Shown one piece after another: positions 1 through 64,000 of a stretch of 64,000 nt of DNA. The notes under the pieces are model-generated. The model saw nothing but the letters and a program-made list of their open reading frames with translations. It had not been told where the DNA came from and made no database searches. The position numbers and the translations under genes are program-made. This DNA is from Tumebacillus sp. BK434 (GTDB lineage: Bacteria > Bacillota > Bacilli > Tumebacillales > Tumebacillaceae): positions 62,001-126,000 of the forward strand of contig NZ_SLXS01000004.1 in NCBI RefSeq assembly GCF_004340785.1, in the 5' to 3' direction. The stretch's first letter is position 1. Each line of letters opens with the position of its first letter.

Positions 1-186
1 TTGGCTACATGGGGAAAGTATAATCCGACGAAACAGAAGCAAAGAGCTGTGCGCAACGAGGCAGCCACTACGCGCGAAGTCATTTGTAAGTGCGGTCATT
101 CGATGGTGATCCGCAAAAACAAGCAAGGCGTGTCATTTTACGGCTGCTCCCGTTTTCCGAATTGTCGACATACCACGTCAATCTAA
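1..186 (+). CDS. Topoisomerase-type zinc-ribbon C-terminus (probably partial)
   Basis: A 61-residue open frame begins with TTG at the first base of the window, so it is probably the C-terminal end of a longer protein cut by the window edge. The last 35 residues form a four-cysteine ribbon: a CxC pair (CKCG), then YGCSRFPNC. This matches the zf-C4 topoisomerase family, in which the G-x-F/Y-x-G-C-S-x-F/Y-P-x-C half is diagnostic. Such ribbons occur at the C-terminus of topoisomerase I and of many nuclease- or NERD-type proteins, so the ribbon alone does not give the protein's activity. The first 25 residues are basic and would suit nucleic-acid binding. A short free-standing zinc-ribbon protein starting at the TTG is the alternative; no ribosome site can be checked. 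Confidence 0.55.
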   Translation: MATWGKYNPTKQKQRAVRNEAATTREVICKCGHSMVIRKNKQGVSFYGCSRFPNCRHTTSI

Positions 187-214
187 AAGAAATCTCCCCC
201 CCTTTCTCAAGTTA

Positions 215-412
215 TCAATAAAAACTTGGGTGACTACCAACCTGACATGTGACTGTTTCAATATATTGCTGTTCAGCCGTTGCTAAGTGACCAAAAGCTG
301 AACCTGCGAAGGGGACGGTTTTTGTACTGTGATGCTTTAGCACTTCAATCCGTTCGGGTTGATCGCCGTACTGGTAGGTCGCAGCAATGAGTTGATATTC
401 CCATCGGTTATA
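215..412 (-). pseudogene. Start-less ORF fragment, unknown protein
   Basis: On the minus strand a frame of about 65 codons is open between a TAG at 413-415 and the TGA at 215-217. It reads like real protein, with segments such as YQYGDQPERIEVL and FAGSAFGHLATAEQ, but has no ATG/GTG/TTG with a ribosome site at its beginning. It is probably the 3' end of a gene whose 5' part was lost. I do not recognise the family. Confidence 0.25.
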
Positions 413-520
413 CTATACTGGATACAAGTGAGTTACGGAAAAGACCTAGTGTGTTCTTAGTCCGAGACCGTGTGTGTAGTCTCAAAAACATTGATATATC
501 AATGCATTTCCCAAGCAGAT

Positions 521-607
521 GGAGTACTGGTGTCTCTCCCGGTCTTCAAAACCGAGTGCGGCCTATGGTGTAGGCTGGGTGGGTACGATTTCCACGCACT
601 CCGGCCA
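521..607 (+). tRNA. tRNA-Sec (anticodon UCA), 5'-deleted, probable pseudogene
   Basis: The anticodon arm is clear: CGGT (540-543), the seven-base loop CTTCAAA with anticodon TCA at 546-548, then ACCG. A long variable arm typical of tRNA-Sec follows, with CGGCCTA pairing to TAGGCTG (seven pairs, one G-T). The T arm is GTGGG / TACGATT / TCCAC, with the conserved TTC of the loop changed to TAC. The 3' acceptor strand GCACTCC pairs with GGAGTAC at 521-527 except for one A-C mismatch, and CCA is encoded at 605-607. Only about 12 bases lie between the 5' acceptor strand and the anticodon stem, too few for a D arm. GGAG could have served both as acceptor and as D-stem sequence, so a deletion between short repeats would explain the loss. 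The deletion and the T-loop change suggest it no longer works. Confidence 0.6.
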
Positions 608-1042
608 AATCAACATCTTCTACATACAGTCTCGCGTTTTGGCATAGCCCACAGTCTGGGCGTTCGAACATGCTAATAGGTAGACTTTTTGATATGGCAA
701 AGGCGTCGTTTGACGCACGTTTGAGAGATCGTAAGGATTGGGTAGGCAGCGACTTTGACAAGGCATCGGAAATCTTTATCGCGGATTGAAAACGTGCGGG
801 CTGCACCGAGCGGACTGAGGTTGGACAAATTCTATAGATTCTTTTATTCTGAACATGCATTTGGAGCAGGAAGACGGAGGGTGGCGGCCCTATAATGTCC
901 TCCTGCTTTCTGTTGTTTGTTTGCATCTAGCATACGACAAGCTAGCGAAAATTTCTCCAGCAATGATAATGAGAAAGCCTCTCAATTTCTCTATCGTGAA
1001 AACAGAGCGACTACATAATATAGTGAGTAGTGAGGTGTAAAG

Positions 1043-2029
1043 ATGTTAAGTTCTTTACGGTATAAGCAGTTTGGACATCCTCTTGAAGTCTTGGAATTAG
1101 AGCAACGAGTGGATGTGCCACTTCATCCCGACGAAATAAGGGTTCGAATGCTGCTTAGTCCAATCAATCCTTCTGACCTAATTCCGATTCGAGGTGCCTA
1201 TAAACATCGAATCCAATTGCCAGCGATACCAGGATACGAAGGGGTTGGGGTTGTTGAGGGAATCGGTTCATCCGTCCCCACCACCCTCCTAGGCAAACGG
1301 GTTCTGCCTTTACGAGGTGAGGGAACTTGGCAACAGTACGTGAAAACGAAAGCCAATTATGCGATCCGCGTTCCCGATGAAATCGATGACGAAACAGCAA
1401 GCCAAATGTACATTAACCCTGTAACGGCATGGCTTATTTGTACAGAAGAATTACGGCTGAAATCTGATGACGTGCTGATTGTAAATGCTTGCGGGTCTGC
1501 GATTGGACGTATTTTTGCACAGTTTTCAAAGGTGTTTGGATACAAGTTGATTGCAGCAGTTAGAAATGATATCCATACCCAGGAACTGCAATCGCTAGGT
1601 GCTTGGGCTGTGATTAATACGTCTAAAGAATCACTTGTCAATAGGGTCAAAGAATTGACAGATGGGGTGGGGGCAACGGCAGGTATTGATAGCATTGGTG
1701 GGCAAGATGGGAACGAACTAATTGAGTGTATACGTGTAAACGGAACAGTATTAAGCATTGGTCTCTTGTCTGGCATCCAGATCGATTGGGCCAAAAAATC
1801 CAACATCACCGTGAAACCGTATTGGCTTAGACGATGGATCGAAGGAGCTTCCGATCTTCAGTGGCATAAAACATTTGATGACATATCTAACTTGCTCAAG
1901 GAGAAAAAACTGATAATCCAGACCGCAAGAGAACGCTTCGGTTTATCAGAGTATAAAAAAGCGATCCAATCTGCTGAATACCATGGTCTGAAGGGGAAAG
2001 TGCTCTTTGCACCTTCCTTATTCAAGTGA
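1043..2029 (+). CDS. MDR-family NAD(P)H-dependent oxidoreductase (enoyl-reductase/quinone-reductase-like)
   Basis: The 328-residue protein has the medium-chain dehydrogenase/reductase layout: an N-terminal GroES-like substrate domain (roughly residues 1-120) and a Rossmann domain (about 125-270). PINPSDL near residue 45 and PGYEGVGVV near residue 73 are typical of the zinc-free branch that includes mitochondrial-type 2-enoyl thioester reductases and quinone oxidoreductases. The nucleotide loop reads NACGSAIGR. The structural-zinc cysteine cluster of classical alcohol dehydrogenases is absent. A GAGGTG ribosome site lies about seven bases upstream of the ATG. It is likely a cytosolic reductase of an activated double bond or quinone; the substrate cannot be read from sequence. 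It stands alone in the AT-rich region between remnants. Confidence 0.75.
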   Translation: MLSSLRYKQFGHPLEVLELEQRVDVPLHPDEIRVRMLLSPINPSDLIPIRGAYKHRIQLPAIPGYEGVGVVEGIGSSVPTTLLGKRVLPLRGEGTWQQYVKTKANYAIRVPDEIDDETASQMYINPVTAWLICTEELRLKSDDVLIVNACGSAIGRIFAQFSKVFGYKLIAAVRNDIHTQELQSLGAWAVINTSKESLVNRVKELTDGVGATAGIDSIGGQDGNELIECIRVNGTVLSIGLLSGIQIDWAKKSNITVKPYWLRRWIEGASDLQWHKTFDDISNLLKEKKLIIQTARERFGLSEYKKAIQSAEYHGLKGKVLFAPSLFK

Positions 2030-2629
2030 CGGGGAATTTCCGAGGACCCCATATTTGTATTACGCTAGAGGCTCGTAATTTCTTGATTGAGGAACTAAAC
2101 AAGCGATTTGCAGAACATGGGGTAATGGAGCTGGGATAAATAAGTCATCGATTAATGATTGGAGATGTGCACAGCTTCCGGCGATACAGTGGTCGCGGAT
2201 TGAACAGGGGATCGTTCGATTCGTGCCTCCAATTCCCGCCTGTGATAAACCCTTGGAAGATTATTTATTAACAGCAGCCAGCCACGGGTGATTCGGGGCT
2301 GGTTGTTATTTTTGTTTGGACTACGGTGTTAACAATTGTACTAGCGGTGATTGGAATATATTTGTTTGATACGATCGATAATCTGCAGCAACTCCCCTTG
2401 TAAGGCATCGAAGTAGAAACGTCGTTGACAGACGTCGGTGGCGTTTTTAAGTTGATTGAAGCAAGCTGAGCGGGCTGCTCATCGGACAATTTGTGATTAC
2501 CACAATCCGCGTTTGCATACTTAGAGAGTATATGAACTTACGAGTAGGGAAGATCTGTACGGTGTCCACCTTGTTACTTGAAAATTTATATTATTTATGA
2601 TATTTGTAAAATATTACAAGGAGGTGTGT
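2030..2629. other. Intergenic stretch with peptide remnants
   Basis: No complete gene is visible. Directly after the oxidoreductase stop, another plus-strand frame (about 2027-2139) encodes a protein-like segment containing GPHICITLEARNFLIEE that ends at a TAA. A second frame (about 2270-2402) encodes one hydrophobic helix, VVIFVWTTVLTIVLAVIGIY, and stops at TAA 2400-2402. Neither has a start codon with a ribosome site. They look like eroded 3' ends of genes. Confidence 0.4.
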
Positions 2630-2899
2630 ATGACTATCCAATGGCACCAAGATGGGATGTCTTTCGATACGCTTCGCGAATCGCATGAATGGGCATATCA
2701 AGTCATATATAATGAAATTGGAAATCTTTACAACGGGTATATCACTTCCGATGAAAAAATCGCTTATACATTGGTGTTTGAACTGGTACGTTCAAACACC
2801 CCAATACCCAGATTTGAAGTCCATACTCAGATTGAGTTTGACACGCCTGAATCTGCTGTTTATAGGATTTGGGTGACCCCTACTAATGAGTGTATCTAA
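2630..2899 (+). CDS. Hypothetical small protein (89 aa)
   Basis: I place the start at ATG 2630 because AAGGAGGTG (2618-2626) lies at the right distance; a longer frame from 2597 has no ribosome site. The product is small, acidic and aromatic-rich, with MTIQWHQDGMSFDTL at its N-terminus and no signal peptide or membrane segment. Its predicted character is a single soluble alpha/beta domain. I do not recognise the family. It sits at the downstream edge of the AT-rich region, 47 bases before the next small gene, and the two could be co-transcribed. Confidence 0.5.
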   Translation: MTIQWHQDGMSFDTLRESHEWAYQVIYNEIGNLYNGYITSDEKIAYTLVFELVRSNTPIPRFEVHTQIEFDTPESAVYRIWVTPTNECI

Positions 2900-2946
2900 A
2901 ATGGCAATTAACCAAATTGTAAAGATTCACGAAGGATGCTATCTGG

Positions 2947-3264
2947 ATGTTGGTAGAACCCGCCCGGCACAAATCGATGTCGCTCACCAGCGTCATGACC
3001 TTGGAAAAGATCAGAGCCGGTGTGCTTTCGTTCCAAGATGCGTTAAAGGACGATGGCGAGTTTGCCATGGTCGGCAAGGGGACGGCTGCTGACGGACGTA
3101 ACTCGGAGCTGCGAGAAGAGCTGGCCATGCGTAATGAATACAAAGGCGATCCCGGTAAAGAGTCGAAAGTGGCACGAAAACAGATTGCCATGCTGCTCGG
3201 CGCCAGTCCGGATCACCCGGACGCGGAACTCGCACGCATTTTGCGCGAGTACGGTGGAATCTGA
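2947..3264 (+). CDS. Hypothetical small protein (105 aa)
   Basis: This 105-residue frame begins at ATG 2947 with a modest GAAGGA ten bases upstream; an internal ATG at 2977 is the alternative. From here base composition shifts to the GC-rich style of the rest of the window. The protein is helical and charged (segments EELAMRNEYKGDPGKESK and HPDAELARILREYGGI) with no membrane segment or catalytic motif that I recognise. A strong terminator follows its stop directly, which supports a real gene. Confidence 0.5.
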   Translation: MLVEPARHKSMSLTSVMTLEKIRAGVLSFQDALKDDGEFAMVGKGTAADGRNSELREELAMRNEYKGDPGKESKVARKQIAMLLGASPDHPDAELARILREYGGI

Positions 3265-3289
3265 CCGGGTGGTATCGCTTGCCGCACGA

Positions 3290-3318
3290 AAGCCCCGCTA
3301 TGAGCGGGGCTTTTTTTT
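3290..3318 (+). terminator. Rho-independent terminator after the 2947 gene
   Basis: AAGCCCCGC (3290-3298) and GCGGGGCTT (3304-3312) form a nine-pair GC-rich stem with loop TATGA, followed by a run of T. Confidence 0.85.
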
Positions 3319-3438
3319 GTGGATAAACAACAATCCCAGTTCGAAAAGACGGTGGAAACGTCGAGATTGCGCATGTCTTCTTCCTTAATGAAAAAGTTCG
3401 CCAATCTTCAACACCTCCTATTACCCTATATATTGACA

Positions 3439-3472
3439 TAAAAAGACCACCCTTTGAAAAGACAGGGTGGTC
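3439..3472 (-). terminator. Terminator of the MmpL gene
   Basis: GACCACCCT (3445-3453) and AGGGTGGTC (3464-3472) form a stem. On the minus strand it is followed by CTTTTTATG, seven bases past the exporter's stop codon. Confidence 0.8.
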
Positions 3473-3478
3473 GGCACA

Positions 3479-5584
3479 TCACGATTTCTCTTTTTCAAAC
3501 AATACGAGCAAAGCAGGCATCAAGATCCCGCGGATCAGGAACGTGTCGAGCAGAATCCCGATCGCCACGATAAAGCCGAACACGAACAAGAGTTGGATCG
3601 GCATCGTCATCAGGACGGCGAACGTCGCCGCGAGCAGGAAGCCGGCGGAGGAGATGACGCCGCCGGTGGTGGAGACGGCGATTTCGATCGCCGTTTTGAC
3701 CGAATGTTTGCGGCGCTCTTCCATGTAGCGGGAGATCAGGATGATATTATAGTCGATCCCAAGCGCCACGAGGAACACGAAGGAGTAGAGCGGCACGCGG
3801 TTGCTGACCGCGTCGATGTCGAAGATGAGATCGGTCAGGAACATGCCAAGTCCGAGCGCCGACAGGAAGGACAGCAGGATCGTGCCCATCATCAGGAGCG
3901 GAACTTTCAGCGAACGGGTGATAAAGATCAGCATCCCGAAGATCAGCACGGTCTCCAGCAGCACGATCACGATCAGGTCGCGGTTATTGGTAGTGCGGTC
4001 GTCGACTTGGGTTGCCGTTTCACCTGCGAAATACAAGGAGCCGTTTAAGCCGCTTTGCTCGACCAGCGCGGACGCATCATCGCGCATCTGCTCCAGGGCA
4101 TCCATCGTTTCTTCCGCATACGGGCTTTCGTCGAAGGTGAGGCTGTATTTCACCGCCTGGCCGTCTTCGGTGACCCCGCCTGCGCGGACGGAGTTGACCA
4201 AGGGCTGGTCGGCCAGGAGGTCGCGCAGTTTGTCTTGATCGGCTTGCGACAGCTTCGCGTCCGACTGGAACAGCACGGTTGTCGGCGCCAGGTCGCCTTT
4301 TTCGAATTTGGCTTCGAGGATTTCGTAGCCGACGCGGGACTGCATGTCGGCCGGGAACGATTTCATCGTGTCGAACTCGTAGTTCAGATTGAACAGATTG
4401 GAGGCGGACAACACCAGCAGGAGCAGGATCGACAGCGCGGAGAGCAGCGGCTTTTTCGTGACAAAGCGGCCGGCTTTGCTCCAGAAGGAGTTGCGGGTGA
4501 TCAGCTCATCGCCCATTTTCGGGACTTTCGGCCAGAACGATTTGCGGCCGAACAGGGTGAACAGGGCGGGCACCAAGGTGACCGAGGCGATCATGATCAC
4601 GAACATCGCCGTCCCGAAGATCGGGGCGAAGTTGCGGTAGTCGCCAAATTCGGCGAAGAACAGCACGAGCATGGCGATCAGCACGGTGCCGCCGGAGAAG
4701 AAGACCGGGAGACCGGTTTCGCGCATCGCGAACTTCATCGCGTCGAATTTGCTGTCGTGATGTTTCAGTTCTTCGCGGAAACGAGACAACACGAACAGCG
4801 AGTAGTCGGTGATCGCCGCAAAGAGCAGGATCGACATGATCGAGGAGGACTGGGAGGCGATCTCCAGTCCGGCCAGTCCCCACAGCCCGAGCAGCTGGTT
4901 GACGACTTCATACACAAACGCCGCAGCGACCAGCGGAATCAGGGCGAGGAGCGGCGAGCGGTAGATGACGATCAGCAGCACCAGGATCAGTCCGACCGTC
5001 GAGAGCAGCAGCACGATGTCGGCGCGCGAGAACAGGTCCAGCGTGTCGACGGCGATGCCGGCCGGGCCGGTAATGTAGGTGGTCACGCCGGTCGATTGCT
5101 CGGCCACCGCGTGCACCTGTTCGAGCCGGTCGCGCAACTCGCTGTTTTCCAGCTCCGAGTCGAACGTGATCGGCACGACGGCGGTCGTTTTGTCTTCCGA
5201 GAAAAAGCCGGCAGCCGCTTGCGGCGGCAATTCGGCGAAGGAGATGATCGACTGCAGGCCTGCGATCTGTTTCGCGCGAATGTCGTCGAGCACTGCGGAG
5301 ACGTCGGCTGTCTGCAGTTCCCCTGCTTTCGCTTGAAACACGAGCAAGGCGGGGATCTCGTCGCTGCCTTGGAACTGCTCATCCAGTTTCATCTGGGCGA
5401 TGACCGAAGGGGCGTCTTTGGGCAGGGAATCAACATTGGAAACTTCAAATTCTTTGGCACCTGGCACAAAGACGGCCAAGAGCATCGTGATGACCAGCCA
5501 GAGGGAGAGGGTGGTCCACATGCCTTTTCGGGTGCTTGTATAGTCGGTAATCTTGCGAAGGACGGTCTTCACGGTCCGTTCCAC
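3479..5584 (-). CDS. MMPL/RND-family transporter
   Basis: The 701-residue protein has two repeats, each a membrane helix, a large extracytoplasmic loop and a bundle of five more helices, which is the MMPL half-RND fold. A first helix near residues 25-42 (LWLVITMLLAVFVPG) precedes the loop at about 45-180. Further helices run through about residues 185-350 and again from 530 to the end. Repeats LFAAITDYSLFVLSRFREE and LVALGIDYNIILISRYMEE carry the conserved D-Y pair of the proton relay. Gram-positive members export lipids, peptides or drugs at the cytoplasmic membrane. It is transcribed after a TetR gene with a two-site operator in between, so induction by an exported compound is likely. An accessory role for the NRPS product 14 kb away is possible but unsupported. 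Confidence 0.85.
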   Translation of the reverse strand: MERTVKTVLRKITDYTSTRKGMWTTLSLWLVITMLLAVFVPGAKEFEVSNVDSLPKDAPSVIAQMKLDEQFQGSDEIPALLVFQAKAGELQTADVSAVLDDIRAKQIAGLQSIISFAELPPQAAAGFFSEDKTTAVVPITFDSELENSELRDRLEQVHAVAEQSTGVTTYITGPAGIAVDTLDLFSRADIVLLLSTVGLILVLLIVIYRSPLLALIPLVAAAFVYEVVNQLLGLWGLAGLEIASQSSSIMSILLFAAITDYSLFVLSRFREELKHHDSKFDAMKFAMRETGLPVFFSGGTVLIAMLVLFFAEFGDYRNFAPIFGTAMFVIMIASVTLVPALFTLFGRKSFWPKVPKMGDELITRNSFWSKAGRFVTKKPLLSALSILLLLVLSASNLFNLNYEFDTMKSFPADMQSRVGYEILEAKFEKGDLAPTTVLFQSDAKLSQADQDKLRDLLADQPLVNSVRAGGVTEDGQAVKYSLTFDESPYAEETMDALEQMRDDASALVEQSGLNGSLYFAGETATQVDDRTTNNRDLIVIVLLETVLIFGMLIFITRSLKVPLLMMGTILLSFLSALGLGMFLTDLIFDIDAVSNRVPLYSFVFLVALGIDYNIILISRYMEERRKHSVKTAIEIAVSTTGGVISSAGFLLAATFAVLMTMPIQLLFVFGFIVAIGILLDTFLIRGILMPALLVLFEKEKS

Positions 5585-5601
5585 CTTTCTAAAAATAAAA
5601 A

Positions 5602-5648
5602 TGACACTTGTGTCACCCTCATTATGTGCAAAGGTGACACAAGTGTCA
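5602..5648 (-). promoter_or_regulatory. MmpL promoter with paired TetR-type operators
   Basis: Two 14-bp near-palindromes, TGACACTTGTGTCA (5602-5615) and TGACACAAGTGTCA (5635-5648), are reverse complements of each other with centres 33 bp apart. Read on the minus strand, the upstream one overlaps a perfect -35 TTGACA (5644-5649). A 17-base spacer leads to -10 CATAAT (5621-5626), and the second palindrome covers the transcription start. A TetR-family repressor bound to both would block the promoter. The regulator at 5653-6225 is the obvious ligand. Confidence 0.8.
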
Positions 5649-5652
5649 ATTA

Positions 5653-6225
5653 TTATTTGGTGAGCATTCCGTGGCAGAGCATCTCTTTGATCGAGCGAAT
5701 CCAGTCCTCATGCGGAATGCCAAAATGATTGGGGATGTTGATCGTCTGAAAGATCATGCCGAGGATCAGACCGTCCGGCAGATTGGTGTTCAACAACCGT
5801 TCTTGGCGGCCCAGTTGGAGAAATCCGTGCAGCATTTGATATAAGCTGCGATGGAATTCGTCGATCTTTTGCTGGTTCTCCGTCGCTTTTGGGGTGGCTT
5901 CACGGGGCATCTGATGGACGCGGCTCATGATTTGATGGATCATGCTATGTTGGAAGATCACATCGATCAGATAGTCAAACTGCGCCGCAAACCCGTCTTG
6001 CTCGGGAATCTGGCGGAACTGGTCGAGGACTTTGTCGACTTCGTACGTCATGTAGTCGGAGATGAGATCTTCCTTGTTCTCATAGTATTTGTACAGCGTG
6101 CCGCGTGAGACTTCGAGTTTTTCAGCCAAAGTCCCAAAGGTCAGGCTCTCGTAGCCATGTGTGAGCAGCTGGTCTCGCACTTCTTCGAATAATTGCTCTG
6201 TCGTAAACTTTCTTTCCCGTGCCAC
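5653..6225 (-). CDS. TetR/AcrR-family transcriptional regulator
   Basis: I choose GTG 6225 as the start because GGAGGTG lies five bases upstream; the frame is open further 5' but without a ribosome site. The 190-residue protein begins with a TetR helix-turn-helix: FTTEQLFEEVRDQLL, then LTFGTLAEKLEVSRGTLYKYYENKEDL, the hallmark of the family. The remaining 130 residues form the ligand-binding helical domain, which is not conserved enough to suggest an inducer. It lies directly upstream of the MMPL transporter on the same strand, with a promoter and two matching palindromes between them, and therefore most likely represses that exporter. Confidence 0.9.
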   Translation of the reverse strand: MARERKFTTEQLFEEVRDQLLTHGYESLTFGTLAEKLEVSRGTLYKYYENKEDLISDYMTYEVDKVLDQFRQIPEQDGFAAQFDYLIDVIFQHSMIHQIMSRVHQMPREATPKATENQQKIDEFHRSLYQMLHGFLQLGRQERLLNTNLPDGLILGMIFQTINIPNHFGIPHEDWIRSIKEMLCHGMLTK

Positions 6226-6310
6226 TGGCGCACCTCCGTTGAAAAAACTCTCTACTGGTATCATAGGGAGTTTTGCGGGAATTAACAACAATCTCTGTGC
6301 GTTCTCGATA

Positions 6311-6373
6311 TTGACATAAAAAGGGTAAGATGTTATAAAAAAATTACTGGCACTCGACATGTAAGAGTGCTAA
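6311..6373 (+). promoter_or_regulatory. htpG promoter with CIRCE-like HrcA operator
   Basis: A vegetative promoter is evident: TTGACA (6311-6316), a 17-base spacer and TATAAA (6334-6339). Just downstream is an inverted repeat, CTGGCACTC (6347-6355), nine bases, then GAGTGCTAA (6365-6373). The CIRCE consensus is TTAGCACTC-N9-GAGTGCTAA; the right arm is perfect and the left arm matches at seven of nine positions. Repression by HrcA, relieved on heat shock, is the inference. Confidence 0.85.
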
Positions 6374-6412
6374 CAAGTGGAGAACGTTCACGATTCGAAG
6401 GGGAGAATGGAC

Positions 6413-8287
6413 ATGGAAAAAAAGCAATTTCAAGCCGAATCCAAACGACTGCTGGAAATGATGATCAACTCCATCTACACGCAAAAGGAGATCTTTCTCC
6501 GCGAGTTGATCTCCAACGCGAGCGATGCAATTGATAAGATCTACTATAAAGCGTTAACCGACTCGTCGTTGGTCTTCGATAACGACAGCTATTTCATCAA
6601 AATCACTCCGGATAAGGAGAACCGCACGCTGACCATCCGCGACACCGGCGTGGGTATGACGGCAGAAGATCTGGAGAACAACCTCGGCGTCATCGCGAAA
6701 AGCGGATCGCTGGCGTTCAAACAGGAGCACGAAGCGAAAGACGGCCATGATCTGATCGGGCAGTTTGGCGTTGGTTTCTACTCCGCGTTTATGGTCGCCG
6801 ATGAAGTGATCGTGACCAGCCGCGCGCTCGGCAGCGATCAAGCGTACAAGTGGGTTTCAACCGGCACGGAAGGTTACACGATCGAACCGGCTGCGCAGGA
6901 CGAGGTCGGCACGGAGATCGTGCTGAAGATCAAGGACAACACGGAAGACGAGAACTACGATGAGTTCCTCGACCAATACCGCGTGAAGGCGCTGATCAAG
7001 AAGTATTCCGACTTCATTCGCTACCCGATCAAGATGGATTTCTCGGGCAAGCGTCCCGTCGAAGGCAGCGACACCGAGTTTGAAGATTTTGCAGAGGAAC
7101 AAGTGGTCAACTCGATGGTGCCGATCTGGCGCAAGAACAAAAACGAGCTGACGACGGAAGATTACGAGGCGTTCTACAACGAGAAGCGCTACGGCTGGGA
7201 CAAGCCGCTGAAGCACGTCCACCTCAGCGTGGAAGGCGCGGTGACCTACCAGTCGATCCTCTTCATCCCGGAAAACGTGCCGTACGACTACTATTCGAAG
7301 GAATTTGAAAAAGGGCTGGAGCTGTATTCGAACGGCGTCCTGATCATGAACAAATGCTCCGACCTGCTGCCCGACCACTTCAGCTTTGTCAAAGGGATGG
7401 TCGATTCGGACTCCCTGTCGCTGAACATTTCCCGTGAAATGCTGCAGCATGACCGCCAGTTGAAGCTGATCGCGAAAAACATCGCCAGCAAGATCAAGAG
7501 CAACCTGCAGAGCATGTTGAACAACGAGCGGGAGAACTACGAGAAGTTCTTCAAGTCGTTCGGCCGCCAGCTGAAATTCGGCGCGTACAGCGATTTTGGG
7601 GCGCAGAAGGACACGCTGCAAGACCTGCTGCTGTTCTACTCCTCGAAAGACAAGCAGCTCGTGACCTTGGATGAATACGTGTCGAGAATGCCGGAGGAAC
7701 AAACATACATCTACTACGCGACAGGCGAATCGATCGAGCGCATCGAAAAGTCGCCGCAGGCGGAAGTGGTGCTCGACAAAGGCTACGAACTGCTCTACTT
7801 CACCGACGACATCGACGAGTTCGCGATCAAATCGCTGCGCAACTACAAGGAGAAGTGGTTCAAGAACGTCTCCAGCGGCGACCTCGGCATCGAAGCGGAG
7901 GAGACGCAGTCGGAGGAAGAGCAGCTGGAGCACAAAGACCTGTTCGACTACATGAAGGAGCAGCTGTCCGGCAAGGTGTCTGACGTGCGCGCCTCCAAAC
8001 GCCTGAAATCGCACCCTGTCTGTCTGTCCACCGAAGGCGAAGTGACGATCGAGATGGAAAAAGTTCTCAACGCGATGCCGAACAGCTCCGGCGTGAAAGC
8101 GAACAAAGTGCTGGAGATCAACCCGCAGCACGATGTGTTCCAGTCGCTGCAGGCGGCGTTTGAAAACGACAAAGAGAAGCTCAACCTGTATACCGCCCTG
8201 CTTTACAACCAAGCCTTGCTGATCGAAGGCTTGCAAGTGGAGGACCCGGTGGAGTTCACGAACGGCATCTGCAAAATTATGGTATAA
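6413..8287 (+). CDS. htpG: Molecular chaperone HtpG (Hsp90)
   Basis: This is an Hsp90-family ATPase of 624 residues, the usual bacterial length. The N-terminal GHKL nucleotide-binding domain shows [15 protein letters not shown] with the catalytic Glu and Asn, DTGVGMT and [15 protein letters not shown]. The middle domain (about 220-480) and the C-terminal dimerisation domain follow without interruption. I place the start at ATG 6413, seven bases after AAGGGGAG; ATG 6407 is too close to the ribosome site. The protein works in the cytosol as a dimer assisting folding of client proteins. A CIRCE-like operator lies upstream, whereas the Bacillus subtilis htpG gene is not controlled that way. It is monocistronic, with a hairpin behind it. 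Confidence 0.97.
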
Positions 8288-8299
8288 TCGTCAACAAGC

Positions 8300-8330
8300 A
8301 CAGCACCCCGTTGCGGGTGCTGTTTGCATT
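8300..8330 (+). terminator. Hairpin after htpG
   Basis: ACAGCACCC (8300-8308) pairs with GGGTGCTGT (8315-8323), followed by a short T-rich tract (TTTGCATTT). The T run is weak, so read-through into the next gene is possible. Confidence 0.6.
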
Positions 8331-8352
8331 TCCTGTATCGGGAGGGAGTCTC

Positions 8353-8985
8353 ATGAACCACAGGCCGATCGGTGGCAGACTGCACCCAAGACCGCTCCGG
8401 GTCGTGTCCTGTCCCAGCTGCTCGTTGCCGCAGGGGCGGAATTATCACGCTTGTCCGGACTGCTATCGGGCGGTTGAAGCGATTTGGCTAAAAGATTGGG
8501 AAGCGCTGCTGAACAAGGAAGGCATTCGGGCGGGGCAAGCGGAGGAGCGGCAACTGGCCGAGAAGGTTGTTGCGGAACTGGATCTGCATCCGTGGACGGT
8601 CGTCGACGCGGCGCTGACGTTTGTCACCTGCACCGCTTGCGGTCAGGAACCGGGCGGGGGACCGCTTTCATGCGAGGAATGCGCGATGCTGTTCGGCAAC
8701 CTCTGGGGCTATGATGTGGAAGCGCAGCATCAGGGGAGGATGACCGGCAATGAACATGCTTTGCGGGTGGGACGCCGGGTCTTGCGGCACCCGCATCGTC
8801 AGAAGCCGGGGCTGGTGCGCGCCTGGAAGTTCTCGATGCCGATCCTGCTGACGGGACAGGTGCCCAGCCATGAGATCGCCGCTTATTTCAAGCGGGCGAT
8901 CGACAAGGCGGAGAGCGAATCATTTTTTGAGATTGTGTATCAGAGCTTTGAAGAGGCGTATCTTACGCATCGTTCATCATCTTGA
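8353..8985 (+). CDS. Hypothetical protein with two zinc-knuckle pairs
   Basis: Start ATG 8353 follows GGAGGGAG at good spacing. The 210-residue soluble protein has four CxxC knuckles: CPSC and CPDC (about residues 20-40), then CTAC and CEEC (about 98-115). It probably holds two structural zinc ions or one split ribbon. Between and after these it is helical and rich in charged residues, with Trp-containing segments such as WLKDWEALL. No catalytic family signature is recognised; a nucleic-acid or protein-binding role is only a guess from the zinc sites. Its 3' end overlaps the convergent membrane-protein gene by 23 bases. Confidence 0.6.
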   Translation: MNHRPIGGRLHPRPLRVVSCPSCSLPQGRNYHACPDCYRAVEAIWLKDWEALLNKEGIRAGQAEERQLAEKVVAELDLHPWTVVDAALTFVTCTACGQEPGGGPLSCEECAMLFGNLWGYDVEAQHQGRMTGNEHALRVGRRVLRHPHRQKPGLVRAWKFSMPILLTGQVPSHEIAAYFKRAIDKAESESFFEIVYQSFEEAYLTHRSSS

Positions 8986-9316
8986 GCATCCCCCAGAACG
9001 TCACGCCGCCGATGATGTACATCAGCATGTCGACCGGGTCGCTCGTGCCGTTGGACGTGAAGAGCGGGATCAGGTACTCCCAGGTGATGCCGACCAGCAA
9101 GGTCAAAATGAAGCAGGAAATCAACGTCTCGAAGCGCAGATTGCGTTTCGGATACAAGGAGAGCAGCACGTTTAAAAACGGAATGAAGACCCAGATGATC
9201 AGAACATCGTTGAGATGACCGTGGATGAAGGCATTGTCGGTGGCGGGCTTGAGCAGGGATTCGTTGAGCAGAAAGAGGACGATGCCTGCCACGAGCAGGA
9301 TCAGATTGTTTTTCAA
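8963..9316 (-). CDS. Small integral membrane protein, unknown function
   Basis: The 117-residue product has about four hydrophobic helices: LILLVAGIVLFLLN at the N-terminus, VLIIWVFIPFLNVLLSL, LISCFILTLLVGITW and MLMYIIGGVTFWGML. The start is TTG 9316, ten bases after AAGGAG on the minus strand. It should lie in the cytoplasmic membrane. No transport or enzymatic signature is visible. Its last codons overlap the convergent zinc-knuckle gene, and a gap of 113 bases separates it from the divergent monooxygenase-like gene. Confidence 0.6.
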   Translation of the reverse strand: MKNNLILLVAGIVLFLLNESLLKPATDNAFIHGHLNDVLIIWVFIPFLNVLLSLYPKRNLRFETLISCFILTLLVGITWEYLIPLFTSNGTSDPVDMLMYIIGGVTFWGMLKMMNDA

Positions 9317-9429
9317 AAGGCGTCAACTCCTTCGGTGATGATGCTTACTATCGTACCACGGGCGGTTGCATATGTTTACCAGTTGGCGCAAAATAATAAA
9401 GCGGGAACTTACGAAAGGTGGAGCTGAAC

Positions 9430-9720
9430 GTGATCATCATTCATGCATATGTCAAAGTCAAACCGGAGCGTCGCGAAGATTATCTTGAGCTGGCGAAAGG
9501 GATCGTCGCCGGCTCGCAGGCGGAAGAAGGCAACCAGGCGTACCAGTTGTTTGAAGAAGCGGGCAATCCGAACTCGTTTGTCATCGTGGAAAAGTGGAAG
9601 GATCAGGCGGCTGTCGATTTTCACAACGGGACGGACCATTTTCAAAACTTCATCACCAACGTGCCGGAGCTGTTGACCGAGCAGACGCGGGTGGAGCTGT
9701 TTGAGGCTGTGGAGAAATAA
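9430..9720 (+). CDS. Antibiotic biosynthesis monooxygenase (ABM) domain protein
   Basis: The 96-residue protein is a single ferredoxin-like ABM domain, the fold of putative quinol monooxygenases and of haem-degrading and polyketide-oxidising enzymes. Family features are IIHAYVKVKPERREDYLELA at the N-terminus, the mid-domain FVIVEKWKDQAAVDFH, and the HF-xx-F segment that follows. I choose GTG 9430 because AAAGGTGGAG sits seven bases upstream; GTG 9418 lies inside that site. Proteins of this size act as dimers in the cytosol without a cofactor. The substrate is unknown. Despite the family name, nothing ties it to the NRPS cluster. Confidence 0.8.
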   Translation: MIIIHAYVKVKPERREDYLELAKGIVAGSQAEEGNQAYQLFEEAGNPNSFVIVEKWKDQAAVDFHNGTDHFQNFITNVPELLTEQTRVELFEAVEK

Positions 9721-9808
9721 TAAGCTTGCTCAAGGAGGCTGGTTCTTGTGGCAGGCGATGGACGATGTGGTGGAGTGGGTTCGGTAGGCAATGCGGATGT
9801 GATGAGAG

Positions 9809-9842
9809 AAACCCGACTTTCCTTGTGGAAGGTCGGGTTTTT
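9809..9842. terminator. Bidirectional terminator
   Basis: A 14-pair stem (9809-9822 with 9827-9840, one G-T pair), loop TTGT, has T runs on both sides. It serves the ABM gene from the left and the MFS gene from the right. Confidence 0.85.
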
Positions 9843-9850
9843 GTGCGGAA

Positions 9851-11038
9851 TTAGGAGACTTTTTTGTCGCGTCCGGCTCCGAGACCGGCGGCGAGCAGGC
9901 CGACGTTGGAGAGCACCAGCACGAGCAGAGAGGCGGTCCAGCCTCCGGTCAGATCGTGCAGCCAGCCAAAGAGGAACGGGCCGCTGGCGGCGAGCAGGTA
10001 GCCGAGCGACTGCGACATTCCGGACAGTTCGGCGGCAGCGCGCGGAGTTTGGGCGCGCAGGGCGAGGAAGGTCAGGGCCAGCGAGATGGAGCCGCCTTGG
10101 CCGATCCCGAGCAGCAGCACCCAGAGCCAGACAAACGTTGCAGATTCCCAAAAGAGCCCTGCATAGCCGATAAAAAAGACGGAGGCCAAAGCGAGCACGA
10201 GCCGCCGCTGGCTGGGTCGGCGTCCGGCCAGCACCGGGACGAAAAACGTGGCGGGCAGGCCGATGATCTGCATGAAGGACACCATCCACCCGGCCGCTGC
10301 CGGGGAGAGACCTCGGCTGTGCAGCAGTTCAGGCAGCCAGGAGACGGCAGCGAAAAAGCCGAACGACTGCAGCCCCATGAACAAGGTCACCTGCCAGGCG
10401 AGCGGTGATTTCCAAAGCGAGCGGTTGACCTGTTCCGCAGCTTGCTCCCGTTCGGTGCTGACCGGAAGCGGGCGCACTTGTGGATACCAGAGCAGGATGC
10501 CGAGCACGGCGAGCAGCGCCCAACTCATCAAGGACAATTGCCAGCCCAGACCGAGGCCCTCCGACAGAGGCACGCTAAGACCGGAGCCAAGCGAAGCAAA
10601 CCCGCACATGGCGAGGGTATAAAGACCGGTGATCTTGCCCACGCGGTGCGCATAGTCCCGCTTGATCAGGCTTGGCAGCAGCACGTTCCCGACGGCGATC
10701 GCAAAGCCGATCAGCATCGTCCCGCCGATCAACGCGCCAGCCGACGGAGCCGAGCGCAGCAAGATGCCGGCGGCGAGCAGGAGCAGGCCGCCAAACAGTG
10801 TATTTTCCGTGCCGAAGCGACGGGCGATCTTCGGAGCCAACGGCGAGATCGCCGCAAAGGCGAGCAGAGGCAGCGTGGTCAGCATCCCGGCAAACGTGTT
10901 GGACAGCCCGGTATCGATGCGAATCTCCCCGACCAGCGGTCCGACCGCCGTGATCGCGCCGCGCAGGTTGGAGGCGATCAGGATGATGCCGAAGAGCAGC
11001 AGCATGCTGTTTTTCTGTATCGTAGCGTTCGAATCCAT
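9851..11038 (-). CDS. MFS transporter, CynX/NimT type
   Basis: The 395-residue protein has twelve predicted membrane helices and resembles the cyanate/nitroimidazole (CynX/NimT) branch of the major facilitator superfamily. ASNLRGAITAVGPLVGEIR in the first helix region is characteristic. It starts at ATG 11038 behind AGGAGG. Known relatives move small anions or 2-nitroimidazole; the substrate here cannot be deduced. It is a single-gene unit ending at the shared terminator near 9.82 kb. Confidence 0.85.
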   Translation of the reverse strand: MDSNATIQKNSMLLLFGIILIASNLRGAITAVGPLVGEIRIDTGLSNTFAGMLTTLPLLAFAAISPLAPKIARRFGTENTLFGGLLLLAAGILLRSAPSAGALIGGTMLIGFAIAVGNVLLPSLIKRDYAHRVGKITGLYTLAMCGFASLGSGLSVPLSEGLGLGWQLSLMSWALLAVLGILLWYPQVRPLPVSTEREQAAEQVNRSLWKSPLAWQVTLFMGLQSFGFFAAVSWLPELLHSRGLSPAAAGWMVSFMQIIGLPATFFVPVLAGRRPSQRRLVLALASVFFIGYAGLFWESATFVWLWVLLLGIGQGGSISLALTFLALRAQTPRAAAELSGMSQSLGYLLAASGPFLFGWLHDLTGGWTASLLVLVLSNVGLLAAGLGAGRDKKVS

Positions 11039-11166
11039 GAGTACCTCCTTTTTCTTTGACTAAACGTATCATATGCTTGCTGATTGTTCCAGATGGGAAG
11101 ATCATGGTGAGATACTAAGCCCGTTTTTCTGACAACTTAAACTATTTCGCCTATTTAATTTATCGG

Positions 11167-11195
11167 TTGACAGATTAGGGGTTTTCCAATACGAT
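11167..11195 (+). promoter_or_regulatory. Promoter of the ABC importer operon
   Basis: TTGACA (11167-11172), a 17-base spacer and TACGAT (11190-11195) lie about 70 bases before the lipoprotein start. I see no T-box or riboswitch structure in the leader. Confidence 0.6.
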
Positions 11196-11263
11196 CACTT
11201 CAACGCTTTTATGCATATGTGCTTTTATGTGGTGAAGTGCGACAGTGGCAGGAGGGATCGATT

Positions 11264-12238
11264 GTGTGGAAAAAGTTTGCTGTGGCGGCGCTGGGGTTGA
11301 CGATGTTGACCGGGTGCGGCGCGGGGGATGGCGAGGTGAAGATCGGAATCTCGCAGTTGGTGGAGCATCCGTCGCTGGATGCGGCGCGCGAGGGATTTGT
11401 GGCGGCGCTGAAGGATGCGGGGTATGAGGAGGGCGTGAATCTGGAGCTGGATGTGCAGAACGCCCAAGGCGATCTGTCGAACAACGCGATGATCGCCCAG
11501 AAGTTTGCGATGGAGGGAGAAGATCTGGTCTTTGCGATCTCCACGCCGAGCGCGCAGGCGGCTGCGATGGCGATCAAGGATACGCCTGTGCTGTTCACCG
11601 CCGTCACCGACCCGGTCGGGGCGAAGCTGGTGAAAAGCCTGGAGGCGCCGCACAAAAATGTGACCGGGACGTCGGACACGCATCCGGAAGCGGCGAAAAA
11701 GCTGGTTCAACACCTGAAGCAGTTCTTCCCGCAGGTGAAGCAGGTCGGTATCCTCTACAACTCCGGGGAGCAGAATGCGGTCGTCTCGATGAAAAGCATG
11801 AAGGGGGAACTGGAGCGCGCCGGTCTGAGCGCGGTGCTGGCCAGCGTCTCGAACTCGTCGGAGGTGAAGCAGGCGGCCGACTCGCTGGTCGGGCGCTGCG
11901 AAGTGCTGTATGTGCCCAAGGACAATACGGTCGTCTCGGCGCTGGAAGCGGTGGTGAAGGTCGCCAATGAAAACAAGCTGCCGTTGTATGTCGCGGAGTC
12001 GGAGTCTTTGCAGCGCGGCGCGTTTGCCGGGCTGATGATGGACTATTTCCAGCTCGGCTACCAGACGGGCGAGATGGCGGTGGAGATGCTGAAAAACGGC
12101 AAGCAGCCAAGCCAGCTGCCGGTCGGACTCCCTCAAGAGCTGAGGCTCGGGATCAATGAGAGGGGCGCCGCGATGCAAGGGGTCACGCTGACGGAAGAGA
12201 TGAAAAAGGATGCGGAACTGATTGGGAAGACGAAGTAA
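11264..12238 (+). CDS. ABC transporter substrate-binding lipoprotein (TrpX-like)
   Basis: I choose GTG 11264, preceded by AGGAGGG, which gives a classical lipoprotein signal: basic MWKKF, a hydrophobic stretch and lipobox LTGC at about residues 16-19. The mature part (324 residues in all) belongs to the ABC_sub_bind family, a type I periplasmic-binding fold with IGISQLVEHPSLD at its start and the hinge segments TPVLFTAVTDPVGAKLV and GILYNSGEQNAVVSM. It should be lipid-anchored outside the membrane. Streptococcal relatives (TrpX) are thought to bind tryptophan; the ligand here is unproven. The permease and ATPase follow on the same strand. Confidence 0.88.
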   Translation: MWKKFAVAALGLTMLTGCGAGDGEVKIGISQLVEHPSLDAAREGFVAALKDAGYEEGVNLELDVQNAQGDLSNNAMIAQKFAMEGEDLVFAISTPSAQAAAMAIKDTPVLFTAVTDPVGAKLVKSLEAPHKNVTGTSDTHPEAAKKLVQHLKQFFPQVKQVGILYNSGEQNAVVSMKSMKGELERAGLSAVLASVSNSSEVKQAADSLVGRCEVLYVPKDNTVVSALEAVVKVANENKLPLYVAESESLQRGAFAGLMMDYFQLGYQTGEMAVEMLKNGKQPSQLPVGLPQELRLGINERGAAMQGVTLTEEMKKDAELIGKTK

Positions 12239-12246
12239 TCACTAGG

Positions 12247-12327
12247 ATGAAAACGAGTAAGAAGTCGAGTAAGAAGTTGATTATGGGAACTATACTTGGA
12301 AAATTTGGATTCGGAATGACAAATTAA
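12247..12327 (+). CDS. Possible cationic micro-ORF (26 aa)
   Basis: Between the binding protein and the permease, ATG 12247 opens a 26-codon frame: MKTSKKSSKKLIMG, then ILGKFGFGM, ending at TAA 12325. The coding stretch contains an imperfect direct repeat (GAGTAAGAAG twice). The ribosome site is poor. It could be a leader peptide, a small amphipathic membrane peptide or chance. Confidence 0.2.
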   Translation: MKTSKKSSKKLIMGTILGKFGFGMTN

Positions 12328-12348
12328 GGACAAAGAAAAGGGGTTGTG

Positions 12349-13275
12349 ATGATGGGATTCGCACTGCTGGGATCGATGGAATCTGGACTTATCTTTGCAT
12401 TTTTGGCGCTTGGTGTGTATGTGACGTTCCGCATCCTCGACTTCCCCGATCTGACGGTGGACGGCAGTTTTACGGCGGGCGGGGCTACGGCGGCGACGCT
12501 ATTGGCGGCGGGAGTCCATCCTGTGCTCGCCACCATCGCGGCGGTACTGGTCGGCGCTTTGGCCGGAAGCGTCACGGGGCTCTTGCATACGAAAGGCAAA
12601 ATCAATGCGCTGCTGGCCGGCATTCTCACGATGATCGCGCTGTACTCGGTCAACCTGCGGATCATGGGGCGGGCCAACGTGCCGCTGTTGAATGAGGAAA
12701 CGCTTGTCACGAAAATCAACGGCTCGCTGGAAACGTGGCTCGGAGATTTCGCGCTGGCTGCGGTGCTGGCGGTTGGTGTCGTGGTTGTGAAAGCGGCGCT
12801 GGACTGGTTCTTGCGCACCGAGACGGGGCTGATGCTGCGGGCGACCGGGGACAACGAGCGGATGATCCGCTCCTTTGGCGCCAATACGGACGGGGCAAAA
12901 GTGCTGGGGCTGGCCTTGGCGAACGGGCTGGTCGCGCTGGCCGGGGCGTGGATGGCGCAATATCAAGGGTTTGCCGACGTGTCGATGGGGATCGGGATGA
13001 TCGTGATCGGGCTGGCCTCGGTGATCATCGGCGAAGCGGTGTTTGGCCGCTCCACCATCGCCCGCGCCACGCTGGCCGTGATCGGCGGAGCGATTCTCTA
13101 CCGCCTGATCGTCGCGTTCGCGCTGCGCGCCGGCGTCAATCCGTCCGACCTCAAGCTGATCACCGCCTTGATCGTCATCGCGGCGCTGGTCTCGCCGAAA
13201 ACGTTGCAGGCTTGGAAAGCAAAAGCGCGCAAATCGCGCCGCATCACCGGAGGTGAGCCGCATGTTAAAGCTTAA
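12349..13275 (+). CDS. ABC transporter permease (TrpY-like, BPD_transp_2)
   Basis: The 308-residue membrane protein has eight to nine hydrophobic helices and the N-terminal LGVYVTFRILDFPDLTVDGSF segment seen in the permeases paired with ABC_sub_bind lipoproteins. The cytoplasmic coupling segment is RATGDNERMIRSFG, near residue 165. ATG 12349 follows AAAGGGG; ATG 12352 is equally possible. It forms the membrane channel of an importer with the ATPase gene, whose start overlaps the permease's last 14 bases, which implies translational coupling. Confidence 0.88.
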   Translation: MMGFALLGSMESGLIFAFLALGVYVTFRILDFPDLTVDGSFTAGGATAATLLAAGVHPVLATIAAVLVGALAGSVTGLLHTKGKINALLAGILTMIALYSVNLRIMGRANVPLLNEETLVTKINGSLETWLGDFALAAVLAVGVVVVKAALDWFLRTETGLMLRATGDNERMIRSFGANTDGAKVLGLALANGLVALAGAWMAQYQGFADVSMGIGMIVIGLASVIIGEAVFGRSTIARATLAVIGGAILYRLIVAFALRAGVNPSDLKLITALIVIAALVSPKTLQAWKAKARKSRRITGGEPHVKA

Positions 13276-14047
13276 CGGCATCCGCAAAGTCTTCAACCCG
13301 GGGTCCCCGGATGAAAAAATCGCTCTCGACCGCCTCGATCTCGCCTTGGCACCCGGCGATTTTGTCACGATCATCGGCAGCAACGGCGCGGGGAAGTCGA
13401 CGCTGATGAACATGATCTCCGGCGTGCTCACACCGGATGAAGGGACGATCGAAATCGACGGTCAAGCGGCGACGCACCTGCCGGAGCATCTCCGGGCAAA
13501 AATGATCGGGCGGGTGTTCCAAGACCCGATGGCCGGCACCTCGCCGTCGCTGACGATCGCAGAAAATCTGGCCATCGCCTGGTCCCGTAACGAGCGCCGC
13601 ACGCTGCGCATCGGGGTGAGCAAAGCGCGCCAAGAGCAGTTTCGCGAGCTGCTCGCCGATCTCAACCTCGGCTTGGAACACCGCCTGACCGCCAAAGCGG
13701 GGCTCTTGTCCGGCGGTGAACGCCAAGCGCTCAGCCTGTTGATGGCGTCGTTCACCGACCCGAAAGTGCTCCTGCTCGACGAACACACCGCCGCGCTCGA
13801 CCCGGCGCGGGCGCAGGTGGTGACCGATCTGACGCGGGAGATCGTGGCCCGCCGCCAACTGACCACGCTGATGGTCACGCACAACATGCAGCAGGCGCTC
13901 GATCTGGGCAACCGGCTGCTGATGATGGACGGCGGACAGATCATCCTCGACGTCCCGCAGGAGCAGAAAGCGCAGCTGACCATCCCCGATCTGCTCGCCG
14001 AATTCGAGCGTCTGAAAGGCGTTAGCGACCGGGTGGCGCTGGGGTAA
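13262..14047 (+). CDS. ABC transporter ATP-binding protein (TrpZ-like)
   Basis: The 261-residue ATPase shows Walker A GSNGAGKST (near residue 40), signature LSGGERQALSLLMA (near 155), Walker B VLLLDEHTAALDP and the switch His in VTHNMQQAL. I start at ATG 13262, directly after GGAGGTG, rather than at an upstream GTG. It energises the importer made with the preceding permease and lipoprotein. In family usage this trio is annotated as an amino-acid (tryptophan-like) transporter of uncertain substrate. Confidence 0.92.
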   Translation: MLKLNGIRKVFNPGSPDEKIALDRLDLALAPGDFVTIIGSNGAGKSTLMNMISGVLTPDEGTIEIDGQAATHLPEHLRAKMIGRVFQDPMAGTSPSLTIAENLAIAWSRNERRTLRIGVSKARQEQFRELLADLNLGLEHRLTAKAGLLSGGERQALSLLMASFTDPKVLLLDEHTAALDPARAQVVTDLTREIVARRQLTTLMVTHNMQQALDLGNRLLMMDGGQIILDVPQEQKAQLTIPDLLAEFERLKGVSDRVALG

Positions 14048-14058
14048 AACGGCGGCGA

Positions 14059-14427
14059 TCAGTTCTCAAACGTGTTCTGGTCGTGCACCAGCAGCCAGTT
14101 GCCGTTCACCTTCTCGAAGACGAGCGAGAGGTAGTAGCGCTTCTCATAGGGCTGGCCTTGCGGATCGAGGTCGTTGTACAGCACTTTGAGCAGTGCGACG
14201 CCCGACTCGGCGGTGACAGAAGTCTTGATCAGCTCAGTGTGCATCGACCAGTCCGGGTCGGAGAACCAGTTCTGGTGAAACGTTTCAAATTCCGCCCGGC
14301 TGTCGATCAGCTTGCCGTTCGGCAGGATCAGCGAGATGTTCTCCGGGTGCACCGTCGCCAGAAAAGCGGCCAGATCTTTTTCAGTCATAGTATTCAGGTG
14401 GTGTTGTAACGCTTGATGAAAATCCAT
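14059..14427 (-). CDS. SnoaL/NTF2-like domain protein
   Basis: The 122-residue product is a single cone-shaped NTF2-like domain, close to the SgcJ/DUF4440-type small proteins. Features are the N-terminal helix pair (HLNTMTEKDLAAFLATVHPE), a curved sheet with RAEFETFHQNWF, and a final strand GNWLLVHDQNTFEN. Such domains act as small hydrolases, isomerases or binding proteins in the cytosol, and no catalytic residue set identifies one here. It is convergent with the ABC operon, 11 bases after its stop, and divergent from the racemase gene. Confidence 0.75.
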   Translation of the reverse strand: MDFHQALQHHLNTMTEKDLAAFLATVHPENISLILPNGKLIDSRAEFETFHQNWFSDPDWSMHTELIKTSVTAESGVALLKVLYNDLDPQGQPYEKRYYLSLVFEKVNGNWLLVHDQNTFEN

Positions 14428-14557
14428 TCAATAAAACCTCCAAGGTTCAATTATTATTTTATTGTACCTGATGTTCTGGCTTTTTTCACGCCTCCGATTG
14501 GCTCTTTTGTCAGCTCGTCCGCCTCGGTATAGTGAAAGAAAAAACGGGGGTACAAGT

Positions 14558-15253
14558 ATGAAAACGATCGGATTGTTAGGCGGAATGAGCTGGGAGTCGA
14601 CAGCGGTGTATTATCAGTTGCTCAACCGGCTGGTGCGCGACGAGTTAGGCGGACTGCATTCGGCGAAGGTGATCCTGCACAGCTTTAATTTTGAAGAGAT
14701 CGTCGCTTACCAGAAGGCGGGTGAGTGGCAAAAGGCGGCCGACATGCTGCTCGATGCGGCCCGCAAGTTGGAAGCGAGCGGGGCGGAGCTCTTGCTGATC
14801 TGCACGAACACGATGCACACGCTGGCGCCGGAGATTCAGTCCGGGCTGAACATTCCGCTCGTGCACATCGCCGATGTCACGGCGGAAGCGTTGCGCGCGA
14901 AAGGCGTCCAGAAGGCTGCGCTGCTCGGCACGCGCTATACGATGGAGCAGGACTTCTACCGCGAGCGCCTGCAAGAGCACGGCGTGGAAGTGATCGTGCC
15001 GGGCACCGTGGAACGGCAGGACGTGCATGACATCATTTTCGATGAGCTCTGCCAAGGGCAGGTGCTGGAGCATTCCCGCCGGCGCTACTGCGAGATCATG
15101 GCGCGTTTGACCGAGGAGCAGGGGGTGGAAGGCATTATTTTGGGCTGTACGGAGATCCCCCTGCTGGTGCAGGAAGAGGACGCCTGCGTGCCGCTGTTTG
15201 ACACCACCTACCTGCATGCGAAAAAAGCGGTGGAGATGGCGCTTAGCAACTAA
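14558..15253 (+). CDS. Aspartate/glutamate racemase family amino-acid racemase
   Basis: The 231-residue protein starts with KTIGLLGGMSWEST, the YgeA/aspartate-racemase signature, and has the two catalytic cysteines at Cys82 (CTNTMHT) and Cys197 (GCTEIPLL). These act as the acid/base pair of a cofactor-free 1,1-proton transfer. ACGGGGG serves as ribosome site for ATG 14558; a longer frame upstream lacks one. Substrates in the family range from Asp and Glu to broader amino acids. It could supply a D-amino acid for peptidoglycan or for the non-ribosomal peptide, but a link to the cluster 5 kb away is only conjecture. Confidence 0.88.
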   Translation: MKTIGLLGGMSWESTAVYYQLLNRLVRDELGGLHSAKVILHSFNFEEIVAYQKAGEWQKAADMLLDAARKLEASGAELLLICTNTMHTLAPEIQSGLNIPLVHIADVTAEALRAKGVQKAALLGTRYTMEQDFYRERLQEHGVEVIVPGTVERQDVHDIIFDELCQGQVLEHSRRRYCEIMARLTEEQGVEGIILGCTEIPLLVQEEDACVPLFDTTYLHAKKAVEMALSN

Positions 15254-15260
15254 GATCAGA

Positions 15261-15290
15261 AAAGACCGATGCCCGAAGGCATCGGTCTTT
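15261..15290. terminator. Bidirectional terminator
   Basis: A 13-pair stem (15261-15273 with 15278-15290), loop CGAA, is flanked by A and T runs. It separates the racemase from the convergent MocR gene. Confidence 0.85.
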
Positions 15291-15291
15291 G

Positions 15292-16695
15292 TTATAGGAG
15301 CGAAGCGAGAATCTGCATGCCCTGCTCGATTCCGTCTTCCGTTTCGTGGCTGTAACAGAGCCGGATGTACGGCTGCTCCGTCTCACGGGGCAGGAACAGA
15401 TCGCCCGTCGCGAAGACGACATTTTGCTGCACCGCTTTTTGCAACAGCTCTTTGGGGCTGACCTGCTCGGGCAGGGAGACCCAGTAGTAAAAACCGCCGC
15501 CCGGCGTCGCGTAGGAGACCCCTTTGGCGACCAGATTGCTCAGGTGCCTGCCCATCACGTCCGCCTGACGCTGATAGTGGCGGCGCGCTTCTTCAAGGTG
15601 CGTGCGAAACGACCCTTGCTGCAGATACGACCACAAGGCGTGCTGGACGAACGTGTTCGTGGAGATCGACAGTTCTTTAAAACGGGTCAGACGCTCCATG
15701 AACGGGCGGTTCGCCGCCACCCAGCCGAGGCGCAGGCCGGGGAACAGCACTTTGGAAAAGGTGTTGATGTAGACCACGTTGCCGCTGCGGTCCAGCGCTT
15801 TCAAAGGCGGCGGCGGCTCCTGCTCGAAATGCAGGTGGCGGTAGGCGTCATCCTCGACGATCGGGATGCCGTGTTTCTCGCTGAGCGCCAAGAGCTGCCT
15901 GCGGCGCTCCATCGACAGGATCGTGCCGGTCGGGTTGTGGAACGTGGGCACGGTGTAGATGAAGCGCGGGCGGGTGCGGGACAGGATGCCTTCCAGCACG
16001 TCGACGCGCATGCCGTCGCCATCTACCGGGATCGGGATCAGGTGCAGGCCGAGCGCTTGGAAGAGGTGCAAGGCGCCGAAATAGGTCGGCATCTCCACCG
16101 CGATCGAATCGCCGGGGCTGGCCAGAATCGACGTGGTCATTTGCAAAGCTTCCTGCGAGCCGCTTGTGATCATCACCTGTGCGGGCGAAGCGACCTGCTC
16201 GCAGCCCATCCACTCGGCGATCCATTTGCGCAGCTCGAGATGGCCCTGCACCGGGAACAGGTAGTCGGCATCGCTCGTCTCCAAAATGTGCAGCGGGTCG
16301 ATGCCTTGGGCAAACTTCGCCTTCAAGCGCGTGTGATTGCCCCCTTCGCCAAAGGCGAAGTTCAGCGGGGCGCGCGCGCCGACCATCGAGTTCAGCTCGG
16401 TCATCAGGGACGGAGCGGAGAGGTTGTCCACACCGCTCAGCCGGTCGCGCCAGCTGAACGGCGGCAAGGCGGACGGCGGCAGCGGCTGCACGTAGCGACC
16501 GCTGCCGACGCGGGAATAGATCAAGCCTTCCGATTCCAGATCGGCGTAGGCATGGACGATCGTGTTGCGTGAAACGGACCACTCTTCGGCCAATTTTCGC
16601 TCCGGCGGCAAGCGGCTGCCAAGGGGAAAGTCCCCGCTCAGAATTGCATAGCGCAGGCGCTGATAGACTGTTTGATAGAGTGTTTTGCGCGGCAT
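15292..16695 (-). CDS. MocR-family regulator: GntR DNA-binding domain fused to aminotransferase-like domain
   Basis: The 467-residue protein begins with a GntR winged helix (about residues 5-75: LYQTVYQRLRYAILSGDF, then PPERKLAEEWSVSRNTI). It continues with a fold-type I aminotransferase domain that carries the PLP-lysine context INTFSKVLFPGLRLGW. I start at ATG 16695 behind GAAGGGGATC. MocR proteins use PLP or a PLP-amino-acid adduct as effector, and known members regulate vitamin B6, taurine or GABA genes. The target is not visible: its neighbours are a MurG paralogue and the convergent racemase, which is itself an amino-acid enzyme. Confidence 0.9.
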   Translation of the reverse strand: MPRKTLYQTVYQRLRYAILSGDFPLGSRLPPERKLAEEWSVSRNTIVHAYADLESEGLIYSRVGSGRYVQPLPPSALPPFSWRDRLSGVDNLSAPSLMTELNSMVGARAPLNFAFGEGGNHTRLKAKFAQGIDPLHILETSDADYLFPVQGHLELRKWIAEWMGCEQVASPAQVMITSGSQEALQMTTSILASPGDSIAVEMPTYFGALHLFQALGLHLIPIPVDGDGMRVDVLEGILSRTRPRFIYTVPTFHNPTGTILSMERRRQLLALSEKHGIPIVEDDAYRHLHFEQEPPPPLKALDRSGNVVYINTFSKVLFPGLRLGWVAANRPFMERLTRFKELSISTNTFVQHALWSYLQQGSFRTHLEEARRHYQRQADVMGRHLSNLVAKGVSYATPGGGFYYWVSLPEQVSPKELLQKAVQQNVVFATGDLFLPRETEQPYIRLCYSHETEDGIEQGMQILASLL

Positions 16696-16801
16696 ACTGA
16701 TCCCCTTCCCCCATCCGGATAGCACTTCTTCTCTCCTTTATAGAGAATTGTCTGCGAAATGAAAAGAGCCAATTGTCCGGAAAAGTGGTGCCAGATGTAA
16801 G

Positions 16802-16833
16802 AAAAGGCCCTCACCTGCGCCAGAGGGCCTTTT
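16802..16833. terminator. Terminator after the murG paralogue
   Basis: AAAAGGCCCTC (16802-16812) pairs with GAGGGCCTTTT (16823-16833). On the minus strand the stem lies directly after the stop of the glycosyltransferase gene. Confidence 0.8.
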
Positions 16834-16835
16834 GC

Positions 16836-17903
16836 TTACTTTTTTGCAGTTTGTTGAATCAGGTTAAAAATGATCTCGACGGCCTGGCCGGTGGTGCTCC
16901 GGTTCATCGCGGCGATGTGCTGATCTTGGTTGTCGTACGTCTCATTGACGGCAGAGAGCAGGCTCTCGGCCGTCAAGTCTTCTTCGAACAGCACGTGGCT
17001 GTAGCCTTGCTTTTCGAAGGAGCGGGCGTTCAGGATCTGGTCGCCGCGGGAAGCGGCACGGGACAGCGGGATCAGCAGATGCGGCTTCTTCAGCGCCAGG
17101 AATTCATAGATGGCGTTGGAGCCGGCCCGCGAGATGCACAGGTCGGTCATCGCAAACAGGTCGGGCAGCTCGCCGCTGACGTATTCGAATTGACGGTAGC
17201 CGCTGCGCCCTTCCAGCGCCGGGTCGAGGTTGCCTTTGCCGCAGAGGTGCACGATCTGGAAGCGTTGGAGCAAACTGTCGAGATTGGCGCGCAAGGCGTC
17301 GTTGATCTTGACCGAGCCGAGCGACCCGCCCATCGCGAGGATGACCGGCTTGCTTGGTGTGAAGCCGCAGAACGATCTTCCCCGCTCGGCATTTCCTTCG
17401 AGGATCTCATGGCGGATCGGCGAGCCGGTGTGCACCGCCTTTTGCGGGTCGAGGTGCTGGAGCGTCTCCGGGAAGGTGACGCAGACTTTGCTGGCAAACG
17501 GCACGGAGAGCTTGTTGGCGAGCCCCGGCGTCAGGTCGGACTCGTGGACGATCACGGGAATGCGGTTCAACCACGCCGCGACGACGACCGGCACGGCGAC
17601 GAATCCCCCTTTGGAAAAAACGGCCTTGGGCTTGATCCGACGCAGCAGGCGGTAGGCCTGCCAGGTGCCTTGCAGGACGCGAAACGGGTCTTTGAAATTC
17701 TTTAAATCGAAGTAGCGGCGGAGCTTGCCGACGGCGATGCCGTGGTAGGGCAGGCCGGTTTCGGCGATGATCTCCTTTTCGATCCCATCGTGGGAGCCGA
17801 TGTATTCAATGGCCCAGCCGGCTTGCTTCAGCTTCGGCAAGAGGGCGATGTTCCCGGTGACATGCCCGGCCGAGCCTCCGCCAGTCAAGACGAGCTTTTT
17901 CAT
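16836..17903 (-). CDS. murG: MurG-type undecaprenyldiphospho-muramoylpentapeptide GlcNAc transferase
   Basis: The 355-residue protein is a GT28 (GT-B) enzyme. The N-terminal lipid-acceptor domain opens with [16 protein letters not shown], the glycine loop of MurG, and the C-terminal domain has [10 protein letters not shown] and [23 protein letters not shown] for UDP-GlcNAc binding. MurG adds GlcNAc to lipid I to give lipid II at the inner face of the membrane. It is not in a division-wall (dcw) cluster here and stands alone, so it may be the second, non-dcw MurG paralogue found in several Bacilli rather than the housekeeping copy. Confidence 0.88.
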
Positions 17904-18103
17904 GACTCATTCACCTCAAACTACATGTATGTATCAGCCATTATAGCGCAGAACAATCCCGGTGGCGAACCCAAGAATTATTGTGCCGTCCGGTTCGAGT
18001 AAACGGGCGGTGCCCTGCCGGAAAAATCGGCAGGAGCCTTCTTCAGGCGCTGCGGGACGAGCATAGGATAAAGCAGACTGACGGAAAGTGAGGTGCAAGC
18101 AGC

Positions 18104-18301
18104 ATGAATTTCTCTCGGTTCGTTGGCCGTGACGTGGATCTGGAAACGTTCGGCGGGCGCCGCATCCGCGGCCGTGTCGTCATCATCCGTGACGGCGTCA
18201 TCATCATTCGCGTCCGTTCCCGCCGCCGCCGTCGCCGTCGCCGCTCCTTCGTCTTCGTCCGCACGGTGCAAGTCTCCCGCGGCGTTGTCGTCGTGCGTTA
18301 A
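18104..18301 (+). CDS. Small arginine-rich beta protein (65 aa)
   Basis: ATG 18104 follows GTGAGGTG. The product has an N-terminal FVGRDVDLETFGGRRIRG resembling small spore-coat/SH3-like proteins that start with a strand-turn-strand. An alternating hydrophobic strand (VVIIRDGVIIIRVR), eight consecutive arginines and a final valine-rich strand follow. The run of CGC/CGT codons is part of the frame. No membrane segment is convincing. A coat-associated or nucleic-acid-binding structural role is likely by resemblance only. A hairpin (CCTGCCG 18014-18020 with CGGCAGG) precedes it and a terminator-like stem follows. Confidence 0.6.
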   Translation: MNFSRFVGRDVDLETFGGRRIRGRVVIIRDGVIIIRVRSRRRRRRRRSFVFVRTVQVSRGVVVVR

Positions 18302-18318
18302 CGCAAGCTACAGCACAA

Positions 18319-18342
18319 AGCCCCCGCCAGATGACGGGGGCT
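18319..18342 (+). terminator. Terminator-like hairpin after the Arg-rich gene
   Basis: AGCCCCCG (18319-18326) pairs with CGGGGGCT (18335-18342). The tract behind it (CTTGCTGTT) is only mildly T-rich. Confidence 0.5.
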
Positions 18343-18371
18343 CTTGCTGTTGGCAGACGGCAGCTCTGCAC

Positions 18372-19469
18372 TTACTGGAACTTCCACAGCACCGCATTCG
18401 TCGCGCTGTCGACGACGCGGGAGTTGGCGTAGAGCTTGCCGTATGCGATGGCCGCTTCAACATCGTACCACTCGTAGGTTTTGAGCAGACGGTTGCCTTG
18501 GTAGACGTGTTTCGGCCAGTTGTTCCAAACGACTTGGCTGGTGCTGACGTCGATGACTTTCGTTTTCGCATATTTTTTGGCATAGCCGATGGCGCCGGTC
18601 TGGGACTTGAAGCTGTTGACGTAGCGGTTGTTTTGCGAAACGTAGCTCGGGTAGTTGTCCCATTTCGTCTCGCCGGTGCTTTTTTCGATCACTTTGGTAT
18701 GGTCCCACATTTTGGCGTACGCAAGGCCTGCTTCATAGGTCGGGAACTCTTGGAGCAACGTCTTATATTGGTAGACGGAGAATTTCGCCTGCGGTTTGTT
18801 GGAGACGGTCAACGCATGGCGGCCCATCGTTTCCCAGACGTAGCGGAAGCGGTCGCGCGCATAGGTGCGCACCGTGCCGTTGGCCGGGTCGTTGACGATG
18901 ATCTCCGCATCGTTGTAACCGATGATCGTCATCACATGCTCCGGAGAGCGCCAGGTGATCGTGCGGCCGTAGCGGGTGCGCCAAGACGCGTTGATCGTCG
19001 GCTCCTCCAGGTAGTTCGTCACCCACGCCGCTACGGGCTGGCCGCTGTCGACGACGCGCAGGAGGTCTTCGAACTTTTTGCCGCTGAGATCGACCCCGCG
19101 GCCGGGCAGGTAGCGGTCGACCACTTTGACCATCGGTTTGGCAAAGACGCCAAAGCTGCCCTCTTTTTCGAACGGATTGCCGACAAATCCTTCATGCGGA
19201 TCGCCGCCGTATACCAGCCCGTCGGTGCGCCACAACAGCGGCTGGCGCGGGATGGCGGCCGCCACGTCCGATTTGGTAACGTTTGCGCCCGCCCAGTTCA
19301 TGATCATCGTGACGGCTGCCGCTTCGCAGCCGGCCGGAAGCTCCGGATATTGTCCGAAGACCGGAACGCCCGAGATCCGCTTGGAGGCTGCCTCCGCTGC
19401 GGGAGCAGGCAGGATGGTGATCGCCGCTGCCAAGACTAGTGTCAAATAGGCATATCGCTTGTGCCGCAT
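18372..19469 (-). CDS. Secreted C39-like cysteine peptidase with C-terminal repeats
   Basis: I start at ATG 19469 behind AAGGGGAG. The 365-residue protein has a Sec signal peptide (MRHKRYAYLTLVLAAAI, cleavage near AEAAS). A C39-like papain-fold domain follows (about 30-215), with the catalytic Cys in LPAGCEAAAVTM near residue 48 and the His in SPEHVMTIIGY. The C-terminal 150 residues are three degenerate repeats of about 50 residues, each with an A-Y-A/G-K-x-Y/W core and a V/I-x-D/E-x-S/T-x-x-x-V/K-W-x-N/D-W ending. They are probably wall or substrate-binding modules. There is no ABC or TM part, so this is a free extracellular enzyme rather than a bacteriocin exporter. It is divergent from the NRPS operon, 189 bases apart. 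Confidence 0.8.
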   Translation of the reverse strand: MRHKRYAYLTLVLAAAITILPAPAAEAASKRISGVPVFGQYPELPAGCEAAAVTMIMNWAGANVTKSDVAAAIPRQPLLWRTDGLVYGGDPHEGFVGNPFEKEGSFGVFAKPMVKVVDRYLPGRGVDLSGKKFEDLLRVVDSGQPVAAWVTNYLEEPTINASWRTRYGRTITWRSPEHVMTIIGYNDAEIIVNDPANGTVRTYARDRFRYVWETMGRHALTVSNKPQAKFSVYQYKTLLQEFPTYEAGLAYAKMWDHTKVIEKSTGETKWDNYPSYVSQNNRYVNSFKSQTGAIGYAKKYAKTKVIDVSTSQVVWNNWPKHVYQGNRLLKTYEWYDVEAAIAYGKLYANSRVVDSATNAVLWKFQ

Positions 19470-19658
19470 CAATCTTCTCCCCTTTTTTCTCACACACACT
19501 TTTCCATATATTAGATGTTTAATGTCGATATTCCTCTATTTCACATTGCACAAAATGCGTCTGAGTTCTCACAAGGGTTATCTGGCTTAATAACGAATAT
19601 AGTTAACAGATAAAATCGATTGTCTTAATGAAATCATATTGAAGGGACGATCTCAAAC

Positions 19659-22600
19659 ATGACTCTCTATGCATTTCCCGCATCGTTCGCTCAGCGCAGG
19701 CTCTGGTTCCTCGATCAACTCTCGCCGGGGAATGCGGCGTATCATATGCCGTTTGCGCTGCATTTGACAGGCGCTTTGGATGCCGGGGCCATGCAGCGCG
19801 CTCTGCAGGAGATCGTGCGGCGGCATGAAACGCTGCGCACGACGTTTCGGGAGACGGACGGGCAGCCGATGCAGATCGTGCGCGAAGCGGCGGAGCTGCC
19901 ACTGATCGTGCAGGATGTGCAGGAGCTGTCCGGGCCGGAGCGCATGGTTCGCGTGCAAGAGCTGATCTTGGCAGAATGCGTGCGCCCGTTTGCGCTGGCG
20001 GAAGACCTGCCGCTGCGCGTCACCTTGTACCGATTGGCGCCGGAGGAGCATGTGCTCCTGTTTGTGCTGCACCATCTCGTCTCGGACGGCTGGTCGAACG
20101 GAGTGATCGCCCGTGAGCTGTCGGCGCTATATTCGGCCTATTCGCTTGGCGTCGACTCGCCGCTTGCGGAGCCGGAGGTGCAGTATGCTGACTTCGCGCA
20201 CTACCAAGGGGAATGGCTGGACAGCGAGGACTATGCGGAGCAACTGGCCTTCTGGAAGCAGACGCTGGCGGGGCATCCGTTTGTCCTGCCGCTGCCGACC
20301 GATCATCCGCGTCCGGCCAAGAGCAGCGGTCGAGGCGGCACGGTGCCGTTCGTTCTCCCTCCCGATCTGACGCAAAAGCTGCGCGGGGTGGCGCTGAGCG
20401 AAGGGGCGACGCTGTTCATGACGCTCCTGACCGCGTTTAACGTGCTGCTGGCCCGCTATGCGGAGGTCCGCGATGTGCTGGTCGGAACGCCTGTCGCCGG
20501 GCGAATCTTGGAAGAGGTGGAAGGGACGGTCGGGCTGTTTGCCAACTCGATCGTGCTGCGCACCGTGCTGCCGGAAGCGGCAACGTTTGCCGATCTGCTG
20601 CAGGGCGTGAAAAAAGCGGCGCTGGCCGCCTACGCGCACCAGGAAATGCCGTTCGAAAAGCTCGTCGAAGAGCTGCAGCCGGAGCGGTCGCTGGGCCTCT
20701 CGCCGCTGTTTCAGGTGATGTTTTCGCTGCAGACGGCATCGGGGCCGCTGCTGGAGCTGCCGGGAGTGGCGGCGACAGAGCTGGAACTGCCGCGCGACTA
20801 TGCCAAATTCGACCTGCTGCTCGACGTGACAGAGACGCCTGAGCAACTGTTGTGCATGCTGGAATACAGCACCGACCTGTTCAAGCGCGAGACGGTGGAA
20901 AAGATGGCCGGGCATCTGTTGACGCTGCTGTACGGCGCGGCAGAAGATCCGCAGAGCTGGTGGCAGGAACTGCCTGGTGAAGCGGTTCCGATCGGGCTGG
21001 TGCGGCACGAGTGGAAGCGGGACGGGAATGCTCCACAGGAATACGTGGCGCCGCGCACGCCGGCCGAAGAGCTGGTCGCCGGGATTTTCGCCGGGGTGCT
21101 GCGGGTGGAGCGCGTCGGCGCCCATGACGATTTCTTTGCGCTCGGCGGGCATTCGCTGCTCGGAGCGCAGGCGATGTCGCGGATTCGCACGGCGTTTGGC
21201 GTTTCCGTCCCGCTCGATGTACTGTTTGAGACGCCGACGGCAGCCGAGGTGGCGGCAAAGGTGGAGAAGATGCTGCAGACGGCGGGCAGTGCGGACGGCG
21301 GCAGCGCGTCGCTGGTGCCGGTGTCGCGGGACGGGGAGTTGGCCTTGTCGTTTGCTCAGCAGCGTTTGTATGTGCTTCATCAGATCTTGACGGAGAAGTC
21401 GGCGTATAACATGCCATACGCGGTGCGGCTCGCCGGATCGCTCGACGTGGCCGCACTGGAAGAGAGTCTGGCGGAGATCATCAGACGGCATGAAGCGCTG
21501 CGCACGACGTTTGCCGAAGCGGCGTTCGGCCCGGTGCAGGTGATCGCGCCGGAGGGGGCGATGCCGCTTGCTGTGACCGATCTGAGCGGGTTGGAAGCTG
21601 TGGCGCGGGAGCAGGAGTGGAGGCAACGGGTGCAGGCGGAAGCGGAGACGGCGTTCGATCTGCAGAAGGGGCCGCTGGTGCGCTGTTCCTTGCTGAAGCT
21701 GAACGAAGCAGAGCATATTTTGATGCTCAACTTCCACCACATCGTGTTTGACGGCTGGTCGGTCGGCGTGTTCATTCGCGAGCTGACCGCTTTGTACAGC
21801 GGTGAGCAGTTGCCGGAGCGGGCGCTGCAGTACGCCGACTTTGCCGCCTGGCAACGGGAATGGCTGTCCGGCGAAGTGCTGGAAGAGCAGTTGTTATATT
21901 GGAAGAAACAGCTTGGCGGAGAACTGCCGCTGCTGGAATTGCCGACCGACCGTCCGCGTCCGCAGGTACAGACCTATGCGGGGGCGATGCTGCCGTTCCG
22001 TTTCGGGAAGGAGTTGACGGCGGAGCTGAAGCGGTGGAGTCAAGAGCAGCAGGCGACGCTGTTCATGACCTTGATCGCCGGATTCACGGCGCTTTTGCAC
22101 CGCTATTCAGGGCAGGAGGACATCTGTGTCGGGACGCCGATCGCCGGGCGCAACCGGGAAGAAATCGAGGAGATGATCGGCTTCTTCGTCAATACGCTGG
22201 TCTTGCGCAGCGACTTCTCGGCCAATCCGAAGTTCTCCGAGCTGGTCGCGCAAGTGCGCCAGACGTCGTTGGGCGCGTATGCGCATCAGGATGTGCCGTT
22301 TGAGATGCTCGTCAAGGAGCTGCAGCCGGCGCGCAACATGAGCGCGTCACCGCTGTTTCAGGCGATGTTTGTTCTGCAAAACGCCCATCTGGAAAAAGTC
22401 GCCTTGCCCGGCCTGACGCTGGAGCCGTTGGAGTTGGAAGGGCGTACGGCGAAGTTCGACCTGCTCGTCTCGTTGTCCGAAACGGACGGAGAGCTCGTTG
22501 GCACCTGGGAGTACAACACCGACCTGTTTGACGAAGCCACGATGCTCCGGATGATCGGCCATTTTGAGACGCTCGTCGGAGCGATTACCGCCGGGACGGA

Positions 22601-24542
22601 TCTGCCGGTCGGGGAGATCGGATTGCTGACGGAGCAGGAGATCGCGGAAGTTGCACCCTCCCCGGAGACGCAGACGGTGCCCGAGCAGCTGTTGCAAGAG
22701 CTGTTTGAAGAGCAGGCAGCAAAGACGCCGGACGGCTTGGCGCTGGTGATGGGCGAGCAGGAGATGACCTACCGCGAGCTGAACGAGGAAGCGAACCGTC
22801 TGGCCCGGCATTTGCAAGCGCTGGGCGCCGGGCCGAACATGCCGGTCGGGCTCTCGATGGAGCGCTCGCCGGAGATGATCACGGGGCTGCTGGCGATCTT
22901 AAAGGCGGGCGGATGCTATGTGCCGCTCGACCCGGCCTACCCCAGAGAGCGTCTGGAGCTGATGGTGCAGGGATCGCAGCTGACGATCCTGCTGACCAAC
23001 TGCGCCGATGCGGGCTGGGATGCCACCGTTGCCTCCGTGATCGACGTGGAGCGCGATCGTGCACAGTGGGCAGCGTATGGCGCGGAGAATCCGGCCTATC
23101 AGCTGACACAGGAGCATCTCGCCTACGTCCTCTATACCTCAGGTTCGACCGGCATCCCCAAAGGGGTCGCCATGCCGGGGCGGGCGCTGGCCAACCTGGC
23201 GGTCTGGCAGCGGCGGGACGCACGCATTCCGCAGGCGAGAACGCTGCAGTTCACCTCGCTGAATTTTGACGTGTCGTCACAGGAGATCTTCGCCACGCTC
23301 TGCGCGGGCGGCACGCTGGTGCTGATCCCGGAGGCGATGCGCAAAGACCTGTCCCAACTGCCGAAGCTGGTGCAAGAGCAAGGGGTCGAGCGGATGTACA
23401 TGCCGTTTGTCGCTTTGCAGCACGTGGCGGAGCTGTGCGTGGAGCAAAACATGCACCTGCCTGCGCTGCGAGAGGTGATGACGGCAGGCGAGCAGCTGCA
23501 GATCACGCCGGTCGTGCGCGAATTCTTCAAACGCCACCGGGAGTGCCTGCTGTATAACCAATACGGTCCGACCGAAACGCATGTCGTCACGTCGCATCGC
23601 CTGGAAGGTCCGGCCGAACAGTGGACGCTGCTGCCTTCGCTGGGCAAGGCGATCACGAACACGAGCGCGCTGGTGCTCGACGCCCGCCTGCAGCCGGTGC
23701 CGATCGGCGTGCGCGGCGAGATCTGCATCGGCGGCGTGTCGGTGGCGCACGGGTATCTGCAGCGGGAGGATCTGACGGCGGAACGTTTTGTCAACTCGCC
23801 GTATGGACGGCTGTACAAAACGGGCGATATCGGGCGGTTGCTGCTGGACGGCACGATCGAATACCTCGGCCGCCTCGATCATCAAGTCAAGATCCGCGGG
23901 CACCGCATCGAGCTCGGCGAGATCGAAGCGACGCTCAACTTGCATGCCGATGTACGGGAGGCGGTCGTCACCGCCCGCGCCGACTTGCCCGGCGGCGGCA
24001 AGCGACTGGCCGCCTACGTGGTGCCGCAGCCGGACAGTGCCAGCGGCCCGGCCGAGTGGCGCGAATTCCTCCGTGCCAAGCTGCCCGACTACATGGTGCC
24101 GTCGGCGTTTGCCGTGGTGGAACAGTTCCCGCTGACCCCGAGCGGCAAAGTTGACCGCAAGGCGCTGCCGGCGCCAACCGCCGCACCGAGCACGGCCGAA
24201 GCGGGCGACCAAGCTCCGCAAAATGAGATCGAGCGGCAACTGGTCGAGATCTGGTCACAGCTACTCGGCGTGGAGCGGGTGGGGATTCATGATAATTTCT
24301 TCGATCTGGGCGGCGATTCGCTCCTGATCTTGCAATTGCACAAGCAGCTCGTGCCGCAATTCCCGCACAAAGAGCTGACCGTAGTCGAGCTGTTCCGCCA
24401 CCCGACGATTCACACGCTGGCGTCTTTCCTCGCCGTGGAGACGGTCGAACAGCCCGATTTTGAAGAGGTCGAGAACCGCGTTGAGAAACAAAAAGAAATG
24501 CTGGCACGGCGCAAACAGATGATGAAGGGCAGGAGAGGATAA
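19659..24542 (+). CDS. NRPS protein, C-T-C-A-T (first gene of half 1)
   Basis: Layout of the 1,627 residues: C1 (about 5-435; HHLVSDG at 138-144), carrier T1 (GGHSLL, phosphopantetheine Ser499), C2 (about 555-985; HHIVFDG from 693), A (about 1010-1500; YTSGSTGIPKG, NQYGPTE), T2 (GGDSLL, Ser1554). Module 1 has no A domain at all, so T1 must be charged in trans or receive a ready-made starter. By eye against GrsA, the A pocket reads D-V-Q-Y-M-A-Q-V-V-K, close to proline-type codes (DVQ-x-I-A-H-V-V-K). The tail is basic, with RRKQMMKGR, a feature shared only with the other NRPS protein that precedes a PKS. It lies three bases before the PKS gene. A GAAGGGA ribosome site sits 12 bases before ATG. 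Confidence 0.93.
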   Translation: MTLYAFPASFAQRRLWFLDQLSPGNAAYHMPFALHLTGALDAGAMQRALQEIVRRHETLRTTFRETDGQPMQIVREAAELPLIVQDVQELSGPERMVRVQELILAECVRPFALAEDLPLRVTLYRLAPEEHVLLFVLHHLVSDGWSNGVIARELSALYSAYSLGVDSPLAEPEVQYADFAHYQGEWLDSEDYAEQLAFWKQTLAGHPFVLPLPTDHPRPAKSSGRGGTVPFVLPPDLTQKLRGVALSEGATLFMTLLTAFNVLLARYAEVRDVLVGTPVAGRILEEVEGTVGLFANSIVLRTVLPEAATFADLLQGVKKAALAAYAHQEMPFEKLVEELQPERSLGLSPLFQVMFSLQTASGPLLELPGVAATELELPRDYAKFDLLLDVTETPEQLLCMLEYSTDLFKRETVEKMAGHLLTLLYGAAEDPQSWWQELPGEAVPIGLVRHEWKRDGNAPQEYVAPRTPAEELVAGIFAGVLRVERVGAHDDFFALGGHSLLGAQAMSRIRTAFGVSVPLDVLFETPTAAEVAAKVEKMLQTAGSADGGSASLVPVSRDGELALSFAQQRLYVLHQILTEKSAYNMPYAVRLAGSLDVAALEESLAEIIRRHEALRTTFAEAAFGPVQVIAPEGAMPLAVTDLSGLEAVAREQEWRQRVQAEAETAFDLQKGPLVRCSLLKLNEAEHILMLNFHHIVFDGWSVGVFIRELTALYSGEQLPERALQYADFAAWQREWLSGEVLEEQLLYWKKQLGGELPLLELPTDRPRPQVQTYAGAMLPFRFGKELTAELKRWSQEQQATLFMTLIAGFTALLHRYSGQEDICVGTPIAGRNREEIEEMIGFFVNTLVLRSDFSANPKFSELVAQVRQTSLGAYAHQDVPFEMLVKELQPARNMSASPLFQAMFVLQNAHLEKVALPGLTLEPLELEGRTAKFDLLVSLSETDGELVGTWEYNTDLFDEATMLRMIGHFETLVGAITAGTDLPVGEIGLLTEQEIAEVAPSPETQTVPEQLLQELFEEQAAKTPDGLALVMGEQEMTYRELNEEANRLARHLQALGAGPNMPVGLSMERSPEMITGLLAILKAGGCYVPLDPAYPRERLELMVQGSQLTILLTNCADAGWDATVASVIDVERDRAQWAAYGAENPAYQLTQEHLAYVLYTSGSTGIPKGVAMPGRALANLAVWQRRDARIPQARTLQFTSLNFDVSSQEIFATLCAGGTLVLIPEAMRKDLSQLPKLVQEQGVERMYMPFVALQHVAELCVEQNMHLPALREVMTAGEQLQITPVVREFFKRHRECLLYNQYGPTETHVVTSHRLEGPAEQWTLLPSLGKAITNTSALVLDARLQPVPIGVRGEICIGGVSVAHGYLQREDLTAERFVNSPYGRLYKTGDIGRLLLDGTIEYLGRLDHQVKIRGHRIELGEIEATLNLHADVREAVVTARADLPGGGKRLAAYVVPQPDSASGPAEWREFLRAKLPDYMVPSAFAVVEQFPLTPSGKVDRKALPAPTAAPSTAEAGDQAPQNEIERQLVEIWSQLLGVERVGIHDNFFDLGGDSLLILQLHKQLVPQFPHKELTVVELFRHPTIHTLASFLAVETVEQPDFEEVENRVEKQKEMLARRKQMMKGRRG

Positions 24543-24545
24543 GCC

Positions 24546-27500
24546 ATGAGCAACGCATTGATGGAAGGAATTGCGATCATCGGCATGTCGGGGCGGTTTC
24601 CCGGCGCGGAGAATCTCGAAGCATTTTGGGAGAATTTGAAAAACGGGGTGGAGTCGATCTCCGATTTCACCGACGAGGAGCTGAAAGCAGCGCTGGTCTC
24701 CGAACAGCTGCTCCAGCACCCGAACTACGTGAAGCGCGGCGGCGTGCTGCAAGGCGCCGACCGCTTCGACGCCGAGTTCTTCGGCTACACCCCGCGCGAG
24801 GCGGAGATCACCGACCCGCAGCAGCGCGTCTTTTTGGAAGCGGCGTGGGGGGCGCTGGAGCATGCCGGCTATGATGCGGAGCGCTACGCCGGGGCGATTG
24901 GCGTGTTCGGCGGGGCGGCGAGCAACCGCCACGAGACGATGTACCTCGCGGCGAACCAGGACGTGGTGGCGGCGATGGGGCCGCTGCAGGCTTTGATGGG
25001 CGTTTCGCGCGACTTTTTGGCGACCCGCGTCTCTTACAAGCTCAACCTGACCGGCCCGGCGGCGACGGTGCTCACCGCCTGTTCGACCGGCCTCGTCGCC
25101 GTGCATCAGGCTTGCCAGAGCCTCTTGATGTATGAATGCGACATGGCGCTGGCCGGTGGTGTGGCGGTGACCTTGCCGCAAAAACAAGGCTACCTCTATC
25201 AGGAAGGCGGCATCATGTCGCCGGACGGTCACTGCCGCACGTTTGATGAAGCGGCCAAAGGCACCGTGCCGGGCGAAGGCGTCGGCGTGGTCGTGCTGAA
25301 GCGCCTCGACGACGCGCTGGCTGACGGCGACACGATCCATGCGGTGATCAAAGGCACGGCGATCAACAACGACGGCTCGATGAAAGTCGGCTACACCGCG
25401 CCGAGCACCGACGGTCAGGCGCAGGCGATCGCCCAGGCACAATTGCTGGCCGGGGTGGAGCCGGACACGATCTCCTACGTGGAAGCGCACGGCACGGCGA
25501 CCGTCTTGGGCGACCCGATCGAAGTGGCGGCGCTGACGCAGGTGTTCCGCAACAAGACCGACCGCGAGCAATTCTGCGCGCTGGGCTCGGTCAAGTCGAA
25601 CATCGGGCACGCCGACGCGGCGGCCGGCGTGGCCGGTCTGATCAAGACGGTCTTGGCGCTGCAGCACAAGCAACTGCCGCCGTCTCTGCATTTTGAAAAA
25701 GGCAACCCGGGCATCCCGTTCTCCGCTTCGCCGTTCTATGTCAATCATGAGCTGAAAGAGTGGAAATCGGACGGCCCGCGCCGCGCCGGGGTCTCGTCCT
25801 TCGGCATCGGCGGCACGAACGCGCACGTGGTGCTGGAAGAGGCGCCGGCGGCGGAAGTGTCGGCAGCAGCTGCGGAGCATCAATTGCTCGTCCTCTCTGC
25901 GAAGACTCCTACCGCCTTGGAAGCGGCGGCCCGGAACCTGCAGGCGCATCTCGGCACACACCGGGAGCAGGCGCTGGCCGACGTGGCCTACACGCTGCAA
26001 AAAGGGCGCAAGGCGTTCCCGCACCGCCTCTTTGCGGTCGCCGGCAGCCATGAGGAAGCGGCGAACCTGCTTCTGACCTCCGATGACGAATTGACCGGCA
26101 AAGGATCGCTGCTGGCGGGCGAAGATGAGCTGGAGCGCTCCGTCGTGTTTCTCTTCCCGGGCCAAGGGGCGCAATATGTGAACATGGGCCGCGACTTGTA
26201 TCAGGCCGAAGCGGTGTTCCGCGAATCTGTCGACCGCGCGGCTGAGCTGTTGGTGCCGCACCTCGACCTGGACCTGCGCACCGTCTTGTATCCGGCAGCG
26301 GGGCAGGAAGCGTCGGCACAGGAACGGCTGACGCAGACCCGCCTGACCCAGCCTGCCCTGTTTGTGATCGAATACGCGCTGGCCCAGCTCTGGCTGTCCA
26401 AAGGCATCGCCCCGAAGGCGATGCTCGGCCACTCGATCGGCGAATATGTCGCCGCTTGCCTCGCCGGCGTGTTCACGCTGGAAGCAGCGTTGGAGCTGGT
26501 CGCGGCGCGCGGCGCGATGATGCAGGAGCTGCCCAGCGGCTCGATGCTCGCGGTGATTCTCTCTGAAGAAAAACTGCGCCTGCTGCTCCCGGCCAACCTG
26601 TCTCTCGCCGCCGTCAACGGGCCGAACGCCTGCGTGGTGTCGGGCGAGCATGAGGCGGTCGCCGCATTCGAAGCGGCGCTGGAGCAGCAAAACATCTCCT
26701 CGCGCCGTTTGGAGACTTCCCACGCGTTCCACTCCGCAATGATGGAGCCGATGCTCGACGCCTTTTTGGCCAAAGTGCAAGGAGTTGAACGGAACGCACC
26801 GCAACTGCCGTACCTCTCCAATGTCAGCGGCACATGGATCACCGGCGAGCAGGCGACCGACCCGTCCTACTGGGTGACACACCTGCGGGAGGCGGTGCGC
26901 TTTGCCGACAATGTGCAGGCACTGCTCGGCCATGCCTCGCACGTCTACCTCGAAGTCGGGCCGGGCAATGCGCTGGGCAAGATGGTGAAGCAGACGGCGA
27001 CCGCCGCGCAAGGGCAGGCGGACACCGTCGCCACCCTGCGCCACCGCAGCGAAACTTTGCATGACGGCAAGGCGTGGCTGCGCGCGGTCGGTAAGCTCTG
27101 GGCGGCGGGCGTGGAGATCGACTGGAACGCGCTGTATGGTGCAGACGAGCAGCGCCTGCGCGTGCCGCTGCCGACCTACCCGTTTGAAGGCAAGTCTTAC
27201 ATGCTGCAGCCGGGCGTGCCGGGCACGTCGAAACACTCGCTCGCCAAGCAGAAAAACGTCGCCGACTGGTACTACGTCCCGGTCTGGAAGCAAGCCCATC
27301 TGAGCGCTGCCGCTCTGGACGCACCGAAGCGCTGGCTGGTGTTCCTCGACGATGCCGGATTCGGCGGCGAGGTGGTCAAAGAGCTGCTGGCCGAAGGGCA
27401 GGAGGTGGTCTCGGTCGTCGCTGACGATCATTTCTCCCGTCTGGAAGACAACGTGTACGGCCTCGACCTGCGCAGCCGCGAACAGTACGGCGAGCTGCTC

Positions 27501-29108
27501 AAGGAGCTGCAGCTGGCCGGGCAGATGCCGGAGCGCATCGCGCATTTGGGGGCGCTGTCCGAACTGGCGGACAGCGACACCGGGCTCGACCGCTTCGAAG
27601 CGGCGCAAGAGCGTGGCCTGCATGCGCTGGTCTATCTGGCGCAGGCGATCACCGACCAGGGCTTTGCGGAAGGGATCGAGATCATCGTCATCACCAACAA
27701 CCTGCAGGAGGTGACGGGTGGTGAAGTGTTTGCGCCGGAGCGGGCGACGCTGCTCGGCGCGTGCAAAGTCATCCCGCAGGAGTATCCGTCCCTGTCGATT
27801 CGCACGGTCGACCTCAACCTGCCCTATGCAGGAGCACCGCAGGCGGCCGATTGTGTGGAGCAGGCGGCGGAAGAGCTGCTGTCTGTGGCGACGGAGGAGC
27901 ATGTCGCCTATCGCGGACATACCCGCTTTGTGCAGACGCTGGAAAAAACGTCGTTGCAGCAGGCGGCGAAGCGAGGGCGCGAACTGCGCCAAGGCGCGGT
28001 CTACCTGGTCACCGGCGGCGCAGACGGCACGGCGCAGCAGCTGACCGAGCATCTCTTGCAGGAAGTCGGCGCCAAGGTGGCGCTGGTCTGCCCGGAAGCG
28101 GAGCGCGCGGCGCTGGAGCAGCAGCTCAGCCACCATGCCGACCTGCTCTGCATCGGCGGGGATGTCACCCAACTGGGCGAGATGCAGGCGGCGGTTGCGC
28201 AGGCCCGAGCGCATTTTGGCGATCTGAACGGGGTGTTCCATGCCGCGGTGAACAAAGGCATGGGCATGATGCAGTTCAAGACGCCGGACGCGATCGCCGA
28301 GGGGCTGGATGAAAAAGTGAAAGGGGCGCTCGTGCTCGATGCGGCGCTCGACGGCGCGGAGCTTGATTTTGTCGTGCTGTTCGCTTCGACGATCGGCTTG
28401 GTCGGCGGCTTGGGTGCGCTGGAAAATGCGGCGGCGAGCTTGTTCCTCGACGCGTATGCCCGCGTCAAGACGGCAAACGGCACCCGCGCTTATGCGATCG
28501 ACTGGAGCATCTGGAAGTGGGAGACCTGGCTGGAAGAGCGGATGGGCAACAATCCGGCGGTGCAGGCGCACATGAAGCAGATGCGTGAAGACTACGGCAT
28601 GACGCGGGCGGAAGGCATGGCTGCCTTGACTGCGGTGCTCGGCAGCGGCTTGACGCAGGTGATCGTGTCGACGCAAAATCTGCACGCCGTGATCGAGAAC
28701 CAGCAGGCCTACACGATGGGCGCGTTCTCCCAAGGCGGCGTGGACGCATCGCTGCGCAAGGAAGGCGATGCCGATTATGTCGCACCGCGCAATGAGACGG
28801 AAGAGAAGATCGCAGGCATCTTAGGCGAGCTGTTTGGCGTAGGCTCGGTCTCAGTGCTCGACAACTTCTTCGAACTGGGCGGCAACTCGCTGTTGGCGAT
28901 TCAATTGGTGGCGCGGATTCGTCAGGAGTTTATGGTCGAGCTGCCGATGGATGAGTTCTTCGCAGCGCCGACGATCGCAGGCCTCGCCGAGCGCGTGGCG
29001 CAGACGGGGCTGGCGCAGGAGGAGCTCGACGAGTTGGAGCGCTTGCTCGGCGAGATTGAAGACCTCGATCTGGATGAAGTGCAGGCTCGCCTGCTCAGCG
29101 AGCAGTAA
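24546..29108 (+). CDS. Type I PKS, KS-AT-KR-ACP (half 1)
   Basis: The 1,520 residues hold KS (about 5-430) with Cys179 (TACST), His315 (EAHGTAT) and His355 (NIGHAD); malonyl-type AT (about 535-830) with Ser630 (GHSIGE) and the malonate motif HAFH at 726; a KR-like region (about 1145-1340); and ACP with Ser1448 (GGNSLL). It should add one malonate-derived C2 unit to the peptide from the upstream NRPS. In the KR the position of the catalytic Tyr is Asn1294 and the following Asn is Ser1298. The cofactor loop reads TGGADGTAQ instead of TGGxGxxG, so ketoreduction is improbable. It ends in an acidic helix (LLGEIEDLDLDEVQARLL), probably a docking element for the next protein. Confidence 0.93.
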   Translation: MSNALMEGIAIIGMSGRFPGAENLEAFWENLKNGVESISDFTDEELKAALVSEQLLQHPNYVKRGGVLQGADRFDAEFFGYTPREAEITDPQQRVFLEAAWGALEHAGYDAERYAGAIGVFGGAASNRHETMYLAANQDVVAAMGPLQALMGVSRDFLATRVSYKLNLTGPAATVLTACSTGLVAVHQACQSLLMYECDMALAGGVAVTLPQKQGYLYQEGGIMSPDGHCRTFDEAAKGTVPGEGVGVVVLKRLDDALADGDTIHAVIKGTAINNDGSMKVGYTAPSTDGQAQAIAQAQLLAGVEPDTISYVEAHGTATVLGDPIEVAALTQVFRNKTDREQFCALGSVKSNIGHADAAAGVAGLIKTVLALQHKQLPPSLHFEKGNPGIPFSASPFYVNHELKEWKSDGPRRAGVSSFGIGGTNAHVVLEEAPAAEVSAAAAEHQLLVLSAKTPTALEAAARNLQAHLGTHREQALADVAYTLQKGRKAFPHRLFAVAGSHEEAANLLLTSDDELTGKGSLLAGEDELERSVVFLFPGQGAQYVNMGRDLYQAEAVFRESVDRAAELLVPHLDLDLRTVLYPAAGQEASAQERLTQTRLTQPALFVIEYALAQLWLSKGIAPKAMLGHSIGEYVAACLAGVFTLEAALELVAARGAMMQELPSGSMLAVILSEEKLRLLLPANLSLAAVNGPNACVVSGEHEAVAAFEAALEQQNISSRRLETSHAFHSAMMEPMLDAFLAKVQGVERNAPQLPYLSNVSGTWITGEQATDPSYWVTHLREAVRFADNVQALLGHASHVYLEVGPGNALGKMVKQTATAAQGQADTVATLRHRSETLHDGKAWLRAVGKLWAAGVEIDWNALYGADEQRLRVPLPTYPFEGKSYMLQPGVPGTSKHSLAKQKNVADWYYVPVWKQAHLSAAALDAPKRWLVFLDDAGFGGEVVKELLAEGQEVVSVVADDHFSRLEDNVYGLDLRSREQYGELLKELQLAGQMPERIAHLGALSELADSDTGLDRFEAAQERGLHALVYLAQAITDQGFAEGIEIIVITNNLQEVTGGEVFAPERATLLGACKVIPQEYPSLSIRTVDLNLPYAGAPQAADCVEQAAEELLSVATEEHVAYRGHTRFVQTLEKTSLQQAAKRGRELRQGAVYLVTGGADGTAQQLTEHLLQEVGAKVALVCPEAERAALEQQLSHHADLLCIGGDVTQLGEMQAAVAQARAHFGDLNGVFHAAVNKGMGMMQFKTPDAIAEGLDEKVKGALVLDAALDGAELDFVVLFASTIGLVGGLGALENAAASLFLDAYARVKTANGTRAYAIDWSIWKWETWLEERMGNNPAVQAHMKQMREDYGMTRAEGMAALTAVLGSGLTQVIVSTQNLHAVIENQQAYTMGAFSQGGVDASLRKEGDADYVAPRNETEEKIAGILGELFGVGSVSVLDNFFELGGNSLLAIQLVARIRQEFMVELPMDEFFAAPTIAGLAERVAQTGLAQEELDELERLLGEIEDLDLDEVQARLLSEQ

Positions 29109-29126
29109 GAGGGAGGGAGAACGACC

Positions 29127-30605
29127 ATGGATGACTTGCAGAAACGTCTGGCAGCCTTGCCGCCGGAGAAGCGCAAACTGCTGGAACTGGCTCTGAAACA
29201 AAAGGGCATCGACGTGTCGAAAGCGGCTCCGAAGCAGGACGGCATCCCGGTGCGCGGACATGACGGGCCGAGCCCGCTGTCGATCGACCAGCTGCGCCTG
29301 TGGGAGAGCTATCAGCGGACGCCCGATGATCCGCGCCACAACAACTACAACGCCCAACTGATCACAGGTCCGCTCAATGCGGACGCCTTGCTGAACGCCT
29401 ACCGGGAGATCGTGCGCCGCCATGAAGCGTGGCGCACGGCGTTCCGGGTGATCGACGGCACGCCGAAACAGGTCGTGCTGCCGGAGCTGCCCGTCGAAAT
29501 GGAGCGGATCGACCTGCGCCATCTGCCTGCCGCCAAGCGGCGCGAGGAAGCGAACCGCCTGATGGTAGACGCGACGCGGATTCCGTTCGATGTGACGACG
29601 CCGCCGTTGTTTCGGATTCTGCTCGTGCAGCTCGATGAGGAGGAGCATATCAAGCTGTGGGTGACGCATCATCTGATCACCGACCGGATCACGTACATGG
29701 TGACCGATCAGGAGCTGTTGCAGTATTACATGAGCGAGCTGACCGGAACGCCGCTGCACCTCCCGCTGCCGCAGGTGCAGTATGCCGATTGGGCGGAGTG
29801 GCAGGTGAACTACCTGCAGGGCGAAGTCTTGGAGGAGCTGACTGCGTTTTGGAAAGGGCAGTTGGCGGGCGCCTCGTTACAATTGGACTTTCCCGCCGAC
29901 CATCCCCGCCCGGAGCGGATGAGCTTCGAGGGCAGACGCAAGCATTTCCGGCTGTCGAGCGAGCTGTTTCAAGGCATCAACAGCTTGGCGAAAGCGGAAG
30001 GCGTGACACCGTTTATGGTATTTCTGGCGGCGTATGATGCTCTGCTGCACCTCTATTCGGGGCAGGAGGACATCGTCGTCGGCACGCCGTACGTCAACCG
30101 TTCGCGGATGGAAGTGAAGAGCACGGTCGGGTATTTCCTGACACCGATCGTGTTCCGCGTCGATGTGCACGGCGAAATGTCGTTCCGCGACCTGCTGCAC
30201 AAAGTGAAAGACGTCAACGTGGCGGTGCACAAGCATGCCGACGTTCCGTTCGGGATGCTCGTCGATCTGATGGAGCTGCCGGACGATCCGGGCCGCCATC
30301 CGGTGTTTCAGGCGATGTTCGTACACGTCGATGTCCCAACTGTGCAAGTGCTGGAGGGCATGCCGCTGTCGATCGTCGATCTGGACATCGACGGGTCGAC
30401 ATCGAAGTATGACATCGTTTTTGCGGTGCTCGATGCGAACGAGGAGCCAAAAGGGTTCTGGGAGTTTAACGCTGACCTGTTTGAGCAGGAGACGATCGAG
30501 CGGATCGCTCAGGATATGGAGCGGCTGCTGGAAGCGGTGCTGCAGAATCCGGGGCAAAAATTGGTCGACCTGCCGCTGCGGGTCAGAGAGGAGCAGGCGC
30601 GATGA
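29127..30605 (+). CDS. Free-standing NRPS condensation-domain protein
   Basis: This 492-residue protein is one C domain behind an N-terminal helix, DLQKRLAALPPEKRKLLE, which recurs at the start of three other proteins that follow a PKS here. The C domain is full length (about 45-480). Its active-site motif is HHLITDR (His181-Arg187): the catalytic second His and the Asp are kept but Gly is Arg. No A or T domain is present, so it must act on carrier-bound chains of its neighbours. The next gene itself starts with a C domain and overlaps this stop by four bases (ATGA), giving two consecutive C domains after one PKS. One could catalyse a non-condensation step such as chain cyclisation, dehydration or N-acylation, but this is inference. 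Confidence 0.88.
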   Translation: MDDLQKRLAALPPEKRKLLELALKQKGIDVSKAAPKQDGIPVRGHDGPSPLSIDQLRLWESYQRTPDDPRHNNYNAQLITGPLNADALLNAYREIVRRHEAWRTAFRVIDGTPKQVVLPELPVEMERIDLRHLPAAKRREEANRLMVDATRIPFDVTTPPLFRILLVQLDEEEHIKLWVTHHLITDRITYMVTDQELLQYYMSELTGTPLHLPLPQVQYADWAEWQVNYLQGEVLEELTAFWKGQLAGASLQLDFPADHPRPERMSFEGRRKHFRLSSELFQGINSLAKAEGVTPFMVFLAAYDALLHLYSGQEDIVVGTPYVNRSRMEVKSTVGYFLTPIVFRVDVHGEMSFRDLLHKVKDVNVAVHKHADVPFGMLVDLMELPDDPGRHPVFQAMFVHVDVPTVQVLEGMPLSIVDLDIDGSTSKYDIVFAVLDANEEPKGFWEFNADLFEQETIERIAQDMERLLEAVLQNPGQKLVDLPLRVREEQAR

Positions 30606-33600
30606 AGAGTTTGAGCGATCGCTTGGCTGCATTATCCCCGGAGCAACGGGCGCTGTTGGAAAAGAAGCTGCAGCAGAAAAACATCGACAGCAGCAAGCTC
30701 GCGAAAGCGGAGCCTGCGATTCCGCGCCGCACGTCGGAGGGGCCGGCGCCGCTGTCGGTCGATCAGGAGCGGATCTGGTTCTTCCAGCAGATGGAGCCGA
30801 ACGACCCGGCGTACAACATGTACAGCGTTGTGAAGATCACGGGTGATTTGGACCTGTCGCGGCTGGAGCAAAGCGTCGGAAAGATCGTGGAGCGGCATGA
30901 AGCGCTGCGCACAACGTTTGCGCAGATTGACAGCGAGCCGCGGGCGGTGGTGGCCGAGGCACGGACGGTGCCGCTCGTGGTGCGGGATGCGCGCGGCCTT
31001 GCGGAAGCGGCGGTGCTGGAACAGCTGCTCACCGAGGTGCAGGTACCGTTCGATCTGGAACAGGGGCCTCTGCTGCGGGCGTTTTGCTGGCAGACGGGCG
31101 AGCAGGAGCACGTGTTTTTGCTGATCGTGAATCATCTGGTGAGCGATCACCAGTCGCTGGGGCTGTTCTTTGGCGAGCTGCTGCGGCATTACGAAGGGAT
31201 GGAGCTGCCGGCGGTGCCACTGCGGTATACCGATTTTGCCGAGTGGCAGCGGGAGCAGTTGCAGGGGGATGGAGAGGAAAAGCTGGTGTCCTATTGGAAG
31301 GAGCGGTTGGCAGGGGGCGAATTCGTGCTGAATCTGCCGACCGACCGTCCTCGTCCCGCCGTGCAGACCTATCGCGGGGCGCAAGTGAAAGTTGCGCTGC
31401 CTGAGCGTGTATTGGCCGGCGTGAAAGCGCTCGGCGGCAAGCACGGGGTGTCGCCGTTCATGGTGACGATGGCGGCGTATCAGGCGCTGTTGCACCGCTA
31501 TACGGGGCAGCAGGATGTGCTGGTCGGCACGCCGGTGTCGCTGCGCAAACAGCAGGAGACGCAAGGGGTGATCGGCTTTTTCCTGAACACGATGGTGATC
31601 CGGACGGACGTGTCGCCGGAGTTGAGCGGACTGGATCTGCTGCTGCGCACGAAAGAGGCGGCCACCGGGGCGTTTTCGCATGGGGACATGCCGTTTGGAC
31701 TGCTGCTGGAAGAGATCAAGCCGAAGCGGGACTTGAGCCGGAGTCCGATCTTTCAGGCGATGTTCACCTATGTCGAAGGGGCCGGCGGCGTGCAGGAGCT
31801 GGCCGGATTGACGCTTGAGCCGATGGAGTTTGACGGCGGCACGGCAAAATGCGACCTGTCGCTGACAGTCATGGAATCGGCGGCGGGAGCGGAAGTGCTG
31901 TTCGAGTATGCGTCCGATCTGTTCGACGCGGCGACGATCGAGCGCATGGCAGGCCATTACCTGCAACTGCTCGCCGGCCTGGTGCAGACGCCGGAACGGA
32001 AAGTCGGCGCGTTGCCGCTCTTGACCGACGCGGAGCAGAAGCGACTGCTCGTAGATTGGAACCAGACCCAAGCAGATCTGGAGCCGCAGCGCAGCCTGAG
32101 CATCCAAGCGCAATTCCAGGCACAGGTCGCGCGCACGCCCGATGCGGTGGCTGTGGTGTTTGGCGGTGAGGAGCTGACCTTTGCTGAGCTCGACAGCCGC
32201 GCGAACGCACTTGCGCACCACTTGGTGACCACTTGCGGCGTTGGCCCGTCGATGCGGGTCGCCATCCTCGCCGAGCGTTCGCTCGCCATGATCACCGGCC
32301 TCCTCGGCATCTTAAAAACGGGTGCCGCTTACGTTCCCCTCGATCCGGCCTACCCGGCGGAGCGCGTGGCCTATGTCTTGCAAGACGCAAACGTGCAGGC
32401 GTTGGTGACGCATGAGAAAAATAAGGCGAGCCTGTCGGGATTGTCTGATCTGCCGGTCGTTTCTTTTGATACGATTCCTTCGCTCAGCGGGGAAGTGCCT
32501 GCCCTGGCTGCAACCGACAAGACGGTCGCCTCCGTCAACGACCTTGCGTACATGATTTACACGTCAGGGTCGACAGGACAACCGAAAGGCGTGATGGTGG
32601 AGCAGGGGAATGTGGCGAACTTTTTCGGGGGGATGGATGAACGGATTCAGCCCCAGGAAGGGGAGGTGTTGCTGGCGGCGACCAGCTATGCGTTCGACAT
32701 TTCGGTGCTGGAGCTCTTGTGGACGCTGACCCGCGGCATCAAGACGGTCATCGTGGCCGACCCGGCAGAGCTGCCCGCGCAGGCGGCGAAGCACGGGGTC
32801 ACGCTGCTGCAAGGCACGCCGTCCCTGATGAAGATGGCGCTGGGCAACCCGGCTGCCATCCAGGCCCTGCAAGGCTTGCGGCTGCTGATGCTCGGCGGCG
32901 AAGCGCTGCCGGGCACGCTGGCAAAAGCGATCCGCGAAAAGCTGTCCTGCCGCCTGTTCAACATGTACGGACCGACCGAGACCACCGTCTGGTCATCCAC
33001 GCACGAAGTCCAAACGGATGATCAGGCGATCCAGCCGATCGGCAAACCGATCCTCAACACCGAATTCTACATCCTCGACCCGCACCTGCAGCCGGTGCCG
33101 GTCGGCGTGCCCGGCGAACTGTACATCGGCGGCGCCGGGGTCACGCGCGGCTATTTCGAACGGCCAGATCTGACTGCAGAGCGCTTCCTGCCGAACCCCT
33201 TCACCGGGCAAGGGCGGATCTACCGCACCGGCGATGCGGCGCGCTGGCTGGCCGACGGTGCGGTCGAATACCTCGGCCGCCTCGATCAGCAGGTGAAAGT
33301 CCGCGGGTTCCGCATCGAGCTTGGCGAAGTGGAAGCCAGACTCCACGCTCACCCGGATATCCATGCGGCCGCCGCAGCCGCCATGCCCGATCCGCAAGGC
33401 GACCTGCGTCTGATCGGCTACATCGTCCCGCAGCCGGGCAAGACCGCCCCGGACAGCAGCGCGCTGCGCGCATTTCTGCAGACGGCGCTGCCCGACTACA
33501 TGGTGCCGGCCGCCTTTGTCACGATGGAGAGTCTGCCGTTGACACCAAACGGCAAGCTCGACCGCAAAGCGCTGCCGCAGCCGGACCTGCTCGCCACAAG

Positions 33601-33949
33601 CGACGACACGCCGCCGCAAAACGCAGTGCAGGAAGTCCTCGTCCAGCTGTTCTGTGAACTGCTCGGGCTGGAGCGAGTCTCGCTGTCGGCCAATTTCTTT
33701 GAGATCGGCGGGCACTCGCTGCGCGCCACCCAACTGGTGGCCAGCCTGCAAGGTATTTTCTCGCTCGACCTCACCCTGCACCGCGTGTTCGACCGGGCGA
33801 CGATCCTCGATCTGGAACAGGAACTGCACAGCCTCAGCGACCCGGCGCTACTGGAGACACAAGCCCAAGCCTATCTGCAAAACGGCCTCCGCCAGATGCC
33901 GAACCAAATCCGCGCGCTGGCCCGCCCTTCGCGCAGACGGCAGACATAA
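30602..33949 (+). CDS. NRPS protein, C-A-T, predicted glycine
   Basis: The 1,115 residues comprise a docking-like helix (LSDRLAALSPEQRALLEK), C (about 45-475), A (about 495-965) and T (GGHSLR, Ser1039). The C motif is NHLVSDH (177-183): the catalytic His178 and Asp182 remain, but the first His is Asn and Gly is His, so activity is uncertain. In A, YTSGSTGQPKG and NMYGPTE are intact and the pocket reads by eye D-I-L-Q-M-G-M-V-W-K, very close to the known glycine code DILQLGLIWK. The protein ends in a basic, arginine-rich tail with no thioesterase. It is the last large gene of half 1. Confidence 0.92.
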   Translation: MKSLSDRLAALSPEQRALLEKKLQQKNIDSSKLAKAEPAIPRRTSEGPAPLSVDQERIWFFQQMEPNDPAYNMYSVVKITGDLDLSRLEQSVGKIVERHEALRTTFAQIDSEPRAVVAEARTVPLVVRDARGLAEAAVLEQLLTEVQVPFDLEQGPLLRAFCWQTGEQEHVFLLIVNHLVSDHQSLGLFFGELLRHYEGMELPAVPLRYTDFAEWQREQLQGDGEEKLVSYWKERLAGGEFVLNLPTDRPRPAVQTYRGAQVKVALPERVLAGVKALGGKHGVSPFMVTMAAYQALLHRYTGQQDVLVGTPVSLRKQQETQGVIGFFLNTMVIRTDVSPELSGLDLLLRTKEAATGAFSHGDMPFGLLLEEIKPKRDLSRSPIFQAMFTYVEGAGGVQELAGLTLEPMEFDGGTAKCDLSLTVMESAAGAEVLFEYASDLFDAATIERMAGHYLQLLAGLVQTPERKVGALPLLTDAEQKRLLVDWNQTQADLEPQRSLSIQAQFQAQVARTPDAVAVVFGGEELTFAELDSRANALAHHLVTTCGVGPSMRVAILAERSLAMITGLLGILKTGAAYVPLDPAYPAERVAYVLQDANVQALVTHEKNKASLSGLSDLPVVSFDTIPSLSGEVPALAATDKTVASVNDLAYMIYTSGSTGQPKGVMVEQGNVANFFGGMDERIQPQEGEVLLAATSYAFDISVLELLWTLTRGIKTVIVADPAELPAQAAKHGVTLLQGTPSLMKMALGNPAAIQALQGLRLLMLGGEALPGTLAKAIREKLSCRLFNMYGPTETTVWSSTHEVQTDDQAIQPIGKPILNTEFYILDPHLQPVPVGVPGELYIGGAGVTRGYFERPDLTAERFLPNPFTGQGRIYRTGDAARWLADGAVEYLGRLDQQVKVRGFRIELGEVEARLHAHPDIHAAAAAAMPDPQGDLRLIGYIVPQPGKTAPDSSALRAFLQTALPDYMVPAAFVTMESLPLTPNGKLDRKALPQPDLLATSDDTPPQNAVQEVLVQLFCELLGLERVSLSANFFEIGGHSLRATQLVASLQGIFSLDLTLHRVFDRATILDLEQELHSLSDPALLETQAQAYLQNGLRQMPNQIRALARPSRRRQT

Positions 33950-34007
33950 CATTGACGCCGAAACGCAACACTACCTGTTGAAACACCCAAAAGGGGGGAT
34001 CTTCAGG

Positions 34008-34139
34008 ATGAAAAACCAACTGGCCGACCTGACGCTCGAACAGCATCAGGCGATCAACCGTCTGGAGTCGGATCTGGGCCTCGTGCTGATCGCGTACGAC
34101 GACTACCGCCAGGAAGACAACAGCGGGGAACTCAAGTAG
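34008..34139 (+). CDS. Small acidic protein (43 aa), last gene of half 1
   Basis: ATG 34008 follows AAGGGGGGATC, a strong ribosome site. The 43-residue product (MKNQLADLTLEQHQAINR, then LGLVLIAYDDYRQE) is acidic and mostly helical, without a leader-peptide or membrane character. It lies 58 bases after the glycine NRPS and directly before the operon terminator. It is far too short for an MbtH-like protein and lacks that family's conserved tryptophans. Function unknown; a small accessory or unrelated spore-type protein are both possible. Confidence 0.55.
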   Translation: MKNQLADLTLEQHQAINRLESDLGLVLIAYDDYRQEDNSGELK

Positions 34140-34162
34140 CAGTACCGCATGTGCAAACAAAC

Positions 34163-34194
34163 GGCGAAGGCTCCAGGCCTTCGCCCTTTTGTTT
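34163..34194 (+). terminator. Terminator closing NRPS/PKS half 1
   Basis: GGCGAAGGC (34163-34171) and GCCTTCGCC (34177-34185), loop TCCAG, are followed by CTTTTGTTTT. It also abuts the stop of the convergent gene. Confidence 0.85.
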
Positions 34195-34520
34195 TAGATC
34201 TCATCCTGCTGATCTTCCTGCTGATCTTGCCACACGTGCTGACCATCAAAAAATTCCTGTGCGAACTGTTTCAGCTCTTGCAGCCGGACGATAAAATCCT
34301 CTAAGTCGGCCAGATGCAGCGTATCCCGGTATCCGTCACCGCGGGCGTTTGTCTCCCCCTTGGGGACGTTGTGGTACAAGTGCAGCTCGATCATCCCGTC
34401 CCGGCGCACGTTCGCATCAAAGTAACCGTTCGGGTCCTGCAGCTCAATCGCCACATTTTCCCCGTTCTCGCCGAGGTGCTGACGCGTGACTTCCCACAGG
34501 TTGTCGTTCAAAAATACCAT
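34194..34520 (-). CDS. Hypothetical acidic protein (108 aa)
   Basis: The 108-residue soluble protein has a small beta-rich part (VAIELQDPNGYFDANVRRDGMIELHLYH) and a C-terminal helix (LADLEDFIVRLQELKQFAQEFF) ending in a Gln/Asp/Glu-rich tail. It begins one base after the stop codon of the YhcN-like lipoprotein gene on the same strand, so it is probably translated by coupling and belongs to the same, likely sporulation-linked, unit. I do not recognise a family. Confidence 0.6.
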   Translation of the reverse strand: MVFLNDNLWEVTRQHLGENGENVAIELQDPNGYFDANVRRDGMIELHLYHNVPKGETNARGDGYRDTLHLADLEDFIVRLQELKQFAQEFFDGQHVWQDQQEDQQDEI

Positions 34521-34521
34521 G

Positions 34522-34989
34522 TTACTTGTTCAGGAACACGACGCGGCGCAGATTCGGATTGGTGCGGATGATCGTGTCGCGGATCGCGGTCGTCATCGTC
34601 GGCGACAGATTGGTCGCCTCCGGAGCGTTCAGAATATTGGGGTCGCTGTTCGGGCCGCCAACGTTCGATTTTTTCATCGAACCCATGTCCTCGACCAGCA
34701 CGTACGCCGTCGTGCCCGCGACCATCACGGTGGCGTGCTTGACGTTTTGCACGTTTTTGAGCGCCGCTTCCAGCTTTTTGTCTTCATACAGGCCTTTTTG
34801 GCTGTCTTGTGTGCTCAACACGTTTTGCTTCAGCTTCGGCTGCCCTTGCTTGGTCTGTGCCTGCTGGCTTTGCGCTTTGGCGCCGCCGTTGTCCGGCTTG
34901 CCGTCATTTTGCGCATTGTTGTTGCTGCACCCGGTGAGAAGCGCGGATGCGAGCGCCACAGCGAGGACGCCTGCCGCAAACTGTTTCAT
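34522..34989 (-). CDS. YhcN/YlaJ-family sporulation lipoprotein
   Basis: ATG 34989 follows GGAGGTAGGGG on the minus strand. The 155-residue precursor has a lipoprotein signal with lipobox LTGC near residue 21, then an Asn/Gln/Lys-rich linker of about 40 residues and a YhcN/YlaJ domain (VKHATVMVAGTTAYVLVE, then IRDTIIRTNPNLRRVVF). Family members are made in the forespore and found in the spore inner membrane, where some affect germination or outgrowth. Together with the YjcZ-like peptide upstream this marks the host as a spore former. Confidence 0.85.
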   Translation of the reverse strand: MKQFAAGVLAVALASALLTGCSNNNAQNDGKPDNGGAKAQSQQAQTKQGQPKLKQNVLSTQDSQKGLYEDKKLEAALKNVQNVKHATVMVAGTTAYVLVEDMGSMKKSNVGGPNSDPNILNAPEATNLSPTMTTAIRDTIIRTNPNLRRVVFLNK

Positions 34990-35130
34990 CAATCCCCTAC
35001 CTCCCTCATTTTGTGAGTTCAGGGATAGTGTGTGTTGGTGCCCGTTTTCTAGTCATCGGGACAGGTGTCCGTGTCCCATCTCCCCTCTTTTTCGTATCTT
35101 AACAACGAGCAGAGAGGGGGTGTTTTCCTA

Positions 35131-35253
35131 ATGTACGGCGTTTTTGGAGGTTATACCCGCTGGGCGGTAGTGTTCCTGATCATTTTCGTCCTGTTCTTCC
35201 TGTTCGTGCCCGACTATGTTGGTGGTGCCCAGGCTGGCGGCTGCGGCTGCTAA
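35131..35253 (+). CDS. YjcZ-like membrane micro-protein (40 aa)
   Basis: ATG 35131 follows GAGGGGGTG. The 40-residue product has a Gly/Tyr-rich start (MYGVFGGYTRW), one hydrophobic helix (AVVFLIIFVLFFLFV) and a Gly/Cys end (GGAQAGGCGC). This layout matches YjcZ-type sporulation micro-proteins, which have a short glycine-rich flank and a single membrane helix; the cysteines at the C-terminus are unusual. It is divergent from the YhcN-like gene and closed by its own terminator. Confidence 0.6.
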   Translation: MYGVFGGYTRWAVVFLIIFVLFFLFVPDYVGGAQAGGCGC

Positions 35254-35260
35254 CCATTTG

Positions 35261-35297
35261 AAAAAACCCGCTTTCCGACTCGGAGGCGGGTTTTTTT
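35261..35297 (+). terminator. Terminator after the YjcZ-like gene
   Basis: AACCCGC (35265-35271) pairs with GCGGGTT (35286-35292), with an inner CCG/CGG extension and seven T behind. Confidence 0.8.
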
Positions 35298-35348
35298 GTG
35301 CGCAGCTTTGGAGATAAATGGGATGTATAAGAAACGGAGGGGTGTGGC

Positions 35349-36365
35349 ATGAGAAGGAAACGCAAGAACCGTATCTGGCTGTGGCTGTCCTTTTGGTGCC
35401 TGCTGCTCGTCTTTCTGGCACCCTCCGTTAGCATCGCCTATCTCGGCTGGCAATACCTGCATCCGCCGAAAAAACCGATCCTCGAAACCCCAGGAGCGTT
35501 TCGCCTCGACTACCAGGACATCGCCTTCCCAAGCGAACAGGAAAACGTCACGCTCAAAGGCTGGCTGGTGCCTGCCCGCGAAGCCACCTCGCGCATCGTC
35601 ATCTTCGCGCACGGCTATTCGGAAAACCGGGCCAGCGCCAATGTCGCGCTGCACATGGCCAAAGCGCTGCACAACCGCAACATCGCCTCACTGTTGTTCG
35701 ATTTTCGCGGCGCAGGGGAATCGGACGGGACGATGACTTCACTCGGCTATTATGAAAAACAGGATCTGCTCGGCGCCATCGACTACGCCAAAGGGCTCGG
35801 CTATCACCAGATCGGGCTGGTCGGCTTCTCGATGGGGGCTTCGACAGCTTTAAACGTGGCGCCGGAAGTGCCGGAAGTGCAGGCGGTGATCGCCGACTCG
35901 GCGTTTACCAACTTGAGCCAATATCTGGAGACCAACCTGTCCAACCTGCACCCGCTGGCCGAAGTGGAATTTATGCCCAAACTGGCGCTGTGGGAAGCGA
36001 GCGTTTTGACCGGGATCGAGCCGGAGGCGGTGCAGCCGATCCTGTCGATTCAGAACTTGCGCGATCGGGGTGTCTTCTTGATCCATGCGGCAGGGGATGA
36101 GATCATTCCGGCGTCAGAAAGCCGGAAACTGGCCGCCGCATCCGATTCGATGAACACGGTACTCTGGGTATCGCACGCCAACAAGCACGTCGGCACCTAT
36201 TCGAAAGAGACCAGCGAATATCTGGTGCGCACGACCGCCTTTTTGTCCTACTATCTGGACAAGGGGCAGGGCGGGATGCAGACGGCAGCGAAGAGCGTGG
36301 AGGACGAAGTCCCGACGCAAGCGACGTTTACGGAGCGCATCGCGCGCACAGACAAGGAATTGTAA
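35349..36365 (+). CDS. Membrane-anchored alpha/beta hydrolase
   Basis: The 338-residue protein has an N-terminal anchor (LWLSFWCLLLVFLAPSVSIAYLGW, about residues 10-35) with a basic cytoplasmic start, followed by an alpha/beta-hydrolase domain. The oxyanion segment FAHGYSENRAS, the nucleophile elbow GFSMG with Ser161 and a late Asp (HAAGDEIIPASES) are present. A His in HANKHVGTYSKE completes the likely triad. The domain faces outside. Relatives (YqkD/YfhR type) are esterases or peptidases of unknown substrate. Confidence 0.82.
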   Translation: MRRKRKNRIWLWLSFWCLLLVFLAPSVSIAYLGWQYLHPPKKPILETPGAFRLDYQDIAFPSEQENVTLKGWLVPAREATSRIVIFAHGYSENRASANVALHMAKALHNRNIASLLFDFRGAGESDGTMTSLGYYEKQDLLGAIDYAKGLGYHQIGLVGFSMGASTALNVAPEVPEVQAVIADSAFTNLSQYLETNLSNLHPLAEVEFMPKLALWEASVLTGIEPEAVQPILSIQNLRDRGVFLIHAAGDEIIPASESRKLAAASDSMNTVLWVSHANKHVGTYSKETSEYLVRTTAFLSYYLDKGQGGMQTAAKSVEDEVPTQATFTERIARTDKEL

Positions 36366-36377
36366 TCAGGCACATAA

Positions 36378-36406
36378 AAAGAGAGGGCAGGATCTGCCCT
36401 CTCTTT
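36378..36406. terminator. Bidirectional terminator
   Basis: A 13-pair stem (36378-36390 with 36394-36406), loop GAT, flanked by A and T runs, separates the hydrolase from the convergent acetyltransferase. Confidence 0.85.
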
Positions 36407-36407
36407 C

Positions 36408-36926
36408 CTATAAGTACAAAGCCATCAGGTACTCGTCATAGACGATGCCGTCGACGCGCAAGGCGTCTTTTTCCACGCCGTACACCTGAAAGCCTTTGCG
36501 CTCATACAGCCGTTTGGCCGGTTCGTTGGTCGTGACGACCGCCAGTTGGATCTGCGTGACTTCCGGCAGCCGTTTGACCTCATCGATCAAGTGCTGCATC
36601 AGCTTGGAACCGGCGCCGGTGCCGTGCAGCTCCGGAATGACATACATGCCCCAGATCATGCCTTTATGTTTGAGCTTATTCTTTTGCTGTTGGACAAAGC
36701 CGATCATGCCGACCAGCGACCCGTCTTTCAAAAAGGCGCCGGCGATAAAATTGTGCGGGGCGACGCGGGAGGCGAATGCGGCGATGTCAGATTCCAGCGT
36801 GACGTGCCGTTCTTCTTCATAGGAAGAGCCGAACGCCTGCGGATACTCTTGCAGCCCGCGCAGCCGCAATGCGCGAAAGGAAGCGGCGTCGTCCGGCCCG
36901 AGGTTGCGTACGTGGAGTTGTAACAT
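36408..36926 (-). CDS. GNAT-family N-acetyltransferase
   Basis: I start at ATG 36926 (MLQLHVRNLGPDDA) because AAAGGA lies nine bases upstream; an ATG four codons earlier is too close. The 172-residue protein has the GNAT core, with motif A MIWGMYVIPELHGTGAGSKLMQHL containing the acetyl-CoA pyrophosphate loop (here ELHGTGAG), then IQLAVVTTNEPAKRLYERKGF for motif B. It transfers an acetyl group from acetyl-CoA to an unknown amine in the cytosol. It is divergent from the peptidase gene. Confidence 0.85.
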   Translation of the reverse strand: MLQLHVRNLGPDDAASFRALRLRGLQEYPQAFGSSYEEERHVTLESDIAAFASRVAPHNFIAGAFLKDGSLVGMIGFVQQQKNKLKHKGMIWGMYVIPELHGTGAGSKLMQHLIDEVKRLPEVTQIQLAVVTTNEPAKRLYERKGFQVYGVEKDALRVDGIVYDEYLMALYL

Positions 36927-37008
36927 TTCTGTCATTCCTTTCTTTCTTCCTATTCTACCCGATTTTTTGGGAATGGTATATGCTGGAGTCAGAGAGGAGA
37001 TGTGGCAG

Positions 37009-38790
37009 ATGCAGACAAAACTGTCCCAAAATTGGAATTTGGATGACATTTTCACAGGCGGCAAGCAATCGGAAGCGCTGGCTGCCGAGATGACCCAGAT
37101 TGCCGATGCGATTTCTGAACTTATTGTTTCCTATAAAGATTGTGATCAGTTGAAAGCTTTGATCTTGATGCTGCAAGAGCTGGGCAGCCGGCTGCAGGAG
37201 TGCGAGATGTTTATCTTCTGCTTGTCCTATGAACATCGCGGGGATGCTCAGGTCCGGCAGCTGCAGGGCACGGCGGACGGACTGCGCGCCAAACACACGG
37301 CGCTGATGATTCGCTTGGAGCAGGTGCTCGCTCAGGTGCCGCAAGCGGCGTGGGCGGAGCTGCTGCAGGACGAGCAGCTCGGTGCGATCAAGTTCTACCT
37401 CGACGAACGCCGTGAGCGGGTCCACGACCGGATGAGCGGTGAGCAGGAACTATTGGTGAACGACTTGGCGGCAGACGGTTACCACGCCTGGTCGAACCTG
37501 TACCGCACGCTGCAGCACCAGCTGCGCGTGCCGGTCGTGCTGGACGGCGCAGAGCAGGAACTGAGCGCAGGGCAGGTGTTCGGGATGCTCCATCATCGCG
37601 ACCGTGCGGTGCGCATCGCGGTGCTGGAGGCGCTGGAAAGCAAAATGCAAGGGGAAGCGGAGCTGTTTGCGGCGGTGCTCAACCACATCTCCGGATTCCG
37701 GTTGGCGCTGTACAAGCAGCGCGGTTGGGACTCGGTGCTGCAGGAGCCGCTGAGTAACAACCGTCTGTCACAGGCTACGCTCGACGCGATGTACCAGGCG
37801 GTAGACCGGAATCGCCATCGCCTGACCTCCTTCCTAAAACGTAAAGGCGAACTGCTCGGCGTGGATCGCCTGATGATGCAGGACAGCAACGTGCCGTTTC
37901 AGGAAGTGTCGACCAATCTGACCTTCGATGAGGCGGCCGCTTTGATCGTCGAGCAGTTCCATGCTTTCTCGCCGCACATGTCCGATTTTGCCAAGAAGAG
38001 CTTCGAACAGGAGTGGGTGGAAGCGGAAGAGCGTCCCGATAAGCCGGGCGGCGGTTTCTGCATCCCGTTCATCCGCAAGGGAGAGTCCCGCCTGTATATG
38101 AGCTATCGCGGCCGGGCGTCCGACATGATGGTCCTCGCCCATGAACTGGGCCACGGCTATCATAATGAGGTGCTCTGCGGCCTGCCGCACTTCGCGCAGG
38201 AATACCCGATGTCGCTGGCGGAGACGGCCTCGACGTTCGCCGAGCTGATCGTGATGGACGCGGCGATCGAACAGGCTCCCGCACAGGAGGAAAAAGCGGC
38301 GCTGCTCGCCGACAAATTGGGCCGTGGGTTGCTCATGGTGCTCGGCGTCTATGGGGCCTACCGCTTCGAGCGCGTGTTTTACGAAGAGCGGAAAAGCGGC
38401 ATCGTGCCGACCGAGCGCATTACCGAGCTGATGGCGGACGCGCAGCGGCATGCATACGACGGCGTGTGCGACCGCTACCATCCGTACCAGTGGGTCTTGC
38501 AGGGGCATTTCTATATGACCGACAATCCCTTTTACAACTTCCCGTACACGTTTGGCTACCTGTTTTCGATGGGACTTTATGCGCAGGCGAAACAGCGCGG
38601 GGCAGGCGAGTTTGCGGACAGCTACCGCAGTCTGCTTCGCGATACGGGCAGCATGACGGCAGAAGAACTGGCCAGCCGGCACCTCGGCGTCGATTTGACC
38701 AAGTCCGATTTTTGGCAAGGGGCGATCGACCTGCTGGCTGCCGATGTCGAACAGTTCCTGCAATTGACCGATACAGCAGTAGAGAATTGA
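37009..38790 (+). CDS. M3 family oligoendopeptidase
   Basis: ATG 37009 follows AGAGGAG by seven bases; the frame is open upstream but without a ribosome site. The 593-residue protein is a PepF/M3B-type zinc metallopeptidase, with the zinc site LAHELGHGYH (HExxH from His378) and a downstream Glu in LAETASTFAEL. The N-terminal half is the helical cap that limits substrates to short peptides. It is cytosolic, without a signal peptide, and degrades oligopeptides. Confidence 0.92.
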   Translation: MQTKLSQNWNLDDIFTGGKQSEALAAEMTQIADAISELIVSYKDCDQLKALILMLQELGSRLQECEMFIFCLSYEHRGDAQVRQLQGTADGLRAKHTALMIRLEQVLAQVPQAAWAELLQDEQLGAIKFYLDERRERVHDRMSGEQELLVNDLAADGYHAWSNLYRTLQHQLRVPVVLDGAEQELSAGQVFGMLHHRDRAVRIAVLEALESKMQGEAELFAAVLNHISGFRLALYKQRGWDSVLQEPLSNNRLSQATLDAMYQAVDRNRHRLTSFLKRKGELLGVDRLMMQDSNVPFQEVSTNLTFDEAAALIVEQFHAFSPHMSDFAKKSFEQEWVEAEERPDKPGGGFCIPFIRKGESRLYMSYRGRASDMMVLAHELGHGYHNEVLCGLPHFAQEYPMSLAETASTFAELIVMDAAIEQAPAQEEKAALLADKLGRGLLMVLGVYGAYRFERVFYEERKSGIVPTERITELMADAQRHAYDGVCDRYHPYQWVLQGHFYMTDNPFYNFPYTFGYLFSMGLYAQAKQRGAGEFADSYRSLLRDTGSMTAEELASRHLGVDLTKSDFWQGAIDLLAADVEQFLQLTDTAVEN

Positions 38791-38802
38791 AAAACAGTGA
38801 AT

Positions 38803-38831
38803 AGCCAACCAGACAGACTGGTTGGCTTTTT
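38803..38831. terminator. Terminator after the M3 peptidase
   Basis: AGCCAACCAG (38803-38812) and CTGGTTGGCT (38818-38827), loop ACAGA, are followed by TTTTT. Confidence 0.85.
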
Positions 38832-38840
38832 CTGTTGCGG

Positions 38841-39058
38841 TTAGGCAATGGTGAAGGTGGTGCTGGCTTGCTGCGGGCTGTCGCTCGACGTGATCTGGCC
38901 GACGATGGTGTAGGTGCCGGCTGCGACTTGGTTGCCGTTGTTGTCGGTCTGGTTCCACGTCTCGCTGTAGGCACCGACTCGCCCGGCTGCAGGGTCAGCG
39001 TGATCTGTACCGATTCCCCGACCTATTTTCATATGTCCAAACATCGTGAATGTTTACT
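38841..39058 (-). pseudogene. Broken BsuPI-like proteinase-inhibitor domain
   Basis: The minus strand encodes the C-terminal half of an intracellular proteinase inhibitor (BsuPI) fold: YSETWNQTDNNGNQV, then AAGTYTIVGQI. The part upstream is in other frames. ITLTLQPGESV, which should directly precede YSETW, lies in a second frame, and a DVWTYENRSGN-like segment lies in a third. No start codon with a ribosome site is found and the sequence beyond is not coding. I take it as an eroded, frameshifted gene next to the M3 peptidase. Confidence 0.6.
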
Positions 39059-39079
39059 GGTTGACAGTAAAACACGCGC

Positions 39080-39108
39080 TTGTCCGCAGACTTTTGTCAC
39101 GGTATGAT
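39080..39108 (+). promoter_or_regulatory. Promoter of the DUF4931 gene
   Basis: TTGTCC (39080-39085), 17 bases and TATGAT (39103-39108) lie about 30 bases before the start at 39140. Confidence 0.55.
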
Positions 39109-39139
39109 GAAGAAAAGTGGAGAAAATGGGTGATCGAGG

Positions 39140-39907
39140 ATGACGTACTCAACGGAGACTCATTTGCAGTTTGTGATGAACATCGGGCAGCAAAAGCCGG
39201 AGAGCATCATCAACCGGGAGACGGCATGCCCGTTTTGCGACCGGGCGTCGCTGACCGGTATCTTGGCGGAAGATGGTCCGCTGATGCTGCTCAAAAATAA
39301 GTATCCGGTCTTGCAGGACACTTTGCAGACGGTGCTGATCGAAACGGATGAGTGCTTGTCGGAACTTTCGACGTATGACCCGGCGCATATGCGGCGCCTG
39401 ATGCGCTTTGCCGTGCAGGAATGGGAGCGGCTCGAACAAAGCGGCGAGTTCCGCTCGGTGGTGATGTTCAAAAGCCACGGCCCGCAGTCGGGCGGCACGA
39501 TCCGCCATCCGCACATGCAGATCGTCGGGCTGAAGAAAGTCGACTATTTAGAGCACGTCAGCCCCGAGCAGTTCGAAGGGATCAGGATCGCCGCCGAGCC
39601 CGGGGTGGAACTGAACGTCTCGAGCAAGCCGCGGATCGGTTTTTATGAGCTGAATGTCGTCCTGTCCGACTTGGAGCAGATCGACATCATGGCCGCATAC
39701 ATTCAAAAGTCCGCCCACTATCTGATGCATCATTTCCACAAGGCGTGCAATTCGTACAATCTGTTCTTCTACCGGCTGAGCGGAACGATCTGCGTGAAGA
39801 TCATGCCGCGCTTTGTCGCATCGCCGATCTATGTGGGCTTTGGCATTCCACAGGTCGCCGACCGGATCGGCCAGGTGGCGCAGGAGATGCAGCAACTCTA
39901 CTTTTAA
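39140..39907 (+). CDS. DUF4931 protein, HIT/GalT-like
   Basis: The 255-residue cytosolic protein has a zinc-type CPFC pair near residue 31 and a histidine motif, IRHPHMQI, near residue 121. The latter corresponds to the H-x-H active site of galactose-1-phosphate uridylyltransferase and HIT proteins. It fits the DUF4931 family of Bacilli. A nucleotidyl-transfer or nucleotide-hydrolysis role is inferred from the fold; no substrate is known. A weak GAGG ribosome site precedes ATG 39140, and the gene has its own promoter and terminator. Confidence 0.75.
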   Translation: MTYSTETHLQFVMNIGQQKPESIINRETACPFCDRASLTGILAEDGPLMLLKNKYPVLQDTLQTVLIETDECLSELSTYDPAHMRRLMRFAVQEWERLEQSGEFRSVVMFKSHGPQSGGTIRHPHMQIVGLKKVDYLEHVSPEQFEGIRIAAEPGVELNVSSKPRIGFYELNVVLSDLEQIDIMAAYIQKSAHYLMHHFHKACNSYNLFFYRLSGTICVKIMPRFVASPIYVGFGIPQVADRIGQVAQEMQQLYF

Positions 39908-39924
39908 GGAAAGCATATGATAAT

Positions 39925-39958
39925 AAAGGACAACTCTTTGTCGAAGAGTTGTCCTTTT
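39925..39958. terminator. Bidirectional terminator
   Basis: A 14-pair stem (39925-39938 with 39944-39957), loop TGTCG, separates the DUF4931 gene from the convergent DUF418 gene. Confidence 0.85.
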
Positions 39959-39982
39959 ACTTTGTTCCAAATTCTAGTACAA

Positions 39983-41230
39983 TTATCTAGAAATAGAAAT
40001 GTCTCTTTTCAGCCGCATGCTTTGCAATTGTCCATAGGTCAGCGACCGCCAGAGCCACTCGACCGGGCCATAACGGAAGTAACGCAGCCAGACGATCGAG
40101 AAGACCATCAGCAGCGGGTAGATCAAAAAGGAGATCAAGAGTCCTTTCGCCGGACCGATTTTGTTGAACAGGCCGAAGCCGTACGAGTAGAAGATCGTCG
40201 TGCAGATCAGCGAGGACATCAGGTAATTGGAGATCGCCATTCGCCCGACGGCGGCGAAGGGTGCCGTCTTCGCCCGGATCCAGTCGATCTGCATCAGCTG
40301 GAGGATCGACGTCACATAGAAGAAGCACAGCGCAGGATTGTGCAAGGCCCGAATGCACTGATCTAAGATGTAGCGCACCGTTTGCGGATTCGATGACACG
40401 GCGAGGCTGTTCGTGTAGAAGGCGGAGAACAGAGCGGTGAAGAGCGAGCCGACCCAGATCCAGCGGATCAGCGTGCGGTGCTCGGCCACGTTTTGGAAGA
40501 TGCGTTTTTTCGCTGCGTAGACGCCGAACAGGAACATGGCGAAGACGACGGGAAACAGCGCCCAAAACACGCCGTATTGGTAGACGAAATCGGCGATGCG
40601 CTGCAGTACCTGGCTGCCGTACGTGCCATACTCGTAGACCTCGTTCGCCTCTTGCAGCATCAGCGACGGGTTGAACAGCTTGACGCCGAGCCCTGATGCC
40701 TGGTAGAGCGGGATGGTGACCTTCTGGTAGGTGCCAAGGAAATTCAGCACCGGCGTCAGGAAAAGGAAGAAAAAAGCCGAGCTGAGCACAAACCACGGTC
40801 TGGCGCGGTAGAACAGGACGAGCAAAAAGGCGAGCACCGCATATTCGAACAAGATGTCGCCCGACCAGATCAAAATGGCATGGATGAGTCCAAAGACGAG
40901 CAAGATGCTGATCCGGCGCAAAAACAGCGGCACTTCCCGTCTGCCTTTTCGACGGGCGCGCTCCAGAAAGATCATCATGCCGATGCCAAACAAAAAGGAA
41001 AACATCGTGTAGAACTTGCTGGCGACCAGCATGTCGATCAACAGTTTGGCCAGCTTGTCCCCTTCTTCTGTCCACAGCGTCATCCGGGCGCGGGACAGAT
41101 ACTGGTAGGCGCTGGAGAAGAACTGCATGTTGACGATCAAAATCCCCAAGATGGCAAAACCGCGAATCACATCAAGCTCCATCATCCGCTGTTCGGGTTG
41201 AATCGGTTTGACTTCTGACTGCTGTGTCAT
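39983..41230 (-). CDS. DUF418 family membrane protein
   Basis: The 415-residue protein has about ten membrane helices and the family's N-terminal signature ELDVIRGFAILGILIVNM. A second conserved region, FSFLFGIGMMIFLERA, follows, and the C-terminal DUF418 segment with RMAISNYLMSS ends near residue 400. Relatives (YeiB type) resemble acyltransferase-3 proteins, and a role in modifying or moving a lipid-linked or amino-sugar compound has been suggested but not settled. It lies in the cytoplasmic membrane. Confidence 0.85.
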   Translation of the reverse strand: MTQQSEVKPIQPEQRMMELDVIRGFAILGILIVNMQFFSSAYQYLSRARMTLWTEEGDKLAKLLIDMLVASKFYTMFSFLFGIGMMIFLERARRKGRREVPLFLRRISILLVFGLIHAILIWSGDILFEYAVLAFLLVLFYRARPWFVLSSAFFFLFLTPVLNFLGTYQKVTIPLYQASGLGVKLFNPSLMLQEANEVYEYGTYGSQVLQRIADFVYQYGVFWALFPVVFAMFLFGVYAAKKRIFQNVAEHRTLIRWIWVGSLFTALFSAFYTNSLAVSSNPQTVRYILDQCIRALHNPALCFFYVTSILQLMQIDWIRAKTAPFAAVGRMAISNYLMSSLICTTIFYSYGFGLFNKIGPAKGLLISFLIYPLLMVFSIVWLRYFRYGPVEWLWRSLTYGQLQSMRLKRDISISR

Positions 41231-41498
41231 GGAGAGATTCCCCCTTTCTTTCCTTATAGTCGGAAAATTTGCAAGAAACGTTGCAGTCGATAAAGTAGTA
41301 AGGAAAAATATTTTAGACAGAATTTTCGAGATTTCACTTTACAGATACAATTGTAGTGTAATATATATGAGTAAAGATAATTGTTTGTCATGGAATAATC
41401 AACTCATAAGACTGAGTGATTAAATAGGAATGTTGTGTGGGGGTAATGTAATAAAAGAAATTCCGCTTGTAAGTGAAGTCTGCTAACGGAGGTAGAGT

Positions 41499-42437
41499 AT
41501 GCAGGATACGAGATCGATCGACTCGACGAAAGCGAATGTGAAGGCGTATTCGAAAGCAGGCTATGGACTGGCAATCTGTCATCACGGCGAGATCTTGCAG
41601 GGGAAGTTTTACGACGCAGACGGCACGCTGCGCCGCGGGCTGGTGACTTTACCTTGCGACCAGTATCAGGCAGGGGCGCATTTTGTGCCGGATGCGAGCG
41701 GGATTTTGACGGTCGAGCCTTCCTTTAAGAAAAAAGCGCTGCGGGCGGCGCTCGTCACTTTGGAGAATCTGAAGGAGCGGAAAGTCGGCGGGCGGCTGGT
41801 CGTGGACAGCGACATTCCGGAAGGCTGGGGCTTGGGCTCTTCGACAGGTGATGTGGTGGCGACGATCATGGCGGTGGCGAACGCGCTGGAGATCGAGCTG
41901 TCCGAAGAGCGCATCGGAGCGCTGGCGGTCGAATCGGAGACAGCAGCCGATTCGATCATGTTTATCGACCGCTGCGTGCTGTTCGCACAGCGCGACGGGC
42001 TGGTGATCGAAGACTTCGGCGGGCAGTTTCCGGCTTTCGAGGTGCTCGGTTTCAACACGGAGCCGAACAGCAACGGCGTCGACACGCTGGCATTCGAACC
42101 GGCCAATTACAACGTGCAGGAGATCGACCGGTTTGTGAAACTGCGAGATATCATGCGCCGCGCGGTGCAACTGCAGGACGCCAAACTGATTGGACAGGTG
42201 GCGACGGAGAGCTCGGAGATCAATCAGAACTATCTGCCCAAGCTCCGCTTTGACGATCTGCAGAAGCTGGGCCTGCAGATCGGTTCGGTGGGCTTGCAGA
42301 TGGCGCACAGCGGCACGGTCGGCGGTTTTATGTTTGAACCGGGCGCCGCCTGCCTCGACGAGCGTATGGCGGAAGCGACGGCGAAACTCGTCGAATGGGG
42401 ATTCGAAATCACGTGCCGGTTTCAGGTCGGCTTCTAG
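41499..42437 (+). CDS. GHMP kinase, PduX/L-threonine-kinase-like
   Basis: The 312-residue protein belongs to the GHMP superfamily. The phosphate-binding motif 2 reads EGWGLGSSTGD (near residue 110), and the N-terminal YGLAICHHGEILQGKF resembles PduX, which phosphorylates L-threonine for the cobalamin side arm. The late motif 3 is QMAHSGTVGGFMFE. GGAGG lies eight bases before ATG 41499. No other cobalamin gene is in the window. It directly precedes NRPS/PKS half 2 on the same strand but is separated by a strong terminator and a new promoter, so co-regulation is not shown. It could supply O-phosphothreonine or phosphorylate another hydroxy compound. Confidence 0.72.
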   Translation: MQDTRSIDSTKANVKAYSKAGYGLAICHHGEILQGKFYDADGTLRRGLVTLPCDQYQAGAHFVPDASGILTVEPSFKKKALRAALVTLENLKERKVGGRLVVDSDIPEGWGLGSSTGDVVATIMAVANALEIELSEERIGALAVESETAADSIMFIDRCVLFAQRDGLVIEDFGGQFPAFEVLGFNTEPNSNGVDTLAFEPANYNVQEIDRFVKLRDIMRRAVQLQDAKLIGQVATESSEINQNYLPKLRFDDLQKLGLQIGSVGLQMAHSGTVGGFMFEPGAACLDERMAEATAKLVEWGFEITCRFQVGF

Positions 42438-42444
42438 CAAAAAG

Positions 42445-42480
42445 AAAGCGGGTGCAGTCTTAAGACTGCACCCGCTTTGT
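42445..42480 (+). terminator. Terminator after the GHMP kinase
   Basis: A perfect 15-pair stem (42445-42459 with 42464-42478), loop TTAA, insulates the kinase gene from the NRPS operon. Confidence 0.85.
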
Positions 42481-42526
42481 TGATTTTAGACAGGTTTGAA
42501 GTGTTCAAATTTCAAGGGAAAGTTAA

Positions 42527-42555
42527 TTGTAAAGCGTCTGTCTGTGTGTTACAAT
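42527..42555 (+). promoter_or_regulatory. Probable promoter of NRPS/PKS half 2
   Basis: TTGTAA (42527-42532), a 17-base spacer and TACAAT (42550-42555) give a leader of about 145 bases before ATG 42708. The leader is AT-rich and shows no riboswitch fold that I recognise. Confidence 0.55.
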
Positions 42556-42707
42556 TCTGTTATTTAACAAGTGACTATACAACGATAAAGTCTGGAAAAT
42601 GATCGGATAATGGGTTTTCACACAGTGTATTGATGATGGGGTGAACCGCTGCGAAAATAGCCGTTTGGGCGGTGCTTATTTAAATTGAAAGAGGGTTGAT
42701 CTTAAAG

Positions 42708-45700
42708 ATGTTTTCTACAGTTGAACTCTCTCAATTGTCCTTCTCCGCTTTTTCTCCTGTGCCTCGCTTGCTCCTTCCTGTGACGATGCTCCTCAAAGGG
42801 GCCCTTCATGTCGAATGCTTACAGAACTGCCTGCACAAGGCGGCGGTGCGCCGTCAGTTGATGCAGGAGGAACCATGGGTGATGCCGGTCCTGCGCCTTG
42901 CGGATGTGCCGGAAAGTGAACGCTTTGCCCGAATTGCCGAATCTGCCGCGAAGCTCGCCGGGCGGCCGGAGCGGTTGCAGGCTTTTGTATGTGTGGCAGG
43001 TGCTGACGAGCACGTGTTGTGTTTGTTGTTGCCTTTGGCGTCGCACGAGGAGCTGCAAGGTCTGTTGATCGAGACGGCAGAAGCGTACGAGCGGGAGCTC
43101 GGAGGCGCTTGCGCCGGCATGGCGCAGGCTTGGAAAAACGTGTTATCCGGGGGCTGGCTGACCGCTGCGGAGCGCGAACAGGTGCTGACAGGCTGGAATG
43201 ACACGGCGACCGGCTATCCGCGTGAGAAGACGATGCAGGAGCTGTTCGAAGAGCAGGCAGCTTTGGCGCCCGACCGGGTGGCGGCGGTCTGTGCCGGGGA
43301 AGCGGTGACCTATCGGGAACTAAACCTGCGGGCGAACCGCGTGGCTGCTGAGCTGATTGGCGCAGGCGTCGGACCGGATGTGCCGGTCGGGATCTGCGTG
43401 GAGCGGTCGATCGGGATGCTCGTCGGGATGCTTGGGATCTTGAAGGCGGGCGGGGCGTATGTGCCGCTCGATCCGGGCATGCCGCAGGAGCGGCTGGCCT
43501 TTTTGCTGGCCGACACGGAACTTCGGGTGCTGGTGACGCAGCGAGCGCTCCTGCAGCTGTTCCCGGAGCATGGGGCGAGGGTGATCCTGCTTGAGGAGCT
43601 GACGGGCGGAAGAGAAGAAAATCCGCCCTGCAGGACGACGGCAGAGTCGCTGGCCTATGTGATGTACACGTCAGGATCGACCGGACAGCCCAAAGGGGTC
43701 GCCGTGCCGCAGCGCGGCGTGGTGCGTCTGGTGCGCGATACGAACTATCTGCCGTTTGGGCCGGAGCAGGTCTTTCTGCAGGCGGCGGCGGTGACGTTCG
43801 ATGCGGCGACGCTGGAGATCTGGGGCGCGCTGTTGAATGGGGCGCGTGTGGCGCTGCTACCGGGCGGGGCGTTTTCATTAGAGAAGCTCGGCCGCGCAGT
43901 GCGCGAATCGGGCGTGACGGTGCTGTGGCTGACGGCCGGCCTGTTCACGCAGATGGTCGAGCATCGGCTGGAAGACTTGCGCAGCGTGCGCTATCTGCTC
44001 GCCGGAGGCGATGTGCTGTCTGGGCCGCATGTCCGGAAAGTGCTGCGCGAACTGGACGGCATCTGCCTGATCAACGGCTACGGGCCGACGGAGAATACAA
44101 CATTTACCTGCTGCTATCCGATGTGGGAGGCGGATGACGCGCTCACGTCGGTGCCGATCGGGCGACCGGTCAGCAATACGAAAGTGTACGTGTTGGACGG
44201 ACAGATGGAGCCGGTTCCGGTCGGCATGCCCGGCGAATTGTATACGGGCGGCGACGGGCTGGCCAGAGGGTACTGGCGGCGTGAAGAGCTGACGGCCGCA
44301 GCGTTTGTCGACAGCCCGTTTGCGCCTGGCGAACGACTGTACAAGACGGGCGATCTGGTGCGCTATCTGGCTGACGGCCAGATTGAATTTCTGGGACGGC
44401 TCGACGGACAGGTGAAGATCCGCGGGTTCCGAATCGAAACTGGCGAGATCGAAGCGGCGCTGTCTCAGCATCCGGCGGTGCGCAGTTGCGCGGTGATCGT
44501 GCGCGAAGATGTGCCGGGCGAGAAGCGCTTGGCGGCGTATCTGGTGCTCGACCCGACGGCAGCGGAAAGCGTCTCCGCGTGGCGGACGTTTTTGGCGGAG
44601 AAACTGCCGGAGTATATGATTCCGGCGGTGTTTGTCACGCTGGAGGCGCTGCCTTTGACGCCCAACGGCAAAGTCGACAAGCGGGCCTTGCCGGTGCCGG
44701 AGGTGAGCCGTCCGGCACTGCATGCCGAGTATGCTGCACCGGGCAGTGCAACGGAGCACGTGATCGCGGAGATCTGGAGCCGATTGTTCTGTCTGGAGCG
44801 GATCGGCGTGCAGGACGACTTTTACGAACTCGGCGGGCATTCCCTGCTGGCGACGCAGATCGTCTCCCGCATCCGTGAGCAGTTGGGCGTGGAACTGTCG
44901 CTGCGGGATGTGCTGGAAGCGCGGACGGTCGCGCGGCTGGCAGAAACTGTGAGTCTTGTCCAGTTGGCAGATGGGATGCGGGTATGCGAGTCTCTTGTAT
45001 CCGATCCTGACAGGCCAGGCAAGGAAAGCAAGGCGGTCGGCAATCTGTTCGAGCAGATGTCGGCGAAAGAGCGCACAGTGCCTGCCCGTTTGTCTATTGC
45101 CCAGCAGCGGCTATGGTTTTTAGATCGGCTGGAAGCGGGAAGTGCGCTGTACAATCTGCCTTTGGCGCTGCGCCTGACCGGGAAGTTAGATCTCGATGCG
45201 CTGGAGCAGGCGCTGGTGGAAGTGGTGCGCAGGCATGAAGCGCTCCGCACAGTGTTTGCAGAACGGGACGAGGGGACTGTGCAAGTGGTGCAGCCGCCCG
45301 GCGCTGTGACGTTGCAACGATGCGCTTCGTGGGAAGCGTTGCAGGCGGACGCCGCGCTGCCGTTCGATCTGGAGCAGGGCCCGTTGTTTCGTGCCGCACT
45401 CTGGCAGGCGGCAGAAGCGGAGCACGTGCTGCTGCTCAACATGCACCACATCGTTTCGGACGGCTGGTCGCTGGAGCTGTTGCGGCGCGAAGTGGCCGCT
45501 CTGTATGCGGCGTTCTCTTCCGGTGCTCCTGCGCCGCTTCCCGAGCTGCCGGTGCAGTACAGCGATTTTGCGGAATGGCACCGCAATTGGCTCGCCGACG
45601 GCGTGCTGGATGGACAACTAAGTTATTGGAAGGAACAACTTAGCGGCGAACTGCCTGTGCTGCAGTTGCCCGCCAACCGTCCGCGCCCGGCAGTGCCGTC

Positions 45701-48242
45701 GTACCGCGGCGGCGCCAAGCGGATGATGCTGCCGCAGGAACTGGTCGCAGCTTTGCAAAGCTTGAGCCAACAAGCAGGCGCCACCTTGTACATGACGATG
45801 CTGGCCGCGTTCAAGACACTGCTCCACCGCTACACCGACCTGCGAGACATCCTCGTCGGCACGCCGATCTCCGGCCGCAACCGGGCGGAAACAGAAACGC
45901 TGATCGGCTTTTTCGTCAACACGCTGGTGCTGCGCACAGAGCTGGACAGCTCGCTTCCGTTCCACCGCCTGATCGAGCGCGTGCGCGAGACGGCGCTGGG
46001 CGCGTTTGCCCATCAGGATGTGCCGTTTGATGAGCTTGTCGCAGCACTGCGGCCGGAACGCGACGGCTCGCACTCGCCGTTCTTCCAAGTGATGTTCGTC
46101 TTTGAAAACTCGCCCAAGCAAACGTTGCAGTTGCCGGGTCTGACGCTGGAACAGGCTGACATCGACAACGGCACGGCGAAATTTGACCTCTCCCTGCTCT
46201 TGATCCAGGAGGAGGAAGGCTTGTCGGCGACTTTCGAATACAGTGCCGACCTGTTCGACGAAGCGACCGTCCTGCGCATGATGGGCCACTTCGTGACCTT
46301 GCTGGAAAGCATCGTGCACGCGCCGGGCCAGACTGTCGGCGAACTGCCGATGCTGGCCGCGGCGGAGCGTGAAGATCTGCTCCGCCAAGCGGCGGGCGTC
46401 CCCCGTGACTATGACCTTGCGAACCTCCGCCTGCATCACCTGTTCGAGTTTCAGGCGGAGCGCACGCCTGACGCCGTCGCGCTGGTCGCCGGGGCGACGG
46501 AGCTGACCTACCGCGAGCTGAACGAGCGCGCCAACCGCACCGCCCGCTACCTGCAGCGGCTGCACACGGAGCCCTGCAGCATCGTCGCGGTGTGCATGGA
46601 GCGCTCGCCGGAGATGGTGGTCGCGCTGCTCGCCGTGCTGAAGGCGGGTGGGGCCTACCTGCCGCTCGATCCCGAGTATCCGCAGGAACGCCTGCGCTTC
46701 ATGCTCGATGATTCCCGCGCCGCCGTCCTGCTCACTCAGGCTCATCTGCAAACGCGTTTCCACGACGCCAACGTTCAGGTCGTCTCGCTCGATGAAGGCT
46801 GGGAGCTCATGGCCCGGGAACTGCCGCACGCGCCCAACCTGGCGCTCGACCCGTCCGATCCGGCCTACGTGATTTACACGTCCGGCTCGACCGGCGCACC
46901 GAAAGGCGTGGTCGTCCCGCACCACGCGATCTGCAATCACATGTTATGGATGCAGGAAGAATTTCCGCTCAGCACAGCGGACGCCGTTTTGCAAAAGACG
47001 TCCTTCTCCTTTGACGCTTCCGTCTGGGAGTTCTACGCGCCGCTCTTGGCGGGCGGTCGCCTTGTGCTGGCAGAGCCGGGCGGGCACCTTGACGCCCGCT
47101 ACATGGCGCGGGTGATGCAGGAGCAAGGCGTGACGGTGCTGCAAGTGGTGCCGACGATGCTTGTGATGCTGCTGAACGACGAGCAGTTTGCCGCCTGCCG
47201 CTCGCTGAAGCGGGTGTTTTGCGGTGGTGAAGCGCTGACGCCTGAGCTGGTCAACCGCTTCAATGCTGTGATGCAGGCCGACCTGATCAACCTCTACGGC
47301 CCGACCGAAGCGTGCATCGACGCGACTTTCCACGTCTGTCCGCGCGAGGGAGGACTCGTCCCGATCGGACGTCCGATCGCCAACGTGCAGGCGTACGTGC
47401 TGGACGCGAGGCAGCAGCCGGTGCCGTTGCTGGTGCCGGGCGAGCTGTACATCGGCGGCGCCGGATTGGCCCGCGGCTACCTGTACCGCCCGGAGTTGAC
47501 CGCTGAGCGATTTGTCACAACGGAGCGGGGATGTCTCTACAAGACGGGCGACCTGGCGCGCTTTCTGCCGGACGGGACGATCCAGTATCTCGGCCGGATC
47601 GACCAGCAGGTGAAAGTGCGGGGCTTCCGCATCGAACTTGGTGAGATTGAAGCGGAGCTGCTGCAGCATCCGCTGGTGACCGAAGCGGCGGCGACCGTGC
47701 AGGAAAACCGCATCATTGCGTATGTCGCCGTTCAAGAAGAGGTCGGGCGGAGCGCGCTGCAGTCCTTTTTGCGAGAACGGCTGCCGGAGTACATGGTGCC
47801 GTCACAGTTCGTGCAGCTGGAACGGCTGCCGCTCACCGCAAACGGCAAAGTTGACCGCAAAGCATTGCCCGCTCCCGAGAGCGAAGCGGAGAATGCGGAG
47901 AATGCGGAGCTCGTGTTGCCGCGCAATGCGGTGGAAGAGGTGCTCGCCGTCATCTGGGCCGATCTGCTCGGCCTTGAGCAGGTGAGCGTGACGAGCAACT
48001 TTTTTGCGCTCGGCGGGCATTCCCTGCTCGGCATGCAGGTGATCGCGGAGGTCCGCGAGGCGCTCGAGGTGGAAATCGCGGTCAAGGCGCTGTTCGACGC
48101 GCCGACCGTCGCCGGCCTGGCCGGCCACCTGCTCCAAGACCCGGCACAGCGGGCAAGAGTTGAAAAGACGGCGGAGCTGTTGCTGCAACTGTCTGAGATG
48201 TCGGAAGAAGAGGTACAAAAAATGATGGAGGCGGAGAGATGA
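42708..48242 (+). CDS. NRPS protein, vestigial C-A-T-C-A-T (Val-like, Gln)
   Basis: I take ATG 42708; a TTG four codons earlier touches the ribosome site. Residues 1 to about 150 look like a shrunken C domain: a segment like the C-domain start (ALHVECLQNCLHKAAVRRQ) and DEHVLCLLLPLASHEE where EHVLLL..HHxxxDG is expected, with the active-site histidines gone. Then come A1 (about 160-640), T1 (Ser712), C (HHIVSDG from 913), A2 (about 1235-1690) and T2 (Ser1772). Pockets read by eye D-A-L-W-L-G-G-T-F-K for A1, near the valine code DAFWIGGTFK, and D-A-W-Q-F-G-L-I-D-K for A2, identical to the Gln code of tyrocidine synthetase. A1-T1 therefore probably initiates the chain. The acidic C-terminus (LSEMSEEEVQKMM) is docking-like. 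The next gene overlaps by four bases. Confidence 0.93.
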   Translation: MFSTVELSQLSFSAFSPVPRLLLPVTMLLKGALHVECLQNCLHKAAVRRQLMQEEPWVMPVLRLADVPESERFARIAESAAKLAGRPERLQAFVCVAGADEHVLCLLLPLASHEELQGLLIETAEAYERELGGACAGMAQAWKNVLSGGWLTAAEREQVLTGWNDTATGYPREKTMQELFEEQAALAPDRVAAVCAGEAVTYRELNLRANRVAAELIGAGVGPDVPVGICVERSIGMLVGMLGILKAGGAYVPLDPGMPQERLAFLLADTELRVLVTQRALLQLFPEHGARVILLEELTGGREENPPCRTTAESLAYVMYTSGSTGQPKGVAVPQRGVVRLVRDTNYLPFGPEQVFLQAAAVTFDAATLEIWGALLNGARVALLPGGAFSLEKLGRAVRESGVTVLWLTAGLFTQMVEHRLEDLRSVRYLLAGGDVLSGPHVRKVLRELDGICLINGYGPTENTTFTCCYPMWEADDALTSVPIGRPVSNTKVYVLDGQMEPVPVGMPGELYTGGDGLARGYWRREELTAAAFVDSPFAPGERLYKTGDLVRYLADGQIEFLGRLDGQVKIRGFRIETGEIEAALSQHPAVRSCAVIVREDVPGEKRLAAYLVLDPTAAESVSAWRTFLAEKLPEYMIPAVFVTLEALPLTPNGKVDKRALPVPEVSRPALHAEYAAPGSATEHVIAEIWSRLFCLERIGVQDDFYELGGHSLLATQIVSRIREQLGVELSLRDVLEARTVARLAETVSLVQLADGMRVCESLVSDPDRPGKESKAVGNLFEQMSAKERTVPARLSIAQQRLWFLDRLEAGSALYNLPLALRLTGKLDLDALEQALVEVVRRHEALRTVFAERDEGTVQVVQPPGAVTLQRCASWEALQADAALPFDLEQGPLFRAALWQAAEAEHVLLLNMHHIVSDGWSLELLRREVAALYAAFSSGAPAPLPELPVQYSDFAEWHRNWLADGVLDGQLSYWKEQLSGELPVLQLPANRPRPAVPSYRGGAKRMMLPQELVAALQSLSQQAGATLYMTMLAAFKTLLHRYTDLRDILVGTPISGRNRAETETLIGFFVNTLVLRTELDSSLPFHRLIERVRETALGAFAHQDVPFDELVAALRPERDGSHSPFFQVMFVFENSPKQTLQLPGLTLEQADIDNGTAKFDLSLLLIQEEEGLSATFEYSADLFDEATVLRMMGHFVTLLESIVHAPGQTVGELPMLAAAEREDLLRQAAGVPRDYDLANLRLHHLFEFQAERTPDAVALVAGATELTYRELNERANRTARYLQRLHTEPCSIVAVCMERSPEMVVALLAVLKAGGAYLPLDPEYPQERLRFMLDDSRAAVLLTQAHLQTRFHDANVQVVSLDEGWELMARELPHAPNLALDPSDPAYVIYTSGSTGAPKGVVVPHHAICNHMLWMQEEFPLSTADAVLQKTSFSFDASVWEFYAPLLAGGRLVLAEPGGHLDARYMARVMQEQGVTVLQVVPTMLVMLLNDEQFAACRSLKRVFCGGEALTPELVNRFNAVMQADLINLYGPTEACIDATFHVCPREGGLVPIGRPIANVQAYVLDARQQPVPLLVPGELYIGGAGLARGYLYRPELTAERFVTTERGCLYKTGDLARFLPDGTIQYLGRIDQQVKVRGFRIELGEIEAELLQHPLVTEAAATVQENRIIAYVAVQEEVGRSALQSFLRERLPEYMVPSQFVQLERLPLTANGKVDRKALPAPESEAENAENAELVLPRNAVEEVLAVIWADLLGLEQVSVTSNFFALGGHSLLGMQVIAEVREALEVEIAVKALFDAPTVAGLAGHLLQDPAQRARVEKTAELLLQLSEMSEEEVQKMMEAER

Positions 48243-51200
48243 GCAGGTTTTCGAAGATCGCGATGTCCAAAGAGAAGCGCGCGCTGCTCGACAAGATGCT
48301 GCAAGACGAAGGGCTGGTTTCCTCGGGCGTCTCCCGCATCGAAAAGCGTTCGGGAGAGCGGCCGGTGCGCCTTTCGTCCAGCCAGCAGCGCCTGTGGTTC
48401 CTCGACAAGATGGAGCCGAACAGCACATCCTACAACATGCCGTACCAGATCGAACTGCAAGGGGCGCTCGATGTGCAGGTGCTGGAGAGTGCGCTGAACG
48501 AGATCATCGAGCGCCATGAGATCCTGCGCACCACGTTTGCAGCGCAAGACGGCAAGACGGCACAAGTCGTGCACAGCATGCAGCCGGTGGCGATGCCGCT
48601 CGTGCAGGCCGATCGGGCGGAACTGCCGCGTCTGGCGCTGGCGGAGGCGCAGAAGCCGTTTTCGCTGACCGCCGGGCCGTTGTTGCGGGCGAAGTTGGTG
48701 CAGACGGGGGAGCGGGCGCACACGCTGCTGCTCACCCTGCACCACATCGTGTTTGACGGCTGGTCGATGAACCTGCTGCTCCAAGAGCTGTCCGCCCTGT
48801 ACGCGGCGTTTGCCAAAGGAGCTCCCTCTCCGCTCGCCGATCTCCCGCTGCAATACGGGGATTACGCGGAGTGGCAGCAGGAATGGCTGAACGGCGAAGG
48901 CTGCCAAAAGCAACTGGACTATTGGAAAGCAACGCTGTCCGGCGCGCCGGTCGTGCTCGATCTGCCGACCGATCGTCCGCGCCCTGTGGTGCAGACGCAC
49001 CGCGGCGGCAACGTAGGCTTCGCGCTGTCGAAAGAGTTGGCAGAGCAGCTGAAAGCGTGGAGCCGGCAGGAGGACGTGACGCTGTTCATGACGCTGTTCT
49101 CCGCATTTTCCGTGCTTTTGTCCCGGTACAGCGGACAGGAAGACCTGCTGATCGGGGCGCCGTTTGCCGGACGCAGCCAGCGCGAGGCGGAAGGGCTGAT
49201 CGGCTTTTTCGTCAACACGCTCGTGCTGCGCGCCGACCTGACCGGGAACCCTGCACCGGCCGAACTGGTGCGCCGTGTCAAGGATACGGTGACCGGGGCC
49301 TTGTCCCATCAGGAACTGCCCTTTGACCGACTGGTCGAAGAGCTGCAGCCGGCGCGCGATGCGTCGCGCAGCCCGTTGTTCCAAGCGATGTTCAACTTCC
49401 TCGACGCGCCGCATGAAGAGCTGCGCTTTGGCGGGCTGGCGCTGACGCATGGAGAAGTGCTGAACGGCACGGCCAAATTTGACCTGACGCTCTACGTGGA
49501 AGACGGGTCGGACGGCATCCGGGGCAATTTTGAATACAACGCCGACCTGTTCGAGCAGGCGACGGTCGAGCGGATGGCCGGGCATTTCCGCACGCTGTTG
49601 GAAGGCATCGCCAGCCGTCCCGAGCTGCCGGTGAGCGAATTGCCGCTGCTGACCGATGCGGAGTGGGAGCAGGCGGTGCACGGTTGGAACGACACCAAGA
49701 CCCCGTATCCGCAAGACCGCTGCATTCATCAGCTGTTCGAAGCGCAGGCACAGCGGCAGCCGGACGCGGTGGCGACCGTCTACGGCGGCACGGCGCTGAC
49801 CTATGCCGAGCTGAACGTGCGGGCGAACCAACTGGCCCATCACCTGCGCCGAAACGGCATCGGGCCGGATGCGCTGGTCGGGCTGTCGGTGGAGCGCTCG
49901 CACGACATGGTGATCGGGATGCTCGGCATTCTGAAAGCGGGCGGGGCGTATGTGCCGCTCGACCCGGCCTATCCGCAGGAGCGCTTGTCGTTCATGCAGG
50001 AGGACACCGGGATTCGGGTGGTCGTGGCGCAGGAGCAACTCGTCGGGAACCTGCCGCAGAGCGGCTTGACGATGATCTGTCTCGACCGCGACGCGGCTCA
50101 GATCGCCGCGGAGAGCACGGAGAACCCCGAGCCGCTCACCGGTGTGGAACACCTCGCCTACGTGCTCTACACGTCCGGCTCGACCGGCGTTCCCAAAGGC
50201 GTGCTCGTGCCGCATCGCGCGATCAACCGGCTGGTCTGCAACACCGATTTTGCGCAGCTCGACGCCACCGATGTGATCGGGCAGGTGTCGAACTCGTCGT
50301 TTGACGCGGTGACGTTCGAGATCTGGGGGGCGCTGGCCAACGGTGGCAGGATCGTCGGCGTGGGGAAAGAGATTGCGCTGATGCCGAAGGAGTTCGCGGA
50401 GGAGATTAAATCGCAAGGCATCACGGCGATGTTTCTTACCTCCGCGCTGTTCAACCAGCTTGCAGGCGTAGTACCTGACGCGTTTTCCCAGATGCGCCAC
50501 CTGCTGGTCGGCGGGGAGGCGGTCGATGCGCGCTTTATGCGCGAAGTGATTAAACACGGCGCCCCCAAACGGCTGCTCAATGCGTACGGCCCGACAGAAA
50601 GCACGACGTTTGCGACCTGGCAGGATGTTTATGAAATGGCATTCGATGCGCTCTCCATCCCGATCGGCAAGCCGATCGCCAACACGTCCGCCTACGTGCT
50701 GGATGCTTATCTGCAGCCGGTGCCGGTCGGCGTGCCGGGCGAGCTGTACCTCGGCGGCGACGGCGTGGCGCGGGGCTACCTGAACCGCCAGGAACTGACG
50801 GCGGAGCGCTTCTTGCAGAATCCGTTCGCAGCCGGCCTGCTCTACAAGACGGGCGACCTCGTGTGCCGCTTGCCGAACGGGGCGATCGAGTACATCTCCC
50901 GCCTCGACCATCAGGTGAAAGTCCGCGGGTTCCGCATCGAGCTCGGCGAGATCGAGCAGGCGCTGGGAGCGCTGGGCAACATCCGCGACGTGATCGCTGT
51001 CGTGCGCGAAGATGAGCCGGGCGACAAGCGCGTCGTCGCCTATGTGGTGCCGGAGCGGACGGAAGGCTTTTCCGCCCAGGAACTGCGCGGGCTGCTCAAG
51101 GAAAAGCTGCCCGAATATATGCTGCCGTCCGCGATCCTGGCGCTCGAGGCGCTGCCGCTTACGGTGAACGGCAAAGTGGATCGCCATGCCCTGCCGCATC

Positions 51201-51577
51201 CGCAAGGGCTGCAGAGCCAGTCGGCCGAGTATGCGGCACCGCGCACCGAGATGGAAGAGATCGTCCTGTCCGTCTGGCAGCAGGTGCTGGGCGTGGAGTG
51301 CATCGGCATTCATGACAATTTCTTTGACCTGGGCGGACATTCGCTCTTGTTGATCCAAGTGCATGAAGGCGTACAGGAAAAGCTGCAGACGCAGTTTTCG
51401 ATCGTGGAACTGTTCCGCCATACGACGGTGTATACGCTGACCAAATTTTTGTCGCAGCAGCAAGCGCAGGAGCCGGCCAAGACGGCTGGCCGTGCGGAAG
51501 AATCGCAGGCGCGGGCGCAGTCGAAAAAAGACGTGCTGAGCCGCCGCAAGCAATTATCCAAAGGCAGGGGGAAGTAA
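48239..51577 (+). CDS. NRPS protein, C-A-T, predicted Ile-like
   Basis: The 1,112 residues hold a short docking-like helix (MSKEKRALLDKMLQDEG), C (about 40-465; HHIVFDG from His168), A (about 485-955; YTSGSTGVPKG, NAYGPTE) and T (GGHSLL, Ser1035). The pocket reads by eye D-A-F-F-L-G-A-T-F-K, close to isoleucine codes of the DAFF(L/Y)G-x-TFK kind. It should condense the Val-Gln chain with a branched aliphatic residue and pass it to the PKS that starts three bases after its stop. The tail (KKDVLSRRKQLSKGRGK) is basic and closely matches the tail of the NRPS before the first PKS. The gene overlaps the preceding stop by ATGA. Confidence 0.93.
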   Translation: MSRFSKIAMSKEKRALLDKMLQDEGLVSSGVSRIEKRSGERPVRLSSSQQRLWFLDKMEPNSTSYNMPYQIELQGALDVQVLESALNEIIERHEILRTTFAAQDGKTAQVVHSMQPVAMPLVQADRAELPRLALAEAQKPFSLTAGPLLRAKLVQTGERAHTLLLTLHHIVFDGWSMNLLLQELSALYAAFAKGAPSPLADLPLQYGDYAEWQQEWLNGEGCQKQLDYWKATLSGAPVVLDLPTDRPRPVVQTHRGGNVGFALSKELAEQLKAWSRQEDVTLFMTLFSAFSVLLSRYSGQEDLLIGAPFAGRSQREAEGLIGFFVNTLVLRADLTGNPAPAELVRRVKDTVTGALSHQELPFDRLVEELQPARDASRSPLFQAMFNFLDAPHEELRFGGLALTHGEVLNGTAKFDLTLYVEDGSDGIRGNFEYNADLFEQATVERMAGHFRTLLEGIASRPELPVSELPLLTDAEWEQAVHGWNDTKTPYPQDRCIHQLFEAQAQRQPDAVATVYGGTALTYAELNVRANQLAHHLRRNGIGPDALVGLSVERSHDMVIGMLGILKAGGAYVPLDPAYPQERLSFMQEDTGIRVVVAQEQLVGNLPQSGLTMICLDRDAAQIAAESTENPEPLTGVEHLAYVLYTSGSTGVPKGVLVPHRAINRLVCNTDFAQLDATDVIGQVSNSSFDAVTFEIWGALANGGRIVGVGKEIALMPKEFAEEIKSQGITAMFLTSALFNQLAGVVPDAFSQMRHLLVGGEAVDARFMREVIKHGAPKRLLNAYGPTESTTFATWQDVYEMAFDALSIPIGKPIANTSAYVLDAYLQPVPVGVPGELYLGGDGVARGYLNRQELTAERFLQNPFAAGLLYKTGDLVCRLPNGAIEYISRLDHQVKVRGFRIELGEIEQALGALGNIRDVIAVVREDEPGDKRVVAYVVPERTEGFSAQELRGLLKEKLPEYMLPSAILALEALPLTVNGKVDRHALPHPQGLQSQSAEYAAPRTEMEEIVLSVWQQVLGVECIGIHDNFFDLGGHSLLLIQVHEGVQEKLQTQFSIVELFRHTTVYTLTKFLSQQQAQEPAKTAGRAEESQARAQSKKDVLSRRKQLSKGRGK

Positions 51578-51580
51578 GAC

Positions 51581-54500
51581 ATGAGCCATGAGAAGGAGAA
51601 CCAGATGCTCGAAGGAATCGCCATCGTCGGCATGGCCGGCCGCTTTCCGGGCAGCAAAAACATCGCCGAATTCTGGTCGCATCTGCAAAACGGCAACGAG
51701 ACGATCTCCGACTTTACCGAGGAAGAGCTGAAGGCGGCAGGTGTCGATCCTGACCTCATGCAAGACCCGCAGTATGTGAAGCGCGGGGGCTTGCTGCAAG
51801 ACCGCGACCTGTTCGACGCCAACTTTTTCGACTATACCGCGAAAGAAGCGGAAGTGACCGACCCGTCGCACCGCCTGTTTTTGGAGACGGCGTGGGAAGC
51901 GCTGGAGACGGCCGGCTATGACGCCGAGCAGTATCCGGGGCGGATCGGCGTGTACGGCGGCGTGGGCCAGAACAGCTTTTCCTATCATCTGTACGGCAAC
52001 CCCGGCGTGTTTGGGCAGATCGGGGCGCTGCAGGCGACGCTTGCGACTTCGTATGATTTCCTCGCGACGCGCGTCGCCTACAAACTCAATCTGACCGGTC
52101 CGGCGATCACCTTGCAGACCGCCTGCTCCACGTCGCTGGTGGCGGTGCACCAAGCCTGCCAGCAGCTGTTGATGCATGAGTGTGACATGGCGCTGGCCGG
52201 CGGCGTGGCGATCAAGCTGCTCGAAGCGGAAGGGTATCTGTATCAGGAAGGCAGCATTTTGTCGCCTGACGGGCATTGCCGGGCGTTTGACGAACAGGCG
52301 CAAGGCACGATCGGCGGCGACGGGGTCGGCGTGGTGGTGTTAAAGCGTCTGGAGGATGCGCTCGAAGACGGCGACAGCATCTATGCTGTGATCCGCGGGT
52401 CGGCGGTCAACAACGACGGCGCGGGCAAAATCGGCTTTACCGCTCCCAGCGTCGACGGGCAGGCGCAAGTCATCCTCGACGCGCTGGCGGTGGCCGGGGT
52501 GGAAGCGGACTCGATCGCTTACATCGAGACGCATGGCACCGGCACGCCGCTCGGCGATCCGATTGAGATCGCGGCGCTGACCAACGCCTACCGCGAGAGC
52601 ACCGACCGCGTGGGATATTGCGCGCTGGGCTCGCTGAAGACGAACATCGGCCACCTCGATGCAGCGGCCGGCGTGACCGGGCTGATCAAAGCGGCGCTGA
52701 TGCTGCAGCACGGGCAGCTGGTGCCGAGCCTGCATTTTGAAAAAGCGAATCCGAAGCTGGGCATTGAGTCTTCTCCGTTCTATGTGAACACGGAGCTGAA
52801 AAGCTGGACGCGCGGCGTTGAACCGCGTCGCGCCGGGGTCTCGTCGTTTGGCATGGGCGGGACGAACGCGCATGTGGTGCTGGAGGAAGCACCGCACGCA
52901 ACCGCTTCCTCCGAATCGTCGCGCAAGTGGAAACTGCTCGTCTTGTCGGCCAAAACGGGGTCTGCCCTGAACGCGGCAACGGAGAACCTGGCAGCGCATC
53001 TGCAGGCCAATCCGCAGGCGGAGCTGGCGGACGTGGCGTTCACGCTGCAGACGGGACGCCGGGCGTTCGATCACCGCCGCGTGGTAGCGGTGGAAAGCCA
53101 CGCCGACGCGGTGGCAGCGCTGGAAGCGATGGACAGCAAGCGCGTGCTGACGGGCGAAGCGCAGACGCGCGACCGCTCGGTCGTGTTCCTTTTCCCCGGG
53201 CAAGGCGCGCAGTATGTGAACATGGGGCTGGATCTGTACCGGGAGGAGCCGGTGTTCCGCGAGCAGGTCGATGCTTGCGCAGAAGCGCTGCAGCCGACGC
53301 TTGGCGTTGATTTGCGCGACGTGCTTTACCCGTCTGCCGACCGCGTGGAGCAAGCGGGCGAACTGCTCCGCCAGACCTATCTCACACAGCCGGCTCTGTT
53401 CGTGATCGAATATGCGCTGGCGAAGTTGTGGATGGAGCTTGGCGTGCAGCCGGACGCGATGCTCGGACATTCGATCGGGGAGTATGTGGCGGCCGTCTTC
53501 GCCGGTGTGATGTCGCTGGAGGACGCGCTGCAGCTGGTCGCGATGCGCGGCAAGCTGATGCAGTCCTTGCCGGAGGGCACGATGCTGGCCGTACCGCTTA
53601 CCGAAGCGGAAGTGCTGCCGCTGCTCGGCGCCGGATTGTCGCTGGCGGCGGTGAACGGGCCGCGCGCCTGCGTGGTCGCCGGAACCACGGAAGCGGTGCA
53701 ACAACTGGAGGCGCAACTGCAAGCGCAGGAAGTGGAGTGCAGACGTTTGGTGACTTCGCATGCGTTCCACTCGGAGATGATGGACCCGATTCTCGCGGCG
53801 TTTGCGGAAGCGGTGCAAGAGGTGGAACTGCACGCGCCGCAACTGGCCTACCTCTCCAACGTGTCGGGCACCTGGATCACGGCGGAGGAAGCGACCGACC
53901 CGGCGTACTGGGTCAAGCATCTGCGCGGTACGGTGCGCTTTGCCGACAACGTGCGCGAACTGCTGCAAGAGCCGGGACGCCTGTTCCTCGAAGTCGGCCC
54001 GGGGCGTTCGCTGATCGGCCTGACCCGCCAGCAGGTGGCGGCAGAAGGGGCGCAGGAAGTCTTGCTCTCCTCGCTGCGCCACCGCGACGAGCAGTTGTCC
54101 GATGCGGCGTTCCTGCTCACCGCGCTCGGCAAGCTCTGGCTGTCCGGGCTGAAGATCGACTGGACGCTGCTCTACCCGGGCGAGACGCGCCATCGTCTGG
54201 CGCTGCCGACCTACCCGTTTGAGCGCAAGCGCTACTGGCTGGAGCGCAAGGCGGGCGCCGCCGCCAAAATCCAGCGCAAGAAGGCGGACATCGCCGACTG
54301 GTTCTATGTGCCAACGTGGAAGAAATCGCTCCTGATCGCAGACGAAGCGACAGACGCGCAACGGTGGCTTTTGTTCCTCGACGAGACGGGAACGGGCGCC
54401 AAGCTGGCCGAGCGCCTGACTGAAGCCGGACACCGCGTGGTGACGGTCGCAGCCGGGGCGTCTTTTGCCAAAACGGAGGCGGACGCCTACACCGTGCATC

Positions 54501-56203
54501 CGGCGGAGCGCGAAGATTACAGCCGTTTGTTCGATGACTTGGCGGCTGCTGAGCGTCTGCCGCAGAAGATCGTTCATCTGTTCGGCGTGACCGACACGGC
54601 GGGCGAGTATGAGGAGACGCAAGCCAAAGGCTTCTACTCGCTGCTCGGCCTGGCGCAGGCGCTCGGCGAGCAGACCTTGGCCGGCGGCGTGGAGATCGGT
54701 GTGATCACCAACAACCTCCAAGAAGTGCTGAGCGACACCGTCACTGTCCCGGCCCGCGCCACCGCGCTCGGCCTGTGCAAAGTCATCCCGCAAGAGCTGA
54801 CCGGCGTCACCGCCCGCGCGATCGACATCGACAGCGCGACCGATGCCGCTCTGCTGATCGCGGAGCTCTCCGCAGACAGCGCGGACACGGTGGTGGCCTA
54901 TCGCCGCAGCCTGCGCTTCGTGCAGACGTACGAAGCCGTTCGCCTGCCGCAGCGCAGCGCAGCCGTCCACGAGAATGCGGTGGTACTGATCACCGGCGCC
55001 AACACGCCAAACGGTCAGGCGGCAGCAGCGTATTTCGAACAGCACCAGAATGCGAAGCTGGTGCTCATCACGCACGACGCGGAAGCAACTGACGCTCACG
55101 CTGTCAGCGTGCACGTGCAGTCCTCCGACGCGGCAGCCGTTTCGGTGCAATCGCCAACGTCGAACTCGATTGAGATCACCGTGCAGCCGCAGCTGGCAAC
55201 GGGGGCAAGCTCGCAAACGAATAAGGCAGACCGATTATACTTCACCGCCAACATCACCGACCTGGCGCAGATCCAATCGATTGTGCAGAAAGCGGCGGAG
55301 CAGTTCGGCGAGATCACCGGCGTGATCCACGCGGAAGACCCGCGCGGCACGGGGATGCTGCAGCTGAAAACGCAAGAGATGACCGCCGCCGTCCTCGATC
55401 CGAAAGTAAAAGGCGCTCTGGTGCTGGAGCAGGCATTAGCCGACGCGAAGCTGGACTTCTTCCTGCTCTACAACTCCACCGTCGCCGCTACCGGCGGCTT
55501 TGGCCAGTCTGATAACTGTGCGGCGGGCGCGTTTTTGGACGCTTTTGCCGCCGCCAGAGCGCGCACGCACGCGATCAACTGGGGCATCTGGAAATGGGAT
55601 GACTGGCAGGAGCAGCAGCTCCAAGGCGTCGCCGAACTCGCCCAGCAGCTGCGCGAAACGCGCGAGACGTTTGGCATCACCGAAGCGGAAGGATGGGAAG
55701 CTTTGACTCGCGTTCTCAGCTTCGGCCTGCCGCAGACGGTCGTCTCGACCCAAGATTTCCACGACGTGCTGCAAGCGTCGCAAAGCTTCACCGCTGCGGG
55801 CTTCCTCGAAGCGCTGGAAGAGTCCCGCCAAGCCGCTTTGGCAGGTGCACAGTCCAATTCCAACTATGTCGCCCCGCGCAATGACCTCGAAACGACGATC
55901 GCCGGGTTCTGGGCCGAACTATTCGGCGTCCAGCAGCCGTCAGTGCAGGCAGATTTCTTCGACCTCGGCGGCAACTCGCTGGTGGCGATTCAACTGGTCA
56001 CGCGGATGCGCAAACAGTTTGGCATGGACTTCCCGATCAACACGATTTTCGAATCCCCGACCATCGAAGCGCTCGCCCAGATGGTCGAAAGCAACCAGCT
56101 CGGCCAGGAAAAGATCGATGCCCTCGAGGATCTGCTCAAGCAGATCGAAGGCATGAGCGATGAAGATCTGCTCGCGAAAATGCTCGAAGAAGAGACGAAG
56201 TAA
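51581..56203 (+). CDS. Type I PKS, KS-AT-KR-ACP (half 2)
   Basis: The 1,540-residue protein is a clear paralogue of the half 1 PKS. KS has Cys182 (TACST), His318 (ETHGTGT) and His358 (NIGHLD); AT has Ser631 (GHSIGE) and HAFH at 727, so malonyl-CoA is expected; ACP has Ser1466 (GGNSLV). In the KR-like region (about 1120-1370) the catalytic Ser1299 remains, but Tyr is Asn1312 and the later Asn is Gly. The cofactor loop TGANTPNGQ lacks the TGGxGxxG pattern, so the product is probably a beta-keto thioester. An insertion-like stretch rich in Ala, Ser and Val (about 1165-1215) interrupts the Rossmann fold. The C-terminus is an acidic helix (LLKQIEGMSDEDLLAKML) matching that of the other PKS. Confidence 0.93.
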   Translation: MSHEKENQMLEGIAIVGMAGRFPGSKNIAEFWSHLQNGNETISDFTEEELKAAGVDPDLMQDPQYVKRGGLLQDRDLFDANFFDYTAKEAEVTDPSHRLFLETAWEALETAGYDAEQYPGRIGVYGGVGQNSFSYHLYGNPGVFGQIGALQATLATSYDFLATRVAYKLNLTGPAITLQTACSTSLVAVHQACQQLLMHECDMALAGGVAIKLLEAEGYLYQEGSILSPDGHCRAFDEQAQGTIGGDGVGVVVLKRLEDALEDGDSIYAVIRGSAVNNDGAGKIGFTAPSVDGQAQVILDALAVAGVEADSIAYIETHGTGTPLGDPIEIAALTNAYRESTDRVGYCALGSLKTNIGHLDAAAGVTGLIKAALMLQHGQLVPSLHFEKANPKLGIESSPFYVNTELKSWTRGVEPRRAGVSSFGMGGTNAHVVLEEAPHATASSESSRKWKLLVLSAKTGSALNAATENLAAHLQANPQAELADVAFTLQTGRRAFDHRRVVAVESHADAVAALEAMDSKRVLTGEAQTRDRSVVFLFPGQGAQYVNMGLDLYREEPVFREQVDACAEALQPTLGVDLRDVLYPSADRVEQAGELLRQTYLTQPALFVIEYALAKLWMELGVQPDAMLGHSIGEYVAAVFAGVMSLEDALQLVAMRGKLMQSLPEGTMLAVPLTEAEVLPLLGAGLSLAAVNGPRACVVAGTTEAVQQLEAQLQAQEVECRRLVTSHAFHSEMMDPILAAFAEAVQEVELHAPQLAYLSNVSGTWITAEEATDPAYWVKHLRGTVRFADNVRELLQEPGRLFLEVGPGRSLIGLTRQQVAAEGAQEVLLSSLRHRDEQLSDAAFLLTALGKLWLSGLKIDWTLLYPGETRHRLALPTYPFERKRYWLERKAGAAAKIQRKKADIADWFYVPTWKKSLLIADEATDAQRWLLFLDETGTGAKLAERLTEAGHRVVTVAAGASFAKTEADAYTVHPAEREDYSRLFDDLAAAERLPQKIVHLFGVTDTAGEYEETQAKGFYSLLGLAQALGEQTLAGGVEIGVITNNLQEVLSDTVTVPARATALGLCKVIPQELTGVTARAIDIDSATDAALLIAELSADSADTVVAYRRSLRFVQTYEAVRLPQRSAAVHENAVVLITGANTPNGQAAAAYFEQHQNAKLVLITHDAEATDAHAVSVHVQSSDAAAVSVQSPTSNSIEITVQPQLATGASSQTNKADRLYFTANITDLAQIQSIVQKAAEQFGEITGVIHAEDPRGTGMLQLKTQEMTAAVLDPKVKGALVLEQALADAKLDFFLLYNSTVAATGGFGQSDNCAAGAFLDAFAAARARTHAINWGIWKWDDWQEQQLQGVAELAQQLRETRETFGITEAEGWEALTRVLSFGLPQTVVSTQDFHDVLQASQSFTAAGFLEALEESRQAALAGAQSNSNYVAPRNDLETTIAGFWAELFGVQQPSVQADFFDLGGNSLVAIQLVTRMRKQFGMDFPINTIFESPTIEALAQMVESNQLGQEKIDALEDLLKQIEGMSDEDLLAKMLEEETK

Positions 56204-56217
56204 GGAGTGAAGCCCCG

Positions 56218-57492
56218 ATGAACGATCTGAACAAACGACTTGCCGCCCTGTCGCCCGAACAGCGTGCCCTGCTCGAAAAACAGCTGAAAAAACAAGGCCT
56301 CGACACTCTCGTCAAAAAAGAGGAGAGCGGCACCATCGCCGTCACCCTCCCCGGCGCCGCCAGCTCTCAGCCCGGCTTCAAAGGCACGGGCCTGCAAAAG
56401 AAAGAGCGCGACCCGAACAAAGGGATGGACTTCTCTCTCTACTTCTTCTCCGGCGACGGCAGCACCGCGTCCCGTGACAAATACCAACTGCTCCTCGACT
56501 GCGCCAAGCACGGGGATGAACACGGCTATGCGGCGGTCTGGACGCCGGAGCGCCATTTTCAAGACTTTGGCGGTCTCTATCCCAACCCGGCGGTGCTCTC
56601 CGCCGCCCTCGCCATGGTCACGAAAAACATCGAGCTGCGCGCCGGATCTGTCGCCATCCCGCTGCATCACCCGATCCGCGTGGCAGAAGAGTGGTCGGTC
56701 GTCGACAACCTGTCCGGCGGCCGCATCGCGATCTGCGCCGCATCCGGCTGGCATCCGAACGACTTCATCCTGTCACCCAAGCCGAACCTGGAGTATTACA
56801 AAAACCGCCGCAACGAGATGATCGACGCGCTGGATACGATCCAGCGGCTCTGGCAGGGCGAGACGGTGACGATGACCGGCATCGACGGCGAGGAAGTCTC
56901 GACGCGCATCTTGCCGCGCCCGATCCAGCAGCACCTCGAGTTCTGGTTCGCCTCCCAAGGCGCTCCGGAGACGCTGATCAAAGCGGGTGAGATGGGTGGC
57001 CATATCCTGACCGGCCTCGTCAACCAGCCGCTCCATGAGCTGGAGCAAAAGATCAAGCTCTATCGCGACGCCCGCGCCAAAGCGGGACACGACCCGGAGA
57101 AAGGCAAGGTGGCGGTGATGCTGCACACCTTCCTTGGCACCGACAACAACACCGTCAAAGAGCAGGCCCGCCAGCCGCTCACCAGCTACCTGCGCACCTT
57201 CCTGCGCCAACAGGACAATTTCAAAAGCGACTTCGACCTCGCCACCGAAGCGGACAAAGACGCACTGGTTGCGTTTGCTTATGAGCGCTATTTCGAAGAG
57301 AGCACGCTGCTCGGCACGGTCGACAAATGTGAGACGCTGATCAACAACCTGATCGACATCGGCGTCACCGAAGTGGCCTGCCTCGTCGACTTCGGCCTCG
57401 CGCCGGAGACGGTGCTCGAAGGGCTGCAGCACCTGAATGAACTGCAAGAGCGTTACCGCATCAAACTTAGCGTGCAGGGGGTGCAATCGTAA
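56218..57492 (+). CDS. Luciferase-like flavin monooxygenase (MupA/Atu3671 type) with docking helix
   Basis: The first 30 of the 424 residues (LNKRLAALSPEQRALLEKQ) copy the docking-like helix seen on the C-domain and NRPS proteins that follow a PKS here. A linker and then a bacterial-luciferase-like TIM barrel follow (about 60-400), with MDFSLYFFSGD, VWTPERHFQDFGGLYPNP, the HHPIRVAEEWSVVDNLSGGR segment and CAASGWHPNDF. This is the LLM subfamily often embedded in PKS/NRPS proteins (mupirocin MupA, MSnat). It uses reduced flavin and O2. The tag and its place between PKS and NRPS suggest that it oxidises the ACP-bound chain, for example next to the unreduced ketone. The reaction itself is inference. 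The stop overlaps the next start (TAATG). Confidence 0.88.
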   Translation: MNDLNKRLAALSPEQRALLEKQLKKQGLDTLVKKEESGTIAVTLPGAASSQPGFKGTGLQKKERDPNKGMDFSLYFFSGDGSTASRDKYQLLLDCAKHGDEHGYAAVWTPERHFQDFGGLYPNPAVLSAALAMVTKNIELRAGSVAIPLHHPIRVAEEWSVVDNLSGGRIAICAASGWHPNDFILSPKPNLEYYKNRRNEMIDALDTIQRLWQGETVTMTGIDGEEVSTRILPRPIQQHLEFWFASQGAPETLIKAGEMGGHILTGLVNQPLHELEQKIKLYRDARAKAGHDPEKGKVAVMLHTFLGTDNNTVKEQARQPLTSYLRTFLRQQDNFKSDFDLATEADKDALVAFAYERYFEESTLLGTVDKCETLINNLIDIGVTEVACLVDFGLAPETVLEGLQHLNELQERYRIKLSVQGVQS

Positions 57493-60400
57493 TGAAGGAC
57501 TTGCAGGAACGCATCAAATCACTGTCGCCGGAACAGCGCAAAGTCTTCGAAGCCCAGTTGAAAAAGATGGGCATCGAGATCCCGCAGGAGCAAAAGGAAG
57601 AGGAGACGATCCCCCCGCGCGGCCACAACAACCCGAGTCCGCTGTCGTATGACCAGGAGCGCATCTGGTTTTTTCAGCAGATGGAGCCTGATAAAACCAC
57701 GTACAACGTCTATACCGCACTGCGCATGACCGGGACCTTGCGCATCGACCTGATGGAGCGCGCCGTCAATGCGATCGTCGCGCGCCATGAAGCATGGCGC
57801 ACCACGTTCCACATGCAGGAGGACGGATCGATCGTCCAAATTGTGCACCCGCAAGTGGAGATCAAACTGCAGGTCACCGACTTACGCCATCTGCCGGCCG
57901 ATCAGCGTGAGGTGGCTCTGGAAGCCGAGAAGCTCCGCGAGTCGAACTATCTGTTCGATCTGGAAAAAGGGCCGCTGCTGCGCCTCGGGGTGATTCGGCT
58001 GACCGACGAAGATACGGTCTTGGTCTTCGCCGTTCACCATATCGTGATGGACCGCGTAACTTTCTCGATGTTTTTCCAAGAGCTGAAAGTGAATTACACG
58101 GCGTTCCTGAACGGCGCAGAGCCGGTCTTTTCGCCCCTGGCGGTGCACTATGCGGATTTTGCCGAACATCAGCGCAAGACGCTGCAAGGTGCAGAGTTGG
58201 AAAAGCAGCTCGCCTATTGGCGCAAACACTTGGAAGGGGCGTCGCTCGTCCTCGACCTGCCGACCGACCATCCCAGAACGGCCGACCAGGAGTATAAAGG
58301 GGCTCGTCACTATTTCAAGATCCCGCAGGAGCTGTTCCAAGACTTGAAAGCGCTGGCCCGCCAGGAAAACGCAACGGCGAACATGATCACGATGGCCGCT
58401 TATAAAGTGTTGCTTCACCGTTATACCGGCCAGCCGGACATCATCATCGGCACCCCGCTCGCCAACCGGGACAAAGTCGAATTGGAAAATGTCTTCGGCT
58501 ATTTCCTGACCACGATCCCGCTGCGCACCGACCTTGCCGGCGACCTGTCGTTCCGCGAAGTTTTGCGTCGCGTGAAAAACACCTCGTACGGTGCATATGA
58601 CTACAAAGCTACGCCGTTTGGGCTGATTCTCGACGATATCAAACCGGATCGCGATGCCACCCGCAGCCCGATCTATCAGGCTTTGTTCATTTACGTCGAC
58701 GTGCCTGAAGAAAAATTCACGCTGCCGGGTCTTGAGGTGGAAGGTGAGTGGATCGACAATGAGACGGCTAAATATGATCTCTCGCTGGCGATCGTGGAAA
58801 ACGACGATGGCTTGAGTCTGTTTGAGTATTGTGCCGATCTGTACGATCCTGCAACGATCGAGCGCATGGCCGAACACTACATGAACCTGCTCTATGCGAT
58901 CGTCGATAACCCGGAACAGCGCATCGCCGACCTGGCGATGCTGACCGAGAGTGAAAAAAGCCTGCAGCTCGCAAGCTGGACCCGGCTGCCGGATACGTCG
59001 GCGCTGCCTGCGATTCACCGTCTGTTTGAAGCGCAGGTAGAGCGGACGCCAGATGCGGAGGCCGTGATTTTTGAAGATGTGTCACTGACCTACTCCGAAC
59101 TGAACGCTCGGGCAAACCGCTTGGCTCGACGGCTGAAACAGCTGGGTGTCGGTCCGGAAGTGCCGGTGGGGCTTTGCGTGAAGCGTTCGGCCGAGATGAT
59201 CGTCGGCATCTTGGGGATCTTGAAGGCGGGGGGAGCTTATGTTCCACTCGACCCGACCTATCCGCAGGAACGCATCGCTTATATGCTGCAGGATTCGCAG
59301 GCACAAGTGCTCGTCACCGAGGAGGCGGTCCTGGAGCTGCTGCCCGCTCATCAGGGGCCGACCGTGCTGCTTGGCGGTGCAGAGGAAGAGCTGGCAGGAG
59401 CAAGCGTTGACAATCTGCAGGACGCAATCGACGGCAATTCCTTGGCATACGTCATCTACACCTCCGGCTCGACCGGCCAGCCGAAAGGTGTGATGGTCGA
59501 GCATCAGAGCGTGTGCCAGTTCTTTCGCGGCATGGAGGAGGCGGTCGGCAGTGAGGCGGACGATGCGTTGCTTGCCGTCTCTTCGATGGGCTTTGACGTC
59601 TCCGTCGTTGAACTGCTCTGGTCGCTGACCCTAGGCAACAAAGTGATCGTCCTCTCCGAACAGGATATCGTTGGCGCCGGGGTATCTGGCAGCAACTATT
59701 CGCTGCCCAGCCAGATCGCCCGGCATGGGGCGACAATCTTGCAATGCACCCCTTCGTTGATGAGCATGATACTGGCAGACGCGCAAGGAGCAGCCTCGCT
59801 GCGAGGCCTGCGCAAGATCTTTTTGGCAGGGGAGGCGATGCCTCCTGCCTTGGCGCGTCAGCTCAAAGCGGAGAGTGCGGCTCGCCTGTTCAACCTCTAC
59901 GGTCCGACAGAAGCGACGATTTATTCCACTACCTACGAGGTGACGGACGCTGCGAATTTGACCAACGTCCCGATCGGGTACCCGCTCACCAACTACACGG
60001 TGCATATCTTGGATGAACATATGCTGCCCGTGCCGATCGGTGTGATCGGCGAACTGTACATCGGCGGAGCGGGTGTCACCCGGGGTTATCTGAGACGCCC
60101 GGAGTTGACTGCTGAGCGCTTCCTGCCGAACCCGTTTGGCGAAGGAAAACTGTACAAGACGGGAGACCGCTGCTCCTATCTCCCGAACGGCGCCGTCAAG
60201 TTCCTCGGGCGCTTTGACCATCAGGTCAAACTGCGCGGCTACCGGATTGAGCTTGGTGAAATCGAAACGGTGGCCGCCAAACATCCCGCCGTGGCGTCTA
60301 TCGTTGTGATCGACCGTGAAGACGTGCCAGGTCAAAAGCGCCTGGTCGGGTATTTCGTGCCCCACGCGGCTCATGAGGTGACCTCGCAAGAATTGCGGCG

Positions 60401-62216
60401 CTTTTTGAAGGAGCGCCTGCCGGAGTACATGGTGCCTGCCGTCTTCGTTGCGGTCGACACCATTCCGCTCAACCCGAGCGGCAAGATCGACCGCAAAAAG
60501 CTGCCCGCCCCGGAGATGAAGTCGCTGACCGCAAGCGATACGATGCCGACCAATCAGGCAGAAGAGGTTTTGGCTGTGATCTTTGCGGAAGTGCTGCGCA
60601 TGGAGCGGGTCGGCATTTACGATAATTTCTTCGATTTGGGCGGCGATTCGATTCTCTCGATTCAGATCATCACCCGTGCCGCGCAGCAAGGACTGCGCTT
60701 GCTGCCGAAAGATATGTTCAAGTACCCGACGATCGCAGAGCTGGCAGCCATCGCCGGAACAACGGCAGCGGTGCAATGCGAACAGGGGATTGTCACCGGC
60801 CAAGCTTTGCTCACGCCGATGCAGCACTGGGTGTTTGAACAAGAACTACCCGAGCCGCATTATTACAACATGCCGTTCTTGCTTGAAGTTCGCCGGGAGA
60901 TCGATCCGGAGTTGTTGAAACAAGCGCTCGGTGCCTTGATGAAGCACCATGATGCTTTGCGGATGCGCTTTGTGCAAAGTGAGGAAGGCTGGACCCAGTG
61001 CAATGACGACATCAGCGAGGAAGTGCCGTTTGAAATGGTTGATCTGAGCGGAATTCCCGTAGAGCGTCAAGCGACGGCGCTGGAGGAGGCGGCTGCTGAA
61101 CTGCAAGGCAGCCTGAATCTGACGGAAGGTCCGCTGGTGCGCTTTGCATACTTCCATTTTGGTCCGGAACAAAACGGACGCCTCTTGTTCGTCTTGCACC
61201 ATCTGATCGTCGATGGCGTCTCTTGGCGAATCTTGATTGAAGATACAGGCACTGCCTATGCACAACTTGCACAAGGTCAAACGGTCGTTTTGCCCAACAA
61301 GACCACTTCCTTCCTCTATTGGGCAAACCGCTTGAACGAGTACGCGGCGACAACGCAGGCGCATTTGGAAGCGGAGTATTGGCTGGATGCCCGCTGGCAG
61401 ACGGCAAAAGGGCTCCCGACTGACCGCAGCGGTGCGAATCTCGAAGCGTCTGTTGACAACATCTATGTCAAGCTGTCTCAGGCACAGACGCGCCAACTGC
61501 TGCAGGAGGTGCCGAAAGCCTACCAGACTCAGATCAACGATGTGCTGCTCACAGCGCTGGCCAAAGCGTGCGCCAACTGGACGCATGACCGCAAACTGCT
61601 CGTCAATCTGGAAGCGCACGGACGTGAAGATCTGATGGAAGACATCGACCACTCCCGCACCGTCGGCTTTTTCACTTCGATCTACCCGGTGCTGATCGAT
61701 CTCGGCTTCGACAAACATCCGGGCGAACAGTTGAAAGCGGTCAAAGAACTGCTCCGCGCCGTGCCAAACAAAGGGGTCGGCTATGGCATTCTGCGCCGAT
61801 TGAGCACAGCGGACGGCGTGGCGGAACGCCTGCGCGCGCTGCCGCAGGCGGACATCTCGTTCAACTATCTCGGCCAGTTTGATCAGCAGACCGCGGAAGA
61901 CGCCCTGTTTGGGCTGGCACAGGAGTCGATCGGTTCGCCGCGCGCAGCCAGCGGCAGCCGCGCGCACAGCCTGCAGCTGTCGGCGACGGTGATCGACGGT
62001 GAGCTGGAAGTATGCTGGGAATACTCGCAAAACATCCATGACCGGGCGACTGTCGAGCGCATCGCAAATGACTTTATCACAGAGCTTTGCGCGCTGATCG
62101 AGCATTGCCTCGACCCGAATGCCGGTGGGTTTACGCCGTCCGACTTCCCGGAAGCCAATCTCAATCAGCATGATCTCGACAGATTCCTGAGCTCTTTTGG
62201 CAAGGTGGGAGAATAA
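57492..62216 (+). CDS. NRPS protein, C-A-T-E (D-amino acid module)
   Basis: The 1,574 residues comprise a docking-like helix (LQERIKSLSPEQRKVFE), C (about 45-480; HHIVMDR from His182, with Gly replaced by Arg), A (about 505-980; YTSGSTGQPKG, NLYGPTE), T (GGDSIL, Ser1053) and an epimerisation domain (about 1095-1530; HHLIVDGVSWR from His1236, RTVGFFTSIYP). The A pocket reads by eye D-V-V-Q-F-A-L-I-Y-K, which I cannot match to a known substrate; it belongs to the same branch as the glycine A domain of half 1. The E domain should turn the incorporated residue to D. The tail begins TPSDFPEANLNQ, a COM-donor sequence. Confidence 0.93.
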   Translation: MKDLQERIKSLSPEQRKVFEAQLKKMGIEIPQEQKEEETIPPRGHNNPSPLSYDQERIWFFQQMEPDKTTYNVYTALRMTGTLRIDLMERAVNAIVARHEAWRTTFHMQEDGSIVQIVHPQVEIKLQVTDLRHLPADQREVALEAEKLRESNYLFDLEKGPLLRLGVIRLTDEDTVLVFAVHHIVMDRVTFSMFFQELKVNYTAFLNGAEPVFSPLAVHYADFAEHQRKTLQGAELEKQLAYWRKHLEGASLVLDLPTDHPRTADQEYKGARHYFKIPQELFQDLKALARQENATANMITMAAYKVLLHRYTGQPDIIIGTPLANRDKVELENVFGYFLTTIPLRTDLAGDLSFREVLRRVKNTSYGAYDYKATPFGLILDDIKPDRDATRSPIYQALFIYVDVPEEKFTLPGLEVEGEWIDNETAKYDLSLAIVENDDGLSLFEYCADLYDPATIERMAEHYMNLLYAIVDNPEQRIADLAMLTESEKSLQLASWTRLPDTSALPAIHRLFEAQVERTPDAEAVIFEDVSLTYSELNARANRLARRLKQLGVGPEVPVGLCVKRSAEMIVGILGILKAGGAYVPLDPTYPQERIAYMLQDSQAQVLVTEEAVLELLPAHQGPTVLLGGAEEELAGASVDNLQDAIDGNSLAYVIYTSGSTGQPKGVMVEHQSVCQFFRGMEEAVGSEADDALLAVSSMGFDVSVVELLWSLTLGNKVIVLSEQDIVGAGVSGSNYSLPSQIARHGATILQCTPSLMSMILADAQGAASLRGLRKIFLAGEAMPPALARQLKAESAARLFNLYGPTEATIYSTTYEVTDAANLTNVPIGYPLTNYTVHILDEHMLPVPIGVIGELYIGGAGVTRGYLRRPELTAERFLPNPFGEGKLYKTGDRCSYLPNGAVKFLGRFDHQVKLRGYRIELGEIETVAAKHPAVASIVVIDREDVPGQKRLVGYFVPHAAHEVTSQELRRFLKERLPEYMVPAVFVAVDTIPLNPSGKIDRKKLPAPEMKSLTASDTMPTNQAEEVLAVIFAEVLRMERVGIYDNFFDLGGDSILSIQIITRAAQQGLRLLPKDMFKYPTIAELAAIAGTTAAVQCEQGIVTGQALLTPMQHWVFEQELPEPHYYNMPFLLEVRREIDPELLKQALGALMKHHDALRMRFVQSEEGWTQCNDDISEEVPFEMVDLSGIPVERQATALEEAAAELQGSLNLTEGPLVRFAYFHFGPEQNGRLLFVLHHLIVDGVSWRILIEDTGTAYAQLAQGQTVVLPNKTTSFLYWANRLNEYAATTQAHLEAEYWLDARWQTAKGLPTDRSGANLEASVDNIYVKLSQAQTRQLLQEVPKAYQTQINDVLLTALAKACANWTHDRKLLVNLEAHGREDLMEDIDHSRTVGFFTSIYPVLIDLGFDKHPGEQLKAVKELLRAVPNKGVGYGILRRLSTADGVAERLRALPQADISFNYLGQFDQQTAEDALFGLAQESIGSPRAASGSRAHSLQLSATVIDGELEVCWEYSQNIHDRATVERIANDFITELCALIEHCLDPNAGGFTPSDFPEANLNQHDLDRFLSSFGKVGE

Positions 62217-62218
62217 CC

Positions 62219-64000
62219 ATGAAACGCGAAAACATTGAGTCGCTGTACGAACTGACACCCCTGCAGCACGGGATGCTGTTCCATACGCTGTATGCCCCCG
62301 ATTCGGGGGTGTACGCGGTACAGCTCACGATGACGCTGGAAGGACAGCTGAACCAAGACGCATTTTCCCGCGCTTTTCGTATGGTGATGGAACGGCATCC
62401 AATCCTGCGTACCGCGTTCTTCTGGGAGGATTTAGAAAAACCGCTGCAAGTGGTGGGCAAAGAAGTGGAGTTGCCCCTGCGCGTGCTGGACTGGAGCGGT
62501 ATGCAGACAGACGTACAACATGCGAGAGCGGCAGACTTTTCCCGGAAAGATCGTTTGGAGCCGTTCACATTTACCGAAGCGCCTGTCATGCGGGTCACGT
62601 TGATTCGCTTCGACGAGCAGACGCACAGTCTGGTCTGGACATTTCACCACATTTTGCTTGACGGCTGGTCCATTCAGCTGATTTTAAAAGAGCTGTGGGC
62701 GCTGTATGAAGCGTACCAGTGCGGAAGGGAACCCCAATTGCCGGCGAGTATGCCGTTTCGCAATTACTTGAGCTGGCTGCAGCGGCAGAATCTTGGGGAA
62801 GCGGAAGCATATTGGCGGAAGGCGCTGCAAGGGTTTGCAAAACCGACCCCTTTGCCGCTCGACTATGGAAAGCGCGTGATCGAGGACAGTGAAGTTCGCA
62901 ACCCTGTCATCGACCATCGTTTGTCCAGCGACCTGTATGCTCGTTTGAAAGGCGTCTCCAGGTCTCTGCAGGTCACAATGAATACGCTTTTGCAAGGGAT
63001 CTGGGCCTTATATCTCAGCCGGGCATCCGGGGAAAACGATGTTCTTTTCGGCAGCACCGTATCCGGACGTCCCGGTGAACTGCCCGGCGTGGAACGGATG
63101 GCCGGCCTGTTCATCAACACGCTTCCCGTTCGGGTCGGAGTTGAGTTGGACGCTGAGCTTGGCCTTTGGCTCAAAGCGCTGCAGGCGTCGCAATTGGAGG
63201 CGCGCCAATACGAGCATACTCCGCTGACCAAGATTCAGATGTGGAGCGAAGTGCCGGGCGATCTCAAGTTGTTTGAGTCCTTGTTTGTCTTTGAAAACTT
63301 TCTGGACGACGAAGCCGGGGAAGAGGAACACATCGGATCTTTAAAAATCACCGACGGCTCTTCTGCGGAACAGACTTCATTCCCGTTGACTTTGACTGTC
63401 ATTCCGGCAGGCGAGTTGATTCTGCGTGTGCAGTATGATGCAACGCGCTATGCGGAACAGACGGTAAAAAGCCTGCTGGAGCATCTGGAGGTGATGCTGA
63501 ACGCTGTGGCGGACCGGCCGGACGTGCAGCTCAAAGACATCCCGCTGATGAGTGCAGCGGAGCATGAAGCGGTGCTCGTCTCCTGGAATGCAACCGCAGT
63601 CCCTTTTCCCAGCGACCTATTGGTGCATCAATATGTGGAAGCGCATGCGGCGAACCAACCTGACGCACTCGCCGTCCGCTCGCCTGGAAAGGCGTGGACT
63701 TATGGAGAGCTGAACTCGTATGCCAATCGCCTCGCGCATTTCCTGAAAGCAGAGGGCATGGGGCCCGAGCGGTTGGTCGGGGTCTGCCTGGAGCGGTCGC
63801 CGGAGCTTGTCGCGGCCTATCTGGCAGCCTGGAAGACCGGAGCTGCTTTCTTGATGATCGATCCGAAGTATCCGGGAGAGCGGATTCGGTTCATGCTGCA
63901 AGACGCCGGGGCTGGGCTGTTGCTGACTCAAGAGAGCCTGCAGGAGATAGTGGCTTGGGAAGGCGGAAAAAGTGTGTGCCTCGACGCGGATGCTCCTGTT
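62219..64000 (+). CDS. NRPS protein, C-A..., 3' end outside the window
   Basis: ATG 62219 follows AAGGTGGGAG, and the frame is open for all 594 codons to the window end. The N-terminus (ESLYELTPLQHGMLFHTLY) is a COM acceptor followed directly by a C domain with HHILLDG (His143), of the DCL type expected after an E domain. An A domain begins near residue 465 (VHQYVEAHAANQPDALAV, then WTYGELNSYANRLA) and is cut before its core motifs, so no substrate can be read. A T domain and possibly further modules or a thioesterase should follow outside. Confidence 0.92.
   Translation, partial: MKRENIESLYELTPLQHGMLFHTLYAPDSGVYAVQLTMTLEGQLNQDAFSRAFRMVMERHPILRTAFFWEDLEKPLQVVGKEVELPLRVLDWSGMQTDVQHARAADFSRKDRLEPFTFTEAPVMRVTLIRFDEQTHSLVWTFHHILLDGWSIQLILKELWALYEAYQCGREPQLPASMPFRNYLSWLQRQNLGEAEAYWRKALQGFAKPTPLPLDYGKRVIEDSEVRNPVIDHRLSSDLYARLKGVSRSLQVTMNTLLQGIWALYLSRASGENDVLFGSTVSGRPGELPGVERMAGLFINTLPVRVGVELDAELGLWLKALQASQLEARQYEHTPLTKIQMWSEVPGDLKLFESLFVFENFLDDEAGEEEHIGSLKITDGSSAEQTSFPLTLTVIPAGELILRVQYDATRYAEQTVKSLLEHLEVMLNAVADRPDVQLKDIPLMSAAEHEAVLVSWNATAVPFPSDLLVHQYVEAHAANQPDALAVRSPGKAWTYGELNSYANRLAHFLKAEGMGPERLVGVCLERSPELVAAYLAAWKTGAAFLMIDPKYPGERIRFMLQDAGAGLLLTQESLQEIVAWEGGKSVCLDADAPV

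Follow-up and report, generated by a model that had tools for sequence, protein, structure and literature searches.

Why a free-standing condensation (C) domain should be encoded between a PKS and an NRPS that opens with a C domain of its own is the question raised by this locus of Tumebacillus sp. BK434. The window, the whole 64,000-nucleotide stretch analysed here (C4:62001-126000 of the source genome, G000), contains an operon with the lone C domain, half 1, and a second PKS/NRPS line, half 2. The half 1 operon comprises four genes, all on the forward strand, which encode C-T-C-A-T, KS-AT-KR-ACP, the lone C domain, and C-A-PCP in this order. Pfam matches define the C-T-C-A-T protein (19659..24542, +) and the PKS (24546..29108, +). 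The former opens with a C-T pair that lacks an A domain (19659-21270), and its A domain carries the code DVQYMAQVV, which we take to be proline-like. From the end of the PKS at 29108, 18 bases lead to the lone C gene (29127-30605, +), whose stop is overlapped by 4 bases by the start of the downstream NRPS at 30602. The ORF, its Pfam match, and its neighbours thus confirm the arrangement named in the original prediction, a lone C domain between PKS and NRPS and directly before another C domain. No TE is found in a domain reading of the operon's genes. A secreted C39 peptidase upstream and a membrane-anchored hydrolase downstream were considered as cluster enzymes and set aside on their export or anchor sequences, recognized by eye, and on their presence beside the operon in the relatives as well.

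The ORF has an ATG start and encodes 492 residues, with a single Pfam family, Condensation (PF00668), at residues 50-488 (E=1.2e-86, 291.7 bits against a cut-off of 30.6). Its active-site motif (29667..29687, +) reads H181-H182-L-I-T-D186-R187. The catalytic second His, His182, and the Asp of the HHxxxD motif of PF00668 are present, so the predicted catalytic His is indeed intact, and Arg187 replaces the Gly of the canonical LCL motif HHxxxDG. The gene and both same-genus orthologues share HHLITDR, and Arg57, His182, and Asp186 are invariant in 14/14 rows of the lone C alignment. Motif C5, GYFLTP (30129..30146, +), has Thr where Asn is usual. The DxxxxD motif of heterocyclisation (Cy) domains is absent, since the lone C domain reads HHLITDR. 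With these residues in place, the domain is predicted to be catalytically competent. In the alignment, it ends at the C-A linker.

An AlphaFold2 model built from the 14-row alignment (pLDDT 86.8) shows the full two-lobed C fold. Its best PDB match is Txo2 (6p1j; Z 45.1, rmsd 2.2 Å over 436 residues), and the 50 matches listed span Z 37.7-45.1, including FscG (7kvw, Z 43.5) and the dehydrating AmbE domain (Z 38.1); fold alone cannot separate the C-domain subtypes. The nearest solved sequence is that of TycC (2jgp, E=3.8e-58). At the N-terminus (29127..29213, +), the model predicts helices at residues 2-9 and 13-25 (pLDDT 67-76) and no strand before residue 48, in a region of modest confidence (residues 1-40, pLDDT 55-76 by blocks). 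We propose this region as a docking element.

The gene is conserved in both same-genus genomes searched (G001 and G002), with 90% and 83% identity, and the four operon genes keep an identical order in these genomes. Its dN/dS over the three genome pairs is 0.121, 0.088, and 0.084, the lowest among the operon's four genes in two of the three pairs, and that of the downstream C domain is 0.133, 0.142, and 0.121; dS exceeds 1 in the pairs with G002, which makes those ratios rough. Both domains are under purifying selection. The orthologues, the conserved order, and the low dN/dS show that the lone C gene is not a chance ORF. At 34 positions conserved among its kin the lone C domain is altered, eight of them with a negative BLOSUM62 score.

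Relatives were sought at several depths. A scan of contigs of named genomes found only Tumebacillus avium close to the lone C domain, the other seven loci being 27-35% identical. In a class sample of 398 genomes, 13 matches above 700 bits were obtained in seven genomes, and all 13 are domains with Arg at motif position 7 (hereafter DR, for HHxxxDR); three candidates per genome were scored in this sample, so that further copies, the lone C domain of the window among them, are missing from the matches. A phylum sample of 398 genomes at E 1e-165 matched the source genome only, and a search in the genus of G146 gave matches in three of five. The source genome (4.65 Mb) has a very large NRPS load, with at least 111 C-domain matches among 179 candidates.

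The Arg at position 7 turned out to define a group. We collected 207 C and E rows from stretches of G000, G001, G002, and G005, the last from another genus of the same family; 206 are readable at position 7. Arg is found there in 13/206, and Thr in motif C5 (FLT, in place of the FVN that accompanies canonical HHxxxDG) accompanies it in 13/13, compared with 1/193 of the others. Within the fetched stretches of G000, 4 of the 157 rows read are of DR type. Three domains from another family bring the DR clade to 16 domains in seven genomes. In a FastTree of 202 domains, the 13 DR rows are split off by a branch with support 99, with the downstream C domain adjacent (100). Masking the six motif residues and adding the three other-family domains (82-row quick tree) gave 91 for the DR group and 99 for this group plus the downstream C domain; the corresponding values in a careful 33-row tree with the motif masked are 99/99 and 100/99. 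The downstream C domain is therefore the next relative of the DR clade, and the 99/99 branch between the two argues against a recent duplication. The lone C stem is the longest within the clade (0.97 versus 0.26-0.45 in the 33-row tree). Uniting both groups of lone C domains (the second is described below) as one clade is not rejected by an AU test (p 0.654); the constrained tree is 10.8 log units better than the 82-row quick tree, which is thus not the best one.

The original prediction had proposed phylogenetic placement among C-domain subtypes as a check. Labelled by gene architecture rather than by curated subtype references or DHC sequences, the trees place the lone C domain inside the LCL-like radiation, far from the E and after-E rows, in its own DR clade and not in the ordinary LCL group. 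C domains that follow other PKS modules (C1:594483, C1:788435, C4:187741, and those in G003 and G135) are DGWS types and are placed elsewhere. Among the seven A domains that come directly after a DR domain, the codes vary, and two are Thr-like (three other-family A codes stand outside this count). DR therefore does not go with a single acceptor, and a Gly acceptor is rejected as its cause.

What the DR domains share is the PKS upstream. All 16 are preceded by KS-AT-KR-T, six directly (two lone C groups in three genomes) and ten after a luciferase-like monooxygenase (LLM). In 16/16, Asn replaces the catalytic Tyr of the KR, a position that we assign from the general active-site pattern; in the operon's PKS the active-site stretch is FASTIGLVGGLGALENAAASLFLD (28380..28451, +). 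The three other KR proteins aligned have Tyr (one) or Pro (two). By gene order, the donor carrier of the lone C domain is the PKS ACP, and the missing catalytic Tyr makes a β-ketoacyl-ACP the probable donor. A β-keto donor as the sole cause of DR was considered and is not borne out: the PKS proteins with a Pro-type KR (C1:589893 and C4:181813) precede ordinary DGWS domains, as do PKS modules without a KR, and in G266 a KR-less PKS precedes a DYWS domain. As other PKS proteins with a non-functional KR precede ordinary C domains, DR may only mark descent shared with one PKS lineage. Judged by sequence, HHxxxDR/FLT marks a non-canonical C-domain clade that travels with one kind of PKS.

The position of the lone C domain has a counterpart in half 2 of the window. 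There, a KS-AT-KR-ACP protein (51581..56203, +; Pfam, KR alignment), again with Asn for Tyr in its KR and an acidic tail, is followed by an LLM of family TIGR04020 with the same helix type (56218..57492, +) and by an NRPS of domains C-A-T-E (57492..62216, +), whose first C domain is of DR type (HHIVMDR). The order PKS, LLM, C(DR)-A-T recurs in a third G000 line, in G005, and in three genomes that belong to a different family; the order PKS, lone DR C domain is found in the half 1 operon and in a second operon on contig C1. Acidic tails (net charge -7 to -14 over the last 34 residues) end the PKS proteins before the six lone DR C domains and the ten LLM proteins, the tail in half 1, a proposed docking tail after the ACP, being at 29001..29108 (+; charge -10). 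Neither the LLM nor the lone C domain has an acidic tail of its own, and the NRPS that follows either of them starts with the helix type that accompanies acidic tails. We interpret this as one ACP that would serve two clients by docking. The exchangeable enzyme slot after the PKS that the original prediction saw in both halves is well supported: it is filled by an LLM or a lone C domain, with a shared helix type and the same acidic PKS tails.

The half 2 NRPS carries the A code DVVQFALIY here and the Thr-like DFWNIGMVH in G001 and G002; its C domain is better conserved than the whole protein, and an A-domain exchange is possible. In the first gene of half 2, the A domain is preceded by an N-terminal stretch of some 180 residues (42696-43245) that by eye resembles a shrunken C lobe without an HH motif, and a similar lobe is present in G001 and G002. 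The third G000 line (C4:137925-155932) reads A-T-C-A-T, PKS, LLM, C(DR)-A-T, C-A-T, has no TE, and adjoins genes of lantibiotic type on the opposite strand, for a dehydratase, a cyclase, and an ABC transporter.

The claim that both slot enzymes carry the same docking helix stands in part. The N-terminal helix of the lone C domain matches that of the half 2 LLM at 19/29 positions and that of the downstream C-A-PCP protein at 18/29, a gap too small to rank the two. Across genomes, the figure is 19-20/29 for the LLM helices of half 2 and of the other family, each in three genomes, and 17-18/29 for the downstream C domain; values are lower for the third-line LLM (13/29), the DR C-A-T proteins (11-15/29), and the second lone C domain (14-15/29), the N-terminus of the G005 LLM being left out of these counts. 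The likeness to the LLM therefore holds, and exclusivity to the slot does not, as the helix type is also found on the downstream NRPS and at other gene starts. Nor is the helix PKS-specific, since the type follows acidic-tailed NRPS carriers too. Over 73 junctions that do not lead into a KS, tail charge and N-terminus charge are anticorrelated (Spearman -0.38, p 0.001), with related genomes repeating junctions, so that the 73 rows are not independent.

The downstream protein (30602..33949, +; Pfam), a C-A-PCP with a 39-residue tail, no TE, and its own helix of the same type, has the Gly-like A code DILQMGMVW; the A domain is Gly-like in G000 and G002, the two genomes in which it was read. Its C domain has the motif NHLVSDH (31130..31150, +), in which the second His is kept, and the relatives read HHIVSDH and HHIVSDN. 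The catalytic His is thus present in 3/3 genomes, and the motif departs from the usual one at position 7 in 3/3 and at position 1 in 1/3 (G000). In FscG, the residue after the motif Asp lies at the acceptor, HHxxxDE accompanies Gly, and altered motifs occur more often where the acceptor is small (PMC8097023); by analogy, a Gly acceptor could explain the His or Asn at position 7 here. The original prediction would have given way to a simple replacement if an ordinary LCL domain stood before a dead downstream C domain. The data point the other way, to a downstream domain that appears functional by its motif and its dN/dS. A tetramic acid, from a β-keto chain and Gly without a TE, was considered as the product; this is a guess from the architecture.

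A second lone DR C domain is encoded at C1:252831-254273 in G000, with counterparts in G001 and G002. It is preceded by an A-T-C-A-T protein, whose first A region appears to resemble a fatty acyl ligase, and then by KS-AT-KR-T, and has no adjoining C-A-T. Between it and the next NRPS, which is on the same strand, lie 0.5-1.1 kb that contain a small ORF, and in G001 an ORF of 154 residues lies within this gap on the other strand. The small ORF that follows the second lone C domain is conserved, with the core LEELDRR. In G002 (C1:2668080-2675252), the NRPS after the second lone C domain opens with a truncated C domain in which the motif is lost (HPVITAEW); the matching first C domain in G000 reads HQIISDA. 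A further lone C domain, in a hybrid line of G003 (L123 12345-13850), is of DGWS type, lies outside the DR clade, and follows a PKS whose KR has Tyr. Its helix matches that of the window's lone C domain at 13/29 positions, and the next gene found by Pfam, adjacent and on the opposite strand, encodes an AcrB-like transporter.

As the best explanation, to which we give a probability of about 40%, we propose that the lone C domain carries out acyl transfer in trans, with the PKS ACP as the source of the chain and the downstream Gly-PCP as its simplest destination. The N-terminal helix of the lone C domain would dock on the acidic tail that ends the upstream PKS, and the domain would take the chain, probably as β-ketoacyl-ACP, and pass it in trans to a nucleophile, for which the glycyl-PCP of the following protein is the simplest candidate. 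Amide formation would be carried or shared by the lone C domain, with the downstream C domain acting as partner or gate. The gene may have arisen by truncation of a C-A-T protein that followed a PKS, since the lone C domain ends at the C-A linker, where such a protein would end if cut behind its C domain. Several observations run against this proposal. The downstream C domain, with its His in 3/3 genomes, the same helix type, and a sequence under selection, may condense by itself; the long stem and altered positions of the lone C domain suggest a changed role; no C-A-T adjoins the second lone DR C domain; and a β-keto donor does not itself require DR. Acyl transfer in trans is nevertheless favoured over tailoring and over release of the chain. 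In tailoring, the lone C domain would stand in for the LLM and modify the chain on the ACP, for instance by acyl transfer onto the ketide or by its ring closure, and the downstream C domain would then join Gly. We regard this as possible but somewhat unlikely. It accounts for the LLM place and the LLM-like helix (19/29), for a downstream C domain that is intact and under selection, and for the long stem and the 34 altered conserved positions, which suggest a changed job; moreover, since the helix type that accompanies acidic tails is present on the LLM as well as on the NRPS behind it, two clients per ACP may be a general plan. The chemistry, however, is not indicated, and the DR kin inside C-A-T proteins resemble ordinary condensing domains and presumably condense in ordinary fashion. 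As to dehydration, most dehydrating C domains (modAA/DHC) are placed with the D-clade (PMC10880069), the lone C domain groups with neither E nor after-E rows in trees that contained no DHC sequence, and a KR without Tyr would leave no β-hydroxyl to remove. The original prediction had suggested modification in place of chain extension; the slot it described is retained here, and the preference is not, because condensation in trans onto Gly-PCP fits equally.

The remaining readings fare less well. If the lone C domain released the chain, by cyclising it or by transfer to water or to a soluble amine or alcohol, the lack of a TE in the stretches read of three lines with a lone C domain after a PKS (half 1, the C1 line A-T-C-A-T/KS-AT-KR-T/C, and G003) would be explained, and the transporter gene in G003 and the C1 gap before the next NRPS would fit. 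Precedents are described for OaaC with free amines (PMC13142362), the enacyloxin domain Bamb_5915 (PMC13324335, PMC9113145), and a glidonin C domain that adds putrescine (PMC10587159). Release is still rather improbable for half 1, where the next gene overlaps by 4 bases and encodes a complete C-A-PCP, a module that earlier release would waste; the next NRPS in C1 is on the same strand, and the G003 domain is DGWS, outside the DR clade, in a line whose start lies beyond the stretch read. More doubtful again is an ordinary split module, in which recombination freed a C domain that now replaces a dead downstream one. The place of the lone C domain among LCL-like domains, TycC as its nearest solved sequence, its end at the C-A linker, and the unusual downstream motif at position 7 and, in G000, position 1 are all consistent with it, but the downstream His and dN/dS and the 99/99 branch between the two domains are not. 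That the gene is a functionless leftover, as its position beside an apparently redundant C domain might suggest, is very improbable, given that it is intact in 3/3 genomes under the purifying selection described above, with a purine-rich, ribosome-binding-like stretch ahead of its ATG and little space between it and the genes on either side.

Known systems share parts of this arrangement. The LCL C domains of TycC module 6, FscG C3, and Txo2 have the fold and the catalytic His and Asp in common with the lone C domain, whose Arg57 may correspond to the gating Arg of FscG. In contrast to these three, the lone C domain is a separate gene after a PKS and has HHxxxDR and FLT instead of HHxxxDG and FVN. 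Bamb_5915 of the enacyloxin system is likewise a free C domain that docks on a carrier of a PKS line via short termini and moves a chain in trans; it is described as using a β-hairpin docking domain and releasing the final chain (PMC9113145, PMC13324335). Its N-terminal docking domain is α-β-β-α-α, whereas the lone C model has only the two helices, predicted in a region of modest pLDDT, and another module follows the lone C domain. OaaC-type domains are also free-standing, take an ACP-bound acyl donor, and mostly have a non-Gly residue after the motif Asp. Their motif is reported as (D/H)HxxxDS or DA, with Ser in 42%, Ala in 36%, and Gly in 17%, their nearest relatives as starter C domains, and their acceptors as soluble amines (PMC13142362). 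The lone C domain differs in having DR rather than DS or DA, in being LCL-like, and in lying inside a modular line. A soluble acceptor is also reported as usable by streptothricin ORF18, with HQxxxDM (PMC11546977).

The BurF C domain and SgcC5-type domains resemble the lone C domain in grouping with LCL while acting on a polyketide chain beside a PKS. BurF C is described as part of a large protein that forms an ester between two carrier-bound chains (PMC12304814), and such a carrier-bound ester acceptor is not evident at the lone C locus. The TIGR04020 LLM of PKS/NRPS lines (PMC8739492) shares gene position and helix type in the sister lines, and its fold and chemistry, those of a flavin oxygenase, are unrelated. 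By gene position alone, the lone C domain fits the Hybrid C class of NaPDoS2. In a literature search with few subscription journals, none of the titles and abstract openings among the matches listed gives an account of such an arrangement.

Free-standing C domains and trans-acting enzymes are already known. On a wider reading, which is speculative and which we consider unlikely as a whole, the acidic ACP tail of one KR-dead PKS lineage would be a docking hub with one exchangeable place, taken by an LLM or a free HHxxxDR C domain, and with the NRPS docking on the same tail; HHxxxDR/FLT would be a subtype of its own for those chains, and the action of its free members on the ACP-bound chain would be acyl transfer, ring closure, or release and not extension. 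The DR/FLT signature is a sequence marker that searches for HHxxxDG overlook. The docking and transfer steps are accessible with small proteins, and if an oxygenase and a C domain alternate in nature at one PKS-to-NRPS junction via one helix type, such a series would constitute a ready exchange point for the engineering of hybrid assembly lines.
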